The notes beneath the pieces were generated by a model. The model was not told where the DNA came from. It searched no databases and was given only the letters and a program-made list of their open reading frames with translations. Below are positions 1 to 64,000 of a stretch of 64,000 nucleotides of DNA, one piece after another (the first letter of the stretch is position 1; the number at the start of each line of letters is the position of its first letter). The DNA is taken from the NCBI RefSeq assembly GCF_001050195.2, contig NZ_DF967966.1, forward strand, positions 65,204 to 129,203, in the 5' to 3' direction. Source of the stretch: Anaerolinea thermolimosa. GTDB taxonomy: Bacteria; Chloroflexota; Anaerolineae; Anaerolineales; Anaerolineaceae. The position numbers and the translations under genes are program-made.

Positions 1-2
1 GT

Positions 3-152
3 CATCGGGTTTCTTTCGATGAGGTGGTCAAAGTGATGAAGCAAACCGGCAGTGACCTGCCCCGTCTCTACCGTGAGACCGCCGGTGGCGGGCTGGCCAT
101 CACCTATCGCTTTCCGCCGAAGACTGGAATCCCGCGCTCCCCGGCGCGTTAA
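3..152 (+). CDS. C-terminal end of probable L-serine dehydratase (partial)
   Basis: An open frame enters from the left edge and stops at 150-152, leaving 49 C-terminal residues. They follow the pattern VSxDEVxxxM..TGxD....YRETxxGGLA, which I recognise from the C-terminus of iron-sulfur L-serine ammonia-lyases (SdaA type), enzymes that deaminate serine to pyruvate. The catalytic and cluster-binding parts lie outside the window, so the name rests on this tail alone. The stop is 3 bp from the convergent end of the next gene, with no room for a terminator between them. Confidence 0.5.
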   Translation, partial: HRVSFDEVVKVMKQTGSDLPRLYRETAGGGLAITYRFPPKTGIPRSPAR

Positions 153-155
153 TCC

Positions 156-821
156 TCACGGGCTTGCCCAGACCTCAATGTACACCGGGCAGAAAGAGAA
201 GGCAGTCTCTACTTCTACCAGTTTCCAGTCGGTTCGGTAAGGGCCGGTGATTTCAGGGATCTTCAGGACGACCACCACTTCGACTGTTTCTCCCGGTTTG
301 ACGGTCTGGGGCAGGTCAATGACCCCTTTTTCGGCGATTTTTGCTCCCCCCACCTGGTAAAAGTCAATCGCTTTGGCATCCCAGGTGGCCGTGCCGATGT
401 TCTTGAGCGTCCAGCGCACGGTTACCTTGCTCTCAGGTTTGACGGTAGCCCCATCCCGGGGTGATTGTTCTACCAGCAGGCACGTATAAGGAGAGGGCGT
501 GCCTGTGGGGGTCGCTGAGGGTGGCGGAGTGGGGGTTCTGGAAGGGATGCGCGTGATGGTTGGGGTGAAGGTGGGGGTGGGTGTGCGTGTGTGGGTAGGG
601 GGCAGGGTGAAGGTAGGGCTGGGGGTGACCTGCTGGTTCAATTTGGCGCGTGCAGTGAGCAGAGCGGCCTGTTCAGAAGCGGCCACCGTTTGCCGGGCCG
701 CGGCCTCCAGCGTGGCTGCTTTGCTGTCAAACGTGGGCGTAGTATTGCCCCTGCAAGAAGCCAGCCCCAGCACCAGAATGACCATCCCGGAAGTGATCAG
801 CCAGTTCCATTTCCACTGCAT
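156..821 (-). CDS. Lipoprotein with NBR1-type Ig-like domain
   Basis: This 221-residue protein has an N-terminal hydrophobic segment ending in a lipobox (LGLASC). A short Ala-rich stretch and a long Thr/Pro linker (about residues 70-105) follow. The C-terminal ~110 residues resemble the Ig-like domain named after the NBR1 protein (pattern VRWTLKNIGTATWD, then a PGETVEV strand). In Chloroflexi such domains sit at the cell surface and probably mediate protein or glycan contacts; that role is inference. The ATG at 821 is chosen because GGGGAGG lies 7 bases before it. A GTG at 836 overlaps that ribosome-binding site and is less likely. No operon partner is obvious. Confidence 0.8.
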   Translation of the reverse strand: MQWKWNWLITSGMVILVLGLASCRGNTTPTFDSKAATLEAAARQTVAASEQAALLTARAKLNQQVTPSPTFTLPPTHTRTPTPTFTPTITRIPSRTPTPPPSATPTGTPSPYTCLLVEQSPRDGATVKPESKVTVRWTLKNIGTATWDAKAIDFYQVGGAKIAEKGVIDLPQTVKPGETVEVVVVLKIPEITGPYRTDWKLVEVETAFSFCPVYIEVWASP

Positions 822-883
822 GGGTTGCCTCCCCACTGTTTCTCTACTGAATTTGGGCCTTTTTGCTTAAGATCGGGCAGGGA

Positions 884-1474
884 TCAGGTTATGTAAACAC
901 GCACTTCATCGCCATCGGGTTCGTTGACCTCGACGGCAATGGGATCGTGGTTTTTATCCATCTCTTTCAGGAGGGGATCGATGTTTTCGAGCACGGCCTG
1001 CTGTTCGCTCAGCCCCGGAATGCGATGCCCGAAAAGCTGGAAAGCCCAGCGCGTGAGGCGGAGAGGAAGGGGGAAGCTAAGACTCACCCGGTGCCCGCTG
1101 TGCTCCCGAATGCGCAGATGCACCCAGTGGGCTCTCTGGCTCCACCAGGCCACCAGCATGGCGGCCAGCCCGAACAACAGAGGAAAGAAACCGCAAACAA
1201 ACCAGAACTTCCACTGATAGAGATCTCCCAGAGCAATCAACGCCGCCCCTATGGCAAAGACTCCCATTCCTGCCCACAGCGGGATCATCCACCAGCGTTT
1301 CCAGAAAGCCAGACGCTCTTCGAGATCGTCCTCGATAGCCTGCCCGGCAGGCGGAGGTGGCTCATCGGGTGGAGGCGGGGTAGCCTTGCTTCCACCAAGG
1401 AGGGCCGCCCCTTCCTGGACGCTCAGTTCACCCTGTTCGACCTTTCGTAAAATATCGCGCAAATCCTCACTCAT
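884..1474 (-). CDS. Small membrane protein with SHOCT-like N-terminus
   Basis: The protein is 196 residues. The N-terminal ~30 residues (EDLRDILRKVEQGELSVQEG) resemble the short oligomerisation helices found before membrane or bactofilin-like domains. A Pro-rich linker follows (about 33-45), then two membrane helices at about 65-110. The soluble C-terminal domain is about 80 residues and contains a basic LSFPLPLRLTRW stretch. I do not recognise a specific family, and function is unknown. The ATG at 1474 is preferred over upstream starts because a GGAGGAGG sequence sits just upstream. It may be co-transcribed with the NBR1-domain lipoprotein gene, 62 bp downstream. Confidence 0.7.
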   Translation of the reverse strand: MSEDLRDILRKVEQGELSVQEGAALLGGSKATPPPPDEPPPPAGQAIEDDLEERLAFWKRWWMIPLWAGMGVFAIGAALIALGDLYQWKFWFVCGFFPLLFGLAAMLVAWWSQRAHWVHLRIREHSGHRVSLSFPLPLRLTRWAFQLFGHRIPGLSEQQAVLENIDPLLKEMDKNHDPIAVEVNEPDGDEVRVYIT

Positions 1475-1518
1475 GCCAATCCTCCTCCTGCTCTCATTGT
1501 ACATCAAGTTAATACGAC

Positions 1519-1555
1519 AGCCTCCGCTGAGGGCGGTGAAAACTCAGCGGAGGCT
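1519..1555. repeat. 13-bp perfect inverted repeat (hairpin)
   Basis: AGCCTCCGCTGAG at 1519-1531 pairs perfectly with 1543-1555 around an 11-nt loop. There is no T-run on either strand, so it is not a classic rho-independent terminator. It lies 45 bp upstream of the start at 1474 and just before the mini-ORF, so a regulatory or mRNA-stability role is possible. Confidence 0.6.
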
Positions 1556-1577
1556 TTCGCCAAAGGAGGAGACAGCC

Positions 1578-1604
1578 ATGATCAAAACGGAGGTGTGTTC
1601 TTGA
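1578..1604 (+). CDS. Possible 8-residue leader peptide or gene remnant
   Basis: An ATG at 1578 follows AAAGGAGGAGACAGCC, an excellent Shine-Dalgarno site at good spacing. It opens only eight codons (MIKTEVCS) before TGA. A site this strong ahead of such a short frame suggests either a leader peptide or the stump of a decayed gene. No attenuator-like hairpin directly follows it, and the next gene has its own promoter 150 bp downstream. Confidence 0.25.
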   Translation: MIKTEVCS

Positions 1605-1754
1605 TCGTCTCCGATGCCAATCATACCGCGTTTCAATCTTCCGGGTAGATGGATTTTGTCATTCTTCAGGCGTGATCTTACTCACGGAACAACCTGGCAT
1701 TCCTCTTGCAACGCAATGGATCATCAATCGGTCATTTTGAAACGGCAGATGCGC

Positions 1755-1783
1755 TTGACGCAATCGAACGCTTATGCTACTAT
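1755..1783 (+). promoter_or_regulatory. Sigma-70 promoter for the LysM lipoprotein gene
   Basis: TTGACG at 1755-1760 and TACTAT at 1778-1783 are separated by exactly 17 bp, close to the sigma-70 consensus. Transcription would start near 1790 and give a leader of about 105 nt before the ATG at 1897. Confidence 0.6.
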
Positions 1784-1896
1784 CGAATCGCAATCTTAAT
1801 AGATATACGTTTGGTCCTTTTCTTAAGGATGCGAGCCGCGTTTGTCCGCTCCTCTTTGCGGCAGGCGCCTGCCATTCACAGAAGGAGAATACGAAG

Positions 1897-2538
1897 ATGA
1901 AAAAGGGAATGCAATTTGTTGTTCTGGCGGGCCTCTTCCTTGCGCTGATGTTGACTTCGGCGTGCACCCTGCGCGCTTCCAAAGCGCCTGCCCTTACCCC
2001 CTCGCCGACCAGCGAGTTGCTCTTTCTAACCTCCACGCCGGTAGCCGACGCCCTTGCCACGCAAACTGCCGCGGCCAAACCGGCGGTGGCTACTGCCACC
2101 CCTGAACCCCTCCCGCAGCCAACAGAAGCGCAGGCAGGCGGTGGGCAGGAACAGGGCGCGGCTCAGCCAGCGGCCAATCCCATTCCCACACTGACGCGTC
2201 CCACCACCTATACCCTTCAAAAAGGCGAGTGGCCCATTTGCATTGCCCGCCGTTATGATCTCAATCTGAGCAGTTTCTTCGCGCTGAATGGCCTGAATAT
2301 GAATTCGCGCCCACAGGTGGGAGCGGTGTTGAAGATCCCCGCGACCGGCAACTGGGACACCAGTGCACACGGCGCCCGTGCCCTGCGCGCCCACACCGAT
2401 TACACCGTCAAATCGGGGGATACTATCTATACCATCGCCTGCTATTACGGAGACGTCTCTCCGGAGGGAATTCTGGCGGCGAATGGTCTCAGCAGCCCGG
2501 CGGATATCAAAGTGGGGATGAAACTGAAGATCCCATAA
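1897..2538 (+). CDS. Lipoprotein with two LysM domains
   Basis: The protein is 213 residues. A signal peptide (KKGMQFVVLAGLFLALML) ends in the lipobox TSAC, so it should be anchored to the outer face of the membrane. A Thr/Pro/Ala-rich linker follows. Two LysM domains then occupy the C-terminal half, each ending in a KIP motif (VGAVLKIP and VGMKLKIP). LysM domains bind N-acetylglucosamine-containing glycans such as peptidoglycan. No catalytic domain is present, so it is probably a wall-binding protein. The ATG at 1897 is chosen over an in-frame upstream start because GAAGGAGAAT lies just before it and the signal peptide begins there. Its own promoter and terminator make it monocistronic. Confidence 0.85.
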   Translation: MKKGMQFVVLAGLFLALMLTSACTLRASKAPALTPSPTSELLFLTSTPVADALATQTAAAKPAVATATPEPLPQPTEAQAGGGQEQGAAQPAANPIPTLTRPTTYTLQKGEWPICIARRYDLNLSSFFALNGLNMNSRPQVGAVLKIPATGNWDTSAHGARALRAHTDYTVKSGDTIYTIACYYGDVSPEGILAANGLSSPADIKVGMKLKIP

Positions 2539-2584
2539 TCCACATACGGGGCCGGTCAGGATTGAAGCCCTGAATCCAGAATCA

Positions 2585-2611
2585 GGCGGGGCCAGCCCCG
2601 CCTTTTTTCTT
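2585..2611 (+). terminator. Rho-independent terminator after the LysM gene
   Basis: GGCGGGG (2585-2591) pairs with CCCCGCC (2596-2602) around a 4-nt loop and is followed by T6 and a T-rich tail. It is a textbook terminator, 47 bp after the stop codon. Confidence 0.85.
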
Positions 2612-2716
2612 TTCGGTTCGGCTTCCAGGAGCCTCCCTTTTTCGGGTTTCTTCCCTCGTCTGGCGTACCGTCTTCGGGCAGGGTAAAATAAAGCTCTGAG
2701 AGAGGAGATCCCCGCG

Positions 2717-3247
2717 ATGAAGCATCAGCTTTTGCAACGATCCGTCGTTTACAATGGAAGGGCCTTCAGTGTGGCCTTGCACCAGTTGCGCCTGCCCGAT
2801 GGCCGTACCCGTTCGTATGATGTGGTGGAGCATAACCCCGCCGTTACCGTGGTCCCATTGACCGCTGAAGGCGAGGTGCTCTTTGTGCGGCAATTCCGGG
2901 TTGGGTCTGGCACCGAATTGCTTGAACTGCCCGCCGGTGTACTGCAGGATGGAGAAGATCCTGCCGAAGGGGCGGCGCGCGAAATCCGCGAAGAGACGGG
3001 CTTTGCCGCGGGCCAGCTTCATTCGCTGGGCGGGTTCTTTATGGCTCCCGGTTACTCTACCGAGTACATGCACCTGTTCCTCGCCACCCATCTTTCACCC
3101 GATCCCCTTCCGCAGGACGATGACGAATTTTTACAGCTGGTGCGCCTGCCAGCCGGTCAGGCCGTGGCGATGGCTCTGGGGGGAGAAATTCAGGATGGAA
3201 AGACCCTGGTGGCCCTCCTGCTGGCGCGCTCTTTCCTCCCTCTCTAA
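2717..3247 (+). CDS. Nudix hydrolase, ADP-ribose pyrophosphatase type
   Basis: The protein is 176 residues. A complete Nudix box (about residues 74-96) has the catalytic AAREIREETGF helix and metal-binding glutamates. The beta-rich N-terminus and the motif VVEHNPAVTVVPL match ADP-sugar pyrophosphatases, which split ADP-ribose into AMP and ribose 5-phosphate in the cytoplasm. Substrate specificity cannot be read from the sequence. AGAGAGGAG lies before the ATG. The GH36-like gene starts 30 bp downstream on the same strand, so the two are probably co-transcribed. Confidence 0.85.
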   Translation: MKHQLLQRSVVYNGRAFSVALHQLRLPDGRTRSYDVVEHNPAVTVVPLTAEGEVLFVRQFRVGSGTELLELPAGVLQDGEDPAEGAAREIREETGFAAGQLHSLGGFFMAPGYSTEYMHLFLATHLSPDPLPQDDDEFLQLVRLPAGQAVAMALGGEIQDGKTLVALLLARSFLPL

Positions 3248-3277
3248 AGCGTATCTTCTCTGAAAGGCATTCCAGTT

Positions 3278-5395
3278 ATGTTCCTTACCACCCGTTTCAC
3301 CTTCGGAACCCATCTGCTAGAGGCGTACGTGCCCGGCGCGTTTATCTCGCTGGCGCATCTCAACCGTCAGGATCGCGTTTACACGTTCACCAGCCCGGTT
3401 TTCGAGGTCAACGGAGAAACGCGCGGAAACTTCCTCTTCCATCATGTCACCGGTCAGCGTACTCACAAAGGAGGCTGGGAAGACCTTCAGCTGGGCTTTA
3501 CCTCTGTCGGTGATCCTGATCTTTACCTGCGCATTACCTTCCGCAGTTACCATAATTCAGAGATCCTGCGGATGCGCTTCCGCCTGACGGCTTCTGCCCC
3601 CTGCCAGTTGACCAGGGTCAGCGGCCAGAATCACCTGACGTACTTCGGGTTGAAGCTGCCCCCGGGCCTGGTGGAGGGGCTTTCTGAGGTTGCTTTCAGT
3701 CAGTATGAGCCGGTGCTTCATTCGTACCTGCCCGGGGTAGAGTATTACCCGCTGGAAGATACGTTTACCGGGCAGGTCTTCCCCGGCCCGCTCCTCCTGC
3801 TGGATAGCCCGGAATCCAGCTTTCTGGTGGCTTACGAACATGGGGCGGATTACCCCGATTCATTCCTTGCCTTCACTTTAACGGAGGACGAAAGCGGGGG
3901 GCGTCAGCTTCTCCTCAATGCCCGAAAAGGCAATTACTTCCACGGCCAGCCGGTTGGCCCCGACCAGGCCTTTGAGTCGGTCTGGTTTGAAGTCGGGTTA
4001 GTGGAAGGCCAGCTTGGAGACCTGCTCCAGCGGTATCGAAGCTTTTTGCACCACGAAGTCAGCATGAGCGTTGCCTCGCGCCAGCCCTTCCTTGCTTACA
4101 ACACCTGGAATTTTCAGGAGCGCAACCACCTTTATCACGGCAAGCCGTACCTTGAGTCCATGCATCTGGAGCGTATTCTGAAAGAGATCGATGTGGCGCA
4201 CCGGCTGGGCATCGAGACGTTCGTCATCGATACTGGCTGGTTTGATCGCCCCGGCGACTGGAACGTGAACCTCACGCGCTTCCCGGATGGGTTGAAAGAA
4301 GTAAAACGCCGGCTGGAGGACTGCGGAATGAAGCTTGGTCTGTGGTTCAACCCGCAGGCGGTGGGGGTGCGATCGAAGATTTTTTCGGAGCACTCTGAAT
4401 ATGAGATGACCTGGCAGGGGAATCCCCACGATCACTGGGTGGTCTGGGAAACCGAGGAGAGCACTGCTTTCTGCCTGGCTTCCGATTACGCCGATGCTTT
4501 TGCCAGTGTCATGCTGCGCTTCCGTGAGGAGCTGGGGGTGATGTATTTCAAGTGGGATGGCCTCGGGCAATTCGGGTGCGACTCGCCCCATCATCACCAC
4601 GGGAATGAGAAGAACTCCCCGGAGGAGCGGGCCGATAGTTATGCTTATCAGATGGGTCTGCATCTCATCCAGATCGCCGAAAAGGTCACCTCACGTTACC
4701 CCGATGTGGTGATAGATTTCGATGTGACCGAATGCGGGCGCTTTATGGGCCTGGGATTTCTCTCGGTGGGGCGGTATTTCCTGATTAACAATGGTGCGTA
4801 TGCCAGAGATTTCGATACGCCCGAATCGCTGGGTATAGATGCCTGGATGAACATGTTCTTTTACCCCGGTGCGGCGCGGGCGCGGGTGTGTCGGCGGAAC
4901 GCATTGTATGATCTGCTGGCTCCGGCCAACCTGTTTATGGTGCACTTTTTACCCGATGGACCCCGGCTTTCGCTTGAGAACAATCTGGCTTCGCTGGTGC
5001 TGGGCGGGAATGCTCTGTGGGGCGACCTGCTTTCTCTCTCGGAAGAAGAAATCACATTCTGGGCGCAGGCGCTGGCCGATTACAAGCGGGTTCGGCAGGC
5101 CACGACGCGGGCCTATCCCCTCACGCGCGGTTTTATCGGCGCCAGCCCGGAGATCCACGAAAAGATTGACCCAGAAGCGGGATGTGGCCTGGTGACCTTC
5201 TTCACCACCACTCCGGGCGAATTTACTTACCTTACCCGGAGCCTCAACCTTGAGAAACTGGGCGAGATCAAAGGCGCCGATGCCTGGGAGATGACCCATG
5301 ACGGGCGCCTGAAGCTCACCGTGCACCTCGGCCGAGACGGTGCGCGGACGGTTTTCCTGCTCCCGAAAGAATCTACCGACAGACAAGGAGGGTAA
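3278..5395 (+). CDS. GH36-like alpha-galactosidase family protein, divergent active site
   Basis: The protein is 705 residues without a signal peptide, so probably cytoplasmic. It has an N-terminal beta-sandwich (about 1-260), a TIM barrel (about 280-600) and a small C-terminal beta domain, the layout of clan D glycosidases. Barrel motifs seen are FVIDTGWFDRPGDW, KLGLWFNPQAVG and YFKWDG. Asp427 of KWDG aligns with the GH36 nucleophile. The usual acid/base motif (SGGGRxD) is replaced by DFDVTECGRFMG near 480-492, with no aspartate in the expected place. It may therefore be a divergent subfamily with another substrate. It lies between a Nudix gene and a cytochrome-b561-like gene, 3 bp ahead of the latter. 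Confidence 0.75.
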   Translation: MFLTTRFTFGTHLLEAYVPGAFISLAHLNRQDRVYTFTSPVFEVNGETRGNFLFHHVTGQRTHKGGWEDLQLGFTSVGDPDLYLRITFRSYHNSEILRMRFRLTASAPCQLTRVSGQNHLTYFGLKLPPGLVEGLSEVAFSQYEPVLHSYLPGVEYYPLEDTFTGQVFPGPLLLLDSPESSFLVAYEHGADYPDSFLAFTLTEDESGGRQLLLNARKGNYFHGQPVGPDQAFESVWFEVGLVEGQLGDLLQRYRSFLHHEVSMSVASRQPFLAYNTWNFQERNHLYHGKPYLESMHLERILKEIDVAHRLGIETFVIDTGWFDRPGDWNVNLTRFPDGLKEVKRRLEDCGMKLGLWFNPQAVGVRSKIFSEHSEYEMTWQGNPHDHWVVWETEESTAFCLASDYADAFASVMLRFREELGVMYFKWDGLGQFGCDSPHHHHGNEKNSPEERADSYAYQMGLHLIQIAEKVTSRYPDVVIDFDVTECGRFMGLGFLSVGRYFLINNGAYARDFDTPESLGIDAWMNMFFYPGAARARVCRRNALYDLLAPANLFMVHFLPDGPRLSLENNLASLVLGGNALWGDLLSLSEEEITFWAQALADYKRVRQATTRAYPLTRGFIGASPEIHEKIDPEAGCGLVTFFTTTPGEFTYLTRSLNLEKLGEIKGADAWEMTHDGRLKLTVHLGRDGARTVFLLPKESTDRQGG

Positions 5396-5398
5396 TCG

Positions 5399-5863
5399 AT
5401 GGGATATTCTTTTTTGCTTCCTCTGCACAACCTGCTGCGCTGGTTGCTGCTGGCGGCGGCCCTGTTTGCCGTGATCCGCGCCGCGATGGGCTGGTTCGGA
5501 AAGAAGAGCTGGGCCCCCCTGGATGATCGGGCGGGGTTCTGGTTCACGATGGTGATGGATTTGCAGGTGCTGGTAGGGCTGATTCTGTATCTTTTCTTCA
5601 GCCCACTGACGCTGAGCGCCTTCCAGAACTTTTCGGGGGCCATGCAAAACCTGACGATGCGCTTTTTTGCTGTTGAGCACATCGGGATGATGATTGTGGC
5701 GCTGGTGCTGGCGCACATCGGGCGCGCCAGGGTGCGAAAAGCCAGCGATGCTTCCCTTCGCCATCGCCGCGCCCTGGTGTGGTATGGGCTGGCGTTGCTG
5801 GTAGTGCTTCTGGCCATCCCCTGGCCATTCAGCGGGGTTCCCCGCCCCTGGATTCGTTTTTAG
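5399..5863 (+). CDS. Four-helix cytochrome-b561-like membrane protein
   Basis: This 154-residue protein has four predicted membrane helices with conserved histidines (LHNLLRW, VEHIGMM, LAHIG) placed as in cytochrome b561/CopD-like haem proteins. I recognise a closely similar family in Bacteroidetes, with the sequence hallmarks NLTMRFFAVEH and AIPWPF near the end. That family is usually left uncharacterised or called cytochrome b. Haem binding and electron transfer are inference. The ATG is 3 bp after the GH36-like stop and GGAGGG overlaps that stop, so translation is likely coupled. Confidence 0.65.
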   Translation: MGYSFLLPLHNLLRWLLLAAALFAVIRAAMGWFGKKSWAPLDDRAGFWFTMVMDLQVLVGLILYLFFSPLTLSAFQNFSGAMQNLTMRFFAVEHIGMMIVALVLAHIGRARVRKASDASLRHRRALVWYGLALLVVLLAIPWPFSGVPRPWIRF

Positions 5864-5875
5864 CAGGGTGTTTTT

Positions 5876-5907
5876 CCGGCGCGGTAAAAATACCGCGCCG
5901 GTTTGTT
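5876..5907 (+). terminator. Rho-independent terminator between convergent genes
   Basis: CCGGCGCGGTA (5876-5886) pairs perfectly with TACCGCGCCGG (5891-5901) around AAAA and is followed by TTTGTT. It ends the plus-strand transcript of the Nudix/GH36/b561 genes. It lies 12 bp past the stop at 5863 and just before the convergent GH5 stop. Confidence 0.8.
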
Positions 5908-5924
5908 CATCCTGCAGGGGGGAA

Positions 5925-6968
5925 TTACCCTCTGGAGCTGACGATCTTCACCAGTTCTTCGCTGACGAGCGAGCCATCCAGGCGCACAAGGGCGAAGTTC
6001 ATTTCTTTGTACGACCACACCGCCCGGCCGATGCCATGCTGGTTGAGCAGATCGCAGAAGGCGCGGTGCCAGTTCAACCGGCTGGTCAGCGGCGCATGAT
6101 CAATGGCTCCGTATTCACCGCAGTAAAGGGGCAGATGGGTTTCGTTCAGGAAGTCCACCGCTGGTTGAAGGAAATAACGCAACATGGCTTCATCCATGCG
6201 CTTGCCGCGGTAAGCGGCGAAGGCTTCCTGATATTGCGGATGGTTTTGTAAAAATTCTTCCAGCCCGGGCAGGTCGCCGGGGAATTCCGTGACTCTGTCG
6301 TAGGCCTTCAGGAAGTCTACCCAGGGGGCGCGCTGATGGGTGAAGGGCATGGGTTCGTAAAAATGGAAGGTGTAGACGATGTGCGGGTCATCCACACGTG
6401 CGATCTCTTTGAGCTTCCAGGCCGAGTTGTACCAGTTGCCCCCGATCATGATCCAGCGATGACGATCCACGGCGCGGATGCGCTCCACGGCGCGGTGCGC
6501 CAGGCGATTCCACGGGTCGCTGGTGGGCAGAACCACTTCGTTCATTAGCTCCAGGATCAGCTCCGGCTTGCCCACACCGGCATATCGCCGGGCGATGGCC
6601 TCCCACAGCGCCAGGAAGCGCTCCTGAGCGGCGGGGTCGTCGAAAAGGGTGTTGCGATCGAGGGTCGAAAAGCTGAAGCCCGGCGCATGGTGCAGGTCGA
6701 GCACCAGGTTCAACCCGGCTTTGCGGCACCATTCGATGCAAGAGTCAATATAGGCGAAGCCGCTTTCTTTGTAGACAAAGGGGTGTTCATCGTCTTCCAG
6801 CACAGGGTAATCAACCGGCAGGCGAACGTGATCCATACCCCAGCTGGCGATGCGCTGGATATCTTCTTCGAGGATGAAGCGCCGAAAATGTTCATGGTCA
6901 TAATGCCCGTACTGAGAAATCCATCCGCCCAGGTTGACCCCTACCTGAAATCCACTGAAGTTTTCCAT
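5925..6968 (-). CDS. Cytoplasmic GH5-family glycoside hydrolase
   Basis: The protein is 347 residues. The N-terminal motif GVNLGGWIS and the TIM-barrel pattern match GH5, the cellulase/exoglucanase superfamily. The proposed catalytic acid is Glu144 (ELMNEV) and the nucleophile Glu285 (YCGEYGA). Other active-site landmarks are VRLPVDYP, LDLHHAPG and TFHFYEPMPFTHQ. There is no signal peptide, so the substrate is likely an imported oligosaccharide or glycoside rather than polymeric cellulose. GGGAGG lies 7 bases before the ATG. It follows the kinase gene by 44 bp and is the last gene of a three-gene cluster with the DUF5107-TPR protein. Confidence 0.85.
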   Translation of the reverse strand: MENFSGFQVGVNLGGWISQYGHYDHEHFRRFILEEDIQRIASWGMDHVRLPVDYPVLEDDEHPFVYKESGFAYIDSCIEWCRKAGLNLVLDLHHAPGFSFSTLDRNTLFDDPAAQERFLALWEAIARRYAGVGKPELILELMNEVVLPTSDPWNRLAHRAVERIRAVDRHRWIMIGGNWYNSAWKLKEIARVDDPHIVYTFHFYEPMPFTHQRAPWVDFLKAYDRVTEFPGDLPGLEEFLQNHPQYQEAFAAYRGKRMDEAMLRYFLQPAVDFLNETHLPLYCGEYGAIDHAPLTSRLNWHRAFCDLLNQHGIGRAVWSYKEMNFALVRLDGSLVSEELVKIVSSRG

Positions 6969-7012
6969 AGATTATCCTCCCGGTGAAAAAGGTGAATCAC
7001 AATTTTCGATCC

Positions 7013-7999
7013 TCAAACGCCCCACCATACCCCGGCCAGTTCTTCCAGGCTTTTGACCCGGCTCAGAACAGCGCGGCAGGCGGGGCTGTCGAACACGTTG
7101 AATAGATGGAGAAGGCTGGCGCTCATGGCGCGATGAGCAAATGCCGTGCCGGTGGGGCCGCAGTAGCCATAGGCGTCGAGAAAGGCCTCCAGCAGGGGTT
7201 TTTCACCGCCCCATCCCTGAAGGTGCAGTGCGGGCAATTCATAGAACAGGCTTCCGGTGCGAGCGTCGCCAAAATCAATGATCCCGGCGGTTTCCCAGTG
7301 GCCGTCAACCAGCCGCCCCAGAAGGTGATCGGCGGTGAGGTCGGCGTGGACGAGGTGAGGGGCTTCTCCGGGCAGAAGGAAATGATGGGTTGGGCAAAGG
7401 AAAGACTCGATCTCATCACAGAGGGAAGCGGGCAGGGTTCCCCACGCACGCTGACGTCCGGCACAGCCTTTGCGCTGACCGTCCAGAAAGTGGAGATACG
7501 CCCCCCAGTCGGTTTCAAAAGCGCCTTCTGCCGGTAGCGGCAGGGAGTGCAGTGCGCGCAGCCAGGCGCCCATCTGGCGGGCGATGGAGAGGCGCTCGGC
7601 ATGGGAGATTGCGGCCCAAACCTCCCCCAGGCTCACACCGGGGAGCAATTCAAAGATCAGATAGGGCCAGTGCCAGTCGGCGCCGGGCGGTTCAAGCGCG
7701 CCTGAGGCCAGTAAGGCCGGGGTGGGCAACACCGGACGGGCGCGTAAGAGTTCGGCGGCGGCCTGTTCTGCCATGAATCCGCGTTCACCATCCAATAACC
7801 GCCCATAAAATTTGACCAGCCAGCGCTCTTCCACGATGAACACCGGATAGGTGCCGACGATTCCGGTGCGGATGACCTCGCAGGGAGTGAAGCGATGGCG
7901 ACGGCACACCTCACGCACGTAAGGCCGCCAGAAGGCAACGTCGGCAAACAGGCGCACGTAGCCCTCGCGGGTGGAGAGGTGATCGAGCGGGTGAGTCAT
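7013..7999 (-). CDS. Aminoglycoside/choline-kinase-like phosphotransferase
   Basis: The protein is 328 residues with the protein-kinase-like fold of the APH family. The catalytic loop reads VHADLTADHLL and the metal-binding motif IIDFGDARTG. The Asn that normally closes the HxDxxxxN loop is His here, a variant I associate with an APH subfamily rather than an inactivating change. Such kinases phosphorylate small hydroxylated substrates. Its position between a DUF5107-TPR protein and a GH5 hydrolase suggests a sugar or glycoside substrate rather than an antibiotic; this is inference. It starts 16 bp after the upstream gene and has only a weak ribosome-binding site, so translation may be coupled. 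Confidence 0.75.
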   Translation of the reverse strand: MTHPLDHLSTREGYVRLFADVAFWRPYVREVCRRHRFTPCEVIRTGIVGTYPVFIVEERWLVKFYGRLLDGERGFMAEQAAAELLRARPVLPTPALLASGALEPPGADWHWPYLIFELLPGVSLGEVWAAISHAERLSIARQMGAWLRALHSLPLPAEGAFETDWGAYLHFLDGQRKGCAGRQRAWGTLPASLCDEIESFLCPTHHFLLPGEAPHLVHADLTADHLLGRLVDGHWETAGIIDFGDARTGSLFYELPALHLQGWGGEKPLLEAFLDAYGYCGPTGTAFAHRAMSASLLHLFNVFDSPACRAVLSRVKSLEELAGVWWGV

Positions 8000-8015
8000 G
8001 GCCGGTTTCTACGGG

Positions 8016-11000
8016 TCATAACCTCCGGTATTCTTCCCAGGCATAGAGGTTGGCCGGGTCGAGGGCGAGCACCAGGCCGAGTGCGCTCTTTGCACCGGGG
8101 CGGTCCTTCAGGGCGGCGGCGGCCAGCCCGGCGATGAGAGTCTGATTAAGGCGATGAATTTTTTGCTGATCGTCATCGAAAACCGGGCTGGGGTGGCCGG
8201 AATAGAAATAATTCCAGCGGAAGGGCTCTTCTGCGGCTTTTTCAGCGCGGCGTTTTAGTTCCTTCAGGGCGGCGCGGCCTTCATCGGGGCGGCCAAGCTG
8301 GATCAGTGCCAGCCCAAAGCAGGGAGAAAAGTGCTCCAGGTGCCGCTTTGGGTCAATTATCCATTCAAACGCGGCGCGGGCGTCATCCCTCCGGTTCAGA
8401 GCCAAAAGCGCCAATCCCCGGTAGTAAACGGCATGGGCGATGATCCCATCCCACGGGTGCTCACCGAGGTTCGCCGGGAAGCGGGTGGCTTCCTCCAGGT
8501 GGTGAAGGGCGGTCAGGGCATCGCCGCCTTCCAGCGCGCGGCGGCCAATGAGCCAGTGGGCATCGGTGTACTGCCCCGAGACGCTCCCCTCACCGCCTTC
8601 CCAGGCATGGAAGGTGCGCCGGGTGGCGATCTCGAGGGTTTTTTCGGGTTGCCCCAGGCGGTTGTAAAGGCTCATGAGGGTGACCACGAGGTCGTCACGC
8701 TGGTCTACCACCTCCCGACGGCTCTCCAGCAGGGCCAGGCGCTCTGCCGGGTCAACCGCTTTTCGGCGCAGCAGTCCGTCGTACTCCATGAGCAGACGTG
8801 GGTCCTGTGGGGCGGCCTGCAGGGCCTTCTGGTAATGTTCCAGGGCGGTATCGAGGTCTTTTTCAAGGTTATAAGCGGCCAGCCCCAGGTTGCGCCACGG
8901 GATCGAAAAGTTGGGTTCGCCCCGAGCGGCTTCTTTCCAGTGGGTGACGGCCTCAGCGTGGCGGCGTTTATCGTACAAAAGGTTGCCGAGGTAAGAATGG
9001 GCGCGGGCATCCTGCGGGTTGGCTTTAAGGGCCGCTTCCAGCACGGTCATTTCTTCCAGCCGCCACGGAAAACAGTACTTCGGGCTGGCCCCGGATGCCT
9101 GCGCATACCACCTGCTGGCCTGCTCTGTTTTGCCCTGTTTCTCAGCCAGCCAGCCCAGGGTGTAGGCAACCATCGGGTAAAGGGGAGAGATCTCAGCCGC
9201 CAGCTCCAGCAGAGAGGTGGCTTCGGCGTAGAGCCCGGCTGAGGCATAATCGAAAGCGAGATCAAGGTAAAGCTGGATATCATCTCCGGTGATCTGGCGG
9301 AATTCTTTCAGGTACTGTTCCGCCAGCGCAGTGTTTCCCTGCGCTCTGGCGATGAGGATTCGCTCAAGGCGTGACCCTGCGTCCAGCCGGTCGAGGGCGG
9401 CCGTCTCCGCGGCTAGCTTCTCTGCGGCGGCCAGATCTCCCTGTCGCCGCAGGGTTGCAGTCATGAGATGACGCGTTTTAAGGCATTCCATGTTCACCGA
9501 AAAGGCCTGCCGCAGGCGCTCCAGGGCGGCGGCCGGGTTGCCCTCCCGCAGATCGAGCTGAGCCAGTGCCAGAGAAGCCGGGGCTTTCCATCCGGCATTC
9601 CAGGTGGCTTTGGCAAAAGCCGGGCGGGCTTCATCGTATCGCTGCTGGTAGAAGAGCGCCAGCCCCAGCCCATAATGAGCTTCGCCGTCGTAGGGGTTAT
9701 AGTTCCAGGAAGTAAGGCGCTCCACCGCCTTATGGAAGTGCGCTTCAGCCTCGGCGAACAGACCGCGCCGCAGGAACGAACGCCCCAGAGCAATGTGGCA
9801 ACGCGATTCGCCCGGGTCGCGGCGCAGGGCTTCTTCCCAGTAAGCTTCTGCCGAGAGGGTTGGATGGCGGTATTGCTCGATGTGCAGGCCGCTCAAATAA
9901 AGCTGTTCAATCTCCACTGTTTCTTGCGGAGAGAGCGGGGGTTTGTAGGGTTCGGCCATAGTGCCATCCCAGGGTGGTTCAGGCCGGTACTGGATCAGTA
10001 CCTCGCCGGTGGGGGAGAGCAGGCACAGGCAAAGTTCCTGTTCAGTGATCCCTGCGGGCAGGGCCACACGGGCTGTGAAGGGACGACCCGGCCCCAGCGA
10101 AACGGACTCATCAAGGAGGGTCTGCGCTCCGGCAGTCAGCCGCACTCGCGCGTCCTCCAGGGCCTCTACGGCGTACACACCCACGCTGGCTTCTCCCTCG
10201 AGCACCTCCAGGTTGAGCGCTCCATGCAGATTGGCGTTTTTCACCCCGCCGATCTCCTGCACAGGGAACCAGAACTGGCTGAAGGTTTTCGTCTCGTAGG
10301 GCATGATCCATGAGAAATCGGGCTGGTTGTCGGTGTAGACCCCGGCCATCAGCTCCAGATATTCGCCGGTGTCGTCCATGAGGTTGCGTTGCCACTGATG
10401 CCCGAAATCTCCATTGCCCCAGGTGAAGAATTTTTTCCCCGGTGAGATGCCCGGGTCTGCCACGTGCACCACCCCGGCGCGGCGGGCATGATCGTACCCG
10501 CCAAAAAACGGGTAACGCGAAGGCCCGGCAAAGAAAGAAGTGGCCACCGGTGAATTGGCCCAGTAACTGATGTCGGTGCCCTCGCCGTAATCCCAGCCGT
10601 TGAACTCGCCGCGCGCGATGGGGTAACTGGTGACCGGGTTTTTGACATGGTAGACCGCGTAATGCACGTCAGGAGGGAAGATGACCTGGTACTGTTCGTT
10701 GATGTGCACCCCGGCGTTGGCCCACCACATGAAGGTCTGCGGGAAGGGGGTGCGGTTATAGAGCCGCGCCTTTGTCTCGACAAAGGCCTTGCCCGGGTGC
10801 AGGCAGATTCCCACCATTCCTTTGGTGCGCTGGAGCGGCTCGTGTTCACCCATCCACACAGTAATGGCGCCATCGGGGTGTTCTTCGATGGCAAAGTGGG
10901 TGGGGTCGAAGGTGGTGGGGCGATGGTGCTGGGGCCAGTTGAATTCCACCCCGCCCGAAATCCACGGCCCGAAGAGCCCGATGAGCGCGGGCTTGATCAC

Positions 11001-11303
11001 CCTGTGGCGGTAGAAAAAGTCATACCGGTTGGTTTTGTCCAGCCCGGCGAAGATGCGCCCGCCGAGCTCAGGGAGCAGGATCATCTGAAGATATTCGTTT
11101 TCCAGCACCACGGCGGTGTAATCCCGCTCTACCTTCTCACTCGAAAGACGGTCGATGTAGGGGTGGGGGTAGATATTACCTTTCGCCCCCTGGATGTTAC
11201 GGTTTTCGAAGAACATGGGGTTAGGATCGGGCGGGAAGGCCGGGTAGGTGGGGATGGTCATGCGTTCAACCCGCACTGTGACAGAATTCCTGGATGCTCC
11301 CAT
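8016..11303 (-). CDS. DUF5107 domain protein with TPR repeats
   Basis: The protein is 1095 residues with no signal peptide. The N-terminal ~370 residues match the DUF5107 pattern (LPELGGRIFAGLDK, GPWISGGVEFNWPQHH, FMWWANAGVHIN), which resembles the aldose-epimerase/mutarotase type of beta-sandwich. A linker domain (about 380-470) follows, then TPR helices fill most of the remaining 600 residues. GAGGTGAT lies before the ATG. As first gene of the kinase/GH5 cluster it is likely a cytoplasmic carbohydrate-active or carbohydrate-binding protein. No enzymatic activity is established for the family as far as I know. The conserved Glu/His/Trp-rich segment around EFNWPQHH could form an active site. 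Confidence 0.8.
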   Translation of the reverse strand: MGASRNSVTVRVERMTIPTYPAFPPDPNPMFFENRNIQGAKGNIYPHPYIDRLSSEKVERDYTAVVLENEYLQMILLPELGGRIFAGLDKTNRYDFFYRHRVIKPALIGLFGPWISGGVEFNWPQHHRPTTFDPTHFAIEEHPDGAITVWMGEHEPLQRTKGMVGICLHPGKAFVETKARLYNRTPFPQTFMWWANAGVHINEQYQVIFPPDVHYAVYHVKNPVTSYPIARGEFNGWDYGEGTDISYWANSPVATSFFAGPSRYPFFGGYDHARRAGVVHVADPGISPGKKFFTWGNGDFGHQWQRNLMDDTGEYLELMAGVYTDNQPDFSWIMPYETKTFSQFWFPVQEIGGVKNANLHGALNLEVLEGEASVGVYAVEALEDARVRLTAGAQTLLDESVSLGPGRPFTARVALPAGITEQELCLCLLSPTGEVLIQYRPEPPWDGTMAEPYKPPLSPQETVEIEQLYLSGLHIEQYRHPTLSAEAYWEEALRRDPGESRCHIALGRSFLRRGLFAEAEAHFHKAVERLTSWNYNPYDGEAHYGLGLALFYQQRYDEARPAFAKATWNAGWKAPASLALAQLDLREGNPAAALERLRQAFSVNMECLKTRHLMTATLRRQGDLAAAEKLAAETAALDRLDAGSRLERILIARAQGNTALAEQYLKEFRQITGDDIQLYLDLAFDYASAGLYAEATSLLELAAEISPLYPMVAYTLGWLAEKQGKTEQASRWYAQASGASPKYCFPWRLEEMTVLEAALKANPQDARAHSYLGNLLYDKRRHAEAVTHWKEAARGEPNFSIPWRNLGLAAYNLEKDLDTALEHYQKALQAAPQDPRLLMEYDGLLRRKAVDPAERLALLESRREVVDQRDDLVVTLMSLYNRLGQPEKTLEIATRRTFHAWEGGEGSVSGQYTDAHWLIGRRALEGGDALTALHHLEEATRFPANLGEHPWDGIIAHAVYYRGLALLALNRRDDARAAFEWIIDPKRHLEHFSPCFGLALIQLGRPDEGRAALKELKRRAEKAAEEPFRWNYFYSGHPSPVFDDDQQKIHRLNQTLIAGLAAAALKDRPGAKSALGLVLALDPANLYAWEEYRRL

Positions 11304-11367
11304 AGCAGATCACCTCATGCAGAAAAACGGGGGAAAAATCGATGGGTTCGAGGACGGCATTAAGAAT

Positions 11368-11385
11368 CGTATAATGGATTATACG
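11368..11385. promoter_or_regulatory. Divergent promoter with back-to-back -10 boxes
   Basis: CGTATAAT-GG-ATTATACG is a perfect inverted repeat that holds a TATAAT box on each strand (plus 11370-11375, minus 11383-11378). It lies between the DUF5107 cluster and the GH13 gene and could start both transcripts. On the plus strand TTCGAG sits 17 bp upstream as a weak -35. A second small palindrome, AAAAAAGC-G-GCTTTTTT, lies just downstream before the GH13 gene and could be an operator. Confidence 0.55.
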
Positions 11386-11429
11386 GGCCGTCAATTGAAA
11401 AAAAGCGGCTTTTTTGAAAGGAGCAAAGG

Positions 11430-13064
11430 ATGAGCCGGTTCCAGAAGTGGGTTGTGGGCTGGTGGGTGTGTTCCTGGTTTATAAGCCTCATGCTCACCGG
11501 CTGTCAGAAGCGCCCCTGGCAGGATGTGCCTTCGGACGTGTGGTGGAAGGATGCCGTGTTTTATGAGGTTTTCGTGCGTAGTTTTTACGACAGCAATGGA
11601 GACGGAATCGGTGATTTCAAAGGGCTGATAGAAAAACTGGACTATCTCAACGATGGTGATCCTCAAACCACGACCGATCTGGGCGTAACTGCACTCTGGC
11701 TGATGCCCATCCATCCTTCACCTTCGTATCACGGGTACGACGTCACTGATTACCGCACGGTCAACCCGGATTATGGCACGCTGGATGATTTCAGAGCCTT
11801 GCTTCAGGCGGCTCATGCGCGGGGGATGAAGGTGATTATCGATTTTGTGATCAATCATACCTCGGTAGAACACCCCTGGTTTAAGGCTTCAGCTGCGGGG
11901 GATGAACGTTACCGCAACTGGTACCTGTGGGCTGACGAAAACCCGGGTTATCCTGGTCCGTGGGGTGACCCGGCCTGGCATGAATTTAACGGGCGTTATT
12001 ACTACGGGGTGTTCTGGTCGGGAATGCCGGATCTGAATTACAACAACCCGGAGGTCACCGCTGAAATCAAGTCGATTGCTGCCTTCTGGCTTAAGGATGT
12101 GGGGGTAGATGGCTTCCGCCTGGACGGTGCGAAACACCTGATCGAAGATGGGCAGACTCAGGAGAACACCGCCCAAACGCATGCCTGGTTGAAATCTTTT
12201 CACGCCTTTGTGAAAGGTTTGGCTCCTGAGGCCGTGGTGGTTGGCGAGGTCTGGTCACCTTCGGAACAGACCGCCCCTTACGTGCAAAACGGTGAGCTGG
12301 ACCTGGCGTTTAACTTTCCGCTGGCCGATGAGATGATCTCAGCAGTCAGCTTTTACGACGGGCGGCGGATGAGCACAGCCTTGATGCAGCAGGCGCGAAT
12401 TTACGGAGATGCCCCCTACGCGCCTTTCCTTTCCAACCATGATCAGCCCCGGGTGATGACCCGCCTGCTCGGAGATGAAGATCGGGCGCGGGGGGCCGCC
12501 AGCCTTCTGCTTACCGCTCCCGGAGTGCCTTTCCTTTACTACGGAGAAGAAATTGGGATGAGCGGCGGGAAACCCGACCCTTCCATTCGTACCCCCATGC
12601 AGTGGTCTGCTGATGAGCAGGCTGGTTTTACCACCGGTGTACCCTGGGAGCCGGTCAACCCGGACTACCCGCAGAAGAATGTAGCCGTGCAGAGCAGGGA
12701 TAACGCGTCTCTGCTTGCCCATTACCGCCAGCTCATTGCCATTCGGAACCAGCATTATGCCCTGCGTAGCGGAGCCTATGTGCCCGTGAAGGCCAGCAAC
12801 AGCCGCCTGTTCGCCTCGCTCCGCACCGCCGAAAAAGAAACCATCCTGGTGCTGGTTAACCTGGGGAAAGAGCCTGTCTCAGCTGCAGCGTTGAGCTGGG
12901 AAGAAAGCCCTCTGCGCGGGGAATACAGGCCAGCTCTGTTGCTGGGGAAGGGCACACCCGCCCGGCTCAGGGTGGGAGCGAAGGGAGAGGTCAGCGAGTT
13001 TCGCCCTGTTGAAGAGATCGCCCCTTTTTCAACGATCATCATCCAGTACCGTCCGTCCGAGTGA
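11430..13064 (+). CDS. GH13 alpha-amylase/alpha-glucosidase lipoprotein
   Basis: The protein is 544 residues. A signal peptide ends in the lipobox LTGC (Cys25), so it should be a surface lipoprotein. The GH13 barrel motifs are complete: DFVINHTS, GFRLDGAKH (Asp232 nucleophile), VVGEVW (Glu273 acid/base) and LSNHDQ (Asp338). The opening AVFYEVFVRSFYDSNGDGIGD carries the Asp-rich calcium-loop pattern common to oligo-1,6-glucosidase-like members. A C-terminal beta domain begins near residue 440. It probably hydrolyses alpha-glucans outside the cell. AAAGGAG precedes the ATG. It is transcribed away from the DUF5107 cluster and ends at a weak terminator. Confidence 0.9.
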   Translation: MSRFQKWVVGWWVCSWFISLMLTGCQKRPWQDVPSDVWWKDAVFYEVFVRSFYDSNGDGIGDFKGLIEKLDYLNDGDPQTTTDLGVTALWLMPIHPSPSYHGYDVTDYRTVNPDYGTLDDFRALLQAAHARGMKVIIDFVINHTSVEHPWFKASAAGDERYRNWYLWADENPGYPGPWGDPAWHEFNGRYYYGVFWSGMPDLNYNNPEVTAEIKSIAAFWLKDVGVDGFRLDGAKHLIEDGQTQENTAQTHAWLKSFHAFVKGLAPEAVVVGEVWSPSEQTAPYVQNGELDLAFNFPLADEMISAVSFYDGRRMSTALMQQARIYGDAPYAPFLSNHDQPRVMTRLLGDEDRARGAASLLLTAPGVPFLYYGEEIGMSGGKPDPSIRTPMQWSADEQAGFTTGVPWEPVNPDYPQKNVAVQSRDNASLLAHYRQLIAIRNQHYALRSGAYVPVKASNSRLFASLRTAEKETILVLVNLGKEPVSAAALSWEESPLRGEYRPALLLGKGTPARLRVGAKGEVSEFRPVEEIAPFSTIIIQYRPSE

Positions 13065-13071
13065 TCGGGCC

Positions 13072-13090
13072 GGGCCTGAGGTGGCCCTTT
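13072..13090 (+). terminator. Weak hairpin terminator after the GH13 gene
   Basis: GGGCC (13072-13076) pairs with GGCCC (13083-13087) and is followed by TTT. The stem is short and the T-run minimal, so it may act only partially. Confidence 0.35.
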
Positions 13091-13211
13091 GCACGCTGGG
13101 CGAAGGATCGGCTTTGAGGAAGTTTTGTTCAGAAAGAACATTCAACTGGAAAAAGTTGACTCATTAAGTTATGATTGACCCCGTCGTCTTTTGATCCGAA
13201 AGGGGTCTCCT

Positions 13212-14378
13212 GTGCCAAATCTTTCACGACGATCTTCCATTTTTATCCTCTTCTCCGTCCTCTTGCTGGTGGGGCAGGCCTGTGTGCTGGGCTCTCAGGC
13301 TTCTACCCCTGACTCTGCCGCGCCTGCAAGCCCCCGCGCTGGAACTGCCACACCGGTGATCAGGACTTTGCCCTCAGCGACAACCGATCCGGCATCGCGC
13401 TGTCCTACGCCCTCCGGTGCAACCAGCCTGTTCCTCAGCCGGGAAAACGGATTTTGTTTTCTTTACCCATCGGATTATCCCATTCAGCCCGATGGATTAC
13501 GCCCTGAAGAAGCTTTTTCCATCCTTGGGCCGCACGAGCCGGGAGATTTTATGGAGCCGGTCGCACTGGTTCTGGGTATTTCTTATAATGGCCCTGCCGA
13601 TGGCCTGACCAGTGCGGCGTATGCCGAACGCTGGTTTCAGCTCTATACCGCCGGGAGCGAAGCTTCTTATGAACCCTCCTCTGCCCGCATGGATGGTCAG
13701 GAGGCGGTCATCCTGTCCAACCTGCCGGGCTTTCCCGCCAGAAAAGCGGCTTTTGTGGTGGCCAACGGCATAAAGTATCAGATTTCTCTCTCCCCCCAGC
13801 CCGAGGCCTCAGCCATTCTGGCCGAAGACGCCACGCATTTATGGGAGACCGTCACCGGTTCGCTGGTGTTTTTCCCGCCTGAAAATGACCGTGTAACCGT
13901 GCGCGCCGATGAGGTGTGTCCGTCTCCAACGGCGGATACAGCGCTTTACCGCAATGATCTGGAGGGCTACTGTTTCCTTTATCCGGCAAGCTTTCAACCC
14001 GATCCGGCTTTGCCCGGCAGGGTAGAGGGTGGGCCGGTGGTGCTCAATCACCCGGACTTCGGTGAAGTGCGCATCTCGCTGACTCTGGGAACGATGGGGG
14101 TTTTCCCCGGTAAGACCCCCCGCCAGGTGATCGAAATGCGCGATGGTGGGATTGAATCGCTCAGCGAAATAACCATCGGGGGGTACCCGGCGGTGACCTT
14201 CCGCAACACCGAGGGGCCCTGGGCATCGCGGCAGGCGCTGATCCTGGTGCATGACGCGGCTTACACCATTGTGGCGCAACCCGATGAACCGGCGGCCTAC
14301 GCTACGGAGTTCCCTTATTTCAATCAATTGTGGGATACGGTGGTGGGATCGCTGGCTTTTTTCACGCCCTGGCGCTAG
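13212..14378 (+). CDS. Lipoprotein with two tandem related domains, function unknown
   Basis: The protein is 388 residues. The signal peptide ends at a lipobox (VGQAC). A Thr/Pro linker precedes two homologous domains of about 155 residues. Each opens with CPxP...NGFCFLYP or EGYCFLYP and ends with LWETVTGSLVFF or LWDTVVGSLAFF, so the protein arose by internal duplication. The fold may resemble PsbP-like domains, but I do not recognise a named family. The GTG at 13212 is chosen because AAAGGGG lies about 7 bases upstream. A TTG at 13191 is less convincing. The gene overlaps the convergent ABC-F gene by 17 bp. Confidence 0.65.
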   Translation: MPNLSRRSSIFILFSVLLLVGQACVLGSQASTPDSAAPASPRAGTATPVIRTLPSATTDPASRCPTPSGATSLFLSRENGFCFLYPSDYPIQPDGLRPEEAFSILGPHEPGDFMEPVALVLGISYNGPADGLTSAAYAERWFQLYTAGSEASYEPSSARMDGQEAVILSNLPGFPARKAAFVVANGIKYQISLSPQPEASAILAEDATHLWETVTGSLVFFPPENDRVTVRADEVCPSPTADTALYRNDLEGYCFLYPASFQPDPALPGRVEGGPVVLNHPDFGEVRISLTLGTMGVFPGKTPRQVIEMRDGGIESLSEITIGGYPAVTFRNTEGPWASRQALILVHDAAYTIVAQPDEPAAYATEFPYFNQLWDTVVGSLAFFTPWR

Positions 14379-16287
14379 GTGCGGAGGGTTCGGCCCCCTG
14401 CTGAAGGGCATCCCACTCGTGCAGGCGGGCATCAATGGTGGCCTGCAGTTGCACATATTGCTGGCCCAGCTCCTGCACCCTGGCGGGGTCGGGCGGGGGA
14501 GTTTCTAACAGGCGCCCTACCTGCGCCAGTTGTTTTTCCAGGGTTTCAATCTCCTGTTCGAGCTGTTGAATTCGCTGCTGGCGCTGGCGTTCGCGGTTGG
14601 TCGAGCGTCCTTCGGTGCGGCGGGTGGGAGGGGCAACCGGACGGGCGGGTTTTTCAGCGGTGGTTCGCGCGGCTTCTTCTTCGGCCAGCGTCTGTTTGTA
14701 CTGGCTGTAACTCCCTTCGAACAGGCGCAGCGTGCCTGCTTCGGGGAGTACTTCCCAGATCTGCGTGGCCAGTGCATCGATCAGGTAGCGATCGTGAGAC
14801 ACGAGCAAAATCGTGCCTGAGAACGCCGCCAGTACGGCCTGGAGCACCTCCTGTGAGGGCAGGTCGAGGTGGTTGGTTGGCTCATCCAGGAGGAGCAGGT
14901 TGGCGTTGCTGAGCGCCAGAATGGCCAGCGCCAGGCGGCCCCGTTCACCGCCTGAAAGCACCTCCACCTTTTTAAAGACGTCTTCGCCGGTGAAAAGGAA
15001 TTTTGCCAGGTAGTCACGAATTTCAGCCGGGCGCATTTGCGGGGCCGCGGCGCCAATTTCTTCCATGAGGGTTCGCTCGGGGCGTAAACCTTCGTGGGCC
15101 TGAGCGAAATAACCGATTTCCAGGCTCGAGCCGAGCAGCACCTCACCCTGCAGGGGTGGAATTTGCCCCAGAATGGTCTTCAGGAAGGTGGTCTTACCGG
15201 CGCCGTTCGGGCCAATGACTGCGGCGCATTCGCCGCGCCGCAGGGTGAGATCGGGCACGCGGAAAAGGATACGTCCCTCATCCTGATACCCCACCCCCAA
15301 CCCTGAGGTGCGTAACACCAGATCTCCGGAACGCATGGCCGGGGTAAGGCGGAACTTCAGACTGCGCGGCTGAACGGGCGGGGTGATGAGCGCGGTTTCG
15401 AGCAGGCGCTCCAACCGCTTGAGGCGTCCCCGCGCCTGTTGCGTGTTTTGCCCGGCGATGTTCCGCCGGATAAATTCGTCCTCTTTTTCGATCAGTGCCT
15501 GCTGGGCTTCGTATTCTTCCATGCGCCGTCGATACCGTTCTTCTCGCTGGCGGAGGTAGGCGCTGTAGTTGCCGTTGTACTGTTCCAGCGCGGGGGTCAT
15601 CTCCCAGATTTCGTGGACTACCTGGTCGAGGAAGTACCGGTCATGAGAAACGACCACCACCGCACCGGGCCAGTCGCGCAGGTAATTCTCCAGCCATTCT
15701 ACGGCCTGAATATCCAGGTGATTGGTTGGCTCGTCGAGAAGGAGCAGGTCGGGCTCGCTGAGCAACAGGCGCGCCAGAAAAGCCCGGGTGCGTTCCCCGC
15801 CCGAAGCCCGGCTGAGCGGACGGTGGTAGTCGGCTTCGTCGAATCCCAGACCGGTGAGTGCCTGGCGGATGCGCGCTTCAAAGGTGTACCCTCCTGCCCG
15901 CTCAAAGGCTTCCTGCAGCCGCCCATAAGACTCGATCAGTTCATGATCGCCGGGGCGCTGGCTCATGGCGTGCTCCAGCCGGGCCAGCTCTGCCTGTTGA
16001 TTAAGCAGGGAGCGGAAGGCGCTCAGGCATTCATCCCAGATGGTGCGGGTGCTCTCCAGAGTAGGGTTCTGCGGCAGATAGCCGATCTGCACCCCTCTGG
16101 CAAGGTGAACCTTTCCCTCCGAAGGCTCTTCTTCTCCGGCCAGCACGCGCAGCAGGGTGGTTTTACCCACCCCGTTGGCCCCCACCAGGCCGATGCGCGC
16201 CTGCCGGGGGATCGAGAGGTTGAGGTCTTTGAAAATATCCAGAGGGCCGTAGGATTTCCCCAGACCGGTGGCAGTTAAAAGGGACAT
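14362..16287 (-). CDS. ABC-F family ATPase (Uup/translation-factor type)
   Basis: The protein is 641 residues with two ABC ATPase domains and no membrane segments. Walker A motifs read GANGVGKTT (first half) and GPNGAGKTT (second half). Signatures are ASGGE and LSGGE, and both Walker B strands end in DEPTNHLD. The inter-domain linker holds the charged helical pair typical of ABC-F proteins (around 230-300). A Gln/Glu-rich coiled coil forms the last ~90 residues, as in Uup. ABC-F proteins act on ribosomes or branched DNA in the cytoplasm rather than in transport. It starts 24 bp after the phosphoribosyltransferase gene and has no clear ribosome-binding site. Its stop overlaps the convergent lipoprotein gene. 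Confidence 0.9.
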   Translation of the reverse strand: MSLLTATGLGKSYGPLDIFKDLNLSIPRQARIGLVGANGVGKTTLLRVLAGEEEPSEGKVHLARGVQIGYLPQNPTLESTRTIWDECLSAFRSLLNQQAELARLEHAMSQRPGDHELIESYGRLQEAFERAGGYTFEARIRQALTGLGFDEADYHRPLSRASGGERTRAFLARLLLSEPDLLLLDEPTNHLDIQAVEWLENYLRDWPGAVVVVSHDRYFLDQVVHEIWEMTPALEQYNGNYSAYLRQREERYRRRMEEYEAQQALIEKEDEFIRRNIAGQNTQQARGRLKRLERLLETALITPPVQPRSLKFRLTPAMRSGDLVLRTSGLGVGYQDEGRILFRVPDLTLRRGECAAVIGPNGAGKTTFLKTILGQIPPLQGEVLLGSSLEIGYFAQAHEGLRPERTLMEEIGAAAPQMRPAEIRDYLAKFLFTGEDVFKKVEVLSGGERGRLALAILALSNANLLLLDEPTNHLDLPSQEVLQAVLAAFSGTILLVSHDRYLIDALATQIWEVLPEAGTLRLFEGSYSQYKQTLAEEEAARTTAEKPARPVAPPTRRTEGRSTNRERQRQQRIQQLEQEIETLEKQLAQVGRLLETPPPDPARVQELGQQYVQLQATIDARLHEWDALQQGAEPSAPSARA

Positions 16288-16311
16288 AACAACCGACGTT
16301 GAAGGCGGGGG

Positions 16312-16821
16312 TTAGAAATCACGCAGGAGCACTGCTTCAGGGCCACGCCTGACCTCCCACGGGTAAACGATGTGAGCGTCGGTCACGGCGGCGTAATAAT
16401 CAGGGCGCAGGGTTCCAAACAGACTGCGGTAGGGGTTGAAGTGGAGCACGCAGGTATAGGCGATCCCGGCGCTGCCGGTAATGCGATTCTTGACAGCGGT
16501 CATGGTGCGCCCCGAACCCCAGACGTCATCGACCACCAGAATGCGCCGACCACGCAGCAGGGTTTCATCGGGGAATTGCAGGAATTTAGGCCAGGCCAGC
16601 AGACGGGTTTTTTCGCGCTGTTTTTCCAGTTCCATCTCTGCCGGGAAATCTACTGAAGCCATGAAAAGATCGTTGATCTTAAGCGCTTCGGCCAGGATAC
16701 CTCCGGGCACAATACCGCCATGGGTGATCACCACCATGGCTTCAAATTCCACCTCGAACTGCGGGATGAGATGATCGATTAATTGATCTACATCGTTCCA
16801 GGTTAAGATTTCTCGCCGCAT
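16312..16821 (-). CDS. Phosphoribosyltransferase-domain protein
   Basis: The protein is 169 residues. The PRPP-binding loop reads RILVVDDVWGSGRTM, the type I phosphoribosyltransferase signature with two acidic residues before the small-residue loop. An upstream ITHGGIVPGG loop is also typical of hypoxanthine/xanthine-type enzymes. It probably salvages a purine base or acts on a related nucleotide; the substrate is not evident. The ATG at 16821 follows ACAGGATCGG and is preferred to a TTG at 16851. A promoter overlapping the end of priA is predicted to serve this gene and the ABC-F gene. Confidence 0.75.
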   Translation of the reverse strand: MRREILTWNDVDQLIDHLIPQFEVEFEAMVVITHGGIVPGGILAEALKINDLFMASVDFPAEMELEKQREKTRLLAWPKFLQFPDETLLRGRRILVVDDVWGSGRTMTAVKNRITGSAGIAYTCVLHFNPYRSLFGTLRPDYYAAVTDAHIVYPWEVRRGPEAVLLRDF

Positions 16822-16866
16822 GAACCGATCCTGTATGGATTGGATAAACAAATAATGGCTTTCGCA

Positions 16867-16897
16867 ATTATAGCTTATAACAACGAAAGCGGGTCAA
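16867..16897 (-). promoter_or_regulatory. Predicted promoter for phosphoribosyltransferase and ABC-F genes
   Basis: On the minus strand TTGACC (16897-16892) and TATAAT (16872-16867) are separated by 19 bp, slightly longer than ideal. It overlaps the last codons of priA. Confidence 0.4.
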
Positions 16898-19400
16898 CCT
16901 GAACATACCACTCGCCCAGGGGACGCCCGCGCAGTACCGAGGCCGGGTCGGGGCCGCGGAGGATGATTTGCCAGCGGTATTCTCCTCCCCGGCGGCTGAA
17001 GAAGCACGGCGCCGGGCCGATGATCTCGGTGGCGCGGAAGTCGCCCTCGTCGAGCCAGGTCTGAATCTGCTGGCTCATCCGGCGGGCTTCCTGCTCCAGG
17101 CGGCGTTCATCTCGATCACGCAGTTCCAGGCGCACCAGGCGCGCGAAGGGCGGATACCCCAGCTTTCGGCGGTAGGCCAGCTCTTGCCGCATGAAGCCCT
17201 CAAAGTCGTATCGGCTGGCGGCCTGGATGGCGTAGTGGTCGGGCAGGTAGGTCTGGAGCACTACCTTGCCCCCCAGCGGGCTGCGTCCGGCGCGCCCGGC
17301 CACCTGAGTGAGCAGTTGAAAACCGCGTTCCGCGGCGCGGTAATCGGGCAGTTGCAGGCCCACATCCGCGAGGATCACCCCCACCAGGGTGACGAGGGGC
17401 AAATCCAGACCTTTGGCCACCATCTGGGTGCCGATGAGCACATCGGCGCGGTGAGCGGTGAAGTGGGAGAGGATGAGGTCGTGGCTGTCTTTCTGGCGGG
17501 TGGTTTCCCAGTCCCAGCGCAGGGTGCGCACACCGGGGAAGCGCGCCTGCACCTCGGCTTCAACCCGTTCAGTGCCCAGACCCATCTGCCGAATGGAGGT
17601 GCTGTTGCAGGCGGGGCAGCGTTCGGGGAGCTTTCGGCGGTAATTGCAGGAATGGCAGATGAGGGCTTCTGGCCCGCTATGGTAGGTGAGGGGCAGGTCA
17701 CAGCGGGGGCACTTCAACACGGCGCCGCACGCCCGGCAGAAAACATAGGTGGCCGCTCCTCGCCGGTTGAGGAAAAGGATGGCCTGCTGACCGTTTTCCA
17801 GCACCTGCTCCAGCTCTTTTTGCAGGATGCGGCTGAAGATGGTGCGGTTGCCGGCCTTCAACTCCTGGCGCATATCCACCACCTGCACGGGGGGAAGGTC
17901 GAGAATGGCGCGCTCCCCTTCCCGGGTTAACTCTGGCAGGGGGCGCCCCAGCTGCCGGAACTGGTGTGCCACAGCCTGGCGATGAGCCAGGATGCGCGTG
18001 GGCAGAGAAAGTACCGGCCACTGGCGTTGACGGGCACGGTAGAGCAGGTTAAGGTCTGGGGTGGCTGAACCCAGCAACACCACTGCGCGCGCCAGCCGCC
18101 CCAGCGCCAGGGCGGCTTCGACCGCGGAGTAGGCAGGGGGGAAGTCTTCCTGGTAATAGGATTCGTCGTGAAATTCATCCAGCACGATCAGCCCGGGATG
18201 AGGCAGAGGCATGAAAAGGGCACTGCGCGGCCCGATGATGATGGGGAGCTCACCTGAGCGCGCCCTGCGCCAGGTATCGTAACGTTCACCGGGGGAGAGG
18301 CGTGAGTGCACCAGCCCCACCTTGCCCGGGAAGCGGGCGGCGAAGCGCCGTACGGTTTGTGGGGTGAGGGCAATTTCAGGCACAAGCACCAGGGCCTGGC
18401 GGCCCTGCCGCAGGGTTTCGCCCACGGCCTGCAGGTAGATTTCTGTTTTTCCCGAACCGGTGATGCCGTGAAGAATGTGCGGGGGGGGCGCTTCTCCCTG
18501 CGCCGCCCGTTGAATGGCCGCTAGCACTGCTTCCCAGGCGGCTCCCTGGTCGCGCGTCAGATCGGGGGCTTCGTTGAGTACAAATTCAACCCTTTCCAGA
18601 GGGTCTCGCCAGATTTCCACTTCCTCGTAGGCGATCAGTCCGGCTTCAGCCAGGCGCTGAAGGTCAGTCGCGTTGCCGCCGCCTGCACTGGCAAACACCC
18701 AGGCTGGTTGCACCGGCTCATTCTGCCCGGCCAGAAAAGTCAAAATAGCCTTCCGGCGTGCCAGGACATGGGGCTTTTGACGGGGAATGGCCGCCAGACG
18801 GGTATCGATCTCTTCGGGAGGGATGGCCAGGCGCACCGCACGCGCCTGTTTGGGACGTGCAGTGGGCGGCAGTAACACCGCGTGAGCCACCAGCCAGCCG
18901 CGGCGCACCATGGCCTGGGCCACTGGCCGCCAGTTGACTCTGGGCAGGTGGGCATCAATCTGCCTTCTCCGCAGAGGGCCGCGTTCGCGCAGTAGAGCCA
19001 CCAGGCGCGCCTGCACGGGGGTAAGCCCTTCTGAGGGGAGAGCCGGTTCGTTAAGGCGGTAAAGCAGGTCCACCTGCTGGCTGAGCCCCGGCGGGAGCAT
19101 GAGGTCGAAACAGGTGGCCAGCGGGTAGAGCGTTTCATGCGCCATCCATTCGGCCAGTGCCAGCTGGATGGGGGTGAGCACGGGGGAGGGGTCGAGCAAT
19201 TGCAGTACCGGGCGGGTTTCGGCCACTTCGGGATGTTCCAGGGTGCGCCAGACGATGCCCTGCACCTGTTTGTTTCCCAGAGGCACCACCACCAGACTGC
19301 CCGGGGCAACATGGTGCGCCCAGTCCTCCTCAGGCAGGTGATAGTGAAACATCCCGACGGTCACCGGCAGGTTTACCGCCACTTCAACATACACGGCCAT
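16875..19400 (-). CDS. priA: Primosomal protein N' (replication restart helicase PriA)
   Basis: The protein is 841 residues. The N-terminal 3'-DNA-binding domain starts VYVEVAVNLP. The helicase core has Walker A (GITGSGKTEIY) and the later motif GTQMVAKGLDLP. Between them is the two-zinc cysteine array (CRACG, CPRCD, CHSC, CPAC) that defines PriA. PriA reloads the replicative helicase at stalled forks. The DEAH-type box reads DEFHD rather than the usual DEEHx. The ATG at 19400 is preferred because GAAGG lies upstream and homologues begin here; the frame stays open another 43 codons upstream. It is set apart from the next upstream gene by 190 bp. Confidence 0.93.
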   Translation of the reverse strand: MAVYVEVAVNLPVTVGMFHYHLPEEDWAHHVAPGSLVVVPLGNKQVQGIVWRTLEHPEVAETRPVLQLLDPSPVLTPIQLALAEWMAHETLYPLATCFDLMLPPGLSQQVDLLYRLNEPALPSEGLTPVQARLVALLRERGPLRRRQIDAHLPRVNWRPVAQAMVRRGWLVAHAVLLPPTARPKQARAVRLAIPPEEIDTRLAAIPRQKPHVLARRKAILTFLAGQNEPVQPAWVFASAGGGNATDLQRLAEAGLIAYEEVEIWRDPLERVEFVLNEAPDLTRDQGAAWEAVLAAIQRAAQGEAPPPHILHGITGSGKTEIYLQAVGETLRQGRQALVLVPEIALTPQTVRRFAARFPGKVGLVHSRLSPGERYDTWRRARSGELPIIIGPRSALFMPLPHPGLIVLDEFHDESYYQEDFPPAYSAVEAALALGRLARAVVLLGSATPDLNLLYRARQRQWPVLSLPTRILAHRQAVAHQFRQLGRPLPELTREGERAILDLPPVQVVDMRQELKAGNRTIFSRILQKELEQVLENGQQAILFLNRRGAATYVFCRACGAVLKCPRCDLPLTYHSGPEALICHSCNYRRKLPERCPACNSTSIRQMGLGTERVEAEVQARFPGVRTLRWDWETTRQKDSHDLILSHFTAHRADVLIGTQMVAKGLDLPLVTLVGVILADVGLQLPDYRAAERGFQLLTQVAGRAGRSPLGGKVVLQTYLPDHYAIQAASRYDFEGFMRQELAYRRKLGYPPFARLVRLELRDRDERRLEQEARRMSQQIQTWLDEGDFRATEIIGPAPCFFSRRGGEYRWQIILRGPDPASVLRGRPLGEWYVQVDPLSLL

Positions 19401-19574
19401 ACCTTCATTGTAATCGAAACCGCACCCTGTATTTACCCGGGATCTTCTCTGCCGGTGTTTGTCTGGCCGAATGTTTTGCAATTCCTGGTGGAGCCGTTCC
19501 ACATCCATCCCATCTCCGCACCAGTGCAAGACATGGCGGCGGCTTAGTCCTGAGCCTTGTTCAATTCACCGAGC

Positions 19575-19610
19575 CGAAAAGGTCGGTCTTCACTGGCCGA
19601 CCTTTTCGGA
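19575..19610 (-). repeat. 13-bp inverted repeat overlapping the end of the CorC-like gene
   Basis: CCGAAAAGGTCGG (19575-19587) pairs perfectly with 19598-19610 around a 10-nt loop. The right arm encodes the last residues of the CorC-like protein and the stop lies in the loop. It may act as a transcription terminator or 3' stabiliser, but no T-run follows outside the stem. Confidence 0.5.
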
Positions 19611-20936
19611 AGAGAGCCTGCTGAGTGATACCCGCGCAATGCGCAGGCGATCCATGCTCTCGACTCGCAGGCGCACATTTTCTTCGGGCACTTCCACCAC
19701 CTCGCCCGGTTGAGGGATGTGCCCCAGTTTTCCCAGAATATAACCGGCGATGGTGTCGTAGTTGGGGTCTTCGAGGTGCAGGCCGAAGGTAGCATTGACT
19801 TCTTCGATGAGCATCAGACCGTCGAGAAGCGCCGAGCCATCGGGTTGCGGCTGAATCTCCGGCAGTTCGTGATCGAAGGGATCCTGCACCACGCCGACGA
19901 TTTCTTCCAGCAAGTCTTCCAGCGTCACCAGCCCGGCGGTGCCGCCGTATTCATCCAGCACGATGGCAATGTGCTGGTGCCCTTGCCTGAATTGCACCAG
20001 TAGATCGTTGACGGGCAGGCTGTCGGGGATGAAAAGCACCTCACGGACGAGGTCACGGGCCACGCCTGAGCGTAATTCGTCCTGAAGCCAGCGCGCCATC
20101 AGGTCACGCAGGTGGATTACTCCGGTCACCTGGTCGAGGTTTTCTTCGTAAACCGGAATTTTCGTTACCCCTTCCTGTACTGCCAGGCGGATGACCTCAC
20201 TGAGGGGGGTGTTCGCTTCAGCCGCCACGATCTCCGTGCGGGGAATCATCACCTGGCGCACCAGCAGACCGCTGAAGTCGATCACCGCCGAGAGCATCTC
20301 TCGTTCGGGCGGCTCAACGATTTTTTCGACTTCAGGAGAGGACACAATCTGACGCAACTCTTCCAGCGAGCTGACCGCCGCGTGGGCATTGCCATCCTGC
20401 GGCATGCCGATCAACCGCAGGATGCTCCGCGTGGCCCAGTCCAGCAGGTCGATAAACCCGCGAAAAACGACGGTAAAGACGTGCATGGGCCCGGAAGCGA
20501 GCAGGGCAAAACGTTCGGGGTTGCGGATGACGGCCACTTTGGGAACCTGCTCACCCAGCACCACATGCAGGCTGGTAATTACCACCAGCGAGAGCACGAG
20601 GGGAAGAGCCTGAATGATCCCCTGGAGGAAACGCAGTTGCGCTGGCAGGAGCAAGTTATGAAAGAAAGGGGCGAGCCAGGCTTCAAAGGCATTTTCGCCC
20701 ACCGCACCCAGCGCCAGGCTGACCAGGGTGACGCCGAGCTGAGACGCGGCAATAAGCCGGTCACGTGAGGCGTCGTTTTCCAGCCATTGAGCCACCCGCC
20801 GGGCGGCGGGACTGTTGGCGTCGCTCAGCACTTCCAGCCGGGTGCGCCGTGAGGTGACCGCGGCAAATTCTACCCCTACGAAAAATCCGTTCAGGGCGAT
20901 GAGGACAAGAATTAATAAAATTTGGCCTGGAGTCAT
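19590..20936 (-). CDS. CNNM/CorC-family transmembrane protein with CBS domains
   Basis: The protein is 448 residues. A DUF21 membrane domain (about 1-190; motifs GFFVGVEFA and VLGEQVPK) is followed by a CBS pair (about 215-345; VMIPRTEIVA, VLDEYGGTAGLVTLEDLLEEIVG). A CorC_HlyC domain (about 360-440; YDTIAGYILGKLG) closes the protein. The family is linked to magnesium and cobalt efflux or divalent-cation homeostasis, and older annotations call it haemolysin-related. It starts 7 bp after the MEMO-like gene and is the last gene of a three-gene operon. Confidence 0.9.
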   Translation of the reverse strand: MTPGQILLILVLIALNGFFVGVEFAAVTSRRTRLEVLSDANSPAARRVAQWLENDASRDRLIAASQLGVTLVSLALGAVGENAFEAWLAPFFHNLLLPAQLRFLQGIIQALPLVLSLVVITSLHVVLGEQVPKVAVIRNPERFALLASGPMHVFTVVFRGFIDLLDWATRSILRLIGMPQDGNAHAAVSSLEELRQIVSSPEVEKIVEPPEREMLSAVIDFSGLLVRQVMIPRTEIVAAEANTPLSEVIRLAVQEGVTKIPVYEENLDQVTGVIHLRDLMARWLQDELRSGVARDLVREVLFIPDSLPVNDLLVQFRQGHQHIAIVLDEYGGTAGLVTLEDLLEEIVGVVQDPFDHELPEIQPQPDGSALLDGLMLIEEVNATFGLHLEDPNYDTIAGYILGKLGHIPQPGEVVEVPEENVRLRVESMDRLRIARVSLSRLSSEKVGQ

Positions 20937-20943
20937 TCAGTTT

Positions 20944-21783
20944 TTATCGAAGCACTGCGGCGGCACCGTAGCCAACCACAGAAGAGTCATCTCCGGTTTC
21001 TTCTCCGGAGTGGCTGTAATGTAAGACAACCACCTGCTTTCCCCCCAGTTCGCGGCAGGCCCAGAGTACGGCGGCCACCGCCGCCACGCCGCAGGCAAAG
21101 CCCTTTCCCTGGCGCTCGGCCTCAAAGAGAGCCTCTGGGGTGAAGCTCTCGAAGCGGCGGAGCATCTCGGCATCGAGCTGGCGGGCCACTTCGGCAGGGT
21201 AAAAATGAGAGAGATCGGTGCTTGCCACCAGCAGCGTGCGCCGCCTGCCCGCAACCCGTGCCAGGGCCTGCCCGGTGAGCTGTGCCACCCGGGGCGACTG
21301 ACTGCGCAGCATCACCGGTAGCAGGCGGAAATCTCCCGTCAGCGCCGCCTGCAGGAAGGGGATTTCAATTTCCAGCGAATGCTCGGTGTCGTAGGCGACG
21401 TGCGTCAGGTCGATTTCCAGGTCACTCAGGGCTTGCTCCAGCTCGGTGCGCGCGGGCTCATCCACCCAAACCGGCCCCAGCGGTGTGGCGTAGGCGCGGT
21501 GCGCGGTGGTCAACACGGCACCAGGGTAAGGCGCGTGCATGGGCGAAACAATGATTACCAGCTCCGGGGCTTGCCCGCGCACCGCTGCGAAGGCATGCCC
21601 GGCGGTGCGCCCCGAATAACGATGCCCGGCGTGAGGAGCAATGACAGCCAGAACTTCCCCTTCCAGTGCGGGTAGCCGGGCGCCATCGAGGTAACGCTGT
21701 ACCTCGCGGCGCAGGCGAGTGGCATCGCCGCTGTACCAGGTTCCGGCAATCGGTGAGGGTCGAATCTCAGCGATCGTGCTCAT
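20944..21783 (-). CDS. MEMO-like protein (AmmeMemoRadiSam system protein B)
   Basis: The protein is 279 residues. It carries the MEMO pattern: AGTWYSGD near the start, APHAGHRYSG with a metal-ligand-type His, DTEHSLEIEIPFL, ASTDLSHF and YSHSGEETGD. The family resembles class III extradiol dioxygenases. In bacteria it is often found with AMMECR1 and radical-SAM partners; neither is in this window. Its biochemical role is still unclear. It lies 5 bp after the M23 peptidase gene and 7 bp before the CorC-like gene, so it is co-transcribed with envelope genes. Confidence 0.88.
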   Translation of the reverse strand: MSTIAEIRPSPIAGTWYSGDATRLRREVQRYLDGARLPALEGEVLAVIAPHAGHRYSGRTAGHAFAAVRGQAPELVIIVSPMHAPYPGAVLTTAHRAYATPLGPVWVDEPARTELEQALSDLEIDLTHVAYDTEHSLEIEIPFLQAALTGDFRLLPVMLRSQSPRVAQLTGQALARVAGRRRTLLVASTDLSHFYPAEVARQLDAEMLRRFESFTPEALFEAERQGKGFACGVAAVAAVLWACRELGGKQVVVLHYSHSGEETGDDSSVVGYGAAAVLR

Positions 21784-21788
21784 CGTTT

Positions 21789-22985
21789 TTATTTCTGCAA
21801 ATAATTGTGCGGATTGACGCGTACCCCTGAGGCGTTCATCAGCTCGAAGTGCAGGTGCGGCCCCGAAGAGCGCCCGGTGCTTCCCATCGCACCGATGGTT
21901 TCGCCCTGAGATACACTCGCTCCGCAGCCGGTGTAAATTTGACTGAGATGGGCATAGAGGGTTTGCCAGCCATTGCCATGATCAATGACCACCACATAGC
22001 CATATCCCCAGTCATTCCATCCAGAATAGACCACCACACCCGAATCGGCGGCGTAAATGGGGTTGCCCAGCGCGCCGGCAATATCGATGCCCCAGTGGTT
22101 GGTTTCGGGAGAATAGTCATAGCCAGAGAGCCAGGTCTGGGTGGTCGGCCAGACGAAAGTGCCCTGCCCGATGTACCCGTCGTATTGCGTGCCACAATAA
22201 CCGGGGCCGAAGATTTTCGCCTTGGCGGGGTCTGTCCGGCTGATCAGCGGGGCGCTCCAGGAAATGAAATCTCGTTTGCCACCCGGCACAAAAATGGGGG
22301 TGTCGGGAGGAATGTTGGGCTTGGAGAGATCGCCCAGGGTTTCACGGTTCAGGCGGTTGCCTGGCCAATCGATGATCACGTCCGGGGTGACGCTGAAGAA
22401 TTCCGCGACCTTGTTAAGGCTATCTCCGGCATGCCATTTATAAAGCACACCATCCATGGGCAGGATGTTCAGCTTCATGCCGGGTTGGAGGCGGTGGGGG
22501 TCGTCGGCGAGCGCGTCAAAGTTACCCCAGAGGATGGTTTGCGGTTTGAGACCAAATTTTTCGGCGATGGCAAAGACGGAATCGCCTTTCTGGACTTCGT
22601 AAGTGGTGATCTCGAAGCGCGGCCGGCTCGGTCGCGAAGTGTGAATCTGCGCCAGGCGTGGAATGCCTTGATCGTATGCCAGCTCCGCCAGAAGGGTCAG
22701 CGGAGGCGCCGGGACGGTGGGGGTGGCGGTGGGCAGGGCCGCCGCCAGGGCAGCAGAGTCATGGTCATTTTCGATTTGCCCGTTTAAATACAAACTTCCC
22801 ATCACCCAGATGACCAGCAGCACCAGGATAATGGAAGCCACTACGGTACCGACGCGCAGAGCCATTTCGCCGAGCCCCAGCCGCAGCAACCTTTCCCAGA
22901 TTTCATTCCAACGGTTTTTGTTTTCGGCCGCTGGTTCCTGCTCGTCAGGAAGCTGGGCGGGGGAAAGACTCGAATCCTCGCTCAT
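21789..22985 (-). CDS. Membrane-anchored LysM/M23 peptidase
   Basis: The protein is about 398 residues. A cytoplasmic acidic N-terminus is followed by one membrane helix (about 40-65). A LysM domain follows (YEVQKGDSVFAIAEKFG), then a second LysM-like segment (HAGDSLNKVAEFF). The C-terminal M23 peptidase has the zinc motifs NHWGIDIAG and HLHFELMN. It should cleave peptidoglycan cross-links outside the membrane or serve as an activator of such cleavage. The start at 22985 (MSEDSS) is preferred; upstream ATGs at 23012 and beyond remain possible because no strong ribosome-binding site decides. It is first in the operon with the MEMO-like and CorC-like genes. Confidence 0.85.
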   Translation of the reverse strand: MSEDSSLSPAQLPDEQEPAAENKNRWNEIWERLLRLGLGEMALRVGTVVASIILVLLVIWVMGSLYLNGQIENDHDSAALAAALPTATPTVPAPPLTLLAELAYDQGIPRLAQIHTSRPSRPRFEITTYEVQKGDSVFAIAEKFGLKPQTILWGNFDALADDPHRLQPGMKLNILPMDGVLYKWHAGDSLNKVAEFFSVTPDVIIDWPGNRLNRETLGDLSKPNIPPDTPIFVPGGKRDFISWSAPLISRTDPAKAKIFGPGYCGTQYDGYIGQGTFVWPTTQTWLSGYDYSPETNHWGIDIAGALGNPIYAADSGVVVYSGWNDWGYGYVVVIDHGNGWQTLYAHLSQIYTGCGASVSQGETIGAMGSTGRSSGPHLHFELMNASGVRVNPHNYLQK

Positions 22986-23090
22986 TGTTCTATTGAATAC
23001 CTCTTTGAGCATGATAACACAGGCCGCATGAGTGGTCAAGCCGGGTTCGGTATGTTTGGATACAGGCTTCTCTCAGAAAGGGTGGAAGGT

Positions 23091-23765
23091 TCAGGGGAAC
23101 AACCGCCTGGCTTTGATTTCGGCCACGGCATCGGGGCGGTAGCGATAAAGGCGCGCGGGGCGACCTTCGCCGGTGCGGAGGGTGCCCGTAGGCTCGATAA
23201 TCTGCGCTTCAAGGATGCGCCGCCGGAAGTTGCGCTTATCCAGCTGTTCGCCAAGGATCATTTCGTAGGTCTGCTGAAGGTCGCTGAGGGTGAAGGCTTC
23301 GGGGAGCAGTTGAAACCCGACGGCGGTATATTCCAGCTTGTAACGCAACCGGCGCAGAGCGTAGGCCAGCACTTCACGGTGATCTTCAACCAGGGGCGGG
23401 AGAGCATCCACAGGGAACCATCGAATCGAAACGTCGTCTTTAACTGCAGGAGAGGCTACTGCCCCTGCGGGGAGCAGAGCGAAATACACCACCGAAATGA
23501 CCCGATCCTTGCCGCCGCGCCCGGCCTCGCCGTAGGTGTAGAGTTGTTCGAGATAGGTTTCACGCAAACCGGTCAGACCATTCAATTGCTGACTGGCAGC
23601 TTCTTCGAGGGATTGATCCTTCAGAATGCGCCCGCCGGGAATTTCCCACAGCGGGGAGGGCGTGCTTCCTGCCGAAACCAGCAAGACGTGCAAGCGCTCC
23701 TCGCGCAGGCTGAAGGCGATCACCCGCACCTCAAGGTTGGGGAGAAAGCTATCCTGATCGATCAT
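23091..23765 (-). CDS. NrtR-type regulator: degenerate Nudix domain plus winged helix
   Basis: The protein is 224 residues. The N-terminal Nudix fold (about 10-140) keeps WEIPGGRI but the box continues LEEAASQQLNGLTGL, so the catalytic glutamates are gone. A C-terminal winged-helix domain (about 150-224; DLQQTYEMILG, KRNFRRRIL) follows. This combination defines NrtR-like transcription factors, where the dead Nudix domain senses ADP-ribose or a related ligand. NrtR proteins usually control NAD synthesis, but no NAD genes are visible here. The start at 23765 is chosen because a TATAAT lies only about 20 bp upstream (23790-23785), which makes longer starts unlikely. Confidence 0.8.
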   Translation of the reverse strand: MIDQDSFLPNLEVRVIAFSLREERLHVLLVSAGSTPSPLWEIPGGRILKDQSLEEAASQQLNGLTGLRETYLEQLYTYGEAGRGGKDRVISVVYFALLPAGAVASPAVKDDVSIRWFPVDALPPLVEDHREVLAYALRRLRYKLEYTAVGFQLLPEAFTLSDLQQTYEMILGEQLDKRNFRRRILEAQIIEPTGTLRTGEGRPARLYRYRPDAVAEIKARRLFP

Positions 23766-23887
23766 TCCTGTTCGTTTTCCCGCTTTCATTATATCCGAAC
23801 TCTTCTTCCGGCGCCCCGCCCTGTCATGAGGGCGGATGTATTTGGGAGAGTATCCGCCGGGGTTGCCCATTTTCACGTATTTCGAGT

Positions 23888-23893
23888 TATGAT
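23888..23893 (+). promoter_or_regulatory. Candidate -10 box for the CBM9-like gene
   Basis: TATGAT lies 37 bp before the ATG at 23930. No convincing -35 is visible at 17 bp, so this is a tentative call. Confidence 0.35.
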
Positions 23894-23929
23894 ACAGAAG
23901 ATGCACCCTGTTTGGGGAAGGAGGATGGC

Positions 23930-24956
23930 ATGAAGAGATCACGTCTCATGATTCCGCTGGTGGTTCTGCTGATGGCCGCCCTGGCCTGTAATTTTCCCGC
24001 TCAGGCTACGCCAACGCCGGGGGTGCTCCCCCTGGAGCTGACCGTGACCGCCCTGTTCCGTACGGCTGCCGCCCTGCCCCCCACCCAAACGCCGCTTCCA
24101 CTGGTGAGTACGGCTACCCAGCCGCCCCGTGACCGCCCTGTTCCGTACGGCTGCCGCCCTGCCCCCCACCCAAACGCCGCTTCCACTGGTGAGTACGGCT
24201 ACCCAGCCGCCCCCTACCCAGCCCGCTCCTACCCAGCCGCCGCCCACCCAGCCTCTTCCTACCGCTACCCAGCCGCCAGCTCCCACGGCCACCCAGGTGC
24301 CGGTGCGCCCGGGGGCCAGGGTGGAGGCGACCTTCATGAGCACTCCGCCAGTGATCGATGGCGACTGGAGTGAGTGGAAAAAGGTGGCCAGGGAGTACCC
24401 GGCCACGCATGTGGTCTTTGGAAAAGCGAACTGGAAAAATGAGGACGACCTGGCCGGGTCTTATTATGTGGGCTGGGACCTCTCCTATCTTTATCTGGCG
24501 GCCAAGGTGCGCGATGATCAATACGTGCAGGTTGCCCAGGGGCAGGATCTGTACAAAGGGGATAGCCTTGAGCTTCTGATCGACCTGGACCTGCTGGGCG
24601 ATTTTTATTCTGCTCAGCTGAACGGTGATGATTATCAGATCGGTATTTCACCTGGCCGTCCCACGATTGGCGACAACAACCCTGAAGCCTATCTCTGGTA
24701 TCCATCGAGCAAAGCGGGCAAGTTGAACCATGTGGCGATCGCCGCGCGGTATGAAGGGGCCATCTACCGCGTGGAGGCCGCCATCCCGTGGAGTGTTTTC
24801 GGGGTCATTCCCTATAAAGGGATGCGCATGGGCTTTGCCTTTTCGGTCTCTGATGATGACCGGCCCGGAAATGCCGTTCAGGAAAGTATGGTCTCCAGCG
24901 CAGCCGGACGCACCCTGACCGACCCAACCAGCTGGGGTGAGGTGACGCTGAAATGA
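23930..24956 (+). pseudogene. CBM9-like lipoprotein gene frameshifted by an 85-bp tandem duplication
   Basis: The first frame (from ATG 23930 behind GGGGAAGGAGG) encodes a lipoprotein signal (LLMAALAC) and a Thr/Pro linker. After 24126 it runs into unrelated sequence and stops at 24373. The second frame (open from 24129) repeats part of the linker and continues into a CBM9/DOMON-like domain (PPVIDGDWSEWKK, DDLAGSYYVGWD, YKGDSLELLIDLD). The two frames join exactly if one copy of an 85-bp direct duplication is removed. The ancestral product was therefore one sugar-binding lipoprotein of about 310 residues. As written the gene is disrupted, unless it is phase-variable, or the duplication is an assembly error. 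DUF952 overlaps its stop by 4 bp. Confidence 0.8.
24042..24211 (+). repeat. Perfect 85-bp tandem duplication
   Basis: Bases 24042-24126 are repeated exactly at 24127-24211. The period of 85 is not a multiple of three and shifts the reading frame. The unit encodes the Ala/Thr/Pro linker following the signal peptide of the CBM9-like lipoprotein. Confidence 0.95.
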
Positions 24957-25285
24957 CCCTTTATCATATTGCTTCTGAAGCTGACTGGGCACGTGCCCGG
25001 ATGGAGGGCGAATACACCGCCGACTCATTGAAAACGCAGGGTTTTATCCATTGCTCCACCCGGGCACAGGTGATCGACGTGGCCAATGCGCTTTTTAGAG
25101 GGCGCACCGACCTGGTGTTACTGCTCATTGATGAGAGCCGCCTCCACGCACCGGTGCGCTACGAAAACCTGGAAGGCGGCACCCGGCTTTTTCCGCATCT
25201 TTATGGTGCGCTTAACCTTGATGCCGTGGTGCAGGTGCTGCCCTTCCGGCCCGATGCGGAGGGGAGGTTTTTGGTAAATTCATAA
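24953..25285 (+). CDS. DUF952 family protein
   Basis: This 110-residue protein matches the DUF952 pattern: LYHIASEADWARA at the start, GFIHCSTRAQV, LLLIDESRL, and a closing FPHLYGALNLDAV. The family is small, cytoplasmic and of unknown biochemical function. It is distantly related to ADP-ribosyltransferase-like folds in some classifications; that link is from memory and not shown here. Its ATG overlaps the stop of the CBM9-like gene (ATGA), so its translation would normally be coupled to that gene. The upstream frameshift could lower its expression. Confidence 0.85.
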   Translation: MTLYHIASEADWARARMEGEYTADSLKTQGFIHCSTRAQVIDVANALFRGRTDLVLLLIDESRLHAPVRYENLEGGTRLFPHLYGALNLDAVVQVLPFRPDAEGRFLVNS

Positions 25286-25374
25286 GGATAGAGCAAATCA
25301 AGCGACTCTTTTTAACTTTTGGAAAAAAAGATTGTTGCGTTTATGTCTTAAAAGGGCTACTTTAGTGGTTAATG

Positions 25375-27441
25375 CTATTCGTGATCATTTATGGTTTGAT
25401 GGTTATTTTCTTGTTGATGAAAAGTCTGCTGGCAACTTTGAAATGCACTTGGTGAGATCCAGATTCCTGGTTCTACCTTGATGTAATGAGTATCAAGATA
25501 ATTAATCAGAGTTGATAAATAAGTTTTAACTGGGTAACCCCAGATTACGCCATCCAAACCTATTATAACTACTGCTTTTTTGGTAATAGATAAATCATTT
25601 ATAACCTCATTCTGACCAATTTCGGCTACCCAGGGGGTCATAAAGTGGTATTTCGAAGCAGGATATCGATTTGCTATAAAATAAAATAATGGGTCAAGTG
25701 GGTAAATCAAGTAATCAAACCTATGCCCTTCACATTCATACTTAAGATAGTTATTTTTTCGTTCATAATAACTTTGAAGTTGATCTTCAAAATTTTTTTT
25801 ATTTTCCTCGAAATCAAAAACAATAGTTCGTGCTGCACTGAATAAAAGAGCAATTAAAAACCATAGTAAAGTGAACTGCATTCCAATATATATAATCTGT
25901 GGAGAGAATTTACGCTTCTTGGTTTCCCAATTAGAAAATGTGAATATTGTAATTGTTGATATAGCGACCATAATAAAAGCCAAAGCTTGAAATCCTACAC
26001 CTGTCCTAGGAAATAAAGTACAGGTAATGAGATATAAAAAGAAGCCTCTAAAGTCTTTCTTGATGATTACGAGTGCAATTGAAATAATAATGATTCCGAG
26101 GCGAAAATAGAACCCTCCAAATAGCCAATGATCAATCGTGGTTTGAATTGGGAGCGATAGGTCTCTTACTAATTCGTTATAATTTCTGAAATTAGGATTT
26201 AGAACAAATAACCCATTTACAAATTGGCGCAGTGCAGAGGAAAATGGGTTAAGTGAACTAATTCTTGTATAGTGGGAATATATATTAACATTAAAGAGTA
26301 TTGCCTCGTTTATAAAGTCATTTAATGAACCATTTATAATAAAAACCAAGGATTGAATTCCAATAACGAGGATGAATGGGAAGAAAAGTATCGTGACGAA
26401 TTTAAAGATTTCCTTTTTCGATAATGGTCTGAAATTAAAAATTATAAAAAAAGCGCTGCCTAAAAGTAAAATTCCTGATGCTGGTAAAGCTTGAGGGTCT
26501 GAAAGAGTTGTCAACCCACATAATAGACTTATCCAAAGGATTGGTGCTACAGATAATTTTTTGGACAATGATAAAAACGTAATTACTGATGCAGCCAGGA
26601 AAGTACCCGTGATAGCATGATATAAAACCAGATTCCCTAAGTAAAAAAAACTTAATCCACTCCATATAAAGACAAAAAGAGCAACGGGCAAAAAATTTTT
26701 TATTAGAAAAGCGGTGATTAAAAATATTATTATCCAAAGACCGACAATCGACATTCTGATAGCAACAAAATCATTACCAAGTAATTTAACCATACCAGCT
26801 ACCCAGTAGTAAACCAAAGGTGGATGGTGAGAAAAAATGTCTGAATATAATTTAAATCCTTGGGTTATTAACCATCCAGTAGTGATATGATCTCCCTCAT
26901 CAACGAATAAGATGGAATATTTAGTCAAAAGTGAAATAAAGATACCTAAAACAAATAGGACGATTCCCAAAATAGTTTTCGCAGTTTTAATTTGAGGTGA
27001 CGATGATTGGGGTAAATTGCTTTGTACTTTGATATATTCAGAAAGCAGGTATAGTTCGAATAGAAAAATACTTACCCAAGAAAGAAAGGGCCATAACTTT
27101 GAAATATAAAGTGGTGATATTGAGTAGAGATAGAGAGAAGTTATTTCGGTTAATACAAATAGGGACAAACTAACAACTTTAATTAGATGATGTTTATTAA
27201 GAAGAATCTTTTGAATATTATTTTCAAATATAGAATGGTATTTAAACTGAACAAACAGCGTTAGCCCTAAAATAAGAATAGATAAAAAACAAAAGATTAA
27301 TAGGGAGAATTTTTCGATCGAATATCCTAGAATAATTGGTTTCTCAATAGATTGTTCGGATAGTAATAGTCCTATACTAGCCAGGCCTTGAAGGATATTC
27401 ATTATTACAAAGAGGGTTATTGCATTAGTGTTTTTTCTCAT
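25375..27441 (-). CDS. Multi-pass membrane protein, GT-C glycosyltransferase-like
   Basis: The protein is 688 residues with a dozen or more hydrophobic helices. A soluble C-terminal domain of about 150 residues ends in a Gln/His-rich tail. The segment FVDEGDHITTGWLITQG followed by SHHPPLVYYW resembles the first luminal loop of GT-C glycosyltransferases of the PMT/ArnT (GT39/GT83) type. There an acidic pair binds metal and lipid-linked sugar. It would transfer a sugar from a polyprenyl carrier on the outer membrane face; donor and acceptor are unknown. The gene is very AT-rich unlike its neighbours. Its ATG overlaps the TGA of a short upstream frame. Confidence 0.65.
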   Translation of the reverse strand: MRKNTNAITLFVIMNILQGLASIGLLLSEQSIEKPIILGYSIEKFSLLIFCFLSILILGLTLFVQFKYHSIFENNIQKILLNKHHLIKVVSLSLFVLTEITSLYLYSISPLYISKLWPFLSWVSIFLFELYLLSEYIKVQSNLPQSSSPQIKTAKTILGIVLFVLGIFISLLTKYSILFVDEGDHITTGWLITQGFKLYSDIFSHHPPLVYYWVAGMVKLLGNDFVAIRMSIVGLWIIIFLITAFLIKNFLPVALFVFIWSGLSFFYLGNLVLYHAITGTFLAASVITFLSLSKKLSVAPILWISLLCGLTTLSDPQALPASGILLLGSAFFIIFNFRPLSKKEIFKFVTILFFPFILVIGIQSLVFIINGSLNDFINEAILFNVNIYSHYTRISSLNPFSSALRQFVNGLFVLNPNFRNYNELVRDLSLPIQTTIDHWLFGGFYFRLGIIIISIALVIIKKDFRGFFLYLITCTLFPRTGVGFQALAFIMVAISTITIFTFSNWETKKRKFSPQIIYIGMQFTLLWFLIALLFSAARTIVFDFEENKKNFEDQLQSYYERKNNYLKYECEGHRFDYLIYPLDPLFYFIANRYPASKYHFMTPWVAEIGQNEVINDLSITKKAVVIIGLDGVIWGYPVKTYLSTLINYLDTHYIKVEPGIWISPSAFQSCQQTFHQQENNHQTINDHE

Positions 27442-27530
27442 GAGTTTTCAAGTCGGGTCCAATATTTACTTTGCAATTTTACTTCGCCTTTCCAGTCTTG
27501 ATCTAATGTTCCTCTCCTGAAATATGTCAT
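27438..27530 (-). CDS. Possible short ORF or gene remnant coupled to the GT-C-like gene
   Basis: A minus-strand frame is open from 27563 to its TGA at 27440-27438. That TGA overlaps the ATG of the membrane-protein gene in the ATGA manner of coupled genes. From the ATG at 27530 it would encode 30 residues (MTYFRRGTLDQDWKGEVKLQ and ten more). There is no clear ribosome-binding site. It may be the 3' stump of a decayed gene, since further disrupted frames (for example VKWKLKTIKLSADELNGL) lie upstream. Confidence 0.25.
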   Translation of the reverse strand: MTYFRRGTLDQDWKGEVKLQSKYWTRLENS

Positions 27531-27882
27531 GCAATTTACTGATAATTCACCAATCCGTTCAGCTCATCAGCAGAAAGTTTGATCGTTTTTAGTTTCCACT
27601 TTACTCGGCCTTTATCTCAAATATTACTATGGTGGTTGTTTTCGGAATATTAAATTCTGCTTTGTGTCATTATTCACCAATCCATTCATAAAAGTGGAAT
27701 TTTTCCCAAGATTTTTAGGGCAAATACGGTCGTTGGTTCATAGGTTGACACATCAATATAACTTTTGTAAATGAAGCATAGAATTGCAAGCTCCGGGTAT
27801 CACCTGTGATTGGGATTTTTCTCATACCACGGAGCTTGCAAAGTTTGGGTCGAGATTGTGTTTTGGGTTTAAAAAGTGTAAA
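27531..27882. other. AT-rich gap with diverged repeats and decayed frames
   Basis: No intact gene is visible. ATTCACCAATCCGTTCA at 27544 recurs with one change as ATTCACCAATCCATTCA at 27672. ACTTCGCCTTT at 27481 and ACTCGGCCTTT at 27603 precede the two copies at similar distance, which suggests an old duplication of about 120-130 bp. The right end holds a long hairpin. Confidence 0.4.
27784..27841 (-). repeat. Long hairpin downstream of the first ADP-ribosylglycohydrolase gene
   Basis: TTGCAAGCTCCG (27784-27795) pairs perfectly with 27830-27841. After a one-base bulge GGTAT pairs with ATACC (27824-27828), leaving a 23-nt loop. It lies 41 bp past the stop codon and could terminate the ABC operon, although only a weak T-rich tail follows. 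It also marks the edge of the AT-rich island. Confidence 0.5.
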
Positions 27883-30000
27883 TTAATAACTCGTTAGCTT
27901 TTCCACCTTCACCACCCGGGTTGCGGTACGCCCTTCGGTGCAGACCAGTCCCACGGCGCCGCTGTGCAGGGGGTGTTCAGGGTCTTCCGCTTCGAAGAGC
28001 TTTTCGCCGTTCACCCAGGCGCTCAGATGGTTGCCGTTGCCTTCCAGGGCCAGCAGGTAGGTTTGCCCGTATTCCCACGCGAAGGGGGCTTCGGCGAGAA
28101 CGCTGGTCTGGTCGTACCACTGTTTGATGAGGCGTGCCCTGCCCCCCGGAGCGAGCAGGAGGGCATAATAGCGCCGCAGGCCCTGAACGCGGATCGCCAG
28201 CCCCGCCGCATTGACCATGTGCGGGGTTACATCGGCTTCTGCGCGGTAGTTCTCCCAGTCCAGTGTGCCCTGAATAAGCAGACCGGTGCCTTCGTTCTGG
28301 ATCAGCCGGAAAGGTTCATCCCAGCTCATAAAATCGGTCACGGCATTTACCCAGGCCAGTCGCCAGGCGGGGTTGGTACCCTCGGGGCGGGTGAAGAGCA
28401 CCGTTGGGGCGCCTTTCCAGTCCAGATAGTCAAGATACAGTGTGCCGCGAGCTCCCTGGGGTGATTGAATTTCCAGCCCAATTTCGGCGATGGGCCAGCC
28501 ACCGGTTTCGGGAATGGGCCAGGTGAAGGTATATTCCTCTCCGGCGACCAGGGTGGTTTCGGGGCCGTAGAGGCGTGTCAGCCCGCCTTCTGGTGCGTGG
28601 CATTGCAGGTAGAGCCGGCAGACGGCCGGCTGGGCGTTGTTGGCATCTGCCACTATCCCGGCGCTCACTACCTGCCCCGGGTAGAGGGTGGGGCTGGCAA
28701 AGAGTGAGTAACTGCGCATCTGAAGCGCTTCAGCGGGGAGGAAAGTTGGGGTAGCCACCCGTGCTGGCTGTCCGGGGGCTGTGTGTGCATAATGGATCGC
28801 CAGGCTGTGACGTCCGAGCCGGCTGTGGCCGATGACATTTTCGATCTGGGCCGGGCCGCGCCCCTCGACCAGTGGCTCAACGCGAAAGCCCTGCACCGCC
28901 CCGGGTAACTCAAAGTGAAAGCGTGCCCCGCGCTTGGGGTGCACCGGGGGCAGGCCAGCCAGCGTGCGGCCAATATTGGCCACCCGGAAGGCCACCTGAA
29001 CAGCATCGGTAATGCATGAGCCGCCTTCAGCCGTGGGCAGGTAAAGCCTGTCAGCCACCGGGCCGCGCCAGTCGGGGCCGGCATGGATGCCCTGCAGACC
29101 ATTCTTGATGCCCATCAGGCACCCCACATTCCCGCTGTTGCAATCGGTGTCCCACCCGGCGGTGTTGGTGATCATGAGCGTCTTCTGGAAATCATCTTCT
29201 CCGTAGAGCAGTCCCAGAAGGATGAGCGCATGGTTGGGTACCATGTGGCAGTTTCCACCATAACGGTCATAACCGTAATGTTGCACAATGAGCTTTCGGG
29301 CTTCACGCCAGTCGGGGGTTTTCTCACGCCAGTCACGCAGGTCGGCGATCAGGCGGTAGATGAGCGAGTCGCGGGGGATGAGAGAGGTAGCCACATCCAG
29401 CAGGCGGTTGAGGCTGGGTTCAATGAAGGCCTGGGATTCCATGGCGGCCAGCACTTGCGCACCGTAAATGGCTTCACCATCATGGCTGACCGAAGCAGCG
29501 CGGCGCGCCAGGTCGGCGGCCAGGTCGGGCTGGCCCGGGGCCACCATGGCCCAGCCATCGATGAAAATCTGTGCGCCGATTTGCTCCGCAACCACCTTGC
29601 CGTTCAAGGCTATCGACCCGCTTTGCGGGGCTGGAATGCCCTTCTTCAGGCGCAGATAGGCTGTATGCTCGGTGGAGTTACCCAGCCCACCCCACCAGAG
29701 CACGGTGCGCCCTTCGATCAGATAGTTCAGCCAGGTTTGACCGATTTGCGCCGGGGTGATGTTTCGGTCGTGGTCAAAGTCTGGCAGGGCGCGCAAGAAG
29801 GTGAAGGTGCCGGAGATATCATCATCGGTAACGACCAGGGGAACACCGCGCTTCTCGTGGACGTAATACCACACCTCGCCCAGCTCAGCCATAATTTTGT
29901 CGTACGTCCAGCCTTCAAATGGCCGGCCCAGATAGACGCCGATAATCTTTCCCAGCACACCGGCGTAGACTTTTTCTTCGTAATTTGCAGGAAGAGCCAT
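27883..30000 (-). CDS. ADP-ribosylglycohydrolase-family protein with beta-sandwich C-terminus (copy 1)
   Basis: The protein is 705 residues without a signal peptide. The first ~345 residues carry the DraG/ARH fold with its two-metal motifs: VVTDDDISGTF, SHDGEAIYG and WDTDCNSGN. A linker beta domain (about 350-520) follows. A concanavalin-like domain of the LamG/DUF1080 type (about 530-705; IQGTLDWENYRAEAD, AIRVQGLRRYYALLL, LSAWVNGEKLFE) closes the protein. DraG proteins hydrolyse N- or O-glycosidic bonds of ADP-ribose. Fusion to carbohydrate-type beta-sandwiches, and a place 13 bp after a sugar ABC permease gene, suggest instead a glycosidase-like role on an imported sugar or nucleoside; this is inference. 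A paralogue lies at 34620-36731. Confidence 0.8.
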   Translation of the reverse strand: MALPANYEEKVYAGVLGKIIGVYLGRPFEGWTYDKIMAELGEVWYYVHEKRGVPLVVTDDDISGTFTFLRALPDFDHDRNITPAQIGQTWLNYLIEGRTVLWWGGLGNSTEHTAYLRLKKGIPAPQSGSIALNGKVVAEQIGAQIFIDGWAMVAPGQPDLAADLARRAASVSHDGEAIYGAQVLAAMESQAFIEPSLNRLLDVATSLIPRDSLIYRLIADLRDWREKTPDWREARKLIVQHYGYDRYGGNCHMVPNHALILLGLLYGEDDFQKTLMITNTAGWDTDCNSGNVGCLMGIKNGLQGIHAGPDWRGPVADRLYLPTAEGGSCITDAVQVAFRVANIGRTLAGLPPVHPKRGARFHFELPGAVQGFRVEPLVEGRGPAQIENVIGHSRLGRHSLAIHYAHTAPGQPARVATPTFLPAEALQMRSYSLFASPTLYPGQVVSAGIVADANNAQPAVCRLYLQCHAPEGGLTRLYGPETTLVAGEEYTFTWPIPETGGWPIAEIGLEIQSPQGARGTLYLDYLDWKGAPTVLFTRPEGTNPAWRLAWVNAVTDFMSWDEPFRLIQNEGTGLLIQGTLDWENYRAEADVTPHMVNAAGLAIRVQGLRRYYALLLAPGGRARLIKQWYDQTSVLAEAPFAWEYGQTYLLALEGNGNHLSAWVNGEKLFEAEDPEHPLHSGAVGLVCTEGRTATRVVKVEKLTSY
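29921..29970 (-). repeat. 50-bp exact repeat shared with the second ADP-ribosylglycohydrolase gene
   Basis: This stretch is identical base for base to 36652-36701. Both encode VYAGVLGKIIGVYLGRP near the N-terminus of the two paralogues, which differ clearly elsewhere. Both copies are in direct orientation. Confidence 0.9.
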
Positions 30001-30013
30001 AGTATTACTCCTT

Positions 30014-30868
30014 TTACCCCTTCAAGCCACCTTGGGTCAATCCTTCGATGAACCTTCTTTGCATTAACAAGAATAACACCACAAGAGGAAAGATCATCAT
30101 CACTGCACCTGCGCTTGTGAGACCCCAATCACGCCCCCCGTACGCGGTGGAAAAATTATAGTAGCTGGTTACTACCGTAAAGAGTTCCTGCTTGGTTAAA
30201 AAGACCGTCGCCAACAGGTATTCATTCCAGACGCTGAGCCCTACGACCAGTCCCACAGTCAGGAAGGCCGGCCAGGCGAGTGGTACGACCACCCTTTGAA
30301 AAACATCCCACTCACCGGCCCCATCGACCCTGGCAGCATCTTCAAAATCGCTGGGTATCTGAATCATGTATGAGCGAAGCAAAAAAATGGAGAAGGGAGC
30401 ATTTGTTGCTACATAAATGATGATCAACCCAAGCAGGTTGTTTACCAAACCAAGTTTTCTCCACAGGAAAAAGAGCGGCACGAGGAAGAGCTGGATGGGT
30501 AAGCTGGAAGAGATCAGCATATACATGGTAAGAATTCCTGAGCCGGGTAAATTCAATTTAGCAATGCTGTAAGCAGCCATCCCACTCAAGATGAGTGTGG
30601 CAACAACGGTACCGGCCACTAAAATTAACGTATTGGGCAGAGTCTTTCCAAACTGGCCGACAACCCACGCTCGTGGATAGTTTGAGAGGATGATCTCTCT
30701 GGGAAACCCTATGAGGTTTCGGCCAGCATCGGCAGGGGTTTTCAGTGAATTAAATACCAGGATGACAAGCGGCCCAATAGCAAAGATTACCAAGAGGAGT
30801 ACAATAATGTAATTGGGTACCAAACTGGAAGTTCGGCGTGGGAACAAAAATCGCATCATATTTCCCAC
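30014..30868 (-). CDS. Sugar ABC transporter permease, MalG-like
   Basis: The protein is 284 residues with about six membrane helices. The cytoplasmic EAA loop reads EDAARVDGAGEWDVFQRVVVP, matching CUT1-family inner-membrane permeases that dock onto a shared ATPase. It pairs with the MalF-like permease just upstream, whose 3' end it overlaps by 13 bp. The ADP-ribosylglycohydrolase gene begins 13 bp after it. No ATPase gene is present, so the importer probably uses an ATPase encoded elsewhere, as many CUT1 systems do. The exact start within the first four codons is uncertain. Confidence 0.92.
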   Translation of the reverse strand: MGNMMRFLFPRRTSSLVPNYIIVLLLVIFAIGPLVILVFNSLKTPADAGRNLIGFPREIILSNYPRAWVVGQFGKTLPNTLILVAGTVVATLILSGMAAYSIAKLNLPGSGILTMYMLISSSLPIQLFLVPLFFLWRKLGLVNNLLGLIIIYVATNAPFSIFLLRSYMIQIPSDFEDAARVDGAGEWDVFQRVVVPLAWPAFLTVGLVVGLSVWNEYLLATVFLTKQELFTVVTSYYNFSTAYGGRDWGLTSAGAVMMIFPLVVLFLLMQRRFIEGLTQGGLKG

Positions 30869-31782
30869 CCTCTCTTTCTAAGGATTTGGAATATTCCAAT
30901 AATAATACCTGCGAAAAAGCTCATGGTCAGGCCGATCGCTGCGGCATAACCTGCGTTGAAACGCTGGAAGGCATTTTTGAATACAAGAATGCTCAATAAC
31001 TCTGAAGCGCCTGCCGGGCCTCCTTGGGTTGTAATCCATACGTAGTCAAAGGCCAGGAAAGACCAGATTCCGGTCATGAGTAACATGAATACAAGGGTGG
31101 GGCGAATACCAGGTAATGTTACATGGATAAATTCATTCCATCGATTCGCGCCATCAATCTTTGCCGCGTCGTACAGTTCCTGCGGAACGCTTTGCATTGC
31201 GGTCAGGAACAGCACCATTAAAAATCCCCACCAGTGCCAGTTATCCACAAAGGCAGCCGCTAATAATGCTGTGTCGGTACGGCCAAAATACGCAATGTTT
31301 AAGAAAGGCATTCCCAGGCGAGCCGCCACTCCTCCCAACCCAATATCAATGTGAAGCAAATCTTTCCAAATACTTGCCGTGATCACACTGGGCAAAATAT
31401 AAGGAATAAATAGGATGGCCCGGAAGAAGAGCCCTCCCTTTTTCAGGGGCGCAATCAGACTGGCTGCAATGAGAGCCATTGCAATGGGAATGGTCAGGAA
31501 GAATAATAACCAGATCAGATTATTCTGGAAAGCGTGGATATATTGCCTGTCAGTGGTAATTTTTTGGAAATTCGCGAGCCCGATAAATTTAGCGGGTCCA
31601 ATTCCATTCCACTCTGTTAATGAGAAGTAAATTGAACTGATGGATGGACCAAGTACCACCGTCATGTGAATGAGGAGAATAGGCAGTACAAATAATACAG
31701 GAATTACTTTTCGATAAAAAAACTGCTTGGTTATCTTCGGTCTTGTGGGTGAGGAAAGGTCTTTCTTAATTAAGGTTCCCAT
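30856..31782 (-). CDS. Sugar ABC transporter permease, MalF-like
   Basis: The protein is 308 residues: a cytoplasmic N-terminus, then about six helices. The EAA loop reads YDAAKIDGANRWNEFIHVTLP, and the helix-end motif TQGGPAGASELLSILVF is typical of CUT1 MalF/UgpA proteins. It forms the heterodimeric channel with the MalG-like permease. It starts 74 bp after the binding-protein gene in the same transcript. A chance perfect DnaA-box-like TTATCCACA lies inside it at 31241-31249. Confidence 0.92.
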   Translation of the reverse strand: MGTLIKKDLSSPTRPKITKQFFYRKVIPVLFVLPILLIHMTVVLGPSISSIYFSLTEWNGIGPAKFIGLANFQKITTDRQYIHAFQNNLIWLLFFLTIPIAMALIAASLIAPLKKGGLFFRAILFIPYILPSVITASIWKDLLHIDIGLGGVAARLGMPFLNIAYFGRTDTALLAAAFVDNWHWWGFLMVLFLTAMQSVPQELYDAAKIDGANRWNEFIHVTLPGIRPTLVFMLLMTGIWSFLAFDYVWITTQGGPAGASELLSILVFKNAFQRFNAGYAAAIGLTMSFFAGIIIGIFQILRKRGWEI

Positions 31783-31856
31783 AAAAGCCCCTTATCAATT
31801 TCTGTGGGCGGATATCGAAAGGATACCCGCCCACAGAAGGTTTCTCAAGTTACAGG

Positions 31857-33242
31857 TTACTTTCGTTCGGGAATAGGCGGGATGTTCCCTGCCTTGAGTT
31901 CTTCCTGGAAAAGATCGTTCAGGCCTTTGAGGTAATCCTGTACGGTTACCTGTTTTGCCCAAACCTTCTCGATCTCATCGTAAATATATACGTCCGATTT
32001 CGGCGGCCAGAACGTCCAGGTAGTATACCCATACTGCCCATTTGCAGCTGCTTTACTGAGCTCTTCGATCAGGCGGGCGCGTCGTGGATCAATACCCTTC
32101 AGCTGTTGGGTGGTAAGGTTAATGGGGGCTGGAGCGATACCGCATTGAGTGATGCTAATAGATTGGGCTTCAGGAGAGAAGTAATAGGTAAGGAACTGGG
32201 CTGATTCTTTAGGGTATTTGGTCGCTGCATTGATCGAGTATGTAGAACCGATCCCTAAGGTGAATAGGGGAGAGCCATCTGTGGTTGGGAAGGGCACCCA
32301 ATCCCAGTCATTGGAATTGTTGGCTTTTTCACCAAAATAGTTGCCGATGGTTCCCATCCACCAGGTTCCAGATGGCGCCATGGCAGCTTTTCCATCACCC
32401 AGAGCTGTTAGGAATTCAGTGGATTTTGTTGTGTAGTATCGGTCCAGGCTTCCCATGAAATCGCCATTCATAAACAGTTGATTCATGGTATCGATTGCTT
32501 TTTCAAAATCTGGATCCGTCCATGGGATTTTTCCGGTCAGAGCATCATAGACTTTCTGGGGACCAGCCATGTGATTGACGAAGATACTCCAGTAGTGTTC
32601 ATCAGCGGGTTTCCAATCGGAGTTACCCGCAGCATTGGGGATTAAACCGGCCGCTTTGATATCTTCGACGAGTTTGAGGTATTCGTCAATGGTTTTTGGC
32701 GGTTTCCACCCATGCTGTTCAAACACTGTTTTGTTGTAATAGAGTACCAGGGTTTCAATTTCATGAGGGATGCTGTAGAGTTTACCATCCACCTTACCAA
32801 GGGAAAGCGCCCATGGTAAGAATTGTTTATCCCACCCGAATTCCTGGGCATATTGATCGAGGGCGAGCAACTGACCGGCTTTTGCCATCTCATAAGCAAA
32901 AGATGGGCCTGGGGTAATCACAATATCAGGGCCACCGCCTCCTGTGATAGCAGTGCGGGTTGCATCCCACGAGTTCGCCAAAGGCTGGGCTTCCACAGTG
33001 AAGCTGTTGCCTTTTTTGTTGAAATTGCCCACAATGTTATCAATCATGCATTGCAATTGTGTGGCGTCGCCCCCGGAGTCTAGCCACAGGGTAATGGTGG
33101 GTTTTTTCTCAGAGGTTTGCCCGGATTCAGTCGTCCCGCCGGTCTGTTGCGAAGCCGGTGCCTGGGTGCTGGAAGGTGCACACGAAGCCAGGAGTAACGT
33201 GGCAACAACGAGCACAATGACGAAGCGTCTCATAAGGTTCAT
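31857..33242 (-). CDS. Sugar ABC transporter substrate-binding lipoprotein
   Basis: The protein is 461 residues. The signal peptide ends in LLLASC and a Ser/Thr/Gln linker follows. The mature part matches the CUT1 family-1 extracellular binding proteins: ITLWLDSGGD at the first strand, GGGPDIVITPG, LALDQYAQEFGW, YYNKTVFEQHGWKPPKTIDEY and PSGTWWMG. It captures an oligosaccharide or glycoside for the two permeases. The ATG at 33242 is used because AGGAGG lies 4 bases upstream; ATG 33233 is an alternative. Upstream TTGATG and GTAAAT, 17 bp apart on the minus strand, could form its promoter. Confidence 0.9.
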   Translation of the reverse strand: MNLMRRFVIVLVVATLLLASCAPSSTQAPASQQTGGTTESGQTSEKKPTITLWLDSGGDATQLQCMIDNIVGNFNKKGNSFTVEAQPLANSWDATRTAITGGGGPDIVITPGPSFAYEMAKAGQLLALDQYAQEFGWDKQFLPWALSLGKVDGKLYSIPHEIETLVLYYNKTVFEQHGWKPPKTIDEYLKLVEDIKAAGLIPNAAGNSDWKPADEHYWSIFVNHMAGPQKVYDALTGKIPWTDPDFEKAIDTMNQLFMNGDFMGSLDRYYTTKSTEFLTALGDGKAAMAPSGTWWMGTIGNYFGEKANNSNDWDWVPFPTTDGSPLFTLGIGSTYSINAATKYPKESAQFLTYYFSPEAQSISITQCGIAPAPINLTTQQLKGIDPRRARLIEELSKAAANGQYGYTTWTFWPPKSDVYIYDEIEKVWAKQVTVQDYLKGLNDLFQEELKAGNIPPIPERK

Positions 33243-33365
33243 TTCTCCTCCTGTTGAGCAGGTCAATACAAAATGGCTGATTGATCTGAATGATTTACCG
33301 GTTAAGCTGCCGGTACATCAACAAAAAAAGATGGTTACTTCCTGATATTCATCACCTCCAATTTC

Positions 33366-34385
33366 TCAGGCTGATTCTCTTATGACTAACTCATAGGGCA
33401 TTTCCACCACTCTTCCCCCCGCTGGGGCATGACCGTTCAGGCGCTCAATCACCAGCTGTGCGGCGCGGGCTCCCATCTCATGCTGGAACTGACGAATGGT
33501 TGTGAGTGCAGGGGTAACTAAAGAAGCGGCGGGAATGTCGTCAAACCCAATAACACTGAGGTCATCGGGCACGCGTAGTCCGGCCTCGCGGATAGCTTTC
33601 ATAGCCCCAATGGCCATGAGGTCGTTGGCGGCAAAAATGGCTGTAGGGCATTCACCGGGGGGGCGTTGTAACAATCTGTGCATTCCTTCGTAGCCCCCAC
33701 GCTCATCGTAGGTTTCCACTTCGATGATGTCAGACTCGAGGTGCTCTTCAACCAGGCGCAGTGCCTGTAAAAAGCCTTCGCGGCGGGCTTCACGTGGGCC
33801 GAAAAAGCCGGTGATCATCGCCAGCCGTCGATGTCCCTTGCGAAGCAGATAGGTTGTGGCGTCTCGTGCGGCGGCCTGATTATCGACATAAATATTATCC
33901 AGGGGAAGTTCTCCCGCAGAATGCCTGCGAACTTCCAGGCGAGCTACGGCGATGTTTTGCTCGAAGAGCGATTGCAGGTCTCGCGCGTGGAGGTGGAAGA
34001 AAACACCCACCACCCCATCTGCCCGCCCCTGTCGTGCCAGATGGATGACTTTGGCTTCCCGGTTAGCATCAGCCTGGGTGTTGTAGATGATGATCTCGTA
34101 GCCATTGGCTTCGGCGGTATTTTGCACCCCGCTTACAAATGCCGGGTAAAACGGGTTGGTGATAGAGGGGATGATGCAGGCCAGAGTATGCGTGCGGGTG
34201 GTGCGCAGGGTACGAGCGGCGCTGTTGGGAATATACCCCAGTTGCCGGATGGCCTCGAGGACTTTGGTACGTGTCTCTGGAGGCACGGATTGGGTATCAG
34301 GGTTGTTGAGTACCAGCGAGACGGTGGTTTGAGACACTCCCGCAACCCGTGCGACATCAAATTGAGTGGGTTTCCTCTGTTTCAT
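33366..34385 (-). CDS. LacI-family transcriptional regulator
   Basis: The protein is 339 residues, the normal LacI length. The N-terminal helix-turn-helix reads [22 protein letters not shown] with the hinge helix [19 protein letters not shown] periplasmic-binding-protein-like sensor domain follows ([51 protein letters not shown]). It most likely represses the adjacent importer operon and itself in the absence of the sugar. The ATG at 34385 is chosen from homologue length. A TTG at 34421 would add 12 residues, and neither start has a clear ribosome-binding site. A LacI-type operator overlaps its own promoter. Confidence 0.92.
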
Positions 34386-34425
34386 TCTGGCTGACCGGGG
34401 TTCGGAAGGGGCCTGCTTCAAGAGA

Positions 34426-34474
34426 TAATACGTAACACTAATACGTATTATAACGAACTAAAAAAAAGAGTCAA
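34426..34474 (-). promoter_or_regulatory. lacI promoter with overlapping LacI-type operator
   Basis: On the minus strand TTGACT (34474-34469) and TATAAT (34452-34447) are 16 bp apart. The perfect palindrome TAATACGTATTA (34439-34450), with the central CG typical of LacI operators, covers the -10 box and start site. A second TAATACGTA lies at 34426-34434, 13 bp away. Binding there should block transcription, so the regulator is predicted to repress itself. Confidence 0.65.
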
Positions 34475-34530
34475 GCGTTTTGGGTCAATGTGTCTGTCCC
34501 AAAAATGGTGGGCGACTTTTGAAACCCCAC

Positions 34531-34612
34531 ATATGGGGGCAAATCCACCTGATTTACAACTTTTTATCACCATATGTGGCAAGCAATCAAAAACCAACCA
34601 GATATGGGACAA
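34531..34612. repeat. Three imperfect ATATG-containing repeats
   Basis: ATATGGGGGCAAA (34531), ATATGTGGCAA (34572) and ATATGGGACAAA (34602) share an ATATGKGRCAA core at spacings of 41 and 30 bp. They lie between the second ADP-ribosylglycohydrolase gene and lacI. They may be regulator-binding sites or decayed sequence. Confidence 0.4.
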
Positions 34613-34619
34613 ACACGGG

Positions 34620-36731
34620 TCAATGGATGAGCCCATCCACACGAATGGCATGAGTGGCCAGATGCCCTTCGAAAACCGTCAGGGCAATCCCCCCTTCCAG
34701 CAAGGGTCGGTCGGAATCAATCTCATCAAAAAAGAGCGTATTTTCAACCCAGGCCTGCAGGCGGGGACCCGCCGCTGTGAGAGTCAGCCGGTATGGATGC
34801 CAGATTTCCCAGTCGAATGGCATTTCTGCCAGAATATGCTCTCCATCCCGGTATTTGCTCAACCGCACTTTTCCCCCCCGTATCAACTCCAGTGCGTAAA
34901 AACGTTCCAGCCCCTGGACCCGCACGGCAATTCCACCTCGCTCAAACAGGGCTGAGGTGATCACCGAACTGGTTGTGTAATCTCGCCAGCTGCGTGTTCC
35001 GGTGATGATCATTCCCCGTCCGCGGTCCTGGATGATCCGAAAGGCGTGGTGAAAACGATTTTCCCAGTGATCCACGGCCTGCACCCAGGCTCGTCGCCAG
35101 ATCTCAGGGTATTTACTATCAGGGCGCTGCGGGCGGCGGAATTCCACCCGGGGGCACCCATCCCACCCCAGGCGGTCCAGCGTGATCCTGATGGAAGTGG
35201 GGTGCGCGGGCAAGGCCTGCCCTGCGGGTACCCTGGCCTGAAGGCCAATTTCAAAGATGGGGCAACCGTTAAGTTCAGGAATCGTCCAGAAAAGCTCCAC
35301 CTCTTCTCCGGGGGGCAATGGAGCCAGATCTCCAGCGAGAAGTTCTGGTTGATCCAGTGCGTTGTAAAAACGCAGAAACAGCCCAACTTCCAGGGTGCAC
35401 ACGTTGGCAGGGTTAGCTGTTACCAGAGCCACCACCTTTTGCCCCGGGTAAAGGGCGGGTGAGGCCAGTAAGGGATAATTTCCGGTGAGTTGAAGATCCT
35501 CGGGCAGAATAAAGGTTGCTGTAGATGCACGAGACCACACGTCGGGCCGGGCAGGTGTAAAGTGAACCTCTAATCCTTCCCCCAGAGGATTGGACAGACG
35601 TGCATTCTCTGCCCGAAACCCCTGAACACTCCCGGGCATACAAAAATGAAAGTGTGCCCCTTCTTTTGGAGAAATTGGGGGCAGGTGTTCCAGAGCTCGC
35701 CCTATGTTCACCACATGGAGGGCTTCCGTCAGAGCATCGGTGATAGCCCGGCCACCATCGGCTGTAGGGAGGAACAAACGATCGGCAACCGGTCCCCTCC
35801 AGTCTATTTGGCCATCAAAAGCAGATAACCCATTGCGGATGCCCAGCAGGCAGCCCAGGTTCCCGGCGTTGCAATCGGTATCCCAACCGCAGGAACAGGT
35901 TACGCTCAGTGATTGTGAAAAGTCGCCCCGCCCGTATAGCAAACCGAGCAGGAAGAGAGCGTGGTTCGGGATGATGTGACACCCCCCGATGTATTTTTTG
36001 TATCCGTAATTTTCAGAAATTCGCCTGTACGTTTCACGCCAGTTGCCATCTTGAGCAACCCAGCGTCGCACGTCCTGAGCCAGTTTACTGATGAGGGATT
36101 TGGGTGGAATAAAAAGGAGACCTGAATCCAACAGGTGATCGATGTCTTTTTCGACAAAAGCCAGCGATTCCATCGCGGCGATCAACCGGGCGGCGTTGAT
36201 GGCCTCATCATCATGGCTGACCCGCGCCGCGCGCTCGGCAAAATCTGCTGCCAGTCTGGGGTTACCCGGAGCAATCATGGCCCAACCATCGATGTAGATT
36301 TGAGCGCCGATCTGGTTGGCAATGACTGGGCCATTCAACTCTATCGAACCGCTTTTGGGGGCCGCGATGCCCCGTTTGAGATTGAGATACGCTGTATGTT
36401 CGGTAGAATGGTATAACCCGCCCCACCAGAGGATGGTGAGGTTTTCAATGATGTAGTTCAACCAAGTTTGGCCAATTTGAGCGGAAGTAATGGCAGGGTC
36501 ATAGTCATAATCTTCGATGGCTCTCAAGAAGGTAAAGGTTCCAGCGATATCATCATCGGTAACCACGATGGGTTTTCCCCAGCATGGGCTCAAATAGGAG
36601 TGTATCTCACCGACCTTCTCGACAATTTCCTGGTAACGCCAGTTTTCTACGGGCCGGCCCAGATAGACGCCGATAATCTTTCCCAGCACACCGGCGTAGA
36701 CACGTTCGAGGTAATCGGGAGGAAGACTCAT
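34620..36731 (-). CDS. ADP-ribosylglycohydrolase-family protein with beta-sandwich C-terminus (copy 2)
   Basis: The protein is 703 residues, collinear with the protein at 27883-30000. It keeps the DraG metal motifs VVTDDDIAGTF, SHDDEAINAA and WDTDCNAGN, a linker beta domain, and a concanavalin-like C-terminus (IITGTRSWRDYTTSS, AIRVQGLERFYALELI, LQAWVENTLFF). SHDDEA against SHDGEA is the main visible active-site difference, so the paralogues may differ in substrate. There is no signal peptide. The ATG at 36731 is preferred, with GGTGG 6 bases upstream. It starts 23 bp after the CHAT gene and so may be on that transcript, but functionally it belongs with the importer cluster. Confidence 0.8.
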   Translation of the reverse strand: MSLPPDYLERVYAGVLGKIIGVYLGRPVENWRYQEIVEKVGEIHSYLSPCWGKPIVVTDDDIAGTFTFLRAIEDYDYDPAITSAQIGQTWLNYIIENLTILWWGGLYHSTEHTAYLNLKRGIAAPKSGSIELNGPVIANQIGAQIYIDGWAMIAPGNPRLAADFAERAARVSHDDEAINAARLIAAMESLAFVEKDIDHLLDSGLLFIPPKSLISKLAQDVRRWVAQDGNWRETYRRISENYGYKKYIGGCHIIPNHALFLLGLLYGRGDFSQSLSVTCSCGWDTDCNAGNLGCLLGIRNGLSAFDGQIDWRGPVADRLFLPTADGGRAITDALTEALHVVNIGRALEHLPPISPKEGAHFHFCMPGSVQGFRAENARLSNPLGEGLEVHFTPARPDVWSRASTATFILPEDLQLTGNYPLLASPALYPGQKVVALVTANPANVCTLEVGLFLRFYNALDQPELLAGDLAPLPPGEEVELFWTIPELNGCPIFEIGLQARVPAGQALPAHPTSIRITLDRLGWDGCPRVEFRRPQRPDSKYPEIWRRAWVQAVDHWENRFHHAFRIIQDRGRGMIITGTRSWRDYTTSSVITSALFERGGIAVRVQGLERFYALELIRGGKVRLSKYRDGEHILAEMPFDWEIWHPYRLTLTAAGPRLQAWVENTLFFDEIDSDRPLLEGGIALTVFEGHLATHAIRVDGLIH
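36652..36701 (-). repeat. 50-bp exact repeat shared with the first ADP-ribosylglycohydrolase gene
   Basis: Identical to 29921-29970 and in direct orientation, 6.7 kb away. Recombination between the copies would delete the importer and lacI and leave one fused hydrolase gene. Confidence 0.9.
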
Positions 36732-36754
36732 ATTCACCACCGGAAAATATAAAA

Positions 36755-38644
36755 CTAATGGGCGATTCGCGCCAGCGGATGCGCAAAGACGGTGTACGCC
36801 AGCCAGGTGGGGTCACCCGCGGGCTTGATGGCCAGCCGCGCCTCGCGCACAGCCCGCCCAACCGGCAGACCGCCGAGCAGGCGTGGGTACAGCTCGCGGG
36901 CGAAGAAATAAGCCGTGCGGTCGTAAATAGCCCAGTGAGCACCGATGAATGCTCCGGCCCCGGCGGCGAGAAATTGCCTTGCCCATCCACCTGCATCGGT
37001 CAGCGAGATGCCCCCCTGGCCAATCTGGCAGGCATTCAGGAAGACGAGCGGAGAGGTACGCCCAAGGTTGGCGGCTTCACCACTGAGGCGAATGGGGGTG
37101 AGTGTTTCCTGTTCGTCCAGGATCATTTCTGCCTGGTTGGGGTCTTTGCCGCGCGCCGCGCCATGCCCGCTGAAGTGCCAGCCATCATAGCTTCCGGTGC
37201 TGAAGGCTTTAAACAGATCAAGATAACGTGCCGGGATGGGTTCCACCTGCCGCCCGTTACCGGCCAGGCTGAGTAAAAATTGTAATTCAGCGGCACTGTA
37301 GGGCAACCCTGAGGAGGCAGGCACTACCACGGCGAGCCTGCTCAAATGCAGGGCCGGTTTGATGCCCGTCCCCGGGAGCCAGCGGGTCATCTCGAAAGCC
37401 TCACAGAAGAACGCTCCCTCGGTTTTTCTTCCATGTTCCATGCCGGTCAGCCGGCACAGCTCCCACGGCACCCACGGTTCGGCAGATTGAATGAATACCG
37501 TACGAATGCGCTCCCTCAGCGACCAGAGCAGTTCCTGCACCTCAGATGGAAAGAGATGTTCAAAGAGGAAAACCCCCCATCCTTCAAGTTCACGAGAAGC
37601 GCGGGATTGTTCATCCACAGAGGTCAGGGGCAGGCCTTCGATTTTTCGGTAGAAATCACTGAAAAACGCCCCCGGCTCAGACTGGAAGAGCACCGGCCCG
37701 TACTTTTTCAGGTTGAGGTTAAGGGAGGTGTCGCTGGCGCTCAGATACATCACGAACCCGCTCCGCCCGGTTCCATCACGGGTTTCTTCGATGTGCAATG
37801 AAAGGTCCGGGGTCTCTACCTGTACCTCGGCCAGAGGTTGGCCGAATTGCACACGTTCTCCCCCGGGAGGAGCTTCAGCCGGGGCAGGCACCACCTGCGG
37901 GTTCAGGCGCAGATACCCGATCACTGCTCCCTCGCGAAAGACGATCACCCGCAAATCGCCTTCGCCCGGCTCGATGGCCCGCAGAGTGAAGCGTAAGGGA
38001 AGGTACTCATCAGGGCTTCCCACCACCAGCCGACCGCGCGGCTCTCCTTCTACCTCAAGGCCGCGGCGGGCCTGAACAATCACGTCCAGCACACTGCCTG
38101 CCGGTTGCTCCACTTCAAGCCCGGGCCCACCAGGGCGGCCTCTCCTGCGAGAGAGCTTCACCCTGAGCACGGCTCTGGTGCCGAGGGCCAGGCTGGCGGG
38201 AAAATCAGCCTTGAGGTAGCGCTGCAACAGGCGTGCCCCCCGGGGACGCCCGCCTTCCAGAATTTCGGCGCGAAGAGCGCCTGCCAGCGGATGTACATAT
38301 CCTACCGGGCGCCCATCTTCAAGGACCACCGCTGGCTGGTTGCCTGTGGTTGCTTCTCCCGCGCCAAGCACCGGGCTTGCGCGCCACTCATGCAGGTCGA
38401 GTACAACCTCTACCGGCATCTCCGGTGGGGCGGTGCGCAGAAAGTCTTCGGCTTCGTGCCGGGTGTAGAGGTAATAATAATCCTGATCTCCCTGGAGCCG
38501 ATGCACCACTACAGCCACTGATTGACCGGCCTCCAGGAGGGCCAGGCTGAATCTGACCGACCAGTTTCCCTCCAGGAGGATGAAATCGTCTCGCGAGAGC
38601 TCGCGCGCAGATTGCATGGTTGGTTCTGCCTTCTGAAGGCTCAA
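36755..38644 (-). CDS. CHAT-domain caspase-like protease
   Basis: The protein is 629 residues. The C-terminal ~200 residues form a CHAT domain with the catalytic dyad His494 (WHFSGHGAARG) and Cys539 (VFLNACQIGQ). The N-terminal ~300 residues contain beta-rich segments that I cannot assign, and the middle region (VPWELCRLTG) is the usual lead-in to CHAT. CHAT proteases are separase/caspase relatives, often activated by partner proteins in stress or defence signalling. The ATG at 38644 overlaps the stop of the upstream membrane-protein gene (ATGA), so the two are translationally coupled. An ATG nine codons in is an alternative. There is no signal peptide or membrane helix. Confidence 0.88.
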   Translation of the reverse strand: MSLQKAEPTMQSARELSRDDFILLEGNWSVRFSLALLEAGQSVAVVVHRLQGDQDYYYLYTRHEAEDFLRTAPPEMPVEVVLDLHEWRASPVLGAGEATTGNQPAVVLEDGRPVGYVHPLAGALRAEILEGGRPRGARLLQRYLKADFPASLALGTRAVLRVKLSRRRGRPGGPGLEVEQPAGSVLDVIVQARRGLEVEGEPRGRLVVGSPDEYLPLRFTLRAIEPGEGDLRVIVFREGAVIGYLRLNPQVVPAPAEAPPGGERVQFGQPLAEVQVETPDLSLHIEETRDGTGRSGFVMYLSASDTSLNLNLKKYGPVLFQSEPGAFFSDFYRKIEGLPLTSVDEQSRASRELEGWGVFLFEHLFPSEVQELLWSLRERIRTVFIQSAEPWVPWELCRLTGMEHGRKTEGAFFCEAFEMTRWLPGTGIKPALHLSRLAVVVPASSGLPYSAAELQFLLSLAGNGRQVEPIPARYLDLFKAFSTGSYDGWHFSGHGAARGKDPNQAEMILDEQETLTPIRLSGEAANLGRTSPLVFLNACQIGQGGISLTDAGGWARQFLAAGAGAFIGAHWAIYDRTAYFFARELYPRLLGGLPVGRAVREARLAIKPAGDPTWLAYTVFAHPLARIAH

Positions 38645-39423
38645 TGTTCGCGGGTCATTCGGCGCAGTTCTTCAGCGCCGGCGGCCCATGCCTGCAGGGC
38701 CTGACTCATATCAGCCTGGGCGCGAGGAGCAGGGGCGGCCTGCATCTGGCTGGCCAGCTGGTTGGCCTGCTCAGCCAGTTCCCCGATGCGCTCTCCCATT
38801 CTTTTGCTTTGCGCTATGGCCTGTTCCCCTTTTTGAATGGCCTGTGCCGCCTGTTCCTGAGCCTGGGCGGCGCGCGCTTCTGCCGGGATGCGCCCAAAGT
38901 AATATCCGAGCACCACCCCAAGCAGACCGGTCATCACGGTAAGAATATCTTTAGCCTGGTTGAAGCGCGCTTCATCGCCAATGGTGCCGATCAGGGTCCT
39001 TACCAGGGAGATGGTCGTCCATACCAGCAGGATGGCGATCAGCGCAGTCACGGCTTCTTTAAAAATCTGGATAAAATCCTCGGTTTTGAAACCCCGCGGT
39101 GAGGGTTCAGCAGGGGCGGGCTGAGGAACAGGGGTAGCAGGGGGCATAGGTGATTCTCCTGAAGGGGCAGAGGGTGGGGTCTCGGTTGACGGCTGGGAAA
39201 GAGCGAAAGGATCAGGTTCAAGAAGGCGGGCAACCGCCGGAAATTCCATCACCAGCTGGCGCAACTGCCCGGCGACCTGCTCCGGGTCATCGCCCGCAGT
39301 GAGGGCATCGGTCAGGGCAAAGTAGCGTGCCTCAAAGGTTTGCCAGCCTTCGGGGGTGAGCACCTCTCGGATTTGCGTGCGGTGCGATTCGATTTGTTCA
39401 ATCCATTCTCTGGCAGTGGTCAT
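38641..39423 (-). CDS. Coiled-coil membrane protein paired with the CHAT protease
   Basis: The protein is 260 residues. The N-terminal ~70 residues are helical (ARLLEP end), followed by a Pro-rich linker (about 75-110). Two membrane helices lie at about 117-137 and 155-175. An Ala/Gln/Glu-rich coiled coil of about 80 residues extends to the C-terminus. The two-helix plus coiled-coil form, and the coupled CHAT gene, suggest a membrane sensor or anchor that presents or restrains the protease; this is inference. I do not recognise a named family. Confidence 0.7.
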   Translation of the reverse strand: MTTAREWIEQIESHRTQIREVLTPEGWQTFEARYFALTDALTAGDDPEQVAGQLRQLVMEFPAVARLLEPDPFALSQPSTETPPSAPSGESPMPPATPVPQPAPAEPSPRGFKTEDFIQIFKEAVTALIAILLVWTTISLVRTLIGTIGDEARFNQAKDILTVMTGLLGVVLGYYFGRIPAEARAAQAQEQAAQAIQKGEQAIAQSKRMGERIGELAEQANQLASQMQAAPAPRAQADMSQALQAWAAGAEELRRMTREH

Positions 39424-39475
39424 GCTTTTAGTGTAGAGAGTCGGGAAGGAATTGTCAATCGCCGGGGGCGTGGAA

Positions 39476-41062
39476 TCAACCCATCATACCCGCAACGACA
39501 CACCGATTTCGACCGGCCATTTTCGCCTGATACAGGGCATCGTCTGCCAGACGGATGAGTTCTTCTGCATCCCTGGCCTGGGCTGGGAAGGCGGCCAGCC
39601 CCAGCGAGAAAGAACCCCGAATTGTGGCATCCTTATAGCGAAGTTCACTTTCGGCAAACGCCTGACGCCACCCCTCAGCTCTGTGTCGGGCGGTCTCAAT
39701 GTCCACCGAAGGGAGTACCACCAGAAACTCGTCTCCCCCCATGCGCGCCAGGATGTCTCCTTCGCGGGTTTGGGAGGACAGAATCTGGCAGAGGTTTACC
39801 AGCATCATGTCTCCGGCGGGGTGACCGTAAGTATCATTCAGCCGTTTAAAGCCATCCACATCGATCATGGCCAGGCTGAGGGGCTTTTGTTCCCTCTGTG
39901 CCCGGGCCAGCTCACGGGGCAGAGTCTCCTGCACATAGCGCAGGTTGAACGCGCCGGTGAGCGGGTCGCGAATGGCCAGCTCCCTCAGGCTCACCTGCAA
40001 GGCCTCGATCTGCCTCAGGCGGGCTTCGGCATGTAATTGCGAAAGCTTTTGCTGGGTGATGTCGTGACAGATGATCAACCTGCCTGTAAGGTGCGAGATC
40101 GGATCTTGAATGAGGCGGATCTGGACTTCCAGATAAACCGATTTCTCAGATTGAAGGTTTAACTCAAAGGAAGCTTCGCCTTCGAGCGTCAGGTAAGCCA
40201 GCAATCTGGGGAGGTGAGCCAGCACATCCTCGATGGGCTGGCCAATTTCTACCTCAGGACCAAGGCCCAGGAGGGTACGAGCGGCGGGGTTGAAATCGAG
40301 CAGGAGCTGACGGTCATCCACCAGCAACATGGCTTCGTTCATATTTTCCACCAGCACGTCACGCCCGATAGGCACCAGATCCAGCAGACGGTAATAAACC
40401 AGCCCCATCGCCAGGAAGATTCCCGTGAGGGTGAAGGCTATGGGGGTGAGGTCCAACCCCGGAAAAGGTTTGAACCCCAGGAAAGTCGCAAGGTTGATGA
40501 TTGCCGGAGCAACGCATCCCAGCAGGAGCAGTCGGGTCTGCATGCGATGAATAGAGCGACTCCTGCGAAGAGTATCGGCAAGTAACCCGATAGCCACAGC
40601 GATCAGGCTGTAGGAATAGATCACGTTGACCCAGAACCACGGGCCGCCGTCATAGATCAGACTCTGGTTGGCCAGACGTTTGCCGCCATAAAAAAGGCCG
40701 TGCAGGGGATCTGTCCACATCAGCAGAAGGGTAACGATGGGTTCAATGGTCAGAAGGGCAATTCGCCACCCGCGGAAGAAACGTCCGCGGCGGGTAAACT
40801 GCACCAGAAACGCCAGCATGGCCCCCGGGGTAATCACAACGCCAATGTATGTCATATCCAGCCAGAAACGCTTGGCCGTCGAAGTCAGAGAAACCCAGTG
40901 CAGGGCATACGTCAGTGACCAGATCAGTGTGCCGAACAGGAACAGAGCCAGGGCGCTGGCACCGGGTGCCGACCAGCGGCGTAAAATGATGCCCCCGGTA
41001 AAAGCAGAAACAGACCCGGAAAGGAATAAAAAGATAGCATAAAGCACGTCAATGGTGTGCAT
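39476..41062 (-). CDS. Diguanylate cyclase with 7TM and PAS domains
   Basis: The protein is 528 residues. Seven N-terminal membrane helices (about 1-225) resemble the 7TM sensor module of histidine kinases. A PAS-like domain follows (about 230-350; MNEAMLLVDDRQLLLDFN, ICHDITQQK). The C-terminal GGDEF domain (about 370-525) has RDPLTGAFNLRY and an intact MGGDEFLVVL active site, so it should make cyclic di-GMP. No RxxD inhibitory site was obvious in the usual place. The ATG at 41062 is chosen because the membrane module begins there. It is transcribed away from the M23-like lipoprotein gene. Confidence 0.9.
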   Translation of the reverse strand: MHTIDVLYAIFLFLSGSVSAFTGGIILRRWSAPGASALALFLFGTLIWSLTYALHWVSLTSTAKRFWLDMTYIGVVITPGAMLAFLVQFTRRGRFFRGWRIALLTIEPIVTLLLMWTDPLHGLFYGGKRLANQSLIYDGGPWFWVNVIYSYSLIAVAIGLLADTLRRSRSIHRMQTRLLLLGCVAPAIINLATFLGFKPFPGLDLTPIAFTLTGIFLAMGLVYYRLLDLVPIGRDVLVENMNEAMLLVDDRQLLLDFNPAARTLLGLGPEVEIGQPIEDVLAHLPRLLAYLTLEGEASFELNLQSEKSVYLEVQIRLIQDPISHLTGRLIICHDITQQKLSQLHAEARLRQIEALQVSLRELAIRDPLTGAFNLRYVQETLPRELARAQREQKPLSLAMIDVDGFKRLNDTYGHPAGDMMLVNLCQILSSQTREGDILARMGGDEFLVVLPSVDIETARHRAEGWRQAFAESELRYKDATIRGSFSLGLAAFPAQARDAEELIRLADDALYQAKMAGRNRCVVAGMMG

Positions 41063-41187
41063 GAAGCCGGTGCCGTTCCTTAAGTGAGCCGAAACAGGGT
41101 GGTAGAAACGCCGGGTGGGATGGGGTGAATCGTTGTTGCCCCTCAGTGGACCCCGAATCAACGGATATAATTTTATCAAGAAAGTAC

Positions 41188-42771
41188 ATGGTTCGCCGAC
41201 CAATTTTTTCTCGTCTGACGGGGATCATCCTCCTGATTCTCTCGCTGGCCTGCAACCTTCCAGCGCTGGGTGGTTCGCGGTTTTCCAGTCCAGGTGGTGA
41301 GGTGCATTCGTCGCCGGTTCCCTTTCCCACGGCTTTCTCCGGAGGAAGCGCGGGAGCCATTGGCGCTGCCCCTCTCCCTGGTGCCGGGAATCAGCCCGGG
41401 CAACCTTTTGCCGGCCTGACACAGGCGGTACCCGGGAATGTACCGCCCCTTCGATCTGCCGACCCACCCGGCTCGTTGCTTCAATACCTCACCCAGCCCG
41501 GGGATACGCTCGCCGCCCTGTCTCTGCGTTTTGCGGTACAGCTTCCGGGTTCCTCGCTCCCTGCGGGCACCTCCCCTGAAGCGCTCCTCCCTGCCGGTAT
41601 TCCTCTTACCCTGCCCTCGCCTTCCGTGGAAACCCTTCCGGCACTGGCGTTGCTGCCCGACAGTGAGGTCATTTACGGCCCCCCTGCCGCTGCTTTTGAT
41701 CTACAGGCTTTTATCAATGCGTCTGGCGGGTATCTGAGCACCTTCCGGGAGACTATCGATGGCGAAGAAATGAGCGGAGCGCAGATCGTCCGCCGCATTG
41801 CTCTGGAAACGTCGATCAATCCCCGGCTGTTGCTGGCCGTGCTTGAATGGCGCTCTGGCTGGGTGACCGGCTCACCGCGTAACCCTGACCCCGACTATCC
41901 GATCGGTTTTGGCGCTCCCTCGCATCGCGGTCTTTATCGCGAACTTGCGCTGGTGACTCGCCTGCTCACCCAGGCGTATTATGGGTGGCGAAGCGGTACT
42001 TTTTCGAAGATAGAATTTCTGGACGGTACCACCCTGCCGCCGCACCCGGCGCTCAATGCGGGTTCGGTGGCGGTGCAGAATCTTACTGCCCGCCTCAACT
42101 CTCCCGTTGACTGGCCCACTGCCGTATACGGGGAGAATGGTCTGCTGGCTGTGTATGATGCTCTGTTCGGTGACCCCTGGAAGCGCGCGGCGCAGTACGA
42201 ACCGCTCTTCCCGCCTGATCTGTCTCAGACGCAACCTCACTGGGAGCTTCCCTTTGCTCCCGGTGAGGTCTGGAGTTTTACAGGCGGGCCACACATGGCC
42301 TGGGGAATAGGCAGCCCCGCAGGAGCCCTGGATTTTGCCCCTGCCGATGAAGCTAAAGGGTGCACGCCATCGGTGCGCTGGGCCACAGCTGCGGCCGACG
42401 GGGTGGTCGTCCGATCGGAACGCGGCCTGCTCGTTCTGGATGTAGATGGTGACGGGTACGAGCAGACGGGCTGGTCGCTCCTTTATCTGCATCTGGCAAA
42501 CGAAGGACGCCTGTCGGTGGGCACACGGGTAAAGCAGGGTGAGCCGCTGGGGCATCCTTCCTGTGAAGGAGGCCCGGCTACCGGCAGGCACGTACACATT
42601 GTCCGCAAATACCATGGAGAATGGATCGGCGCCGGGGCAATCCTGCCCTTCATTCTCAGCGGCTGGCTGGTTAAGGCGGGGGAGCTCCCCTATCAGGGCC
42701 AGCTCCTCAAAGAAGGGCAGGTCATCGAGGCACGCCCCGATGGTTCAGCCCCGGCGCGCATCGTGCGTTGA
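41188..42771 (+). CDS. Lipoprotein with LysM-like segment and M23 peptidase-like domain
   Basis: The protein is 527 residues. The signal peptide ends in LSLAC. A Gly/Pro-rich linker precedes a LysM-like segment (YLTQPGDTLAALSLRF). A helical domain (about 180-350) includes RRIALETSINPRLLLAVLEW, which recalls lysozyme-like folds. The C-terminal M23-like domain shows an His-x(n)-Asp pair (HMAWGIGSPAGALDFAP) and HVHIVRKYHG in place of the common HxH motif. It is likely a wall-directed peptidase or amidase-like protein. The ATG at 41188 is chosen from the signal peptide; TATAAT at 41165-41170 would give a very short leader. It ends 1 bp before the convergent RraA-like gene. Confidence 0.75.
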   Translation: MVRRPIFSRLTGIILLILSLACNLPALGGSRFSSPGGEVHSSPVPFPTAFSGGSAGAIGAAPLPGAGNQPGQPFAGLTQAVPGNVPPLRSADPPGSLLQYLTQPGDTLAALSLRFAVQLPGSSLPAGTSPEALLPAGIPLTLPSPSVETLPALALLPDSEVIYGPPAAAFDLQAFINASGGYLSTFRETIDGEEMSGAQIVRRIALETSINPRLLLAVLEWRSGWVTGSPRNPDPDYPIGFGAPSHRGLYRELALVTRLLTQAYYGWRSGTFSKIEFLDGTTLPPHPALNAGSVAVQNLTARLNSPVDWPTAVYGENGLLAVYDALFGDPWKRAAQYEPLFPPDLSQTQPHWELPFAPGEVWSFTGGPHMAWGIGSPAGALDFAPADEAKGCTPSVRWATAAADGVVVRSERGLLVLDVDGDGYEQTGWSLLYLHLANEGRLSVGTRVKQGEPLGHPSCEGGPATGRHVHIVRKYHGEWIGAGAILPFILSGWLVKAGELPYQGQLLKEGQVIEARPDGSAPARIVR

Positions 42772-42772
42772 T

Positions 42773-43471
42773 TTACAGCACCGAGTCGTCCAGAGGCAGG
42801 CCCAGGGCTTCATACATCTTCCGCCGTGAGGCCTTATCGCTGCTCATTTCCTGATGGGCGTATCTGGCTACCTCTCGCGCCAGGGCGCGTGGCACCACCA
42901 CCACCCCGTCACCATCGGCTACCACCACATCTCCAGGGTATACCGTCACCCCGCCCACTTCTACTGGGATGTCCTGAGCATCGAACTGAAGCCGCCCCTG
43001 TACCATGCTCTGCGAGCAAAAGCGCGACCAGAAAGGAATTTTCTGCAGGATCAGTTCGTCTGTGTCGCGTACCCCGCCATTCGAGACCAGCCCCCTTGCT
43101 CCACGCCGCAGGCATTCCAGTGTGTTGTTCGAGCCGCACAGGCCTACGTTGCTGTTGCTCTGATCAATGACAATGAAATCGCCGGGCTGGATGGCTTCGA
43201 CCCACGGGTAGGTGCAAACGTGGTTGTAGTACCAGCCCACCCATTCGGTGTACTCCTGTGGTGAGAGTTTTGGAATGGGCTGATTATAAGGAAGGTAACG
43301 CGCCGTGCGGGCAATGCCCACCGCCCGCGTGCGCCAGATGGGACGGATATCCGGGCTCATGGAACCCTGAAAGTGAAGCATATTCCAGTCCATGCCGTCG
43401 CGTACATCGGCCACACGCAGGTCCTTAAAGAGGTTCAACAGTTCTTCTCGCTCGGTTGGGTTCATATTCAC
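42773..43471 (-). CDS. RraA-family protein (aldolase-like)
   Basis: The protein is about 232 residues. The pattern IQPGDFIVIDQSNSNVGLCG, then GLVSNGGVRDTDEL and GDVVVADGDGVVVVP, matches the RraA / 4-hydroxy-4-methyl-2-oxoglutarate aldolase family. The Gly-x-Arg-Asp loop (GGVRD) holds the substrate and metal. Members either cleave 2-oxo acids or act as regulators, and the sequence alone does not decide which. The GTG at 43471 has AGGAGG about 10 bases upstream and is preferred to ATG 43465, which is too far from it. It is divergent from the aldo/keto reductase gene. Confidence 0.8.
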   Translation of the reverse strand: MNMNPTEREELLNLFKDLRVADVRDGMDWNMLHFQGSMSPDIRPIWRTRAVGIARTARYLPYNQPIPKLSPQEYTEWVGWYYNHVCTYPWVEAIQPGDFIVIDQSNSNVGLCGSNNTLECLRRGARGLVSNGGVRDTDELILQKIPFWSRFCSQSMVQGRLQFDAQDIPVEVGGVTVYPGDVVVADGDGVVVVPRALAREVARYAHQEMSSDKASRRKMYEALGLPLDDSVL

Positions 43472-43527
43472 AGGTTGGTTTCCTCCTTGGTTTCGGGTTT
43501 TAATCAACGGATTTTCCCCGTACAGCC

Positions 43528-43555
43528 TTTGATTTGCTTAAAACCATTCTATAAT
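43528..43555 (+). promoter_or_regulatory. Promoter for the aldo/keto reductase gene
   Basis: TTTGAT (43528-43533) and TATAAT (43550-43555) are 16 bp apart. Transcription would start about 65 bp before the ATG at 43629. Confidence 0.5.
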
Positions 43556-43628
43556 AGGTTTGAGCATCTACAGGCTATGCCGGGCGGGTCAATCGGCGAT
43601 TCTATGGATGTAATTCTGGAGGAAGACT

Positions 43629-44612
43629 ATGCAATATCGACCTTTAGGCCGAACGGGCTGGAATGTTTCTGCAATTAGCTTTGGGGCATGGGCCATTGGC
43701 GGTACCTGGGGAACCGTACAGGATGAAGAATCGCTCGCGGCACTGCATCGTGCGGTGGATCTGGGGGTCAATTTTATTGACACGGCCGATGTTTATGGCG
43801 ACGGGCGTTCAGAGCGGTTGATTGCCAGTCTGAAAAAATCGCGCAAGGAAGAGATCATTGTGGCCACCAAAGCCGGGCGGCGGCTCAACCCGCACACCGC
43901 TGAGGGCTATAACCGGGCTAACCTGACCGCTTTTGTGGAGCGCAGTCTGAAAAACCTGGAAGTGGAAGCACTGGATCTTTTGCAGTTACACTGCCCACCC
44001 ACCCAGGTTTACTACATGCCAGAGGTTTTTGGCATATTAGATGATCTGGTTCAGGTGGGTAAGCTGCGTTATTACGGCGTGAGTGTGGAGAAGGTCGAAG
44101 AGGCGTTAAAAGCCATCGAATACCCCAACGTCCAGAGCGTGCAGATCATCTTCAATATTTTCCGAATGCGCCCCACCGAGCTGTTCTTCCCTGAAGCCAA
44201 ACGGCGCAAAGTGGGCATTCTGGCACGGGTGCCGCTCGCTTCGGGGCTGCTCACCGGTAAGCTTAAGCCCGATACGTCCTTTGAACGCGATGATCATCGC
44301 GCCTTCAATCGCAGTGGCGAGGCCTTCGACCGGGGAGAGACCTTCTCTGGAGTGGATTATGAAGTGGGTCTGGCGGCAGTGGAAGAACTGCGCCCGCTGG
44401 TCCCCCCCGGGATGACGATGACACAGTTTGCTCTGCGCTGGATTTTGATGTTTGATGCGGTCACCTGCGCTATCCCCGGTGCCAAGCGGCCTGCCCAGGC
44501 CGAAGAGAATGTGGCCGCGGCCGATCTGCCGCCGCTCTTGCCTGATACCATGGAAAAGGTGAGAGCCATTTACGAAGCGCGTATTAAACCTCTGGTGCAT
44601 CATTACTGGTAA
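43629..44612 (+). CDS. Aldo/keto reductase
   Basis: The protein is 327 residues. The catalytic tetrad is visible: Asp51 and Tyr56 (IDTADVYGDG), Lys81 (VATKAG) and His121 (LLQLHC). The N-terminal RPLGRTGWNVSAISFG and the C-terminal IPGAKRPAQAEEN NADPH-binding segment are typical of the YajO/oxidoreductase branch. It reduces aldehydes or ketones, or acts on sugars, in the cytoplasm. GGAGGAAG precedes the ATG. The peptidase lipoprotein gene starts 3 bp after its stop, suggesting co-transcription. Confidence 0.93.
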   Translation: MQYRPLGRTGWNVSAISFGAWAIGGTWGTVQDEESLAALHRAVDLGVNFIDTADVYGDGRSERLIASLKKSRKEEIIVATKAGRRLNPHTAEGYNRANLTAFVERSLKNLEVEALDLLQLHCPPTQVYYMPEVFGILDDLVQVGKLRYYGVSVEKVEEALKAIEYPNVQSVQIIFNIFRMRPTELFFPEAKRRKVGILARVPLASGLLTGKLKPDTSFERDDHRAFNRSGEAFDRGETFSGVDYEVGLAAVEELRPLVPPGMTMTQFALRWILMFDAVTCAIPGAKRPAQAEENVAAADLPPLLPDTMEKVRAIYEARIKPLVHHYW

Positions 44613-44615
44613 ACC

Positions 44616-46139
44616 TTGCTGCGAACGTTTCTCTCGGCTTTTCGTCTGTTTCGAAAGTTCTTCCCTGTCCTCGCTGTGTTGCTTGGTGCGTGCAACACGG
44701 CGAGGACGACTCCTTCCCCCACGGCATCGCCGGTGGCGCCAACCCTGCCACCGCCGGTGATGTCTTCGGAGGTTGAGCCTTCTTCAGCGCCGCAAATCAC
44801 CAGCACGCCAGCCGCAATCGATCTGCCCGCTCCGGCTTATACCCTGACCGCGGTATATGATGACGCGCGTCACACCCTGAGCGCGCTCGAGGAAATCGCT
44901 TATACCAACCGTAGTGGTGAATCGATTGCCGAAATACTGCTGGTGGTGGATGCCAGCGTGTATCCGGGGGTCTTCCGGCTCAATGCCATTGAATCGAGCC
45001 AGGGGCCGGCTGTCACCCGGACAGGCTGGGAACGCATCTGGCTGCATGTGGGTCTCGACCGCCCCCTTGCACCGGGTGAAGTCATTCGTCTGAGCCTCGA
45101 TTACGAGTTGATTTTACCGGCGCGGATTGCTGATGCTTCTCTGCGCCCCATGGTTTTCGGCTGGTCAGAGCGGCAGATTAACCTGGTAGACTGGTATCCC
45201 TATCTACCACCTTACCGGCCCGGCCAGGGATGGCTGGTGCATCCGCCGGGATTTTACGGAGAGCATCAGGTGTATGAGGCCAGTGATTTCACGGTGAATC
45301 TGCAGGTGATACATGCACCGGCAGAGCTGGTGGTTGCGGCCAGTGCACCTGAACGCCGCGAAGGTGAATGGCGGCATTATCAGCTTCTTCAGGCGCGCAC
45401 GTTTGCCCTTTCTCTCAGTCCGCTGTACCAGACGGTTACCCGTCAGGTTGGTGGCGTGGCGGTGAATGGTTATTTTTTCCCGGCTCATCGCATCGCCGGG
45501 GAAGCGGCCGTTCAAACAGCAGCAGAGGCCCTCGAGCTGTTCGGGAATCTGTTTGCTCCTTATCCCCGCGAAACCCTGGCCGTTGTCGAAGCAGACTTCC
45601 TGGATGGCATGGAATACGACGGCCTGTTTTTCCTCTCCAACGGTTTTTACAACCTTTACAGTGGCGCCCCGGGCGATTATCTGGTCGCTCTGGCCGCACA
45701 TGAAACCGCGCATCAGTGGTGGTATGGGCTGGTGGGGAATGATCAGGCTCTGGAGCCCTGGCTGGACGAGGCGCTTTGCACCTACAGTGAGAAGCTGTAT
45801 TACGAATCCCGCCATCCCGAAGCGCTTTCCTGGTGGTGGGAGGTGCGTGTGCGTTATTATCAGCCGCGCGGTTTTGTTGACGATTCGATCTACAACCCTC
45901 ACAGCGAGGCACAGGCCTACCGGACATATCGAGATGCAGTTTATCTTAATGGGGCAATCTTCCTTGATCGACTCCGTCAGCAGGTGGGGGATGAGGCTTT
46001 CTTTGCCTTTCTCAAAGATTATGCCGGTCGCTTCTCAAAGCAGGTTGCTACCGGAAAAGATTTCTTCAGGGTGTTGAGGGCGCATTCCAGTGCAGACCTT
46101 TCGGGCTTGCTGGGCGAGTACTTTCAGTCCACTCCCTGA
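44616..46139 (+). CDS. M1-family metallopeptidase lipoprotein
   Basis: The protein is 507 residues. A signal peptide (LRKFF and a hydrophobic run) ends in the lipobox LLGAC, and a Thr/Pro linker follows. The M1 catalytic domain has DGMEYDGLFF (equivalent to the GxMEN motif), HETAHQWWYG (HExxH zinc ligands) and LDEALCTYSE (third ligand Glu). It should trim N-terminal residues from peptides at the cell surface. The only plausible start for the signal peptide is TTG 44616, 3 bp after the aldo/keto reductase stop. The ribosome-binding site is weak, so translation is probably coupled. Confidence 0.85.
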   Translation: MLRTFLSAFRLFRKFFPVLAVLLGACNTARTTPSPTASPVAPTLPPPVMSSEVEPSSAPQITSTPAAIDLPAPAYTLTAVYDDARHTLSALEEIAYTNRSGESIAEILLVVDASVYPGVFRLNAIESSQGPAVTRTGWERIWLHVGLDRPLAPGEVIRLSLDYELILPARIADASLRPMVFGWSERQINLVDWYPYLPPYRPGQGWLVHPPGFYGEHQVYEASDFTVNLQVIHAPAELVVAASAPERREGEWRHYQLLQARTFALSLSPLYQTVTRQVGGVAVNGYFFPAHRIAGEAAVQTAAEALELFGNLFAPYPRETLAVVEADFLDGMEYDGLFFLSNGFYNLYSGAPGDYLVALAAHETAHQWWYGLVGNDQALEPWLDEALCTYSEKLYYESRHPEALSWWWEVRVRYYQPRGFVDDSIYNPHSEAQAYRTYRDAVYLNGAIFLDRLRQQVGDEAFFAFLKDYAGRFSKQVATGKDFFRVLRAHSSADLSGLLGEYFQSTP

Positions 46140-46198
46140 CCGCGCATTCTGTTAGGCTCCTGTAAGGTGAAAGTTATTTCTTTTTTGTGGATTTTATC

Positions 46199-46204
46199 TA
46201 TAAT
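46199..46204 (+). promoter_or_regulatory. Consensus -10 box for the Flp pilin gene
   Basis: A perfect TATAAT lies 61 bp before the pilin ATG in an AT-rich stretch. No clear -35 sits at the expected spacing. Confidence 0.45.
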
Positions 46205-46265
46205 GATGTTCAGAGATTCCATTCAGGAATTTATCCATCATCATTTTTCAGAAAGGGGTTATACC

Positions 46266-46412
46266 ATGTTATTCGCTCCGAAGGAAAAAGGTCAAGGTCT
46301 GGTGGAGTACGCGCTGATCCTCGTACTCGTGGCTGTGGTGGTGATTGTCATCCTGGCCCTGCTCGGCCCGGCCATCGGCAACATCTTCAGCAACATCGTC
46401 AACCAAATTTAG
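46266..46412 (+). CDS. Flp/Fap-type pilin (type IVb prepilin)
   Basis: The protein is only 48 residues. A short basic leader (MLFAPKEKGQG) is followed by LVEYALILVLVAVVVIVILA, the classic type IVb pilin hydrophobic helix. A prepilin peptidase cleavage site lies at Gly before QGLVEYAL or just after. It should polymerise into thin Tad-type adhesive pili. No tad assembly genes or prepilin peptidase are in the window, so it is an orphan pilin gene with its own promoter and terminator. AAAGGGG precedes the ATG at 46266; the frame is open further upstream but that part lacks pilin features. Confidence 0.85.
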   Translation: MLFAPKEKGQGLVEYALILVLVAVVVIVILALLGPAIGNIFSNIVNQI

Positions 46413-46433
46413 TCATCTCGCTTTCGCCGTTGC

Positions 46434-46467
46434 AGAAAGGCGCCCGCTGAGGGCGCCTTTCTGGTTT
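46434..46467 (+). terminator. Terminator after the Flp pilin gene
   Basis: AGAAAGGCGCCC (46434-46445) pairs perfectly with GGGCGCCTTTCT (46451-46462) around a 5-nt loop. The T-run is partly within the stem. It lies just before the SDR gene start. Confidence 0.7.
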
Positions 46468-46478
46468 ATACTTAAAGG

Positions 46479-47210
46479 GTGGAAATTCGGGGCAAGACAG
46501 CACTCATCACCGGTGGTGCGGTACGGGTAGGCAGGGTGATCAGCCTGGCTCTGGCGCAGGCCGGGGCCAATATTGCTGTCCATTACCATACTTCCAGGGA
46601 AGAAGCTGAAACCGTGGTCGCCGAGGCGCGTTCACTAGGGGTGCAGGCGGCTTCTTTTCAGGCAGATCTGGCAGAAGCCGGACAGAGTGTGGCGCTGGCC
46701 GAGCAGGTGCTGGCATTCTTCGGCGGGGTGGATATTCTGGTTTACGGGGCGTCGCTCTTTCAGACGACACCCTTTCCTGCCGCTGACCCGATGCTCTTTC
46801 GGCGCATCACGGCGGTATCCATTGATGGGGCGTTTCACCTGGTTAATGCTTTGGCTCCCGCGATGCGCGAACGGGGTGCGGGGTGTATCATTACCCTGAT
46901 CGATTCCTCTGCCTGGAAGCCCTGGCATAATTTCACGGCCCATGCCGCAGGCAAGGCTGGTTTGCTCGCCCTCACCCGGCAGTTTGCGCTGGAGCTGGCC
47001 CCCACAGTGCGGGCGAACGCCATTGCCCCCGGGCCGGTGCTCCCCCCGGCGCATTACACGCCGGAGAAGATTGCCCGCGATGCCAGCCGCAACCCGCTGG
47101 GACGCTGGGGCAGCCCGCAGGATGTGGCGGATGCGGTTCTTTACCTGGTGAAAGCAGATTTTCTCACGGGTGTGGTGCTCCCTGTAGACGGCGGCGAGTC
47201 CCTGCGTTGA
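46479..47210 (+). CDS. Short-chain dehydrogenase/reductase with His in place of catalytic Tyr
   Basis: The protein is 243 residues. The cofactor loop TGGAVRVGR with a following HYHTSR resembles NADPH-using pteridine-reductase-like SDRs. The fold continues to the end (NAIAPGPVLPP, LTGVVLPVDGG). The YxxxK active site reads HAAGK: Lys159 is kept but residue 155 is His. The usual NNAG-type motif is VYGAS. The protein may have altered or lost reductase chemistry. The GTG start at 46479 is close behind the pilin terminator with AAAGG just upstream. Confidence 0.8.
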   Translation: MEIRGKTALITGGAVRVGRVISLALAQAGANIAVHYHTSREEAETVVAEARSLGVQAASFQADLAEAGQSVALAEQVLAFFGGVDILVYGASLFQTTPFPAADPMLFRRITAVSIDGAFHLVNALAPAMRERGAGCIITLIDSSAWKPWHNFTAHAAGKAGLLALTRQFALELAPTVRANAIAPGPVLPPAHYTPEKIARDASRNPLGRWGSPQDVADAVLYLVKADFLTGVVLPVDGGESLR

Positions 47211-47297
47211 ACCAGGCTCGATGAAGATGGGAAGGTATAATACGAAGGTGAAACCGGAAATTTCACGTCGATTTCCAGGCGTGTTTTGGAAACAGAT

Positions 47298-50200
47298 ATG
47301 TCCTTTTTAGAAAAGAAACAATTCGCGGCCGCGCTTTCGATGTTTAACCTTTATCGTGATTTCTCTCCGGCGTATCTCATGCGGGGGCAGGAATATGTCG
47401 AGGGTGGTCTTCTTACCCTGGTAGAGCATGGAGATACCTTTCTTCTTTGCGAGTTTAAGGGAGATTCCGCGCACCGCATCCGCCTGGAATGGCGAGACCA
47501 ACGGCTGGTCGGTCGGTGTGCCTGCCCGGTGGCTGCGAGGAATGTTTTCTGTGCCCACCTGGCCGGTGCGGCCATCCTGGGGCGGAATATTCTGAATGAA
47601 GAAATTAAGAATTCCTGGCAAAACCAGCTGGTTTTTATTCAGGAAACTCCCCTCAAACATGAGAAAAAGGCCCCGGCAACAGGCGGCGACTACTTTTTAC
47701 TCTTCATGCTCATCGAAAGCGATCATGAATGGTCGATTCGTCCGGCCATCGCCGCGATGCGTAAATTGTCAGGTGCACTTCCAGATGAGATTCTTTCCTC
47801 TCCGCAGGAAATGCCTGCCTTTCTGGGAGAAAATCCTGAGCTGTTGAATCAATTCACGATGCGCCCCAATCGCTCCCTGGACGCAGCGCATTGCGTCAAC
47901 CTTCCGCCTGAGGCGGTGAGGCTGGCAAAGTTACTTCAGGCGGTTCGTTCTGTTCAGGGATATAACCCCTACGCTTCTACCAATACCCTGCATCAGGTGA
48001 TGATCCGGGAAGCCCTTGTCCTTCTGCGGCAAACAGGCTGGCCGCTTTACTGGGTGGAAGAAAGTTTCAACACCCTTCATCTGGTTGCGGGTCCACTGCG
48101 CCTTCCTGCGGATAAACTTCAAGTAGTGCTGGATGCTCGAAAAAAAGAGAACGGCGATCTGATGGTGCGTTTTGCTTTCCACCTCAACCGTCAACCGTGG
48201 AAGAGCCGCTCTAAACCCCGGGTTATTCTGGAATCACCGCTCTGGCTGTTGAGTGGGGATATGCTGGCCGAAGTGGAATCGACGGTGGAGGCAGAACAGC
48301 TGGATAACCTTCTTAAGACCAGAGAGTTACTCATCCCCGCCGCTGAGACGCCGTTATTCATGGAAGAATATCTTCCAAGACTGGCGGAGCAGTTCCCGGT
48401 AGTGGGAGATGGCATTCGTCAGGTGCTGGTTTGCGAGTCGCCATTACCCCGTCTGTATCTGGAAGAGAAAAAAGGCCAGTTGAACGTCTGGCTTCGGTTT
48501 GGTTATGGCGAGTATGAGCTACCCTATGAGGATGCATCTCCGGAAATACACACCCGGTTTGATCTGGAGCAGAACGCCTACGTAAAGATCCAGCGCCAGC
48601 TTGAGGCCGAACAGGAAGCGTTCAGGAAGGTGTCTCAATACGGGCTCAAACGTGCCGCCGGATCGAATGGCCTGTTCAATCTGCGCGCCCGGGTTGACGT
48701 GGTGGACTTTCTGATGAAGTACCTGCCCCGCGCTGTGCAGGATGGCTTTGAAATTTACGGCGAGGAAAAGATCAAAAGCGCACGGGTCAATCGCCTGAAG
48801 CCGACCCTCTCATTTTTCATTTCCTCGAATATCGATTGGTTCGATCTTCAGGTTTCGGTCAGGTTTGGCGATGTGGAGGCGGCCTTTGGTGAAGTCTACC
48901 GGGCGCTGAAAAACAATCAGCGTTACGTCAAGCTGGCCGATGGTTCCATCGGGGAGCTGCCGGAGGAATGGGCTGAGCGTTACAGGCATCTCTTTGGCCT
49001 GAGCAAGGAAACTGCCGGTGGCTTACGCTTCGAGAAGAACCAGATTTCTCTGCTGGATCAACTGTTGAGAGAAGAACCTGAACTGACAACCGACGAGGAA
49101 TTTCAACGCCGCCGCGAGCGGCTGCGGGCGGTATCCTCGATTGCCCCTCAGCCACTGCCCCGGGGTCTGCAGGGTGAATTGATGGCTTACCAGAAAGCCG
49201 GTTACGACTGGTTGCACTTTTTGCATGAGGTGGGTTTCGGTGGTTGCCTGGCTGATGATATGGGGCTGGGAAAAACCCTGCAGGTGCTGGCTTTTCTGCT
49301 TTCTCTCAAGGAGCAGGGGGCCTCGACCCATGCCAGCCTGGTGGTGGTGCCGCGCTCTCTGCTTGCGAACTGGCAACGGGAGATTGAAAAGTTCGTGCCA
49401 TCGCTGCGCGTCCTGCAATATCACGGTCAGTTGCGCGTCAAAGAGGTGTCCCTCTTCGATCAATACGATCTTATCCTGACCACGTACGGAATTGTCGTGC
49501 GAGACATCAAAGAATTGCGCGGATACACCTTTCATTACGCTATCCTCGACGAATCGCAGGCCATCAAAAACCCGCTTTCGCAGGCGGCCAAAGCCTGCCG
49601 ACTGCTTAAAAGCGATCACCGCCTGGTGATGACCGGCACGCCTGTCGAAAACAACACCTTTGAGCTGTGGTCGCAGTTCGAATTTATCAACCCTGGCCTG
49701 CTGGGGAGCATTCACTCTTTCCGTGATCAGTTCAGCCGTCCCATTGAGGCTCAGAAGGATGAAGCCAGCGCACGCCTGTTACGGCAAACGGTTTATCCCT
49801 TTATCCTGCGCCGAACCAAGGAACAGGTGGCTCCATATCTGCCGCCCCGCAGTGAGGAAGTGGTTTACGGCGAGATGGAAACGTCGCAGAAACGGCTTTA
49901 TCATCAGGTGCGCGAGGAATACCGCAACCAGTTGCTTAACCTGATTGAGGAAGAGGGCCTTCAGGATTCGCGGATGAAGATTCTTGAAGGGTTGTTGCGG
50001 CTTCGGCAGATTTGCATCCATCCCCGGCTGGTGTTCTCCAATTTCCGCGGCGAATCGGCGAAGTTCGAGCTGGCGCTGGAACACCTCACCACACTTCAGG
50101 CCGAAGGCCATAAAGCGCTGGTCTTCTCGCAGTTTGTGGAGAGCCTCAGGCTGCTGCGCGCCGAACTGGATGCGCGGCAGATTCCGTATGCTTACCTGGA

Positions 50201-50561
50201 CGGACAGACCAGTGACCGGCAGGGGCAGGTTGACCGGTTTCAGAACGATCCGGCGATTCCGTTTTTCCTCATCAGCCTGCGAGCGGGCGGGGTAGGGCTG
50301 AACCTGACGGCGGCCGATTACGTCATTCACCTTGACCCATGGTGGAACCCGGCGGTTGAGATGCAGGCCAGTGACCGCACGCACCGCATCGGGCAGGATA
50401 AGCCGGTCTTTATTTATAAATATATCCTGCGCGATACCGTAGAAGAGAAGATCCTTCTTCTTCAGGAACACAAACGACAGCTGGTGGAGCAGTTGATCCA
50501 GACCGATGGCTCCATCTTTAAGAATCTGGGCGTGGAAGACGTGCAGTATCTCTTCAGCTGA
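47298..50561 (+). CDS. SNF2-family helicase with SWIM zinc finger
   Basis: The protein is 1087 residues. A SWIM-type finger lies near residues 60-85 (CACP...FCAHLAGA, pattern CxCx(n)CxH). A long middle region has no motif I recognise. The C-terminal half is a complete SNF2 ATPase: DDMGLGKTLQVLAF (Walker A), LDESQAIKNP (DExx box), MTGTPVENN, LRAGGVGLNLT and SDRTHRIGQDKPV. Bacterial proteins of this layout (HepA-like) remodel protein-DNA or transcription complexes. The ATG at 47298 is preferred; a TTG four codons earlier is possible. It is monocistronic. Confidence 0.92.
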   Translation: MSFLEKKQFAAALSMFNLYRDFSPAYLMRGQEYVEGGLLTLVEHGDTFLLCEFKGDSAHRIRLEWRDQRLVGRCACPVAARNVFCAHLAGAAILGRNILNEEIKNSWQNQLVFIQETPLKHEKKAPATGGDYFLLFMLIESDHEWSIRPAIAAMRKLSGALPDEILSSPQEMPAFLGENPELLNQFTMRPNRSLDAAHCVNLPPEAVRLAKLLQAVRSVQGYNPYASTNTLHQVMIREALVLLRQTGWPLYWVEESFNTLHLVAGPLRLPADKLQVVLDARKKENGDLMVRFAFHLNRQPWKSRSKPRVILESPLWLLSGDMLAEVESTVEAEQLDNLLKTRELLIPAAETPLFMEEYLPRLAEQFPVVGDGIRQVLVCESPLPRLYLEEKKGQLNVWLRFGYGEYELPYEDASPEIHTRFDLEQNAYVKIQRQLEAEQEAFRKVSQYGLKRAAGSNGLFNLRARVDVVDFLMKYLPRAVQDGFEIYGEEKIKSARVNRLKPTLSFFISSNIDWFDLQVSVRFGDVEAAFGEVYRALKNNQRYVKLADGSIGELPEEWAERYRHLFGLSKETAGGLRFEKNQISLLDQLLREEPELTTDEEFQRRRERLRAVSSIAPQPLPRGLQGELMAYQKAGYDWLHFLHEVGFGGCLADDMGLGKTLQVLAFLLSLKEQGASTHASLVVVPRSLLANWQREIEKFVPSLRVLQYHGQLRVKEVSLFDQYDLILTTYGIVVRDIKELRGYTFHYAILDESQAIKNPLSQAAKACRLLKSDHRLVMTGTPVENNTFELWSQFEFINPGLLGSIHSFRDQFSRPIEAQKDEASARLLRQTVYPFILRRTKEQVAPYLPPRSEEVVYGEMETSQKRLYHQVREEYRNQLLNLIEEEGLQDSRMKILEGLLRLRQICIHPRLVFSNFRGESAKFELALEHLTTLQAEGHKALVFSQFVESLRLLRAELDARQIPYAYLDGQTSDRQGQVDRFQNDPAIPFFLISLRAGGVGLNLTAADYVIHLDPWWNPAVEMQASDRTHRIGQDKPVFIYKYILRDTVEEKILLLQEHKRQLVEQLIQTDGSIFKNLGVEDVQYLFS

Positions 50562-50611
50562 TTGCCCCCTTTGATACCTCCATCCTTGACGCTTTCTTGA
50601 TCTTGAACCTC

Positions 50612-50640
50612 TTGACATTCATGACCAGCTCTCATACAAT
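50612..50640 (+). promoter_or_regulatory. Near-consensus sigma-70 promoter of the GntR/SPFH operon
   Basis: TTGACA (50612-50617) and TACAAT (50635-50640) are separated by exactly 17 bp. Transcription should begin near 50647, directly before the operator palindrome. Confidence 0.75.
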
Positions 50641-50651
50641 TCATTCAATGA

Positions 50652-50668
50652 TACAATGATACATTGTA
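50652..50668. promoter_or_regulatory. GntR-type operator
   Basis: TACAATG-ATA-CATTGTA is a perfect inverted repeat just after the predicted transcription start and before the regulator's ribosome-binding site. Extra half-sites (ATACAAT) lie upstream within the -10 region. It is the expected place for autorepression by the YtrA-type regulator. Confidence 0.65.
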
Positions 50669-50681
50669 TGGAGGTCAGACG

Positions 50682-51092
50682 TTGACCGTTGAACTGCACT
50701 TTCAGCTGGATTTTCGCTCTGGAACTCCGATTTACGAGCAGATTGTAGAGGAAGTGCGTCGGCGTATCCACGGCGGGCAATTGAAACCAGGCGACCAGCT
50801 CCCCACGGTGCGTCAGCTGGCGCTGGAATTGCGGGTCAATTTCAATACGGTGGCGCGTGCTTACCGCATTCTCGACGAAGCGGGGATGATTTCTACCCAG
50901 CAAGGGCGCGGCACGTATATCCTTGCCCCGCCGGATGCCGATCATGGCGAGCGCCTGCGGCAGGTCACGTTAGAACATCTGGCTGAAGATTTTGCGCAGC
51001 AGGCACTGCGATTGGGATACTCCCCCCGAGTCATTCGGGAAGCCTTTGAGAAGGCGCTTCTCAGAGGGTTATCAGATGAGTCGAATGGTTGA
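50682..51092 (+). CDS. GntR-family regulator, YtrA subfamily
   Basis: The protein is 136 residues. The winged helix reads IYEQIVEEVRRRIHGGQL, DQLPTVRQLALELRVNFNTV and QQGRGTYI. Only a short helical tail of about 50 residues follows instead of a full effector domain, the mark of YtrA-type GntR proteins, which often govern ABC transporter operons. The TTG at 50682 is chosen because GGAGG lies 7 bases upstream; a TTG at 50664 would overlap the operator and this ribosome-binding site. It is first gene of the SPFH/SdpI/ABC operon and probably represses it. Confidence 0.88.
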   Translation: MTVELHFQLDFRSGTPIYEQIVEEVRRRIHGGQLKPGDQLPTVRQLALELRVNFNTVARAYRILDEAGMISTQQGRGTYILAPPDADHGERLRQVTLEHLAEDFAQQALRLGYSPRVIREAFEKALLRGLSDESNG

Positions 51093-51108
51093 GCAAAGTG
51101 AGGGTGAT

Positions 51109-52074
51109 ATGGCAAAAACAATGACAACTCCGTCTGGAGAGGGTCAATCTTCCCGGTTGACGGCGAAGAAAAGTGTCGATGAGCATATGAATCCGGCGGC
51201 GCTGGCGCTCTTTATCATTCTGTTGATAGCCGGGGTGCTGGTTGCCATTCTTATGGATACGGCCGGAGTGCCTGACGGGTGGACCGGGTTGACCTTCGCA
51301 CTCTTTCTACTACTGGGCACCTATATTTTGTTTGCCTTTAAGGTGGCACGTCAGTGGGAGAAAGCCGTGGTTCTGCGGCTGGGGAGGTTCCATTCCCTGC
51401 GCGGGCCGGGAGCCTTCTGGATTATTCCGGTCGTCGACAGCATTTCGAACTGGATCGATCAGCGCGTGCTGGTAACCCCCTTTTCTGCCGAGAAAACCCT
51501 CACCCGTGATACTGTGCCGGTAAATGTGGATGCCGTCCTCTTCTGGGTGGTGTGGGATGCCGAGAAAGCGGCACTGGAAGTGGAGGATTACCGGACGGCG
51601 ATTGCCTGGGCGGCGCAGACGGCCCTGCGTGAGGTCATCGGGCAGATGCCCCTGGCCGATATTCTCATCGGGCGGGCGCGGATGGACGCCGAATTGCAGA
51701 AGATCATTGACGAACGCACCACCCCCTGGGGAATCACCGTGCAATCGGTGGAGATTCGGGATGTGATCATTCCTCAGGGGCTGGAAGAGGCGATGAGCCG
51801 TCAGGCGCAGGCCGAACGTGAACGGCAGGCGCGCGTCATCCTGGGCGAGTCTGAAAAACAAATTGCCGAAAGCTTCGCTGAGGCTTCACGGGCCTATCAG
51901 AATAATCCCACAGCTCTGCACCTGCGCGCCATGAACATGCTCTTTGAAGGGCTTAAAGAGAAGGGCGCGCTGGTCATCGTGCCATCCAGCGCGGTGGATA
52001 CGATGAACCTGGGCGGCTTAAGCGGGATGGTTTCGCTGGCGCAACAGAACCTCTCTCCCGAACCCGGGGAGTAA
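51109..52074 (+). CDS. SPFH/stomatin-like membrane protein (slipin)
   Basis: The protein is 321 residues. Two N-terminal hydrophobic segments (about 30-75) anchor it. An SPFH/band 7 domain follows (VARQWEKAVVLRLGRFHSL, GPGAFWIIPVVDS, ALREVIGQMPLADIL), with a helical tail (RQAQAERERQARVILGESEKQ) that drives oligomerisation. Slipins form membrane scaffolds and often sit beside NfeD-type or envelope-stress genes. The ATG at 51109 has GAGGGTG just upstream. ATG 51076, which would overlap the regulator gene by 17 bp, also has a plausible site. Confidence 0.9.
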   Translation: MAKTMTTPSGEGQSSRLTAKKSVDEHMNPAALALFIILLIAGVLVAILMDTAGVPDGWTGLTFALFLLLGTYILFAFKVARQWEKAVVLRLGRFHSLRGPGAFWIIPVVDSISNWIDQRVLVTPFSAEKTLTRDTVPVNVDAVLFWVVWDAEKAALEVEDYRTAIAWAAQTALREVIGQMPLADILIGRARMDAELQKIIDERTTPWGITVQSVEIRDVIIPQGLEEAMSRQAQAERERQARVILGESEKQIAESFAEASRAYQNNPTALHLRAMNMLFEGLKEKGALVIVPSSAVDTMNLGGLSGMVSLAQQNLSPEPGE

Positions 52075-52155
52075 GCCTTCTCGTCGGGAAGCTTAATCTT
52101 GAAGAGGGCAGCGTTTGGGCTCCCCTCCAACTTCGATCTGTTATGGAGGAAAACA

Positions 52156-52809
52156 ATGACCATTCGAAGGACGTTGCTGATTCTTGTGGTGTTGACCGTA
52201 CTGGGGCTGGCTGGCAGCCTGCTGGCGGCCCCGCTTCTGCCTGAGAGGGTGCCCTCTCACTGGAATGCCGCCGGGGAGATTGACGGTTATTCTTCCCGAA
52301 ATACCGCGCTCTACCTGATGCCCGCCTTGATGTTCGGGTTGGGGGTGATGATCCTTTACATTCCGCAAATTGACCCGCTGCGTGCCAATGTAGAGAAATT
52401 CCGTACCACCTACAACTGGGCGGTGGTCGGTTTTGCGGTCTTCATGCTTTACATGCACGCGCTTACCCTGCTGGCGGGTCTGGGAGTGGCGTTTAACATG
52501 TCGTCTGTGATGCTACCGGCGATGGGAGGGCTGTTCTTTGGGCTGGGTTTTCTGCTCGATCATGCCCGGCGCAACTGGTTTATTGGCATCCGCACCCCCT
52601 GGACGCTCTCCAGTGACCGCGTGTGGGAGAAAACCCACCGGCTGGGCGGGCTGTTGTTTAAGGTCGCCGGTCTGCTGGTGATTGGCGGGGCGCTTCTGCC
52701 CGGAGAAATCAGTTTCTGGGTGATGTTCGGCCTGATTATGGTGGCGAGTTTCGTGCCGGTGGCTTATTCGTATGTGGCCTTCAGGCAGGAACAACAGAGG
52801 GGCGGGTAA
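52156..52809 (+). CDS. SdpI/DUF1648-family membrane protein
   Basis: The protein is 217 residues with six predicted membrane helices. The N-terminal DUF1648 motif reads PSHWNAAGEIDGYSSR and the SdpI part GIRTPWTLSSDRVWEKTHR. In Bacillus subtilis SdpI protects against the SdpC toxin and controls its repressor. Here it sits in a GntR-regulated operon with a slipin and an ABC transporter, which suggests envelope-stress or antimicrobial-peptide immunity; this is inference. TATGGAGG precedes the ATG at 52156. Two parS sites follow it. Confidence 0.88.
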   Translation: MTIRRTLLILVVLTVLGLAGSLLAAPLLPERVPSHWNAAGEIDGYSSRNTALYLMPALMFGLGVMILYIPQIDPLRANVEKFRTTYNWAVVGFAVFMLYMHALTLLAGLGVAFNMSSVMLPAMGGLFFGLGFLLDHARRNWFIGIRTPWTLSSDRVWEKTHRLGGLLFKVAGLLVIGGALLPGEISFWVMFGLIMVASFVPVAYSYVAFRQEQQRGG

Positions 52810-52810
52810 A

Positions 52811-52826
52811 TGTTTCACGTGAAACA
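52811..52826. other. parS: parS centromere site 1 (ParB-binding)
   Basis: TGTTTCACGTGAAACA is a perfect 16-bp match to the widely conserved bacterial chromosomal parS palindrome. It lies 1 bp after the SdpI-like stop codon, in non-coding sequence. Confidence 0.92.
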
Positions 52827-52877
52827 ACCTGTCCATTTCAGATGGGTTCTGGGGGTCAAAGGCCCCGTAGCAATCCA

Positions 52878-52893
52878 TGTTTCACGTGAAACG
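52878..52893. other. parS: parS centromere site 2 (ParB-binding)
   Basis: TGTTTCACGTGAAACG matches 15 of 16 parS bases, differing only at the last. It is 67 bp after the first site, in the same gap. Paired parS sites favour ParB loading near the chromosome origin. Confidence 0.88.
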
Positions 52894-52922
52894 ATGCAAG
52901 GAGTACCCTCAGGGAGGGAATG

Positions 52923-53864
52923 ATGGAAGCCATGGTCTCGGTTCAAAACCTGGTGCACACCTTTGGCGAGCGCCGGGCCGTCGATGGGCTGACCTTTGAG
53001 GTCGGACGGGGAGAAATTTTCGGCCTGCTGGGCCCCAATGGTGCCGGAAAAACCACGACCATCCGTTTGCTCAACGGGCTTTACCGCCCGCGGAGTGGAA
53101 CGATGAAGGTGCTGGGATTGGACCCGGTTTCGGAGGGGAGCCTTGTGCGCGCCCGTACCGGTGTGCTCACCGAAACTCCCGCCCTCTACGAACGCCTGAC
53201 CGCCTGTCAGAATCTGGAATTCTTTGGCAGGCTGGCGGGTATGGAACCCGGGCTCCTGAAACAGCGCATGGAAGAGCTTTTAACGTTTTTCGAGCTGGAT
53301 AAACGCGCTCACGATAAGGTGGGTTCCTTCAGCAAAGGGATGAAACAGCGCCTGGCTCTGGCACGCGCCCTGCTTCACCGGCCAGAATTGATCTTTCTGG
53401 ATGAGCCCACTTCAGGCCTCGACCCGGAATCGGCGCTTCAGGTGCGTGAATTGATCGAATCCATCTGCCGCCGTGACGGACACACCGTCTTCCTTTGCAC
53501 GCATATTTTGAGTGAAGCCGAACGCCTTTGTTCGAGGGTGGCGATCCTGAATCACGGGCGGCTGGTGGCGCTGGGGAGCCTGGATGAACTAAGTCGGCGG
53601 CTCCAGGAGGGCCTGAAGGTGCGGATTACCTTTCTGAAAGAGTTCACCCCGCCGGTTGATCTTCTCCGCCTGCCCGGGGTTCGGCGGGTTGAAAGCGAAC
53701 CAAAAGGATTGAATTTGGAAGTGGAGGGAGAGTCCGCCATCGCCGGTGTGGTCACCGGCCTGGTGCAGGCAGGAGCGCAGGTTGTGCGAGTAGAGCCGGA
53801 AAAGATGACCCTTGAGGATATGTATTTCAAGCTGCAAGAGCAGTCCCGCGAAGGTGAAGTATGA
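52923..53864 (+). CDS. ABC transporter ATP-binding protein (drug/peptide exporter type)
   Basis: The protein is 313 residues. Walker A is GPNGAGKTTT, the Q-loop lies in VLTETPALYERLT, the signature is FSKGMKQRLALARAL and Walker B is LIFLDEPTSGLDPES. A C-terminal extension of about 90 residues is typical of DrrA/CcmA-type exporters. It pairs with the permease gene, whose start overlaps its stop by 4 bp. GGGAGGG precedes the ATG at 52923; ATG 52920 is too close to it. The parS sites lie between this gene and the upstream part of the operon. Confidence 0.93.
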   Translation: MEAMVSVQNLVHTFGERRAVDGLTFEVGRGEIFGLLGPNGAGKTTTIRLLNGLYRPRSGTMKVLGLDPVSEGSLVRARTGVLTETPALYERLTACQNLEFFGRLAGMEPGLLKQRMEELLTFFELDKRAHDKVGSFSKGMKQRLALARALLHRPELIFLDEPTSGLDPESALQVRELIESICRRDGHTVFLCTHILSEAERLCSRVAILNHGRLVALGSLDELSRRLQEGLKVRITFLKEFTPPVDLLRLPGVRRVESEPKGLNLEVEGESAIAGVVTGLVQAGAQVVRVEPEKMTLEDMYFKLQEQSREGEV

Positions 53865-54691
53865 ACTGGAAAGCGATTTTCACGATTGCCGAGAAGGACA
53901 TCCGTGAGGCCAGCGGTAACCGGGCGGTCTGGGTGCCGATGATCGTCGTTCCGGCGATTTTTATCGTCATCATGCCGTTGGCGTTGATTATCGGTGCCAT
54001 TGCCGCGCCACAGGCCACGTCTTCGGCGCTCAACGACCCCGACCTGGCCACATTTCTCCAGCGCATGCCAGCCTTTATGGCCGAACCGCTGGCCAGAATG
54101 AGCGGACTGCAGGGGATGATCTGGCTGATGCTGGGCTATTTTTTTGCCCCCTTTTTTCTGATTATTCCGCTCATGTTTGCCACGGTGATCGCGGCCGAGT
54201 CGTTCGCGGGTGAAAGGGAGCGCAAAACCATCGAGGCGCTTCTCTACACCCCGGCCAGTGACGCCGAATTGTTCCTCGGTAAGGTGCTGGCGGCGGGTCT
54301 ACCGGCGGTGGGTATCTCGTGGGCATGTTTTCTGGTCTATGCTCTGGTGGTGAACATTGCCGCCTACCCGATCATGGGGGGCATCTGGTTCCCGCTGCCC
54401 ACGTGGTATGCACTGATCTTCTGGGTGTCTCCGGCGCTTTCTCTGCTGGGGATTTCAGCCACCGTTTTAATTTCGTCGCGGAACCCTACCTTTATGGGGG
54501 CGTACCAGTCGAGCGCCTCGCTGGTGCTGCTGGTTGTGGCCCTGCTGGTGGGGCAGGCCACAGGGGTGCTTTACCTGAGTGTTGGGGTTGGACTGGCGCT
54601 TGGGCTGGTGATCTGGCTGGTTGCGGCCGGGTTGACGGTGGTGGCCGTACGCACCTTCAACCGCGCCTCTTTGCTGACCAGCGTACAATAG
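53861..54691 (+). CDS. ABC transporter permease (ABC-2 type)
   Basis: The protein is 276 residues with about six membrane helices. The central motif ESFAGERERKTIEALLYTPASDAELFLGKVLAAG is the ABC-2 family hallmark. Together with the ATPase it forms an exporter of unknown substrate; the regulator type and SdpI-like neighbour suggest peptides or lipids. Its ATG overlaps the ATPase stop (ATGA), so translation is coupled. It is the last gene of the operon and is followed by a strong terminator. Confidence 0.92.
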   Translation: MNWKAIFTIAEKDIREASGNRAVWVPMIVVPAIFIVIMPLALIIGAIAAPQATSSALNDPDLATFLQRMPAFMAEPLARMSGLQGMIWLMLGYFFAPFFLIIPLMFATVIAAESFAGERERKTIEALLYTPASDAELFLGKVLAAGLPAVGISWACFLVYALVVNIAAYPIMGGIWFPLPTWYALIFWVSPALSLLGISATVLISSRNPTFMGAYQSSASLVLLVVALLVGQATGVLYLSVGVGLALGLVIWLVAAGLTVVAVRTFNRASLLTSVQ

Positions 54692-54729
54692 GGGCTTATT
54701 TTCAGGGTTACTGGATTTATCGTCCCCGT

Positions 54730-54756
54730 CCCCGCCCTGAAGGGCGGGGATTTTTT
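54730..54756 (+). terminator. Rho-independent terminator after the ABC exporter
   Basis: CCCCGCCC (54730-54737) pairs with GGGCGGGG (54742-54749) around TGAA and is followed by A and T6. This is a textbook terminator for the operon that begins at the YtrA-type regulator. Confidence 0.9.
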
Positions 54757-54890
54757 ATGGAACGTGAGATTTCGCAGGAAAATCGTTTTTCCTCTCCCGG
54801 GCAACAATTGCCCGTGAAGAGAAGGCCTGGGTGGAGAGGCAGGGTGGAAAATACCCTCTCAAAATGTAGAGGCGCTTCTCCCGACGGGTT

Positions 54891-55877
54891 TTACCCCTTC
54901 TCATGGCTTCGCTCTTCATAAAACTGGACGATTTGACGGGCATAATCGAGGACACTCTTGCGCAACGGGAGGGGATCGATCACTTCGGCGGCGCGCCCCA
55001 GAGATAGAATACGGCCACGAGCTTCGGCAGGATCGCTGAACCAGAGGGTAATTTCGCGCCAGCCCTCTGCATCGGGCGCTCCGGCGCGGCTAAGCGCCCC
55101 GGCGGCCTGTTCTCCCAGGTGCCAGGTCAATTCACGCGCCAGGTCAGGGGAGATGCGCAACCGCACCCCGTAGATGCCGCGTTCGGCTTCTACCCGGGCA
55201 CAGTAGGCTTCCCAGAAGGCTACCAGGTTGAAGTCTGCCGGGCGTTCGAAGGCATCTTCCAGCATCTCAACTGCTGTCAGGTCTGCCACCCGGTAAACAT
55301 GCGGGCGGCCACTGCGCAGGGCAACCAGGTGCCATTCACTGGCTTTGGCCACCAGCCCCAGGGGTTCGACGATTACGTCGATCTCTCCTCCGAAAAATGT
55401 CCGTACTGCCACCCGCAGACGGCGTTCCTGCCAGATGGCCTGCTGGACGGTGGCCAAGTGCGGGAGCACCTGCCCCGGTTGCCCCCACCAGCTTGTATCC
55501 AGATAAATGCGCTGGCGGGCCATCTCGCGGTCAGGCAGCCGGGAGGGAGGGAGGGCCGCCGCCAGTTTGCGCAGAGCGGAACGCAAAGTCTCGCCCACCC
55601 CAAGCTGGAGCAGGGGCGAAGGAATGCTGAGCATGAACAATGCCTGCACTTCATCGGCGGTGAGGCCGGTGAGGTTCGTGCGATATTCCTCTACAAGGGC
55701 AATACCTCCGCCCGGGCCGCGTTCGGTGTACACGGGTATGCCTGCGGTGCTGAGCGCCTCAAGGTCACGGTAAATGGTGCGTTCGGAAACTTCCAGCTCT
55801 GCGGCCAGATCACGGGCGGTCATCCTGCCGTGCGTTTGTAATAACATGAGGAGAGAAAGGAGGCGGTCGGCGCGCAT
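54891..55877 (-). CDS. HTH/WYL-domain transcriptional regulator
   Basis: The protein is 328 residues. The N-terminal HTH reads ADRLLSLLMLLQTHGRMTARDLA and SERTIYRDLEALSTAGIPV. The WYL domain in the middle (about 130-220) includes VIVEPLGLVAKASEWHLVA and a conserved basic patch, and a WCX-like C-terminal extension completes the protein. WYL regulators bind nucleic-acid or small-molecule ligands through that patch. The ATG at 55877 is chosen because the HTH begins there. It diverges from the GyrI-like gene, its likely target. Confidence 0.9.
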   Translation of the reverse strand: MRADRLLSLLMLLQTHGRMTARDLAAELEVSERTIYRDLEALSTAGIPVYTERGPGGGIALVEEYRTNLTGLTADEVQALFMLSIPSPLLQLGVGETLRSALRKLAAALPPSRLPDREMARQRIYLDTSWWGQPGQVLPHLATVQQAIWQERRLRVAVRTFFGGEIDVIVEPLGLVAKASEWHLVALRSGRPHVYRVADLTAVEMLEDAFERPADFNLVAFWEAYCARVEAERGIYGVRLRISPDLARELTWHLGEQAAGALSRAGAPDAEGWREITLWFSDPAEARGRILSLGRAAEVIDPLPLRKSVLDYARQIVQFYEERSHEKG

Positions 55878-55922
55878 GGGAAACCCGGTGGGGAAAGATA
55901 CATCCAAGTATAACATAATACA

Positions 55923-55937
55923 TGACAGGAGATGTCA
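55923..55937. promoter_or_regulatory. Operator-like inverted repeat between WYL regulator and GyrI-like gene
   Basis: TGACA-GGAGA-TGTCA is a 5-5-5 inverted repeat in the divergent promoter region and a plausible binding site for the WYL regulator. Confidence 0.45.
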
Positions 55938-55999
55938 GGTATTTCAGGTATGATCAGGCAGGATCGATCCGCAGATTCAATAACAGGAGAAAACAAATC

Positions 56000-56476
56000 A
56001 TGCACGACGAAGAATTGCCCGTTCGCATTGTTCGGCTGGAGCCTTTGCGGGTGGCGTGCCTGAATGGTTATGGTGCGTCGCCAGAACGAACAGCCTTTGA
56101 GCTGCTGCGTGCTTATGTACGGGAAAAGGGTCTTGACCGGGATGGGAAACCCCACCGCTATTTTGGGTACAACAACCCGAACCCTTCACCCGGCAGCCCG
56201 AATTACGGTTACGACGTCTGGGTGACGGTCGACGAAAGCATCCAGTCTGAAGGGGATGTGCGGGTGTTTGACTTTCCCGGGGGGCTGTACGCAGTGATGC
56301 GCATCCATCCGAAGGATGGCGACGACATTCACCGGAGCTGGATGAAACTGGTGGCATGGCGCGAACGCAGTCCGTATCGGATGGGAAGCCACCAGTGGCT
56401 TGAAGAGCACTTCGGCGATCTGGAACAGGGCTTTCCAGACCTGGTGCTCGATCTGTATATGCCGATTGCCGAATAA
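56000..56476 (+). CDS. GyrI-like small-molecule-binding protein
   Basis: The protein is 158 residues. The fold resembles the GyrI/AraC effector-binding (SHV) domain: VRIVRLEPLRVACLNGYG at the first strand, RYFGYNNPNPSPGSPNYGYDVWV in the middle, and VFDFPGGLYAVMRI. Stand-alone members bind or hydrolyse hydrophobic small molecules. It diverges from the WYL regulator. The ATG at 56000 has AGGAG about 9 bases upstream and is preferred to the in-frame ATG at 55922, which lies inside the operator region. Confidence 0.8.
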   Translation: MHDEELPVRIVRLEPLRVACLNGYGASPERTAFELLRAYVREKGLDRDGKPHRYFGYNNPNPSPGSPNYGYDVWVTVDESIQSEGDVRVFDFPGGLYAVMRIHPKDGDDIHRSWMKLVAWRERSPYRMGSHQWLEEHFGDLEQGFPDLVLDLYMPIAE

Positions 56477-56517
56477 CCCCGTTGGTTGAGGGCTCTGACA
56501 ACCTCAGCGTTCAGAGA

Positions 56518-56543
56518 GGGGCTGTCCGGACAGGGGCAGCCCC
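56518..56543. terminator. Hairpin between convergent genes
   Basis: GGGGCTG (56518-56524) pairs with CAGCCCC (56537-56543), with the self-complementary TGTCCGGACA inside the loop. The T-run is minimal. It lies between the GyrI-like and PPDK-like genes and may act in both directions. Confidence 0.4.
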
Positions 56544-56565
56544 CTTGATGGTATTTTTCGCTGGA

Positions 56566-58917
56566 TTAGCGATTGCGCGGAGGATCGGCCTTTTCAGATT
56601 CCAGGTAAGCTACGGCCTGGCTTTTCTTGTCGCTCATGACGATGCGCAGGTAGGCGCCGGGGCGAAAATCCTGCACGCGGATGAGCCGCAGGGCCGGTTT
56701 GAGGCGCTCATCGATCTGAATGAATTCTTCCACGCGGTTGGGGGTGCCTTCAAAGAAGGACCGGTTGAAGATGGACGCCGGGTCATCCAGGTAAATGGCC
56801 AGGGGGTAAATCTGCGATTCGAGTAAATCCTGGAAGAAGTGCGTCCCGAGGGAGGGTTCGGGCACGTCACCCACGCCCTGGCCGGCCAGTTCCACCAGGG
56901 CGCGGGTGTTGTAAATATCTCCATAGTTAACCGGCACACCCAGGTCGGCATTGGCGCTTCCCCAGCGGCCCGGTCCAACGCAGATGAAGAGGTACCCCTT
57001 GAGGGCGGCGTTCAGGCGTGCTATGGCCTGTACGAGCCGCGAACGCAGTTCCATCGTTTCGAGGGCAAAGTAGGCCCTGGGAGGAATGTACACCACATAA
57101 TCCACCCGCGGCACCACCCCTTCGGGCACCACGAAGCGGGTGGAGAAAATAATGTCTTCGTGCACCAGGTTGATGGGCAGGCTCACGGCTTCTACCGGCA
57201 GCAGGCTGCTCTGGGGACGGCACTGCAGGAGGGTGATGTGCAGGCGGGGTTTGCCCTTCAATGCATCTTCCAGCTTGAGGGTGAACTCTACATCCACGGG
57301 GGTGTGGTAATTCTCTTCCAGGACGTGCAAAATGTGGCGCATCTTCTCGGCAAAGGGGGTGCGCAGAATGAGATCCTCAAAGGTCAACACCAGGTCCTGT
57401 GTGCCGCCGGGAAGCAATGCCGAACGCAGCGACTCGAAGTATCCCTCGCGGTAGATTTGCGCCAGATAACGCAATGGAGGATAGGAAGGAGAAAGGACCT
57501 CGTGCACTGGGAGCGTCTTGAACTGATTGTCTTGCAGATCAATCAAGTCCACGTACTGCTGGGCGTAACGGCGCATCATTTTGGGGTCGGTGGAGGGGCG
57601 CAGGTTGGGATGACTCAGGGCGATGAGGCGGGGGTAATCATTGCCGACGCGTTCCACGGCGCGGGTGCCCAGCCCCCACACCAGCCGGACAAACCCATCT
57701 TCGCGGCGGATCTGCGGCGCCCAGCGGTAGAGGTTGCGGCTGAAGGCCACACCTGCCGCGTGGGGCAGGTAATAACGCCCAAAAGGCTCTCCCTCGACTA
57801 CCTGAATGAGGATGGCCATGCGCTCATCGTAATCCTGCAGGCGTTTACTGCGCCGGTAGAGGAGCGCGGCGGGGTTGACGGTGGAACTGTATACCCGGGC
57901 AATGGCACGTGTGAGCTCGCGCAGGTTGCGGGAGGGGTTCCCCTGGTTGGGGCAGAAGACGCTCTCGTATTTCCCGGCAAAGGAAGTGCCAAAGTTGTCT
58001 TCCAGCAGGCTGGAGGAACGCACAATGAGGGGTTTTTTCCCCACGGTCTCCAGCAGGCCGCGGAGCTGGTCGAGAATATCTGGGGGGAATTGCCCTGCCT
58101 CGAATTCCCGAATCACGGTGGGGTAATCGGCGCGCATTTCTTCTTCGGTCTTGTACTTCTGGTCGTTCCAGTGCACCAGATTGTTGATGGTCATAAAGGT
58201 GTAGAACACATCTGAACCGATGAAGAAGGATTCGGGGGTTTTAATGCAGTCGACAAGCTCCGGGTCTCCGGCGCTTTGCAGAATGCGCAGAGCCAGGAGC
58301 ATCCCGGCGGCCTTGCCACCGATGCGCCCGGTGCCGATCTTGCGGCGGCGGATCTCTACCAGATCGGCGACGGTGAACCACTCCTTGGCCACCTCAAGGT
58401 AGCCGAGCTGGTCGCTGATCATGGTGCGAATGATCACCACTTTGGATTCTTTGAGGCGGGCTTCCAGAGGGGCGCGTTCCTGCGGAGGCATGCGCTCCAT
58501 GGCGATGGCCTGCTCGAAGACCATTTCCAGGGGGGCTATTTCGAGGTTGATGCCCAGCGTCTGGTCAGAAAATTTGATGCCGCGTTCACGCAGCACTTCC
58601 CAGACGAGCTGTTCAAACAGTTCGTAGCTGAGAAACTGGCTGAAGAGAAAATCGGTATGCTGATCGCGGACGCGCGACAGGCGCACTTCCCAGAGATCGG
58701 AGGGTTCCTCGCTAAACGGGTTGCGCAACCCTTCCCATTCCTGGGTCTGGATGGCCAGCTGGCGCACCTGGGCCTCGAATTCGGCCTGGGTGATCACTCC
58801 GCGTTCGAATAACTCGCGCCGCATCCGCGCGCGGATGCGACTGCTCAGGATGGGATACTGGCTCAGGGCCAGATAGATGCGAAACTGGCGACCTGGATGG
58901 GCACCTGCCTGCGGCAT
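56566..58917 (-). CDS. Orphan PEP/pyruvate-binding ATP-grasp protein (PPDK N-terminal type)
   Basis: The protein is 783 residues. The ATP-grasp part of pyruvate phosphate dikinase/PEP synthase is recognisable: GRIGGKAAGM, KPLIVRSSSLLEDNFGTSFA, RMAILIQVVEG and LLQCRPQSS. The phosphohistidine swivel domain and PEP-binding barrel of true PPDK are missing. In their place are a long helical N-terminus (about 1-190) and a C-terminal domain of about 180 residues (ICVGPGRWGSANADLGVPV). It may be a kinase or phosphotransferase of another substrate. It begins 1 bp after the dnaN stop, so the two genes form a tight operon. Confidence 0.8.
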   Translation of the reverse strand: MPQAGAHPGRQFRIYLALSQYPILSSRIRARMRRELFERGVITQAEFEAQVRQLAIQTQEWEGLRNPFSEEPSDLWEVRLSRVRDQHTDFLFSQFLSYELFEQLVWEVLRERGIKFSDQTLGINLEIAPLEMVFEQAIAMERMPPQERAPLEARLKESKVVIIRTMISDQLGYLEVAKEWFTVADLVEIRRRKIGTGRIGGKAAGMLLALRILQSAGDPELVDCIKTPESFFIGSDVFYTFMTINNLVHWNDQKYKTEEEMRADYPTVIREFEAGQFPPDILDQLRGLLETVGKKPLIVRSSSLLEDNFGTSFAGKYESVFCPNQGNPSRNLRELTRAIARVYSSTVNPAALLYRRSKRLQDYDERMAILIQVVEGEPFGRYYLPHAAGVAFSRNLYRWAPQIRREDGFVRLVWGLGTRAVERVGNDYPRLIALSHPNLRPSTDPKMMRRYAQQYVDLIDLQDNQFKTLPVHEVLSPSYPPLRYLAQIYREGYFESLRSALLPGGTQDLVLTFEDLILRTPFAEKMRHILHVLEENYHTPVDVEFTLKLEDALKGKPRLHITLLQCRPQSSLLPVEAVSLPINLVHEDIIFSTRFVVPEGVVPRVDYVVYIPPRAYFALETMELRSRLVQAIARLNAALKGYLFICVGPGRWGSANADLGVPVNYGDIYNTRALVELAGQGVGDVPEPSLGTHFFQDLLESQIYPLAIYLDDPASIFNRSFFEGTPNRVEEFIQIDERLKPALRLIRVQDFRPGAYLRIVMSDKKSQAVAYLESEKADPPRNR

Positions 58918-58918
58918 T

Positions 58919-60046
58919 TCAACCTAAGTGCATGGGCATAATGATATGCTGGAAGCTCTCATCACCCACCGGTTGAACGCGCGCCGGAGATTTCTGGTCG
59001 TTGGTATCCAGTACCAGGTTGGGGGTTTTGATCACCTCCAGCACTTCGCGCAGGAAGCGCACATTGAAGGCGATAGCCAGGGTGGGCCCTTCGATATTGG
59101 CTTCCACCTTCGCTTCGCTTACCCCGGTTTCTTCGGTCTGCGCGGATACCTCAATTTCACCCGGGCGGTCTTCGTGTTTTTCCAGGCTCAACCGAACCAC
59201 ATTGTTGCCGCCCCTGGCGATGATCTCGGCCTGCCTGCAGGCTTTGAGCAGGGCCTGGGTGGAAACAATGGTGTGCGTTTTGTAAGCGCGCGGCAGAATC
59301 GCCCTGTAATCGGGAAAGTTGCCATCGATCAGCTGTGAGACGAGTTCGGCATTATCGAGGCGGAAGATGATCTGCCCGCGCCCCGGGGGAGCACTGAGGG
59401 TGAGCATGGCCTCGCCATCCTGGGCGATGCGGGCCAGTTCCGAGAGGGCGCGCGCCGGAACGATGACCGAAATGGGCCTGGAAACAGGCTCTGGAAGTTC
59501 GGCTTTGCGCACCGAGATGCGGAAGCCATCTGTGGCGGCCAGGGTGATCTCGCGCTCGGCGAGGGTCATTTGAACCCCCTGAAGTACCGGGCGCGCTTCA
59601 TCGGTAGAGGCGGCAAAGGCCACCTGGCTGATCATTTCTTTGAAATCGGCCACTTTCAACTGCACGCCGTCGGAGAGGTCTCCGGCGGGCATGGGCGGAA
59701 ATTCCTGCGCGTCGATGCCCTTAATTTCGGTGGAGGAAGTTCCGCAGCGAATCGAGAGGGTGAAGGTGTTGGGGTTGACCCCCAGGGTTACCGTATCGTT
59801 GGGCAGAATGTTGACCAGGTCTGAGAACAGGCGCGCCGGGACGGTGATGGAGCCTTCGTCTTTGATCTGCGCGCCGATCCAGCAGGAGATGCCCAGCTCA
59901 AGGTTGGTAGCCGCCAGGCGCAGACGGCCTTCGTCGGTGGCCAGCAGAACATTCCCCAGCACCGGCAGGGTGCTGCGTGGGCTTACTGCCCGCGAAACGA
60001 TACTGAGTCCGTGCGCCAGCTGCTGCTGTGAGACCGATACTTTCAT
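58919..60046 (-). CDS. dnaN: DNA polymerase III beta subunit (sliding clamp)
   Basis: The protein is 375 residues, normal for the family. It shows the three-domain clamp layout: start MKVSVSQQQLAHGLSIVSRAV, then RPVLQGVQMTLAE and EITLAATDGFRISVR, and the final QHIIMPMHLG that matches the usual YxxMPMR ending. It forms the ring that tethers DNA polymerase III. GAGGGTGTC directly precedes the ATG at 60046, which fixes the start; the open frame further upstream lacks clamp sequence. TATACT at 60083-60078 (minus strand) is a candidate -10 box. Confidence 0.96.
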   Translation of the reverse strand: MKVSVSQQQLAHGLSIVSRAVSPRSTLPVLGNVLLATDEGRLRLAATNLELGISCWIGAQIKDEGSITVPARLFSDLVNILPNDTVTLGVNPNTFTLSIRCGTSSTEIKGIDAQEFPPMPAGDLSDGVQLKVADFKEMISQVAFAASTDEARPVLQGVQMTLAEREITLAATDGFRISVRKAELPEPVSRPISVIVPARALSELARIAQDGEAMLTLSAPPGRGQIIFRLDNAELVSQLIDGNFPDYRAILPRAYKTHTIVSTQALLKACRQAEIIARGGNNVVRLSLEKHEDRPGEIEVSAQTEETGVSEAKVEANIEGPTLAIAFNVRFLREVLEVIKTPNLVLDTNDQKSPARVQPVGDESFQHIIMPMHLG

Positions 60047-60135
60047 GACACCCTCGCGTTTGGAGAAAGTAGTTAAAAGTATATCATGAAACATGCCCGG
60101 TACATGATCGCCTGGGGATGACGTTTCTATGGAGC

Positions 60136-60166
60136 GGGGGCAATTCCCCGGAAAGGGGATGCCCCC
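60136..60166 (-). repeat. Strong hairpin between the PucC-like gene and dnaN
   Basis: GGGGGCA (60136-60142) pairs with TGCCCCC (60160-60166), with further TCCCC/GGGGA pairing inside. No T-run follows on the minus strand. It may terminate the PucC-like transcript before dnaN. Confidence 0.45.
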
Positions 60167-60194
60167 GGTGGTGAGCACACGCGACGCGGTTGAT

Positions 60195-61511
60195 TCAGGT
60201 AGCGTCGTTCATCAGGACGACCCGTTCGGTCAGGTCAGGCCGGGTTTGCTCGCGAAAGCGAAGGACATCGATGCGGCTCAACATGACCAGTGAGATGCCC
60301 AGGAAAACTACCTGCGTGAGGAAGACCAGGGTGTAACCCATCACGGTGTTGCCTGTAACCAGGGTGAGCAGATCGCGGAAGATGCCGGCCGTGAGGGTGC
60401 CGATGAGGCGTGAAAGAGCGTTGGCCACGCCCCAGGCCCCAATGAAAAGGCCCACCTGCGCGGTGGTCATATCCAGCATGAGTGAGAGGTTAGAAACAGT
60501 AGAAAGCCCTGTCCCCAGCCCCAGGAGCACCACACCCCCGTAGAAGATCCCGCGCTGGTCAAGCCAGCCACCGCCCACAATGGCCAGCAATCCGGCCATG
60601 GCGGTCAGAGCGCCGATGCGGGCCACGCCTTTTTTGCTCAGGCGTGCTTCCAGCAGGTTGGCCAGCAGAAACGCCAGCAGTACGCACCCGCCCCAGATAG
60701 AGGTAATGCGGGTGGTCTGCTCCACGCTCAACCCCAGGGCTTCACCGGCAAAAGGCTCCAGCAGTACGTCCTGCCCCAGAATAGCCGCCAGCAAGATCAC
60801 CAGATAGAAGAAGAAGCGGCGCGCCTGCGGGTTGCCCAGCACCCCGCGCAGGAGAACGCGCCAGTCGGTGCGGGAATCGTCCATGGCGGAAGGTGCAGGC
60901 GGAAGGGTCGCGGAATGGCGCGGTTCCAGCCGGGCCAGGCCCAGCACGCCCAGGCCAAGCGCGGCCAGGGCGATGATCTCAAAGGCAGTTTGCAGGGCCT
61001 CGGGTGAGTACGCTCTCAACAGGTGGCTGAGGGTGGCCGCGGTGACAATTATCCCGACGATCATAAAAAACCACATGATCCCGATGGTGCGTGAACGCCC
61101 GCCTTCGCCCGAGAGTTCGGCCGCCAGAGAAAGATAAGCCACACTGGCCAGGTTATAGCCCATTCCCCACGCCATGAAGACCAGCAGGCTCAACGCAAGG
61201 CCGGGGAGCGGCTGCCGGGGAATGAGAAACACCGCCTGCGGAGCCAGCGCCACCCCCGCGGCGCACAGCCCCAGCCCCAGGGTAATATAGGGCGTACGCC
61301 GCCACCCCAGGATGGGATGACGGTCAGAATAGGCGCCGATGAGCACCTGCAGGGGGGCAAAGAAGTAAGGCAAGGAGGCCAGAACCGCCACCAGTGCGGC
61401 GGAGAGGGTGAGCTCTTTGATCATGATCCGGTTCAGGGTGCTGTTGATGGGCACCAGGGTCATGGCTACGGCGGTGTGGATAAGGGCGAGTTGCAGTCGT
61501 TTGATCAGCAT
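60195..61511 (-). CDS. PucC/BCD-family major facilitator transporter
   Basis: The protein is 438 residues with about 12 membrane helices. The loop SDRHPILGWRRTPYI is the hallmark of the bacteriochlorophyll-delivery (BCD/PucC) branch of the MFS. In phototrophs such proteins aid assembly of light-harvesting complexes. No photosynthesis genes are seen here, so it may be a relic or a repurposed transporter. The ATG at 61511 has ACAGGT about 8 bases upstream and begins the first helix; a start at 61553 would add a hydrophilic leader. It is 149 bp upstream of dnaN on the same strand. Confidence 0.82.
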   Translation of the reverse strand: MLIKRLQLALIHTAVAMTLVPINSTLNRIMIKELTLSAALVAVLASLPYFFAPLQVLIGAYSDRHPILGWRRTPYITLGLGLCAAGVALAPQAVFLIPRQPLPGLALSLLVFMAWGMGYNLASVAYLSLAAELSGEGGRSRTIGIMWFFMIVGIIVTAATLSHLLRAYSPEALQTAFEIIALAALGLGVLGLARLEPRHSATLPPAPSAMDDSRTDWRVLLRGVLGNPQARRFFFYLVILLAAILGQDVLLEPFAGEALGLSVEQTTRITSIWGGCVLLAFLLANLLEARLSKKGVARIGALTAMAGLLAIVGGGWLDQRGIFYGGVVLLGLGTGLSTVSNLSLMLDMTTAQVGLFIGAWGVANALSRLIGTLTAGIFRDLLTLVTGNTVMGYTLVFLTQVVFLGISLVMLSRIDVLRFREQTRPDLTERVVLMNDAT

Positions 61512-61769
61512 AAAAATTACCTGTTTTCTCGATCTTGATTGTTCCACCGGCAAGTATACGCGGTCAGGAGGGGTTTTTCAAATCATCCAGAGAAAGAGTT
61601 TTTTAATCTGGAGGATGAAGGTCATCGTACCGGTAAACCGGTTGCCCACGGACGGCTTTTCCTGCCCTGCCCGGACACCAGTCAATGCCGGTGAAGCGTG
61701 AAATTCATGGGATAGAATTTTCGGCAGGATTAGGTCAGATCGGGTACAATCAGGGGCTGGGTTTCCGGC
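61512..61769. other. Divergent intergenic region between two MFS genes
   Basis: This 258-bp gap contains an imperfect inverted repeat (TCATCCAGA near 61584 with TCTGGAGGATGA near 61609) and TACAAT at 61745-61750, 20 bp before the plus-strand ATG. Nothing else is recognisable. Confidence 0.4.
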
Positions 61770-62933
61770 ATGGCATCTTTTTCGCTCCCATTTACCCGCA
61801 CACGCACTACCTGGCTTGGGTATTTTCTCCTCGGCTATCATACGCTGCTTCAGGCGCTGGTAAGTGCAGTGGTTCCCTTCCTGCGCAGTGAATTGCAATT
61901 GAATTACACCCGGGCCAGTCTTTACATGAGTGCCAACGCGCTCGGTATGGTGCTGGCAGGCATCACAGGCGCGCGGCTGGCTGATCGTCTGGGAAGGCGA
62001 ACGGCGCTGTGGGGAGCGGCTGGCGGCACGGTGCTGGGACTGCTGGCCCTCACCCTGGGGCAGGCGCAGGCCATGACCCTGGCGGGAGCGCTGGGGTGTG
62101 GTTTTGCTGGCAGTCTGTGTATGGTTATGGTGCAGGCCATCCTCTCGGATGAGCATGGCGAGCGTCGTTCGGTGGCCTTGAGTGAGGCCAATGTGGCCGC
62201 GGGTCTGGGTTCTCTGGTTGCACCCCTGCTGGCCAGTGGTGCGGTGGCCGCAGGCCTGGGCTGGCGTGCCGCTCCAGGGTTATTGCCCGGCCTGTTAATC
62301 GTGGCGGGGTTGAGCTTCGGGCGGGCACCCATCCCCACCCCGGTTTCTGCGGGCGGTGTTCACCCTGAGCCTCAGCGACTGGGGCGGGTTTTCTGGATGC
62401 TCTGGGGGGTGCTTTTCCTCTCGGTGAGTGTGGAGTGGGGGGTTATTTTCTGGAGCGCCGATTTTCTGGAAAAGATTGCTGGCTTTCCACGTGCGGTTTC
62501 TGTATCGCTGCTGGGGGTGTACTTTGTGGCCGCGGTGCTGGGCAGGTTCCTGGCCAGCCGGCTGGTACGGCGGTGGGAAGCCTCTTCTCTTTTGTTTGGA
62601 GCCATGAGCCTGGCGGCGCTGGGGATTCTGACCGTGTGGCTTGCACCGTGGCCGTTGATTCGCCTGGTGGGGTTGTTTCTCTGCGGGCTGGGCACGGGCA
62701 ACCTTTTCCCTCTCGGAGTGATCGAGACGGTGAGCGCGGCTTCACGGGCGGCCAACCTGGCCAGCTCGCGCGCTACTCTGGCGGCTGGTCTGGCCATCTT
62801 TTGTTCCCCGTTGATTCTGGGGCTGGCGGCGGATGAGGTGGGCATTCGCCTGGCTTTCGGGCTGACGTTACCCCTCCTGGTTCTGGCGGCGGCCCTGGCA
62901 TTCTGGGCTTTTCGGCAGCGCGGTGATTGCTGA
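61770..62933 (+). CDS. Major facilitator superfamily transporter
   Basis: The protein is 387 residues with about 12 helices. The MFS signature between helices 2 and 3 reads GARLADRLGRRTALWG. Alanine- and glycine-rich helices follow (AGALGCGFAGSLCMVM), and an equivalent second half begins near residue 205. The substrate cannot be inferred. The ATG at 61770 is about 13 nt from the predicted transcription start and lacks a strong ribosome-binding site, so the transcript may be nearly leaderless. It ends 15 bp from the convergent ROK kinase gene. Confidence 0.88.
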   Translation: MASFSLPFTRTRTTWLGYFLLGYHTLLQALVSAVVPFLRSELQLNYTRASLYMSANALGMVLAGITGARLADRLGRRTALWGAAGGTVLGLLALTLGQAQAMTLAGALGCGFAGSLCMVMVQAILSDEHGERRSVALSEANVAAGLGSLVAPLLASGAVAAGLGWRAAPGLLPGLLIVAGLSFGRAPIPTPVSAGGVHPEPQRLGRVFWMLWGVLFLSVSVEWGVIFWSADFLEKIAGFPRAVSVSLLGVYFVAAVLGRFLASRLVRRWEASSLLFGAMSLAALGILTVWLAPWPLIRLVGLFLCGLGTGNLFPLGVIETVSAASRAANLASSRATLAAGLAIFCSPLILGLAADEVGIRLAFGLTLPLLVLAAALAFWAFRQRGDC

Positions 62934-62948
62934 CCCTTCCCGGAAGAT

Positions 62949-63890
62949 TCAATGCGAGTCAGCCTCGCAGCGGCTCCACCACACCCGGGCCGCGCCCAGC
63001 AGGCCGGCCTGCCCGCCCAGCCGGGCGCGTTCCAGGCGCACCTGCGTATGGGGTACCATACGGCAATTTTCGTGAATGGCTGCCTTCACCGTGGCGGCGA
63101 AATCATCCCAGCGCTCCATCAGCCCTCCGGCCAGGCCGATAACCTCCGGGCAGAACATCGTGATGAGGTTTGAGATGCCCAGCCCGAGGAAGTGCGCGGT
63201 GCGCTCAATGGCCTCGCGTGCCTGCGGGTTGCCGGCATCGGCGGCGGCAAAAATCCGTCGGCCATCCCACCAGGATTCTTGCGGGTGGTTCTGGTTGAAC
63301 CAGGTTTCCAGAGCCGGGCCGCTGGCGTAGGCTTCCCAGCAACCGTGTGCCCCGCAGGTGCAGGGGGTGCCCTGCGGCACCAGGATGAAATGCCCGATTT
63401 CGGGGTGGGCGCCGCCTGCTCCGCGGTAGAGGTGGCCATCGACAATCAACCCGCCGCCGATGCCCGTGCCCACGGCTACAAGCAGAAAACTTCCCGCCCC
63501 TTTGCCCACCCCAAAGGCGGCCTCGCCGAGGGCGGTGGCGTCAGCATCGTTTTCTACCACGGCCTGCAGGCCGGTGGCGGCGGTGAGTGCGGCCGTGAGG
63601 GGTTTACCCTGCCAGCCAGGCAGGAGATTGACCTCGCCGAGCACCCCGGTGAAAGGGTCAACCGGGCCGGTGCACCCGATGCCGATGCCCGCCGGGCGGA
63701 TGGATAACTGCTGGGTGCAGTGCTGGAGCATGGCGGCCATCCGGTAGATGGCGGCCTCGAACCCGGCCTGAGGCTCGGTGGGGGCCGTCTCAGAGACGAG
63801 GATACGCCCGTCTTTTGAGACGAGTCCCACGGCAATTTTGGTCCCGCCGATATCTATGGCGGCGGCAATTTCTTGCGACTCGTTCAACAT
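62949..63890 (-). CDS. ROK-family sugar kinase (glucokinase-like)
   Basis: The protein is 313 residues. The ATP-binding loop AIDIGGTKIAVGLV opens the protein. The catalytic region has VVENDADATALGE and VAVGTGIGGGLI. The ROK zinc motif reads GTPCTCGAHGCWEAYASG. It phosphorylates glucose or a related sugar at the 6-position in the cytoplasm, which fits the glycosidases and sugar importer in the window. The ATG at 63890 is chosen because the ATPase domain begins there and AGGGG lies about 11 bases upstream; the longer frame has no domain features. Confidence 0.93.
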   Translation of the reverse strand: MLNESQEIAAAIDIGGTKIAVGLVSKDGRILVSETAPTEPQAGFEAAIYRMAAMLQHCTQQLSIRPAGIGIGCTGPVDPFTGVLGEVNLLPGWQGKPLTAALTAATGLQAVVENDADATALGEAAFGVGKGAGSFLLVAVGTGIGGGLIVDGHLYRGAGGAHPEIGHFILVPQGTPCTCGAHGCWEAYASGPALETWFNQNHPQESWWDGRRIFAAADAGNPQAREAIERTAHFLGLGISNLITMFCPEVIGLAGGLMERWDDFAATVKAAIHENCRMVPHTQVRLERARLGGQAGLLGAARVWWSRCEADSH

Positions 63891-63967
63891 GCGCGGTTCA
63901 CCCCTGATTTGAAAAATATTTAACGTGAATTCGGGATAAGACGAGGATCTCCAAAGGGAGTAAACTT

Positions 63968-64000
63968 TTGTCACCACAACAGAAGTCGAAACCCAAGGAG
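63968..64000 (+). CDS. Possible start of a gene running off the right edge
   Basis: TTG at 63968 follows AAAGGGAG at about 8-9 bases and opens an 11-codon frame (LSPQQKSKPKE) to the window end. It is too short to identify and may be chance. Confidence 0.25.
   Translation, partial: MSPQQKSKPKE

Follow-up and report, generated by a model that had tools for sequence, protein, structure and literature searches.

Enzymes of the DraG/ARH family (PF03747) bind metal through motifs that read E...SDDT...DSDS in ARH1 and E...[T/S]DDT...DTDT in ARH3 (section 9 of PMC6309922). According to the cited part of PMC8141533, the metal ligands of ARH3 include Thr76 and Thr317, and its Asp77 and Asp314 also contact the 2''- and 3''-OH groups of ribose. 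DraG genes have further been reported beside transporter and kinase genes: the passage cited on Escherichia coli yegTUV describes repression by GgaR with ADP-glucose as the effector (PMC10819704), and the passages cited on the staphylococcal DraG-permease-ribokinase trio give it without a function (PMC3637587, PMC3321955). An original prediction for the DNA studied here spoke of a possibly undescribed catabolic system; DraG-permease-kinase trios had already been published, in the passages cited without a function, for E. coli and staphylococci. A system that combines a carbohydrate-binding-module (CBM)-fused DraG protein with a sugar importer was not described in the open literature searched (subscription papers lay outside its scope), and the term 'ribofuranosidase' was not found there.

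Here we analyse a stretch of 64,000 nucleotides from Anaerolinea thermolimosa (the window, meaning the whole stretch) in which two long DraG paralogues, P0001 and P0002, flank a sugar importer. On balance, with slightly better than even confidence, we predict that both are cytoplasmic metal-dependent ribosidases; their substrate would be a ribosyl compound, from which they release ribose and which probably enters through the CUT1-type importer whose genes lie between theirs.

Organization of the locus

The open reading frames and Pfam matches of the window place P0002, a LacI-family regulator, the solute-binding protein (SBP) P0005, permease 1, permease 2 and P0001 in this order on the minus strand (Table 1). 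Coordinates and families thereby confirm two paralogues of about 700 residues on either side of a sugar ABC importer and a LacI gene. The surrounding genome comprises 4.17 Mb in 6 contigs, and the closest named relatives of the window are Anaerolineae/Chloroflexota. An SBP_bac_1/8 lipoprotein and two BPD_transp_1 permeases in one operon characterize the importer as CUT1-type; no ATPase gene lies within the importer block, and CUT1 operons often lack an ATPase gene of their own. The end of permease 2 and the start of P0001 are 13 bp apart, and alternative ATG starts are possible for P0005 (at 33242) and P0002 (at 36731). P0001 and P0002 are 50% identical from end to end and are not sisters in the DraG tree. 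The top NCBIfam models for the LacI regulator were RbsR and CytR, at 220 bits each, with far higher cut-offs of 382 and 436 bits, respectively.

Two neighbours of the locus are also listed in Table 1. P0007 has no Pfam match, and the CHAT protein and its 260 aa partner, both kept in a genome of the same genus (G001), resemble a conflict-system pair.

Table 1. Features of the DraG-importer locus and its neighbours (window coordinates).
Feature	Position	Strand	Basis or remark
P0007, 688 aa, membrane-protein-like by eye	25375-27441	minus	GC 32% vs 57% for the window
P0001, 705 aa, DraG + CBM22-like + CBM66-like (predicted), probable resident copy	27883..30000	minus	PF03747, E 4e-53
CBM66-like beta-sandwich (predicted), P0001 residues 534-704	27889..28401	minus	
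CBM22-like beta-sandwich (predicted), P0001 residues 357-531	28408..28932	minus	
DraG/ARH catalytic-type domain, P0001 residues 4-350	28951..29991	minus	
Second metal motif D284-T285-D286-C287 of P0001 (ARH: D[T/S]D[T/S])	29140..29151	minus	C287 in 114/114 long relatives
First metal motif D59-D60-D61 of P0001 (ARH: [S/T]DD)	29818..29826	minus	D in 114/114 long relatives at each position
Predicted inserted cassette P0002-LacI-SBP-permease-permease	30001..36754	minus	absent between CHAT and DraG in G001
CUT1-type permease 2, directly before P0001	30014..30868	minus	PF00528
CUT1-type permease 1	30856..31782	minus	PF00528
P0005, solute-binding lipoprotein	31857..33266	minus	PF01547/PF13416
LacI-family regulator	33366..34421	minus	PF00356, PF13377
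P0002, 706 aa, P0001 paralogue	34620..36740	minus	PF03747, E 9e-51
CHAT + TCAD7 + DUF7363 protein, overlapping a 260 aa partner	36755-39423	minus	

Domain architecture and metal site

The AF2 model of P0001 (pLDDT 85.8, pTM 0.90) predicts a three-domain architecture in which an all-helical DraG/ARH fold would be followed by a CBM22-like and a CBM66-like beta-sandwich. The expected union of a DraG domain with a carbohydrate-type sandwich is thus borne out, with two sandwiches in the model. The C-terminal one appears to adopt the CBM66 fold and, as modelled, is alike in fold and length to CBM66 of the Bacillus subtilis levanase, with 17-18% identity in the structural alignment; set against this levanase module, P0001 is without a signal peptide. 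CBM66 of levanase binds fructose. When compared with solved structures, profile A1 found a match, while profile A2 found none at 0.01.

We aligned the metal site across 114 long relatives, 19 short DraG proteins, 5 short partners and YegU. The glutamate and the four aspartates of the ARH site are present: D60, D61, D284 and D286 are invariant in all 114 long relatives and E29 is kept in 113 of them. The positions of ARH3 Thr76 and Thr317 are occupied by D59 and C287 in 114/114, so that the Ser/Thr ligands of the ARH enzymes are lacking; the register of D59 and C287 is that of this alignment, and is backed by the D-DD-T pattern of the short relatives L167 and L176. Within the NGAAMR segment, Asn is replaced by Ile141 and Arg by Phe146 in every long relative (114/114). 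G142 and H173 are retained and, judged by motif, may correspond to the Gly and His that contact the pyrophosphate. In the same genomes, the short DraG proteins carry N or D at position 59 (19/19) and mostly Cys at position 287 (18/19). Ribose-facing aspartates have consequently been kept in a metal shell that differs. The DraG motifs, previously described as intact, are so with respect to the four aspartates, but not at the two metal-ligand Ser/Thr positions, since these are substituted. Such altered ligands could reflect a substrate other than ribose, which counts against the ribosidase reading.

History of the locus

In G001, gene order is kept on both sides of the DraG gene: a CHAT gene is followed by a single DraG gene, whose product is 75% identical to P0001, and then by a CBM9 gene; P0001 is syntenic with this DraG gene. 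P0002 and the importer were absent from the 18 kb of G001 seen, and the lack of any importer within about 8 kb of this orthologue, the closest to P0001, weighs against the ribosidase reading. As the CHAT-DraG order of G001 occurs without P0002 and the importer, we infer that the P0002-importer cassette was probably inserted in the lineage of the window rather than lost in G001. The flanked arrangement would then consist of a resident DraG gene (P0001) and an arriving DraG-importer cassette directly upstream. The GC3 values of the cassette genes (0.49-0.60) differ from those of P0001 (0.71) and the CHAT gene (0.66); another flanking gene stands at 0.62, which leaves a modest contrast for LacI and P0002. 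No relative of P0005 at E <= 1e-40 was found in the nine relatives searched, and a P0005 relative at 33% is present in G021, a genome of the same family. A separate order, LacI-DraG-SBP-permease-permease-DraG, is found at the Chloroflexota locus L049. No P0007-like gene lies between the DraG and CBM9 genes of G001, which points to a second likely insertion adjoining P0001.

The importer and its binding protein

All 49 SBPs in our tree come from loci chosen for a DraG gene, so the weight lies in the contrast between clades and not in the raw count. Twenty-nine of them, P0005 included, form one starred clade (98), whose members come from different phyla and share 31-57% identity with P0005 along most of the chain; SBPs outside it match P0005 weakly. 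Each of the 29 lies within 3.6 kb of a long DraG gene, 28 on the same strand and one (L109) on the opposite strand, compared with 7/20 SBPs outside the clade within 3.6 kb of a DraG gene, one of these beside a short DraG. The SBPs of L152, L154, L065 and L078 stand at the side of a DraG gene yet outside the P0005 clade, which indicates that more than one importer type is in use.

Among 400 Chloroflexota genomes, with at most four candidates scored per genome, six contain P0005 relatives at E <= 1e-60. A long DraG gene stands beside the relative in four of these (G000, G394, G246, G021); the P0005-type importers of the other two (G362, G374) have no DraG gene beside them, a finding unfavourable to the ribosidase reading. 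SBP and DraG distances correlate over 27 loci (r 0.69; 0/5000 permutations), a correlation that is only suggestive because shared descent is not corrected for, and the distances of P0005 fit those of P0001 and P0002 equally (0.33 each). In two genomes of one genus, at L184 and L185, a 41% identical SBP and permeases occur with no DraG gene nearby; after the permeases comes a protein of 361-366 aa with weak similarity to alcohol dehydrogenase, and a PDB search with one L184/L185 neighbour gave no match at 1e-15.

Neighbourhoods of long DraG genes

We assembled 121 long-DraG loci including the window, or 115 after dropping six at >=95% likeness. The named loci were limited to the 80 best of 563, so that close relatives are over-represented; they span Chloroflexota, Pseudomonadota (with Rhizobiales), Bacillota, Armatimonadota, Planctomycetota, Verrucomicrobiota and others, and the remaining stretches come from Chloroflexota-only samples. 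P0001 relatives at E <= 1e-60 are present in 33/400 genomes of the Chloroflexota sample.

Permease matches lying up to 1 kb upstream of a long DraG gene are on the same strand in 43 cases and on the opposite strand in none, and the same-strand count falls to 5 at 6-10 kb. PfkB matches within 1 kb number 19 on the same strand and 2 on the opposite strand, with 2 on the opposite strand beyond 1 kb. Within 300 bp on the same strand, a PfkB gene occurs at 17/115 loci, an SBP gene at 5/115, a LacI gene at 4/115 and any of these or a permease gene at 36/115. When measured against 480 control ORFs at this distance, enrichment was pronounced for permeases (19/80 loci vs 8/480; Fisher p 1e-11) and PfkB (13/80 vs 5/480; Fisher p 2e-8), and weak or absent for SBPs (3/80 vs 5/480; p 0.09) and LacI (4/80 vs 6/480; p 0.04). 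The neighbour link of long DraG genes is therefore statistically strong, yet missing beside 79/115 copies, which have none of the four classes within 300 bp on the same strand; this absence argues against the ribosidase reading, as does the restriction of all 17 adjacent PfkB genes to Chloroflexota. In other phyla, a permease or SBP gene adjoins the DraG gene at 2/15 Pseudomonadota, 1/5 Bacillota and 1/2 Verrucomicrobiota loci. The association with an importer, whose loss in other genomes had been named beforehand as a sign against the idea, is real but partial: a same-strand permease gene lies within 300 bp at 21/115 loci and none does so at the orthologue of the nearest relative.

Nineteen short-DraG loci served as a further control. 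Within 1.5 kb, permeases occurred at 2/19 of these vs 30/115 long-DraG loci and PfkB at 0/19 vs 21/115; within 5 kb, the figures were 3/19 vs 39/115 for permeases, 5/19 vs 21/115 for PfkB and 9/19 vs 51/115 for any of the four classes. The control thus fails to separate the groups on kinases at 5 kb, a further point against the ribosidase reading; it is also impure, with certain short DraG genes, such as that of L164, themselves lying in CUT1 operons, and we relied on the distance profile and the 480 control ORFs in its place. The L164 operon (5236-14804) encodes LacI, a short DraG, an SBP, permeases, a second short DraG, an amidohydrolase and a GH4 enzyme, so that a DraG-CUT1 association occurs also without CBM domains.

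A second, short PF03747-type protein, detected with the c13-cluster profile, is encoded on the same strand within about 3.6 kb at 8/115 loci (L043, L045, L052, L060, L086, L133, L152, L154). On the DraG tree, permease context changes 17 times against a shuffled mean of 26.1 and PfkB context 9 times against 19.7; both contexts have several origins or losses, yet are clustered.

Kinases, nucleoside genes and the nature of the ligand

Fifteen linked kinases, none of them from the window, were scanned against the curated TIGR02152 ribokinase cut-off (299.65 bits). Nine exceed it (L034, L048, L065, L066, L078, L146, L148, L149, L154), and the L154 kinase, whose gene ends the order LacI, short DraG, permease, permease, SBP, long DraG, ribokinase, matches solved ribokinases. 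The failure of the other six speaks against the ribosidase reading: L110 and the split fragment L137 fall under the cut-off, and the kinases of L067, L068, L072 and L151 are distant from the model or unmatched. L067, L068 and L072 are the three kinases scanned from the largest kinase-bearing clade, none of which passes. In the window no kinase gene is near; all 11 PfkB matches of its genome lie on contig 1, with the window on contig 2, which again detracts from the ribosidase reading. Of the eight among these 11 that were scanned, one scores above the ribokinase cut-off.

These kinases bear on the possibility that the substrate is a different furanoside (a fructofuranoside or arabinofuranoside, for instance), and that the ribokinase link holds for some members only. 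The levanase CBM66 as the closest relative of the C-terminal domain of P0001, the sugar-binding proteins, several of them named oligosaccharide binders, that are the closest solved chains to P0005, and the three kinases of L067, L068 and L072 are in keeping with it. We nevertheless regard it as unlikely in view of the nine ribokinases, with 0/15 kinases passing the fructokinase cut-off, the nucleoside genes of L151, and the action of characterised DraG/ARH enzymes on ADP-ribose (PMC7050489, in the part cited).

The L151 operon, from a genome of the same family as that of the window, starts with genes for a SIS-domain protein, a UPF0047 protein, an SBP, two permeases, two DraG proteins and PfkB, and continues with a phosphorylase-superfamily protein, an IU-type nucleoside hydrolase and a nucleoside deoxyribosyltransferase. 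At L125, an adenine-deaminase-like gene lies 3.3 kb from the DraG gene on the same strand. The third DraG protein of the window genome itself (L168; contig 1, 269600-286600) is of the short type (523 aa), and genes for an ABC importer of the Bmp/PnrA type, possibly a nucleoside system, lie close to its own on the opposite strand. All three loci would suit nucleoside N-ribosidases in base salvage, with nucleosides taken up through the importer and their base released by the DraG domain, as would the nucleobase-type permease of the staphylococcal trio, in the passages cited, and the predicted nucleoside symporter YegT. This explanation is quite improbable, given that the importer type (CUT1) and the pair of CBM-like domains suggest glycans and that nucleoside-type enzymes occur in the operon of one locus only among the families listed (the first 25 of 68 and the first 25 of 43; 64/100 and 29/31 neighbours scanned; L131, L133, L135, L146 and L148, for which no focal gene was picked, were left out of the tally).

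It is very improbable that the two enzymes are genuine protein (ADP-ribosyl)hydrolases with a regulatory role towards the importer or a conflict system, as the DraG/ARH fold with its kept metal aspartates and the CHAT/TCAD7 neighbour in the window and G001 might suggest through a link to signalling, because CHAT is found at 2/115 loci, P0001 and P0002 have no PADLOC match, the neighbour families listed (the first 25 of 68 in one tally and the first 25 of 43 in the other) include no ADP-ribosyltransferase, and the Ser/Thr metal ligands and the NGAAMR Asn are replaced in 114/114 long relatives.

Proposed function

For the favoured ribosidase function, import of a sugar-like ligand is most likely in view of the protein families, cleavage by the DraG domain is most likely from its fold and conserved residues, and ribose is the most likely product on account of the DraG-linked kinases of other genomes and a single operon with nucleoside genes. 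That the DraG domain cuts a glycosidic bond in the imported ligand, as first proposed, draws support from genomic context; the upstream same-strand permeases, the ribokinase-type kinases and the nucleoside-salvage-like operon of L151 allow the ligand to be narrowed to a ribosyl compound. The compound delivered by P0005 would be a ribosyl glycoside, a ribosyl oligosaccharide or perhaps a nucleoside; either its glycone or its aglycone might be bound by the CBM-like domains. In ARH3, the equivalent of the two-metal site touches the 2''- and 3''-OH groups of ribose; here the two-metal site would activate water to break the C1 bond. Free ribose could then be phosphorylated by a ribokinase encoded elsewhere in the genome, and LacI would release the operon once ligand or ribose is present.

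More tentatively, and with somewhat less than an even chance of being right, we propose that DraG-fold ribofuranosidases, with a rebuilt DDD/DTDC metal site and fused CBM22- and CBM66-like domains, are a large glycoside hydrolase class catalogued as protein-repair enzymes, which together with its own CUT1 SBP clade (Chloroflexota, Rhizobiales, Bacillota and others) and, in Chloroflexota, a ribokinase forms a ribofuranoside-eating pathway. If true, the fold of a signalling enzyme has been turned to nutrient digestion. Thousands of proteins bear the name ADP-ribosylglycohydrolase on family membership alone; should this branch digest ribosides, a large share of that annotation would be functionally wrong, there would be an unfamiliar enzymatic route to environmental ribose, and the same logic would render yegTUV and the staphylococcal trio testable.

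Comparison with described systems

E. coli yegTUV resembles the locus in combining a transporter, a DraG family protein (YegU) and a sugar-kinase-type protein (YegV). It differs in its transporter YegT, a predicted nucleoside:H+ symporter, and in the canonical TDDT and DTDT motifs of YegU, which has Thr where C287 stands in the P0001 family. The staphylococcal trio (SERP2216-2218 type), as far as the cited passages describe it, is alike in its adjacent genes for a DraG-type protein, a small-molecule permease and a ribokinase (PMC3637587, PMC3321955), and unlike in its short DraG (a 987 bp gene) and in having a permease of the nucleobase type where the present locus has a CUT1 ABC importer. Relative to the hydrolases DraG, ARH1 and ARH3, which have [S/T]DDT and D[T/S]D[T/S] motifs and an Asn in the NGAAMR segment, the P0001 family has DDD, DTDC and Ile at these places, adds two CBM-like domains and stands, for part of its members, in the context of a sugar importer.
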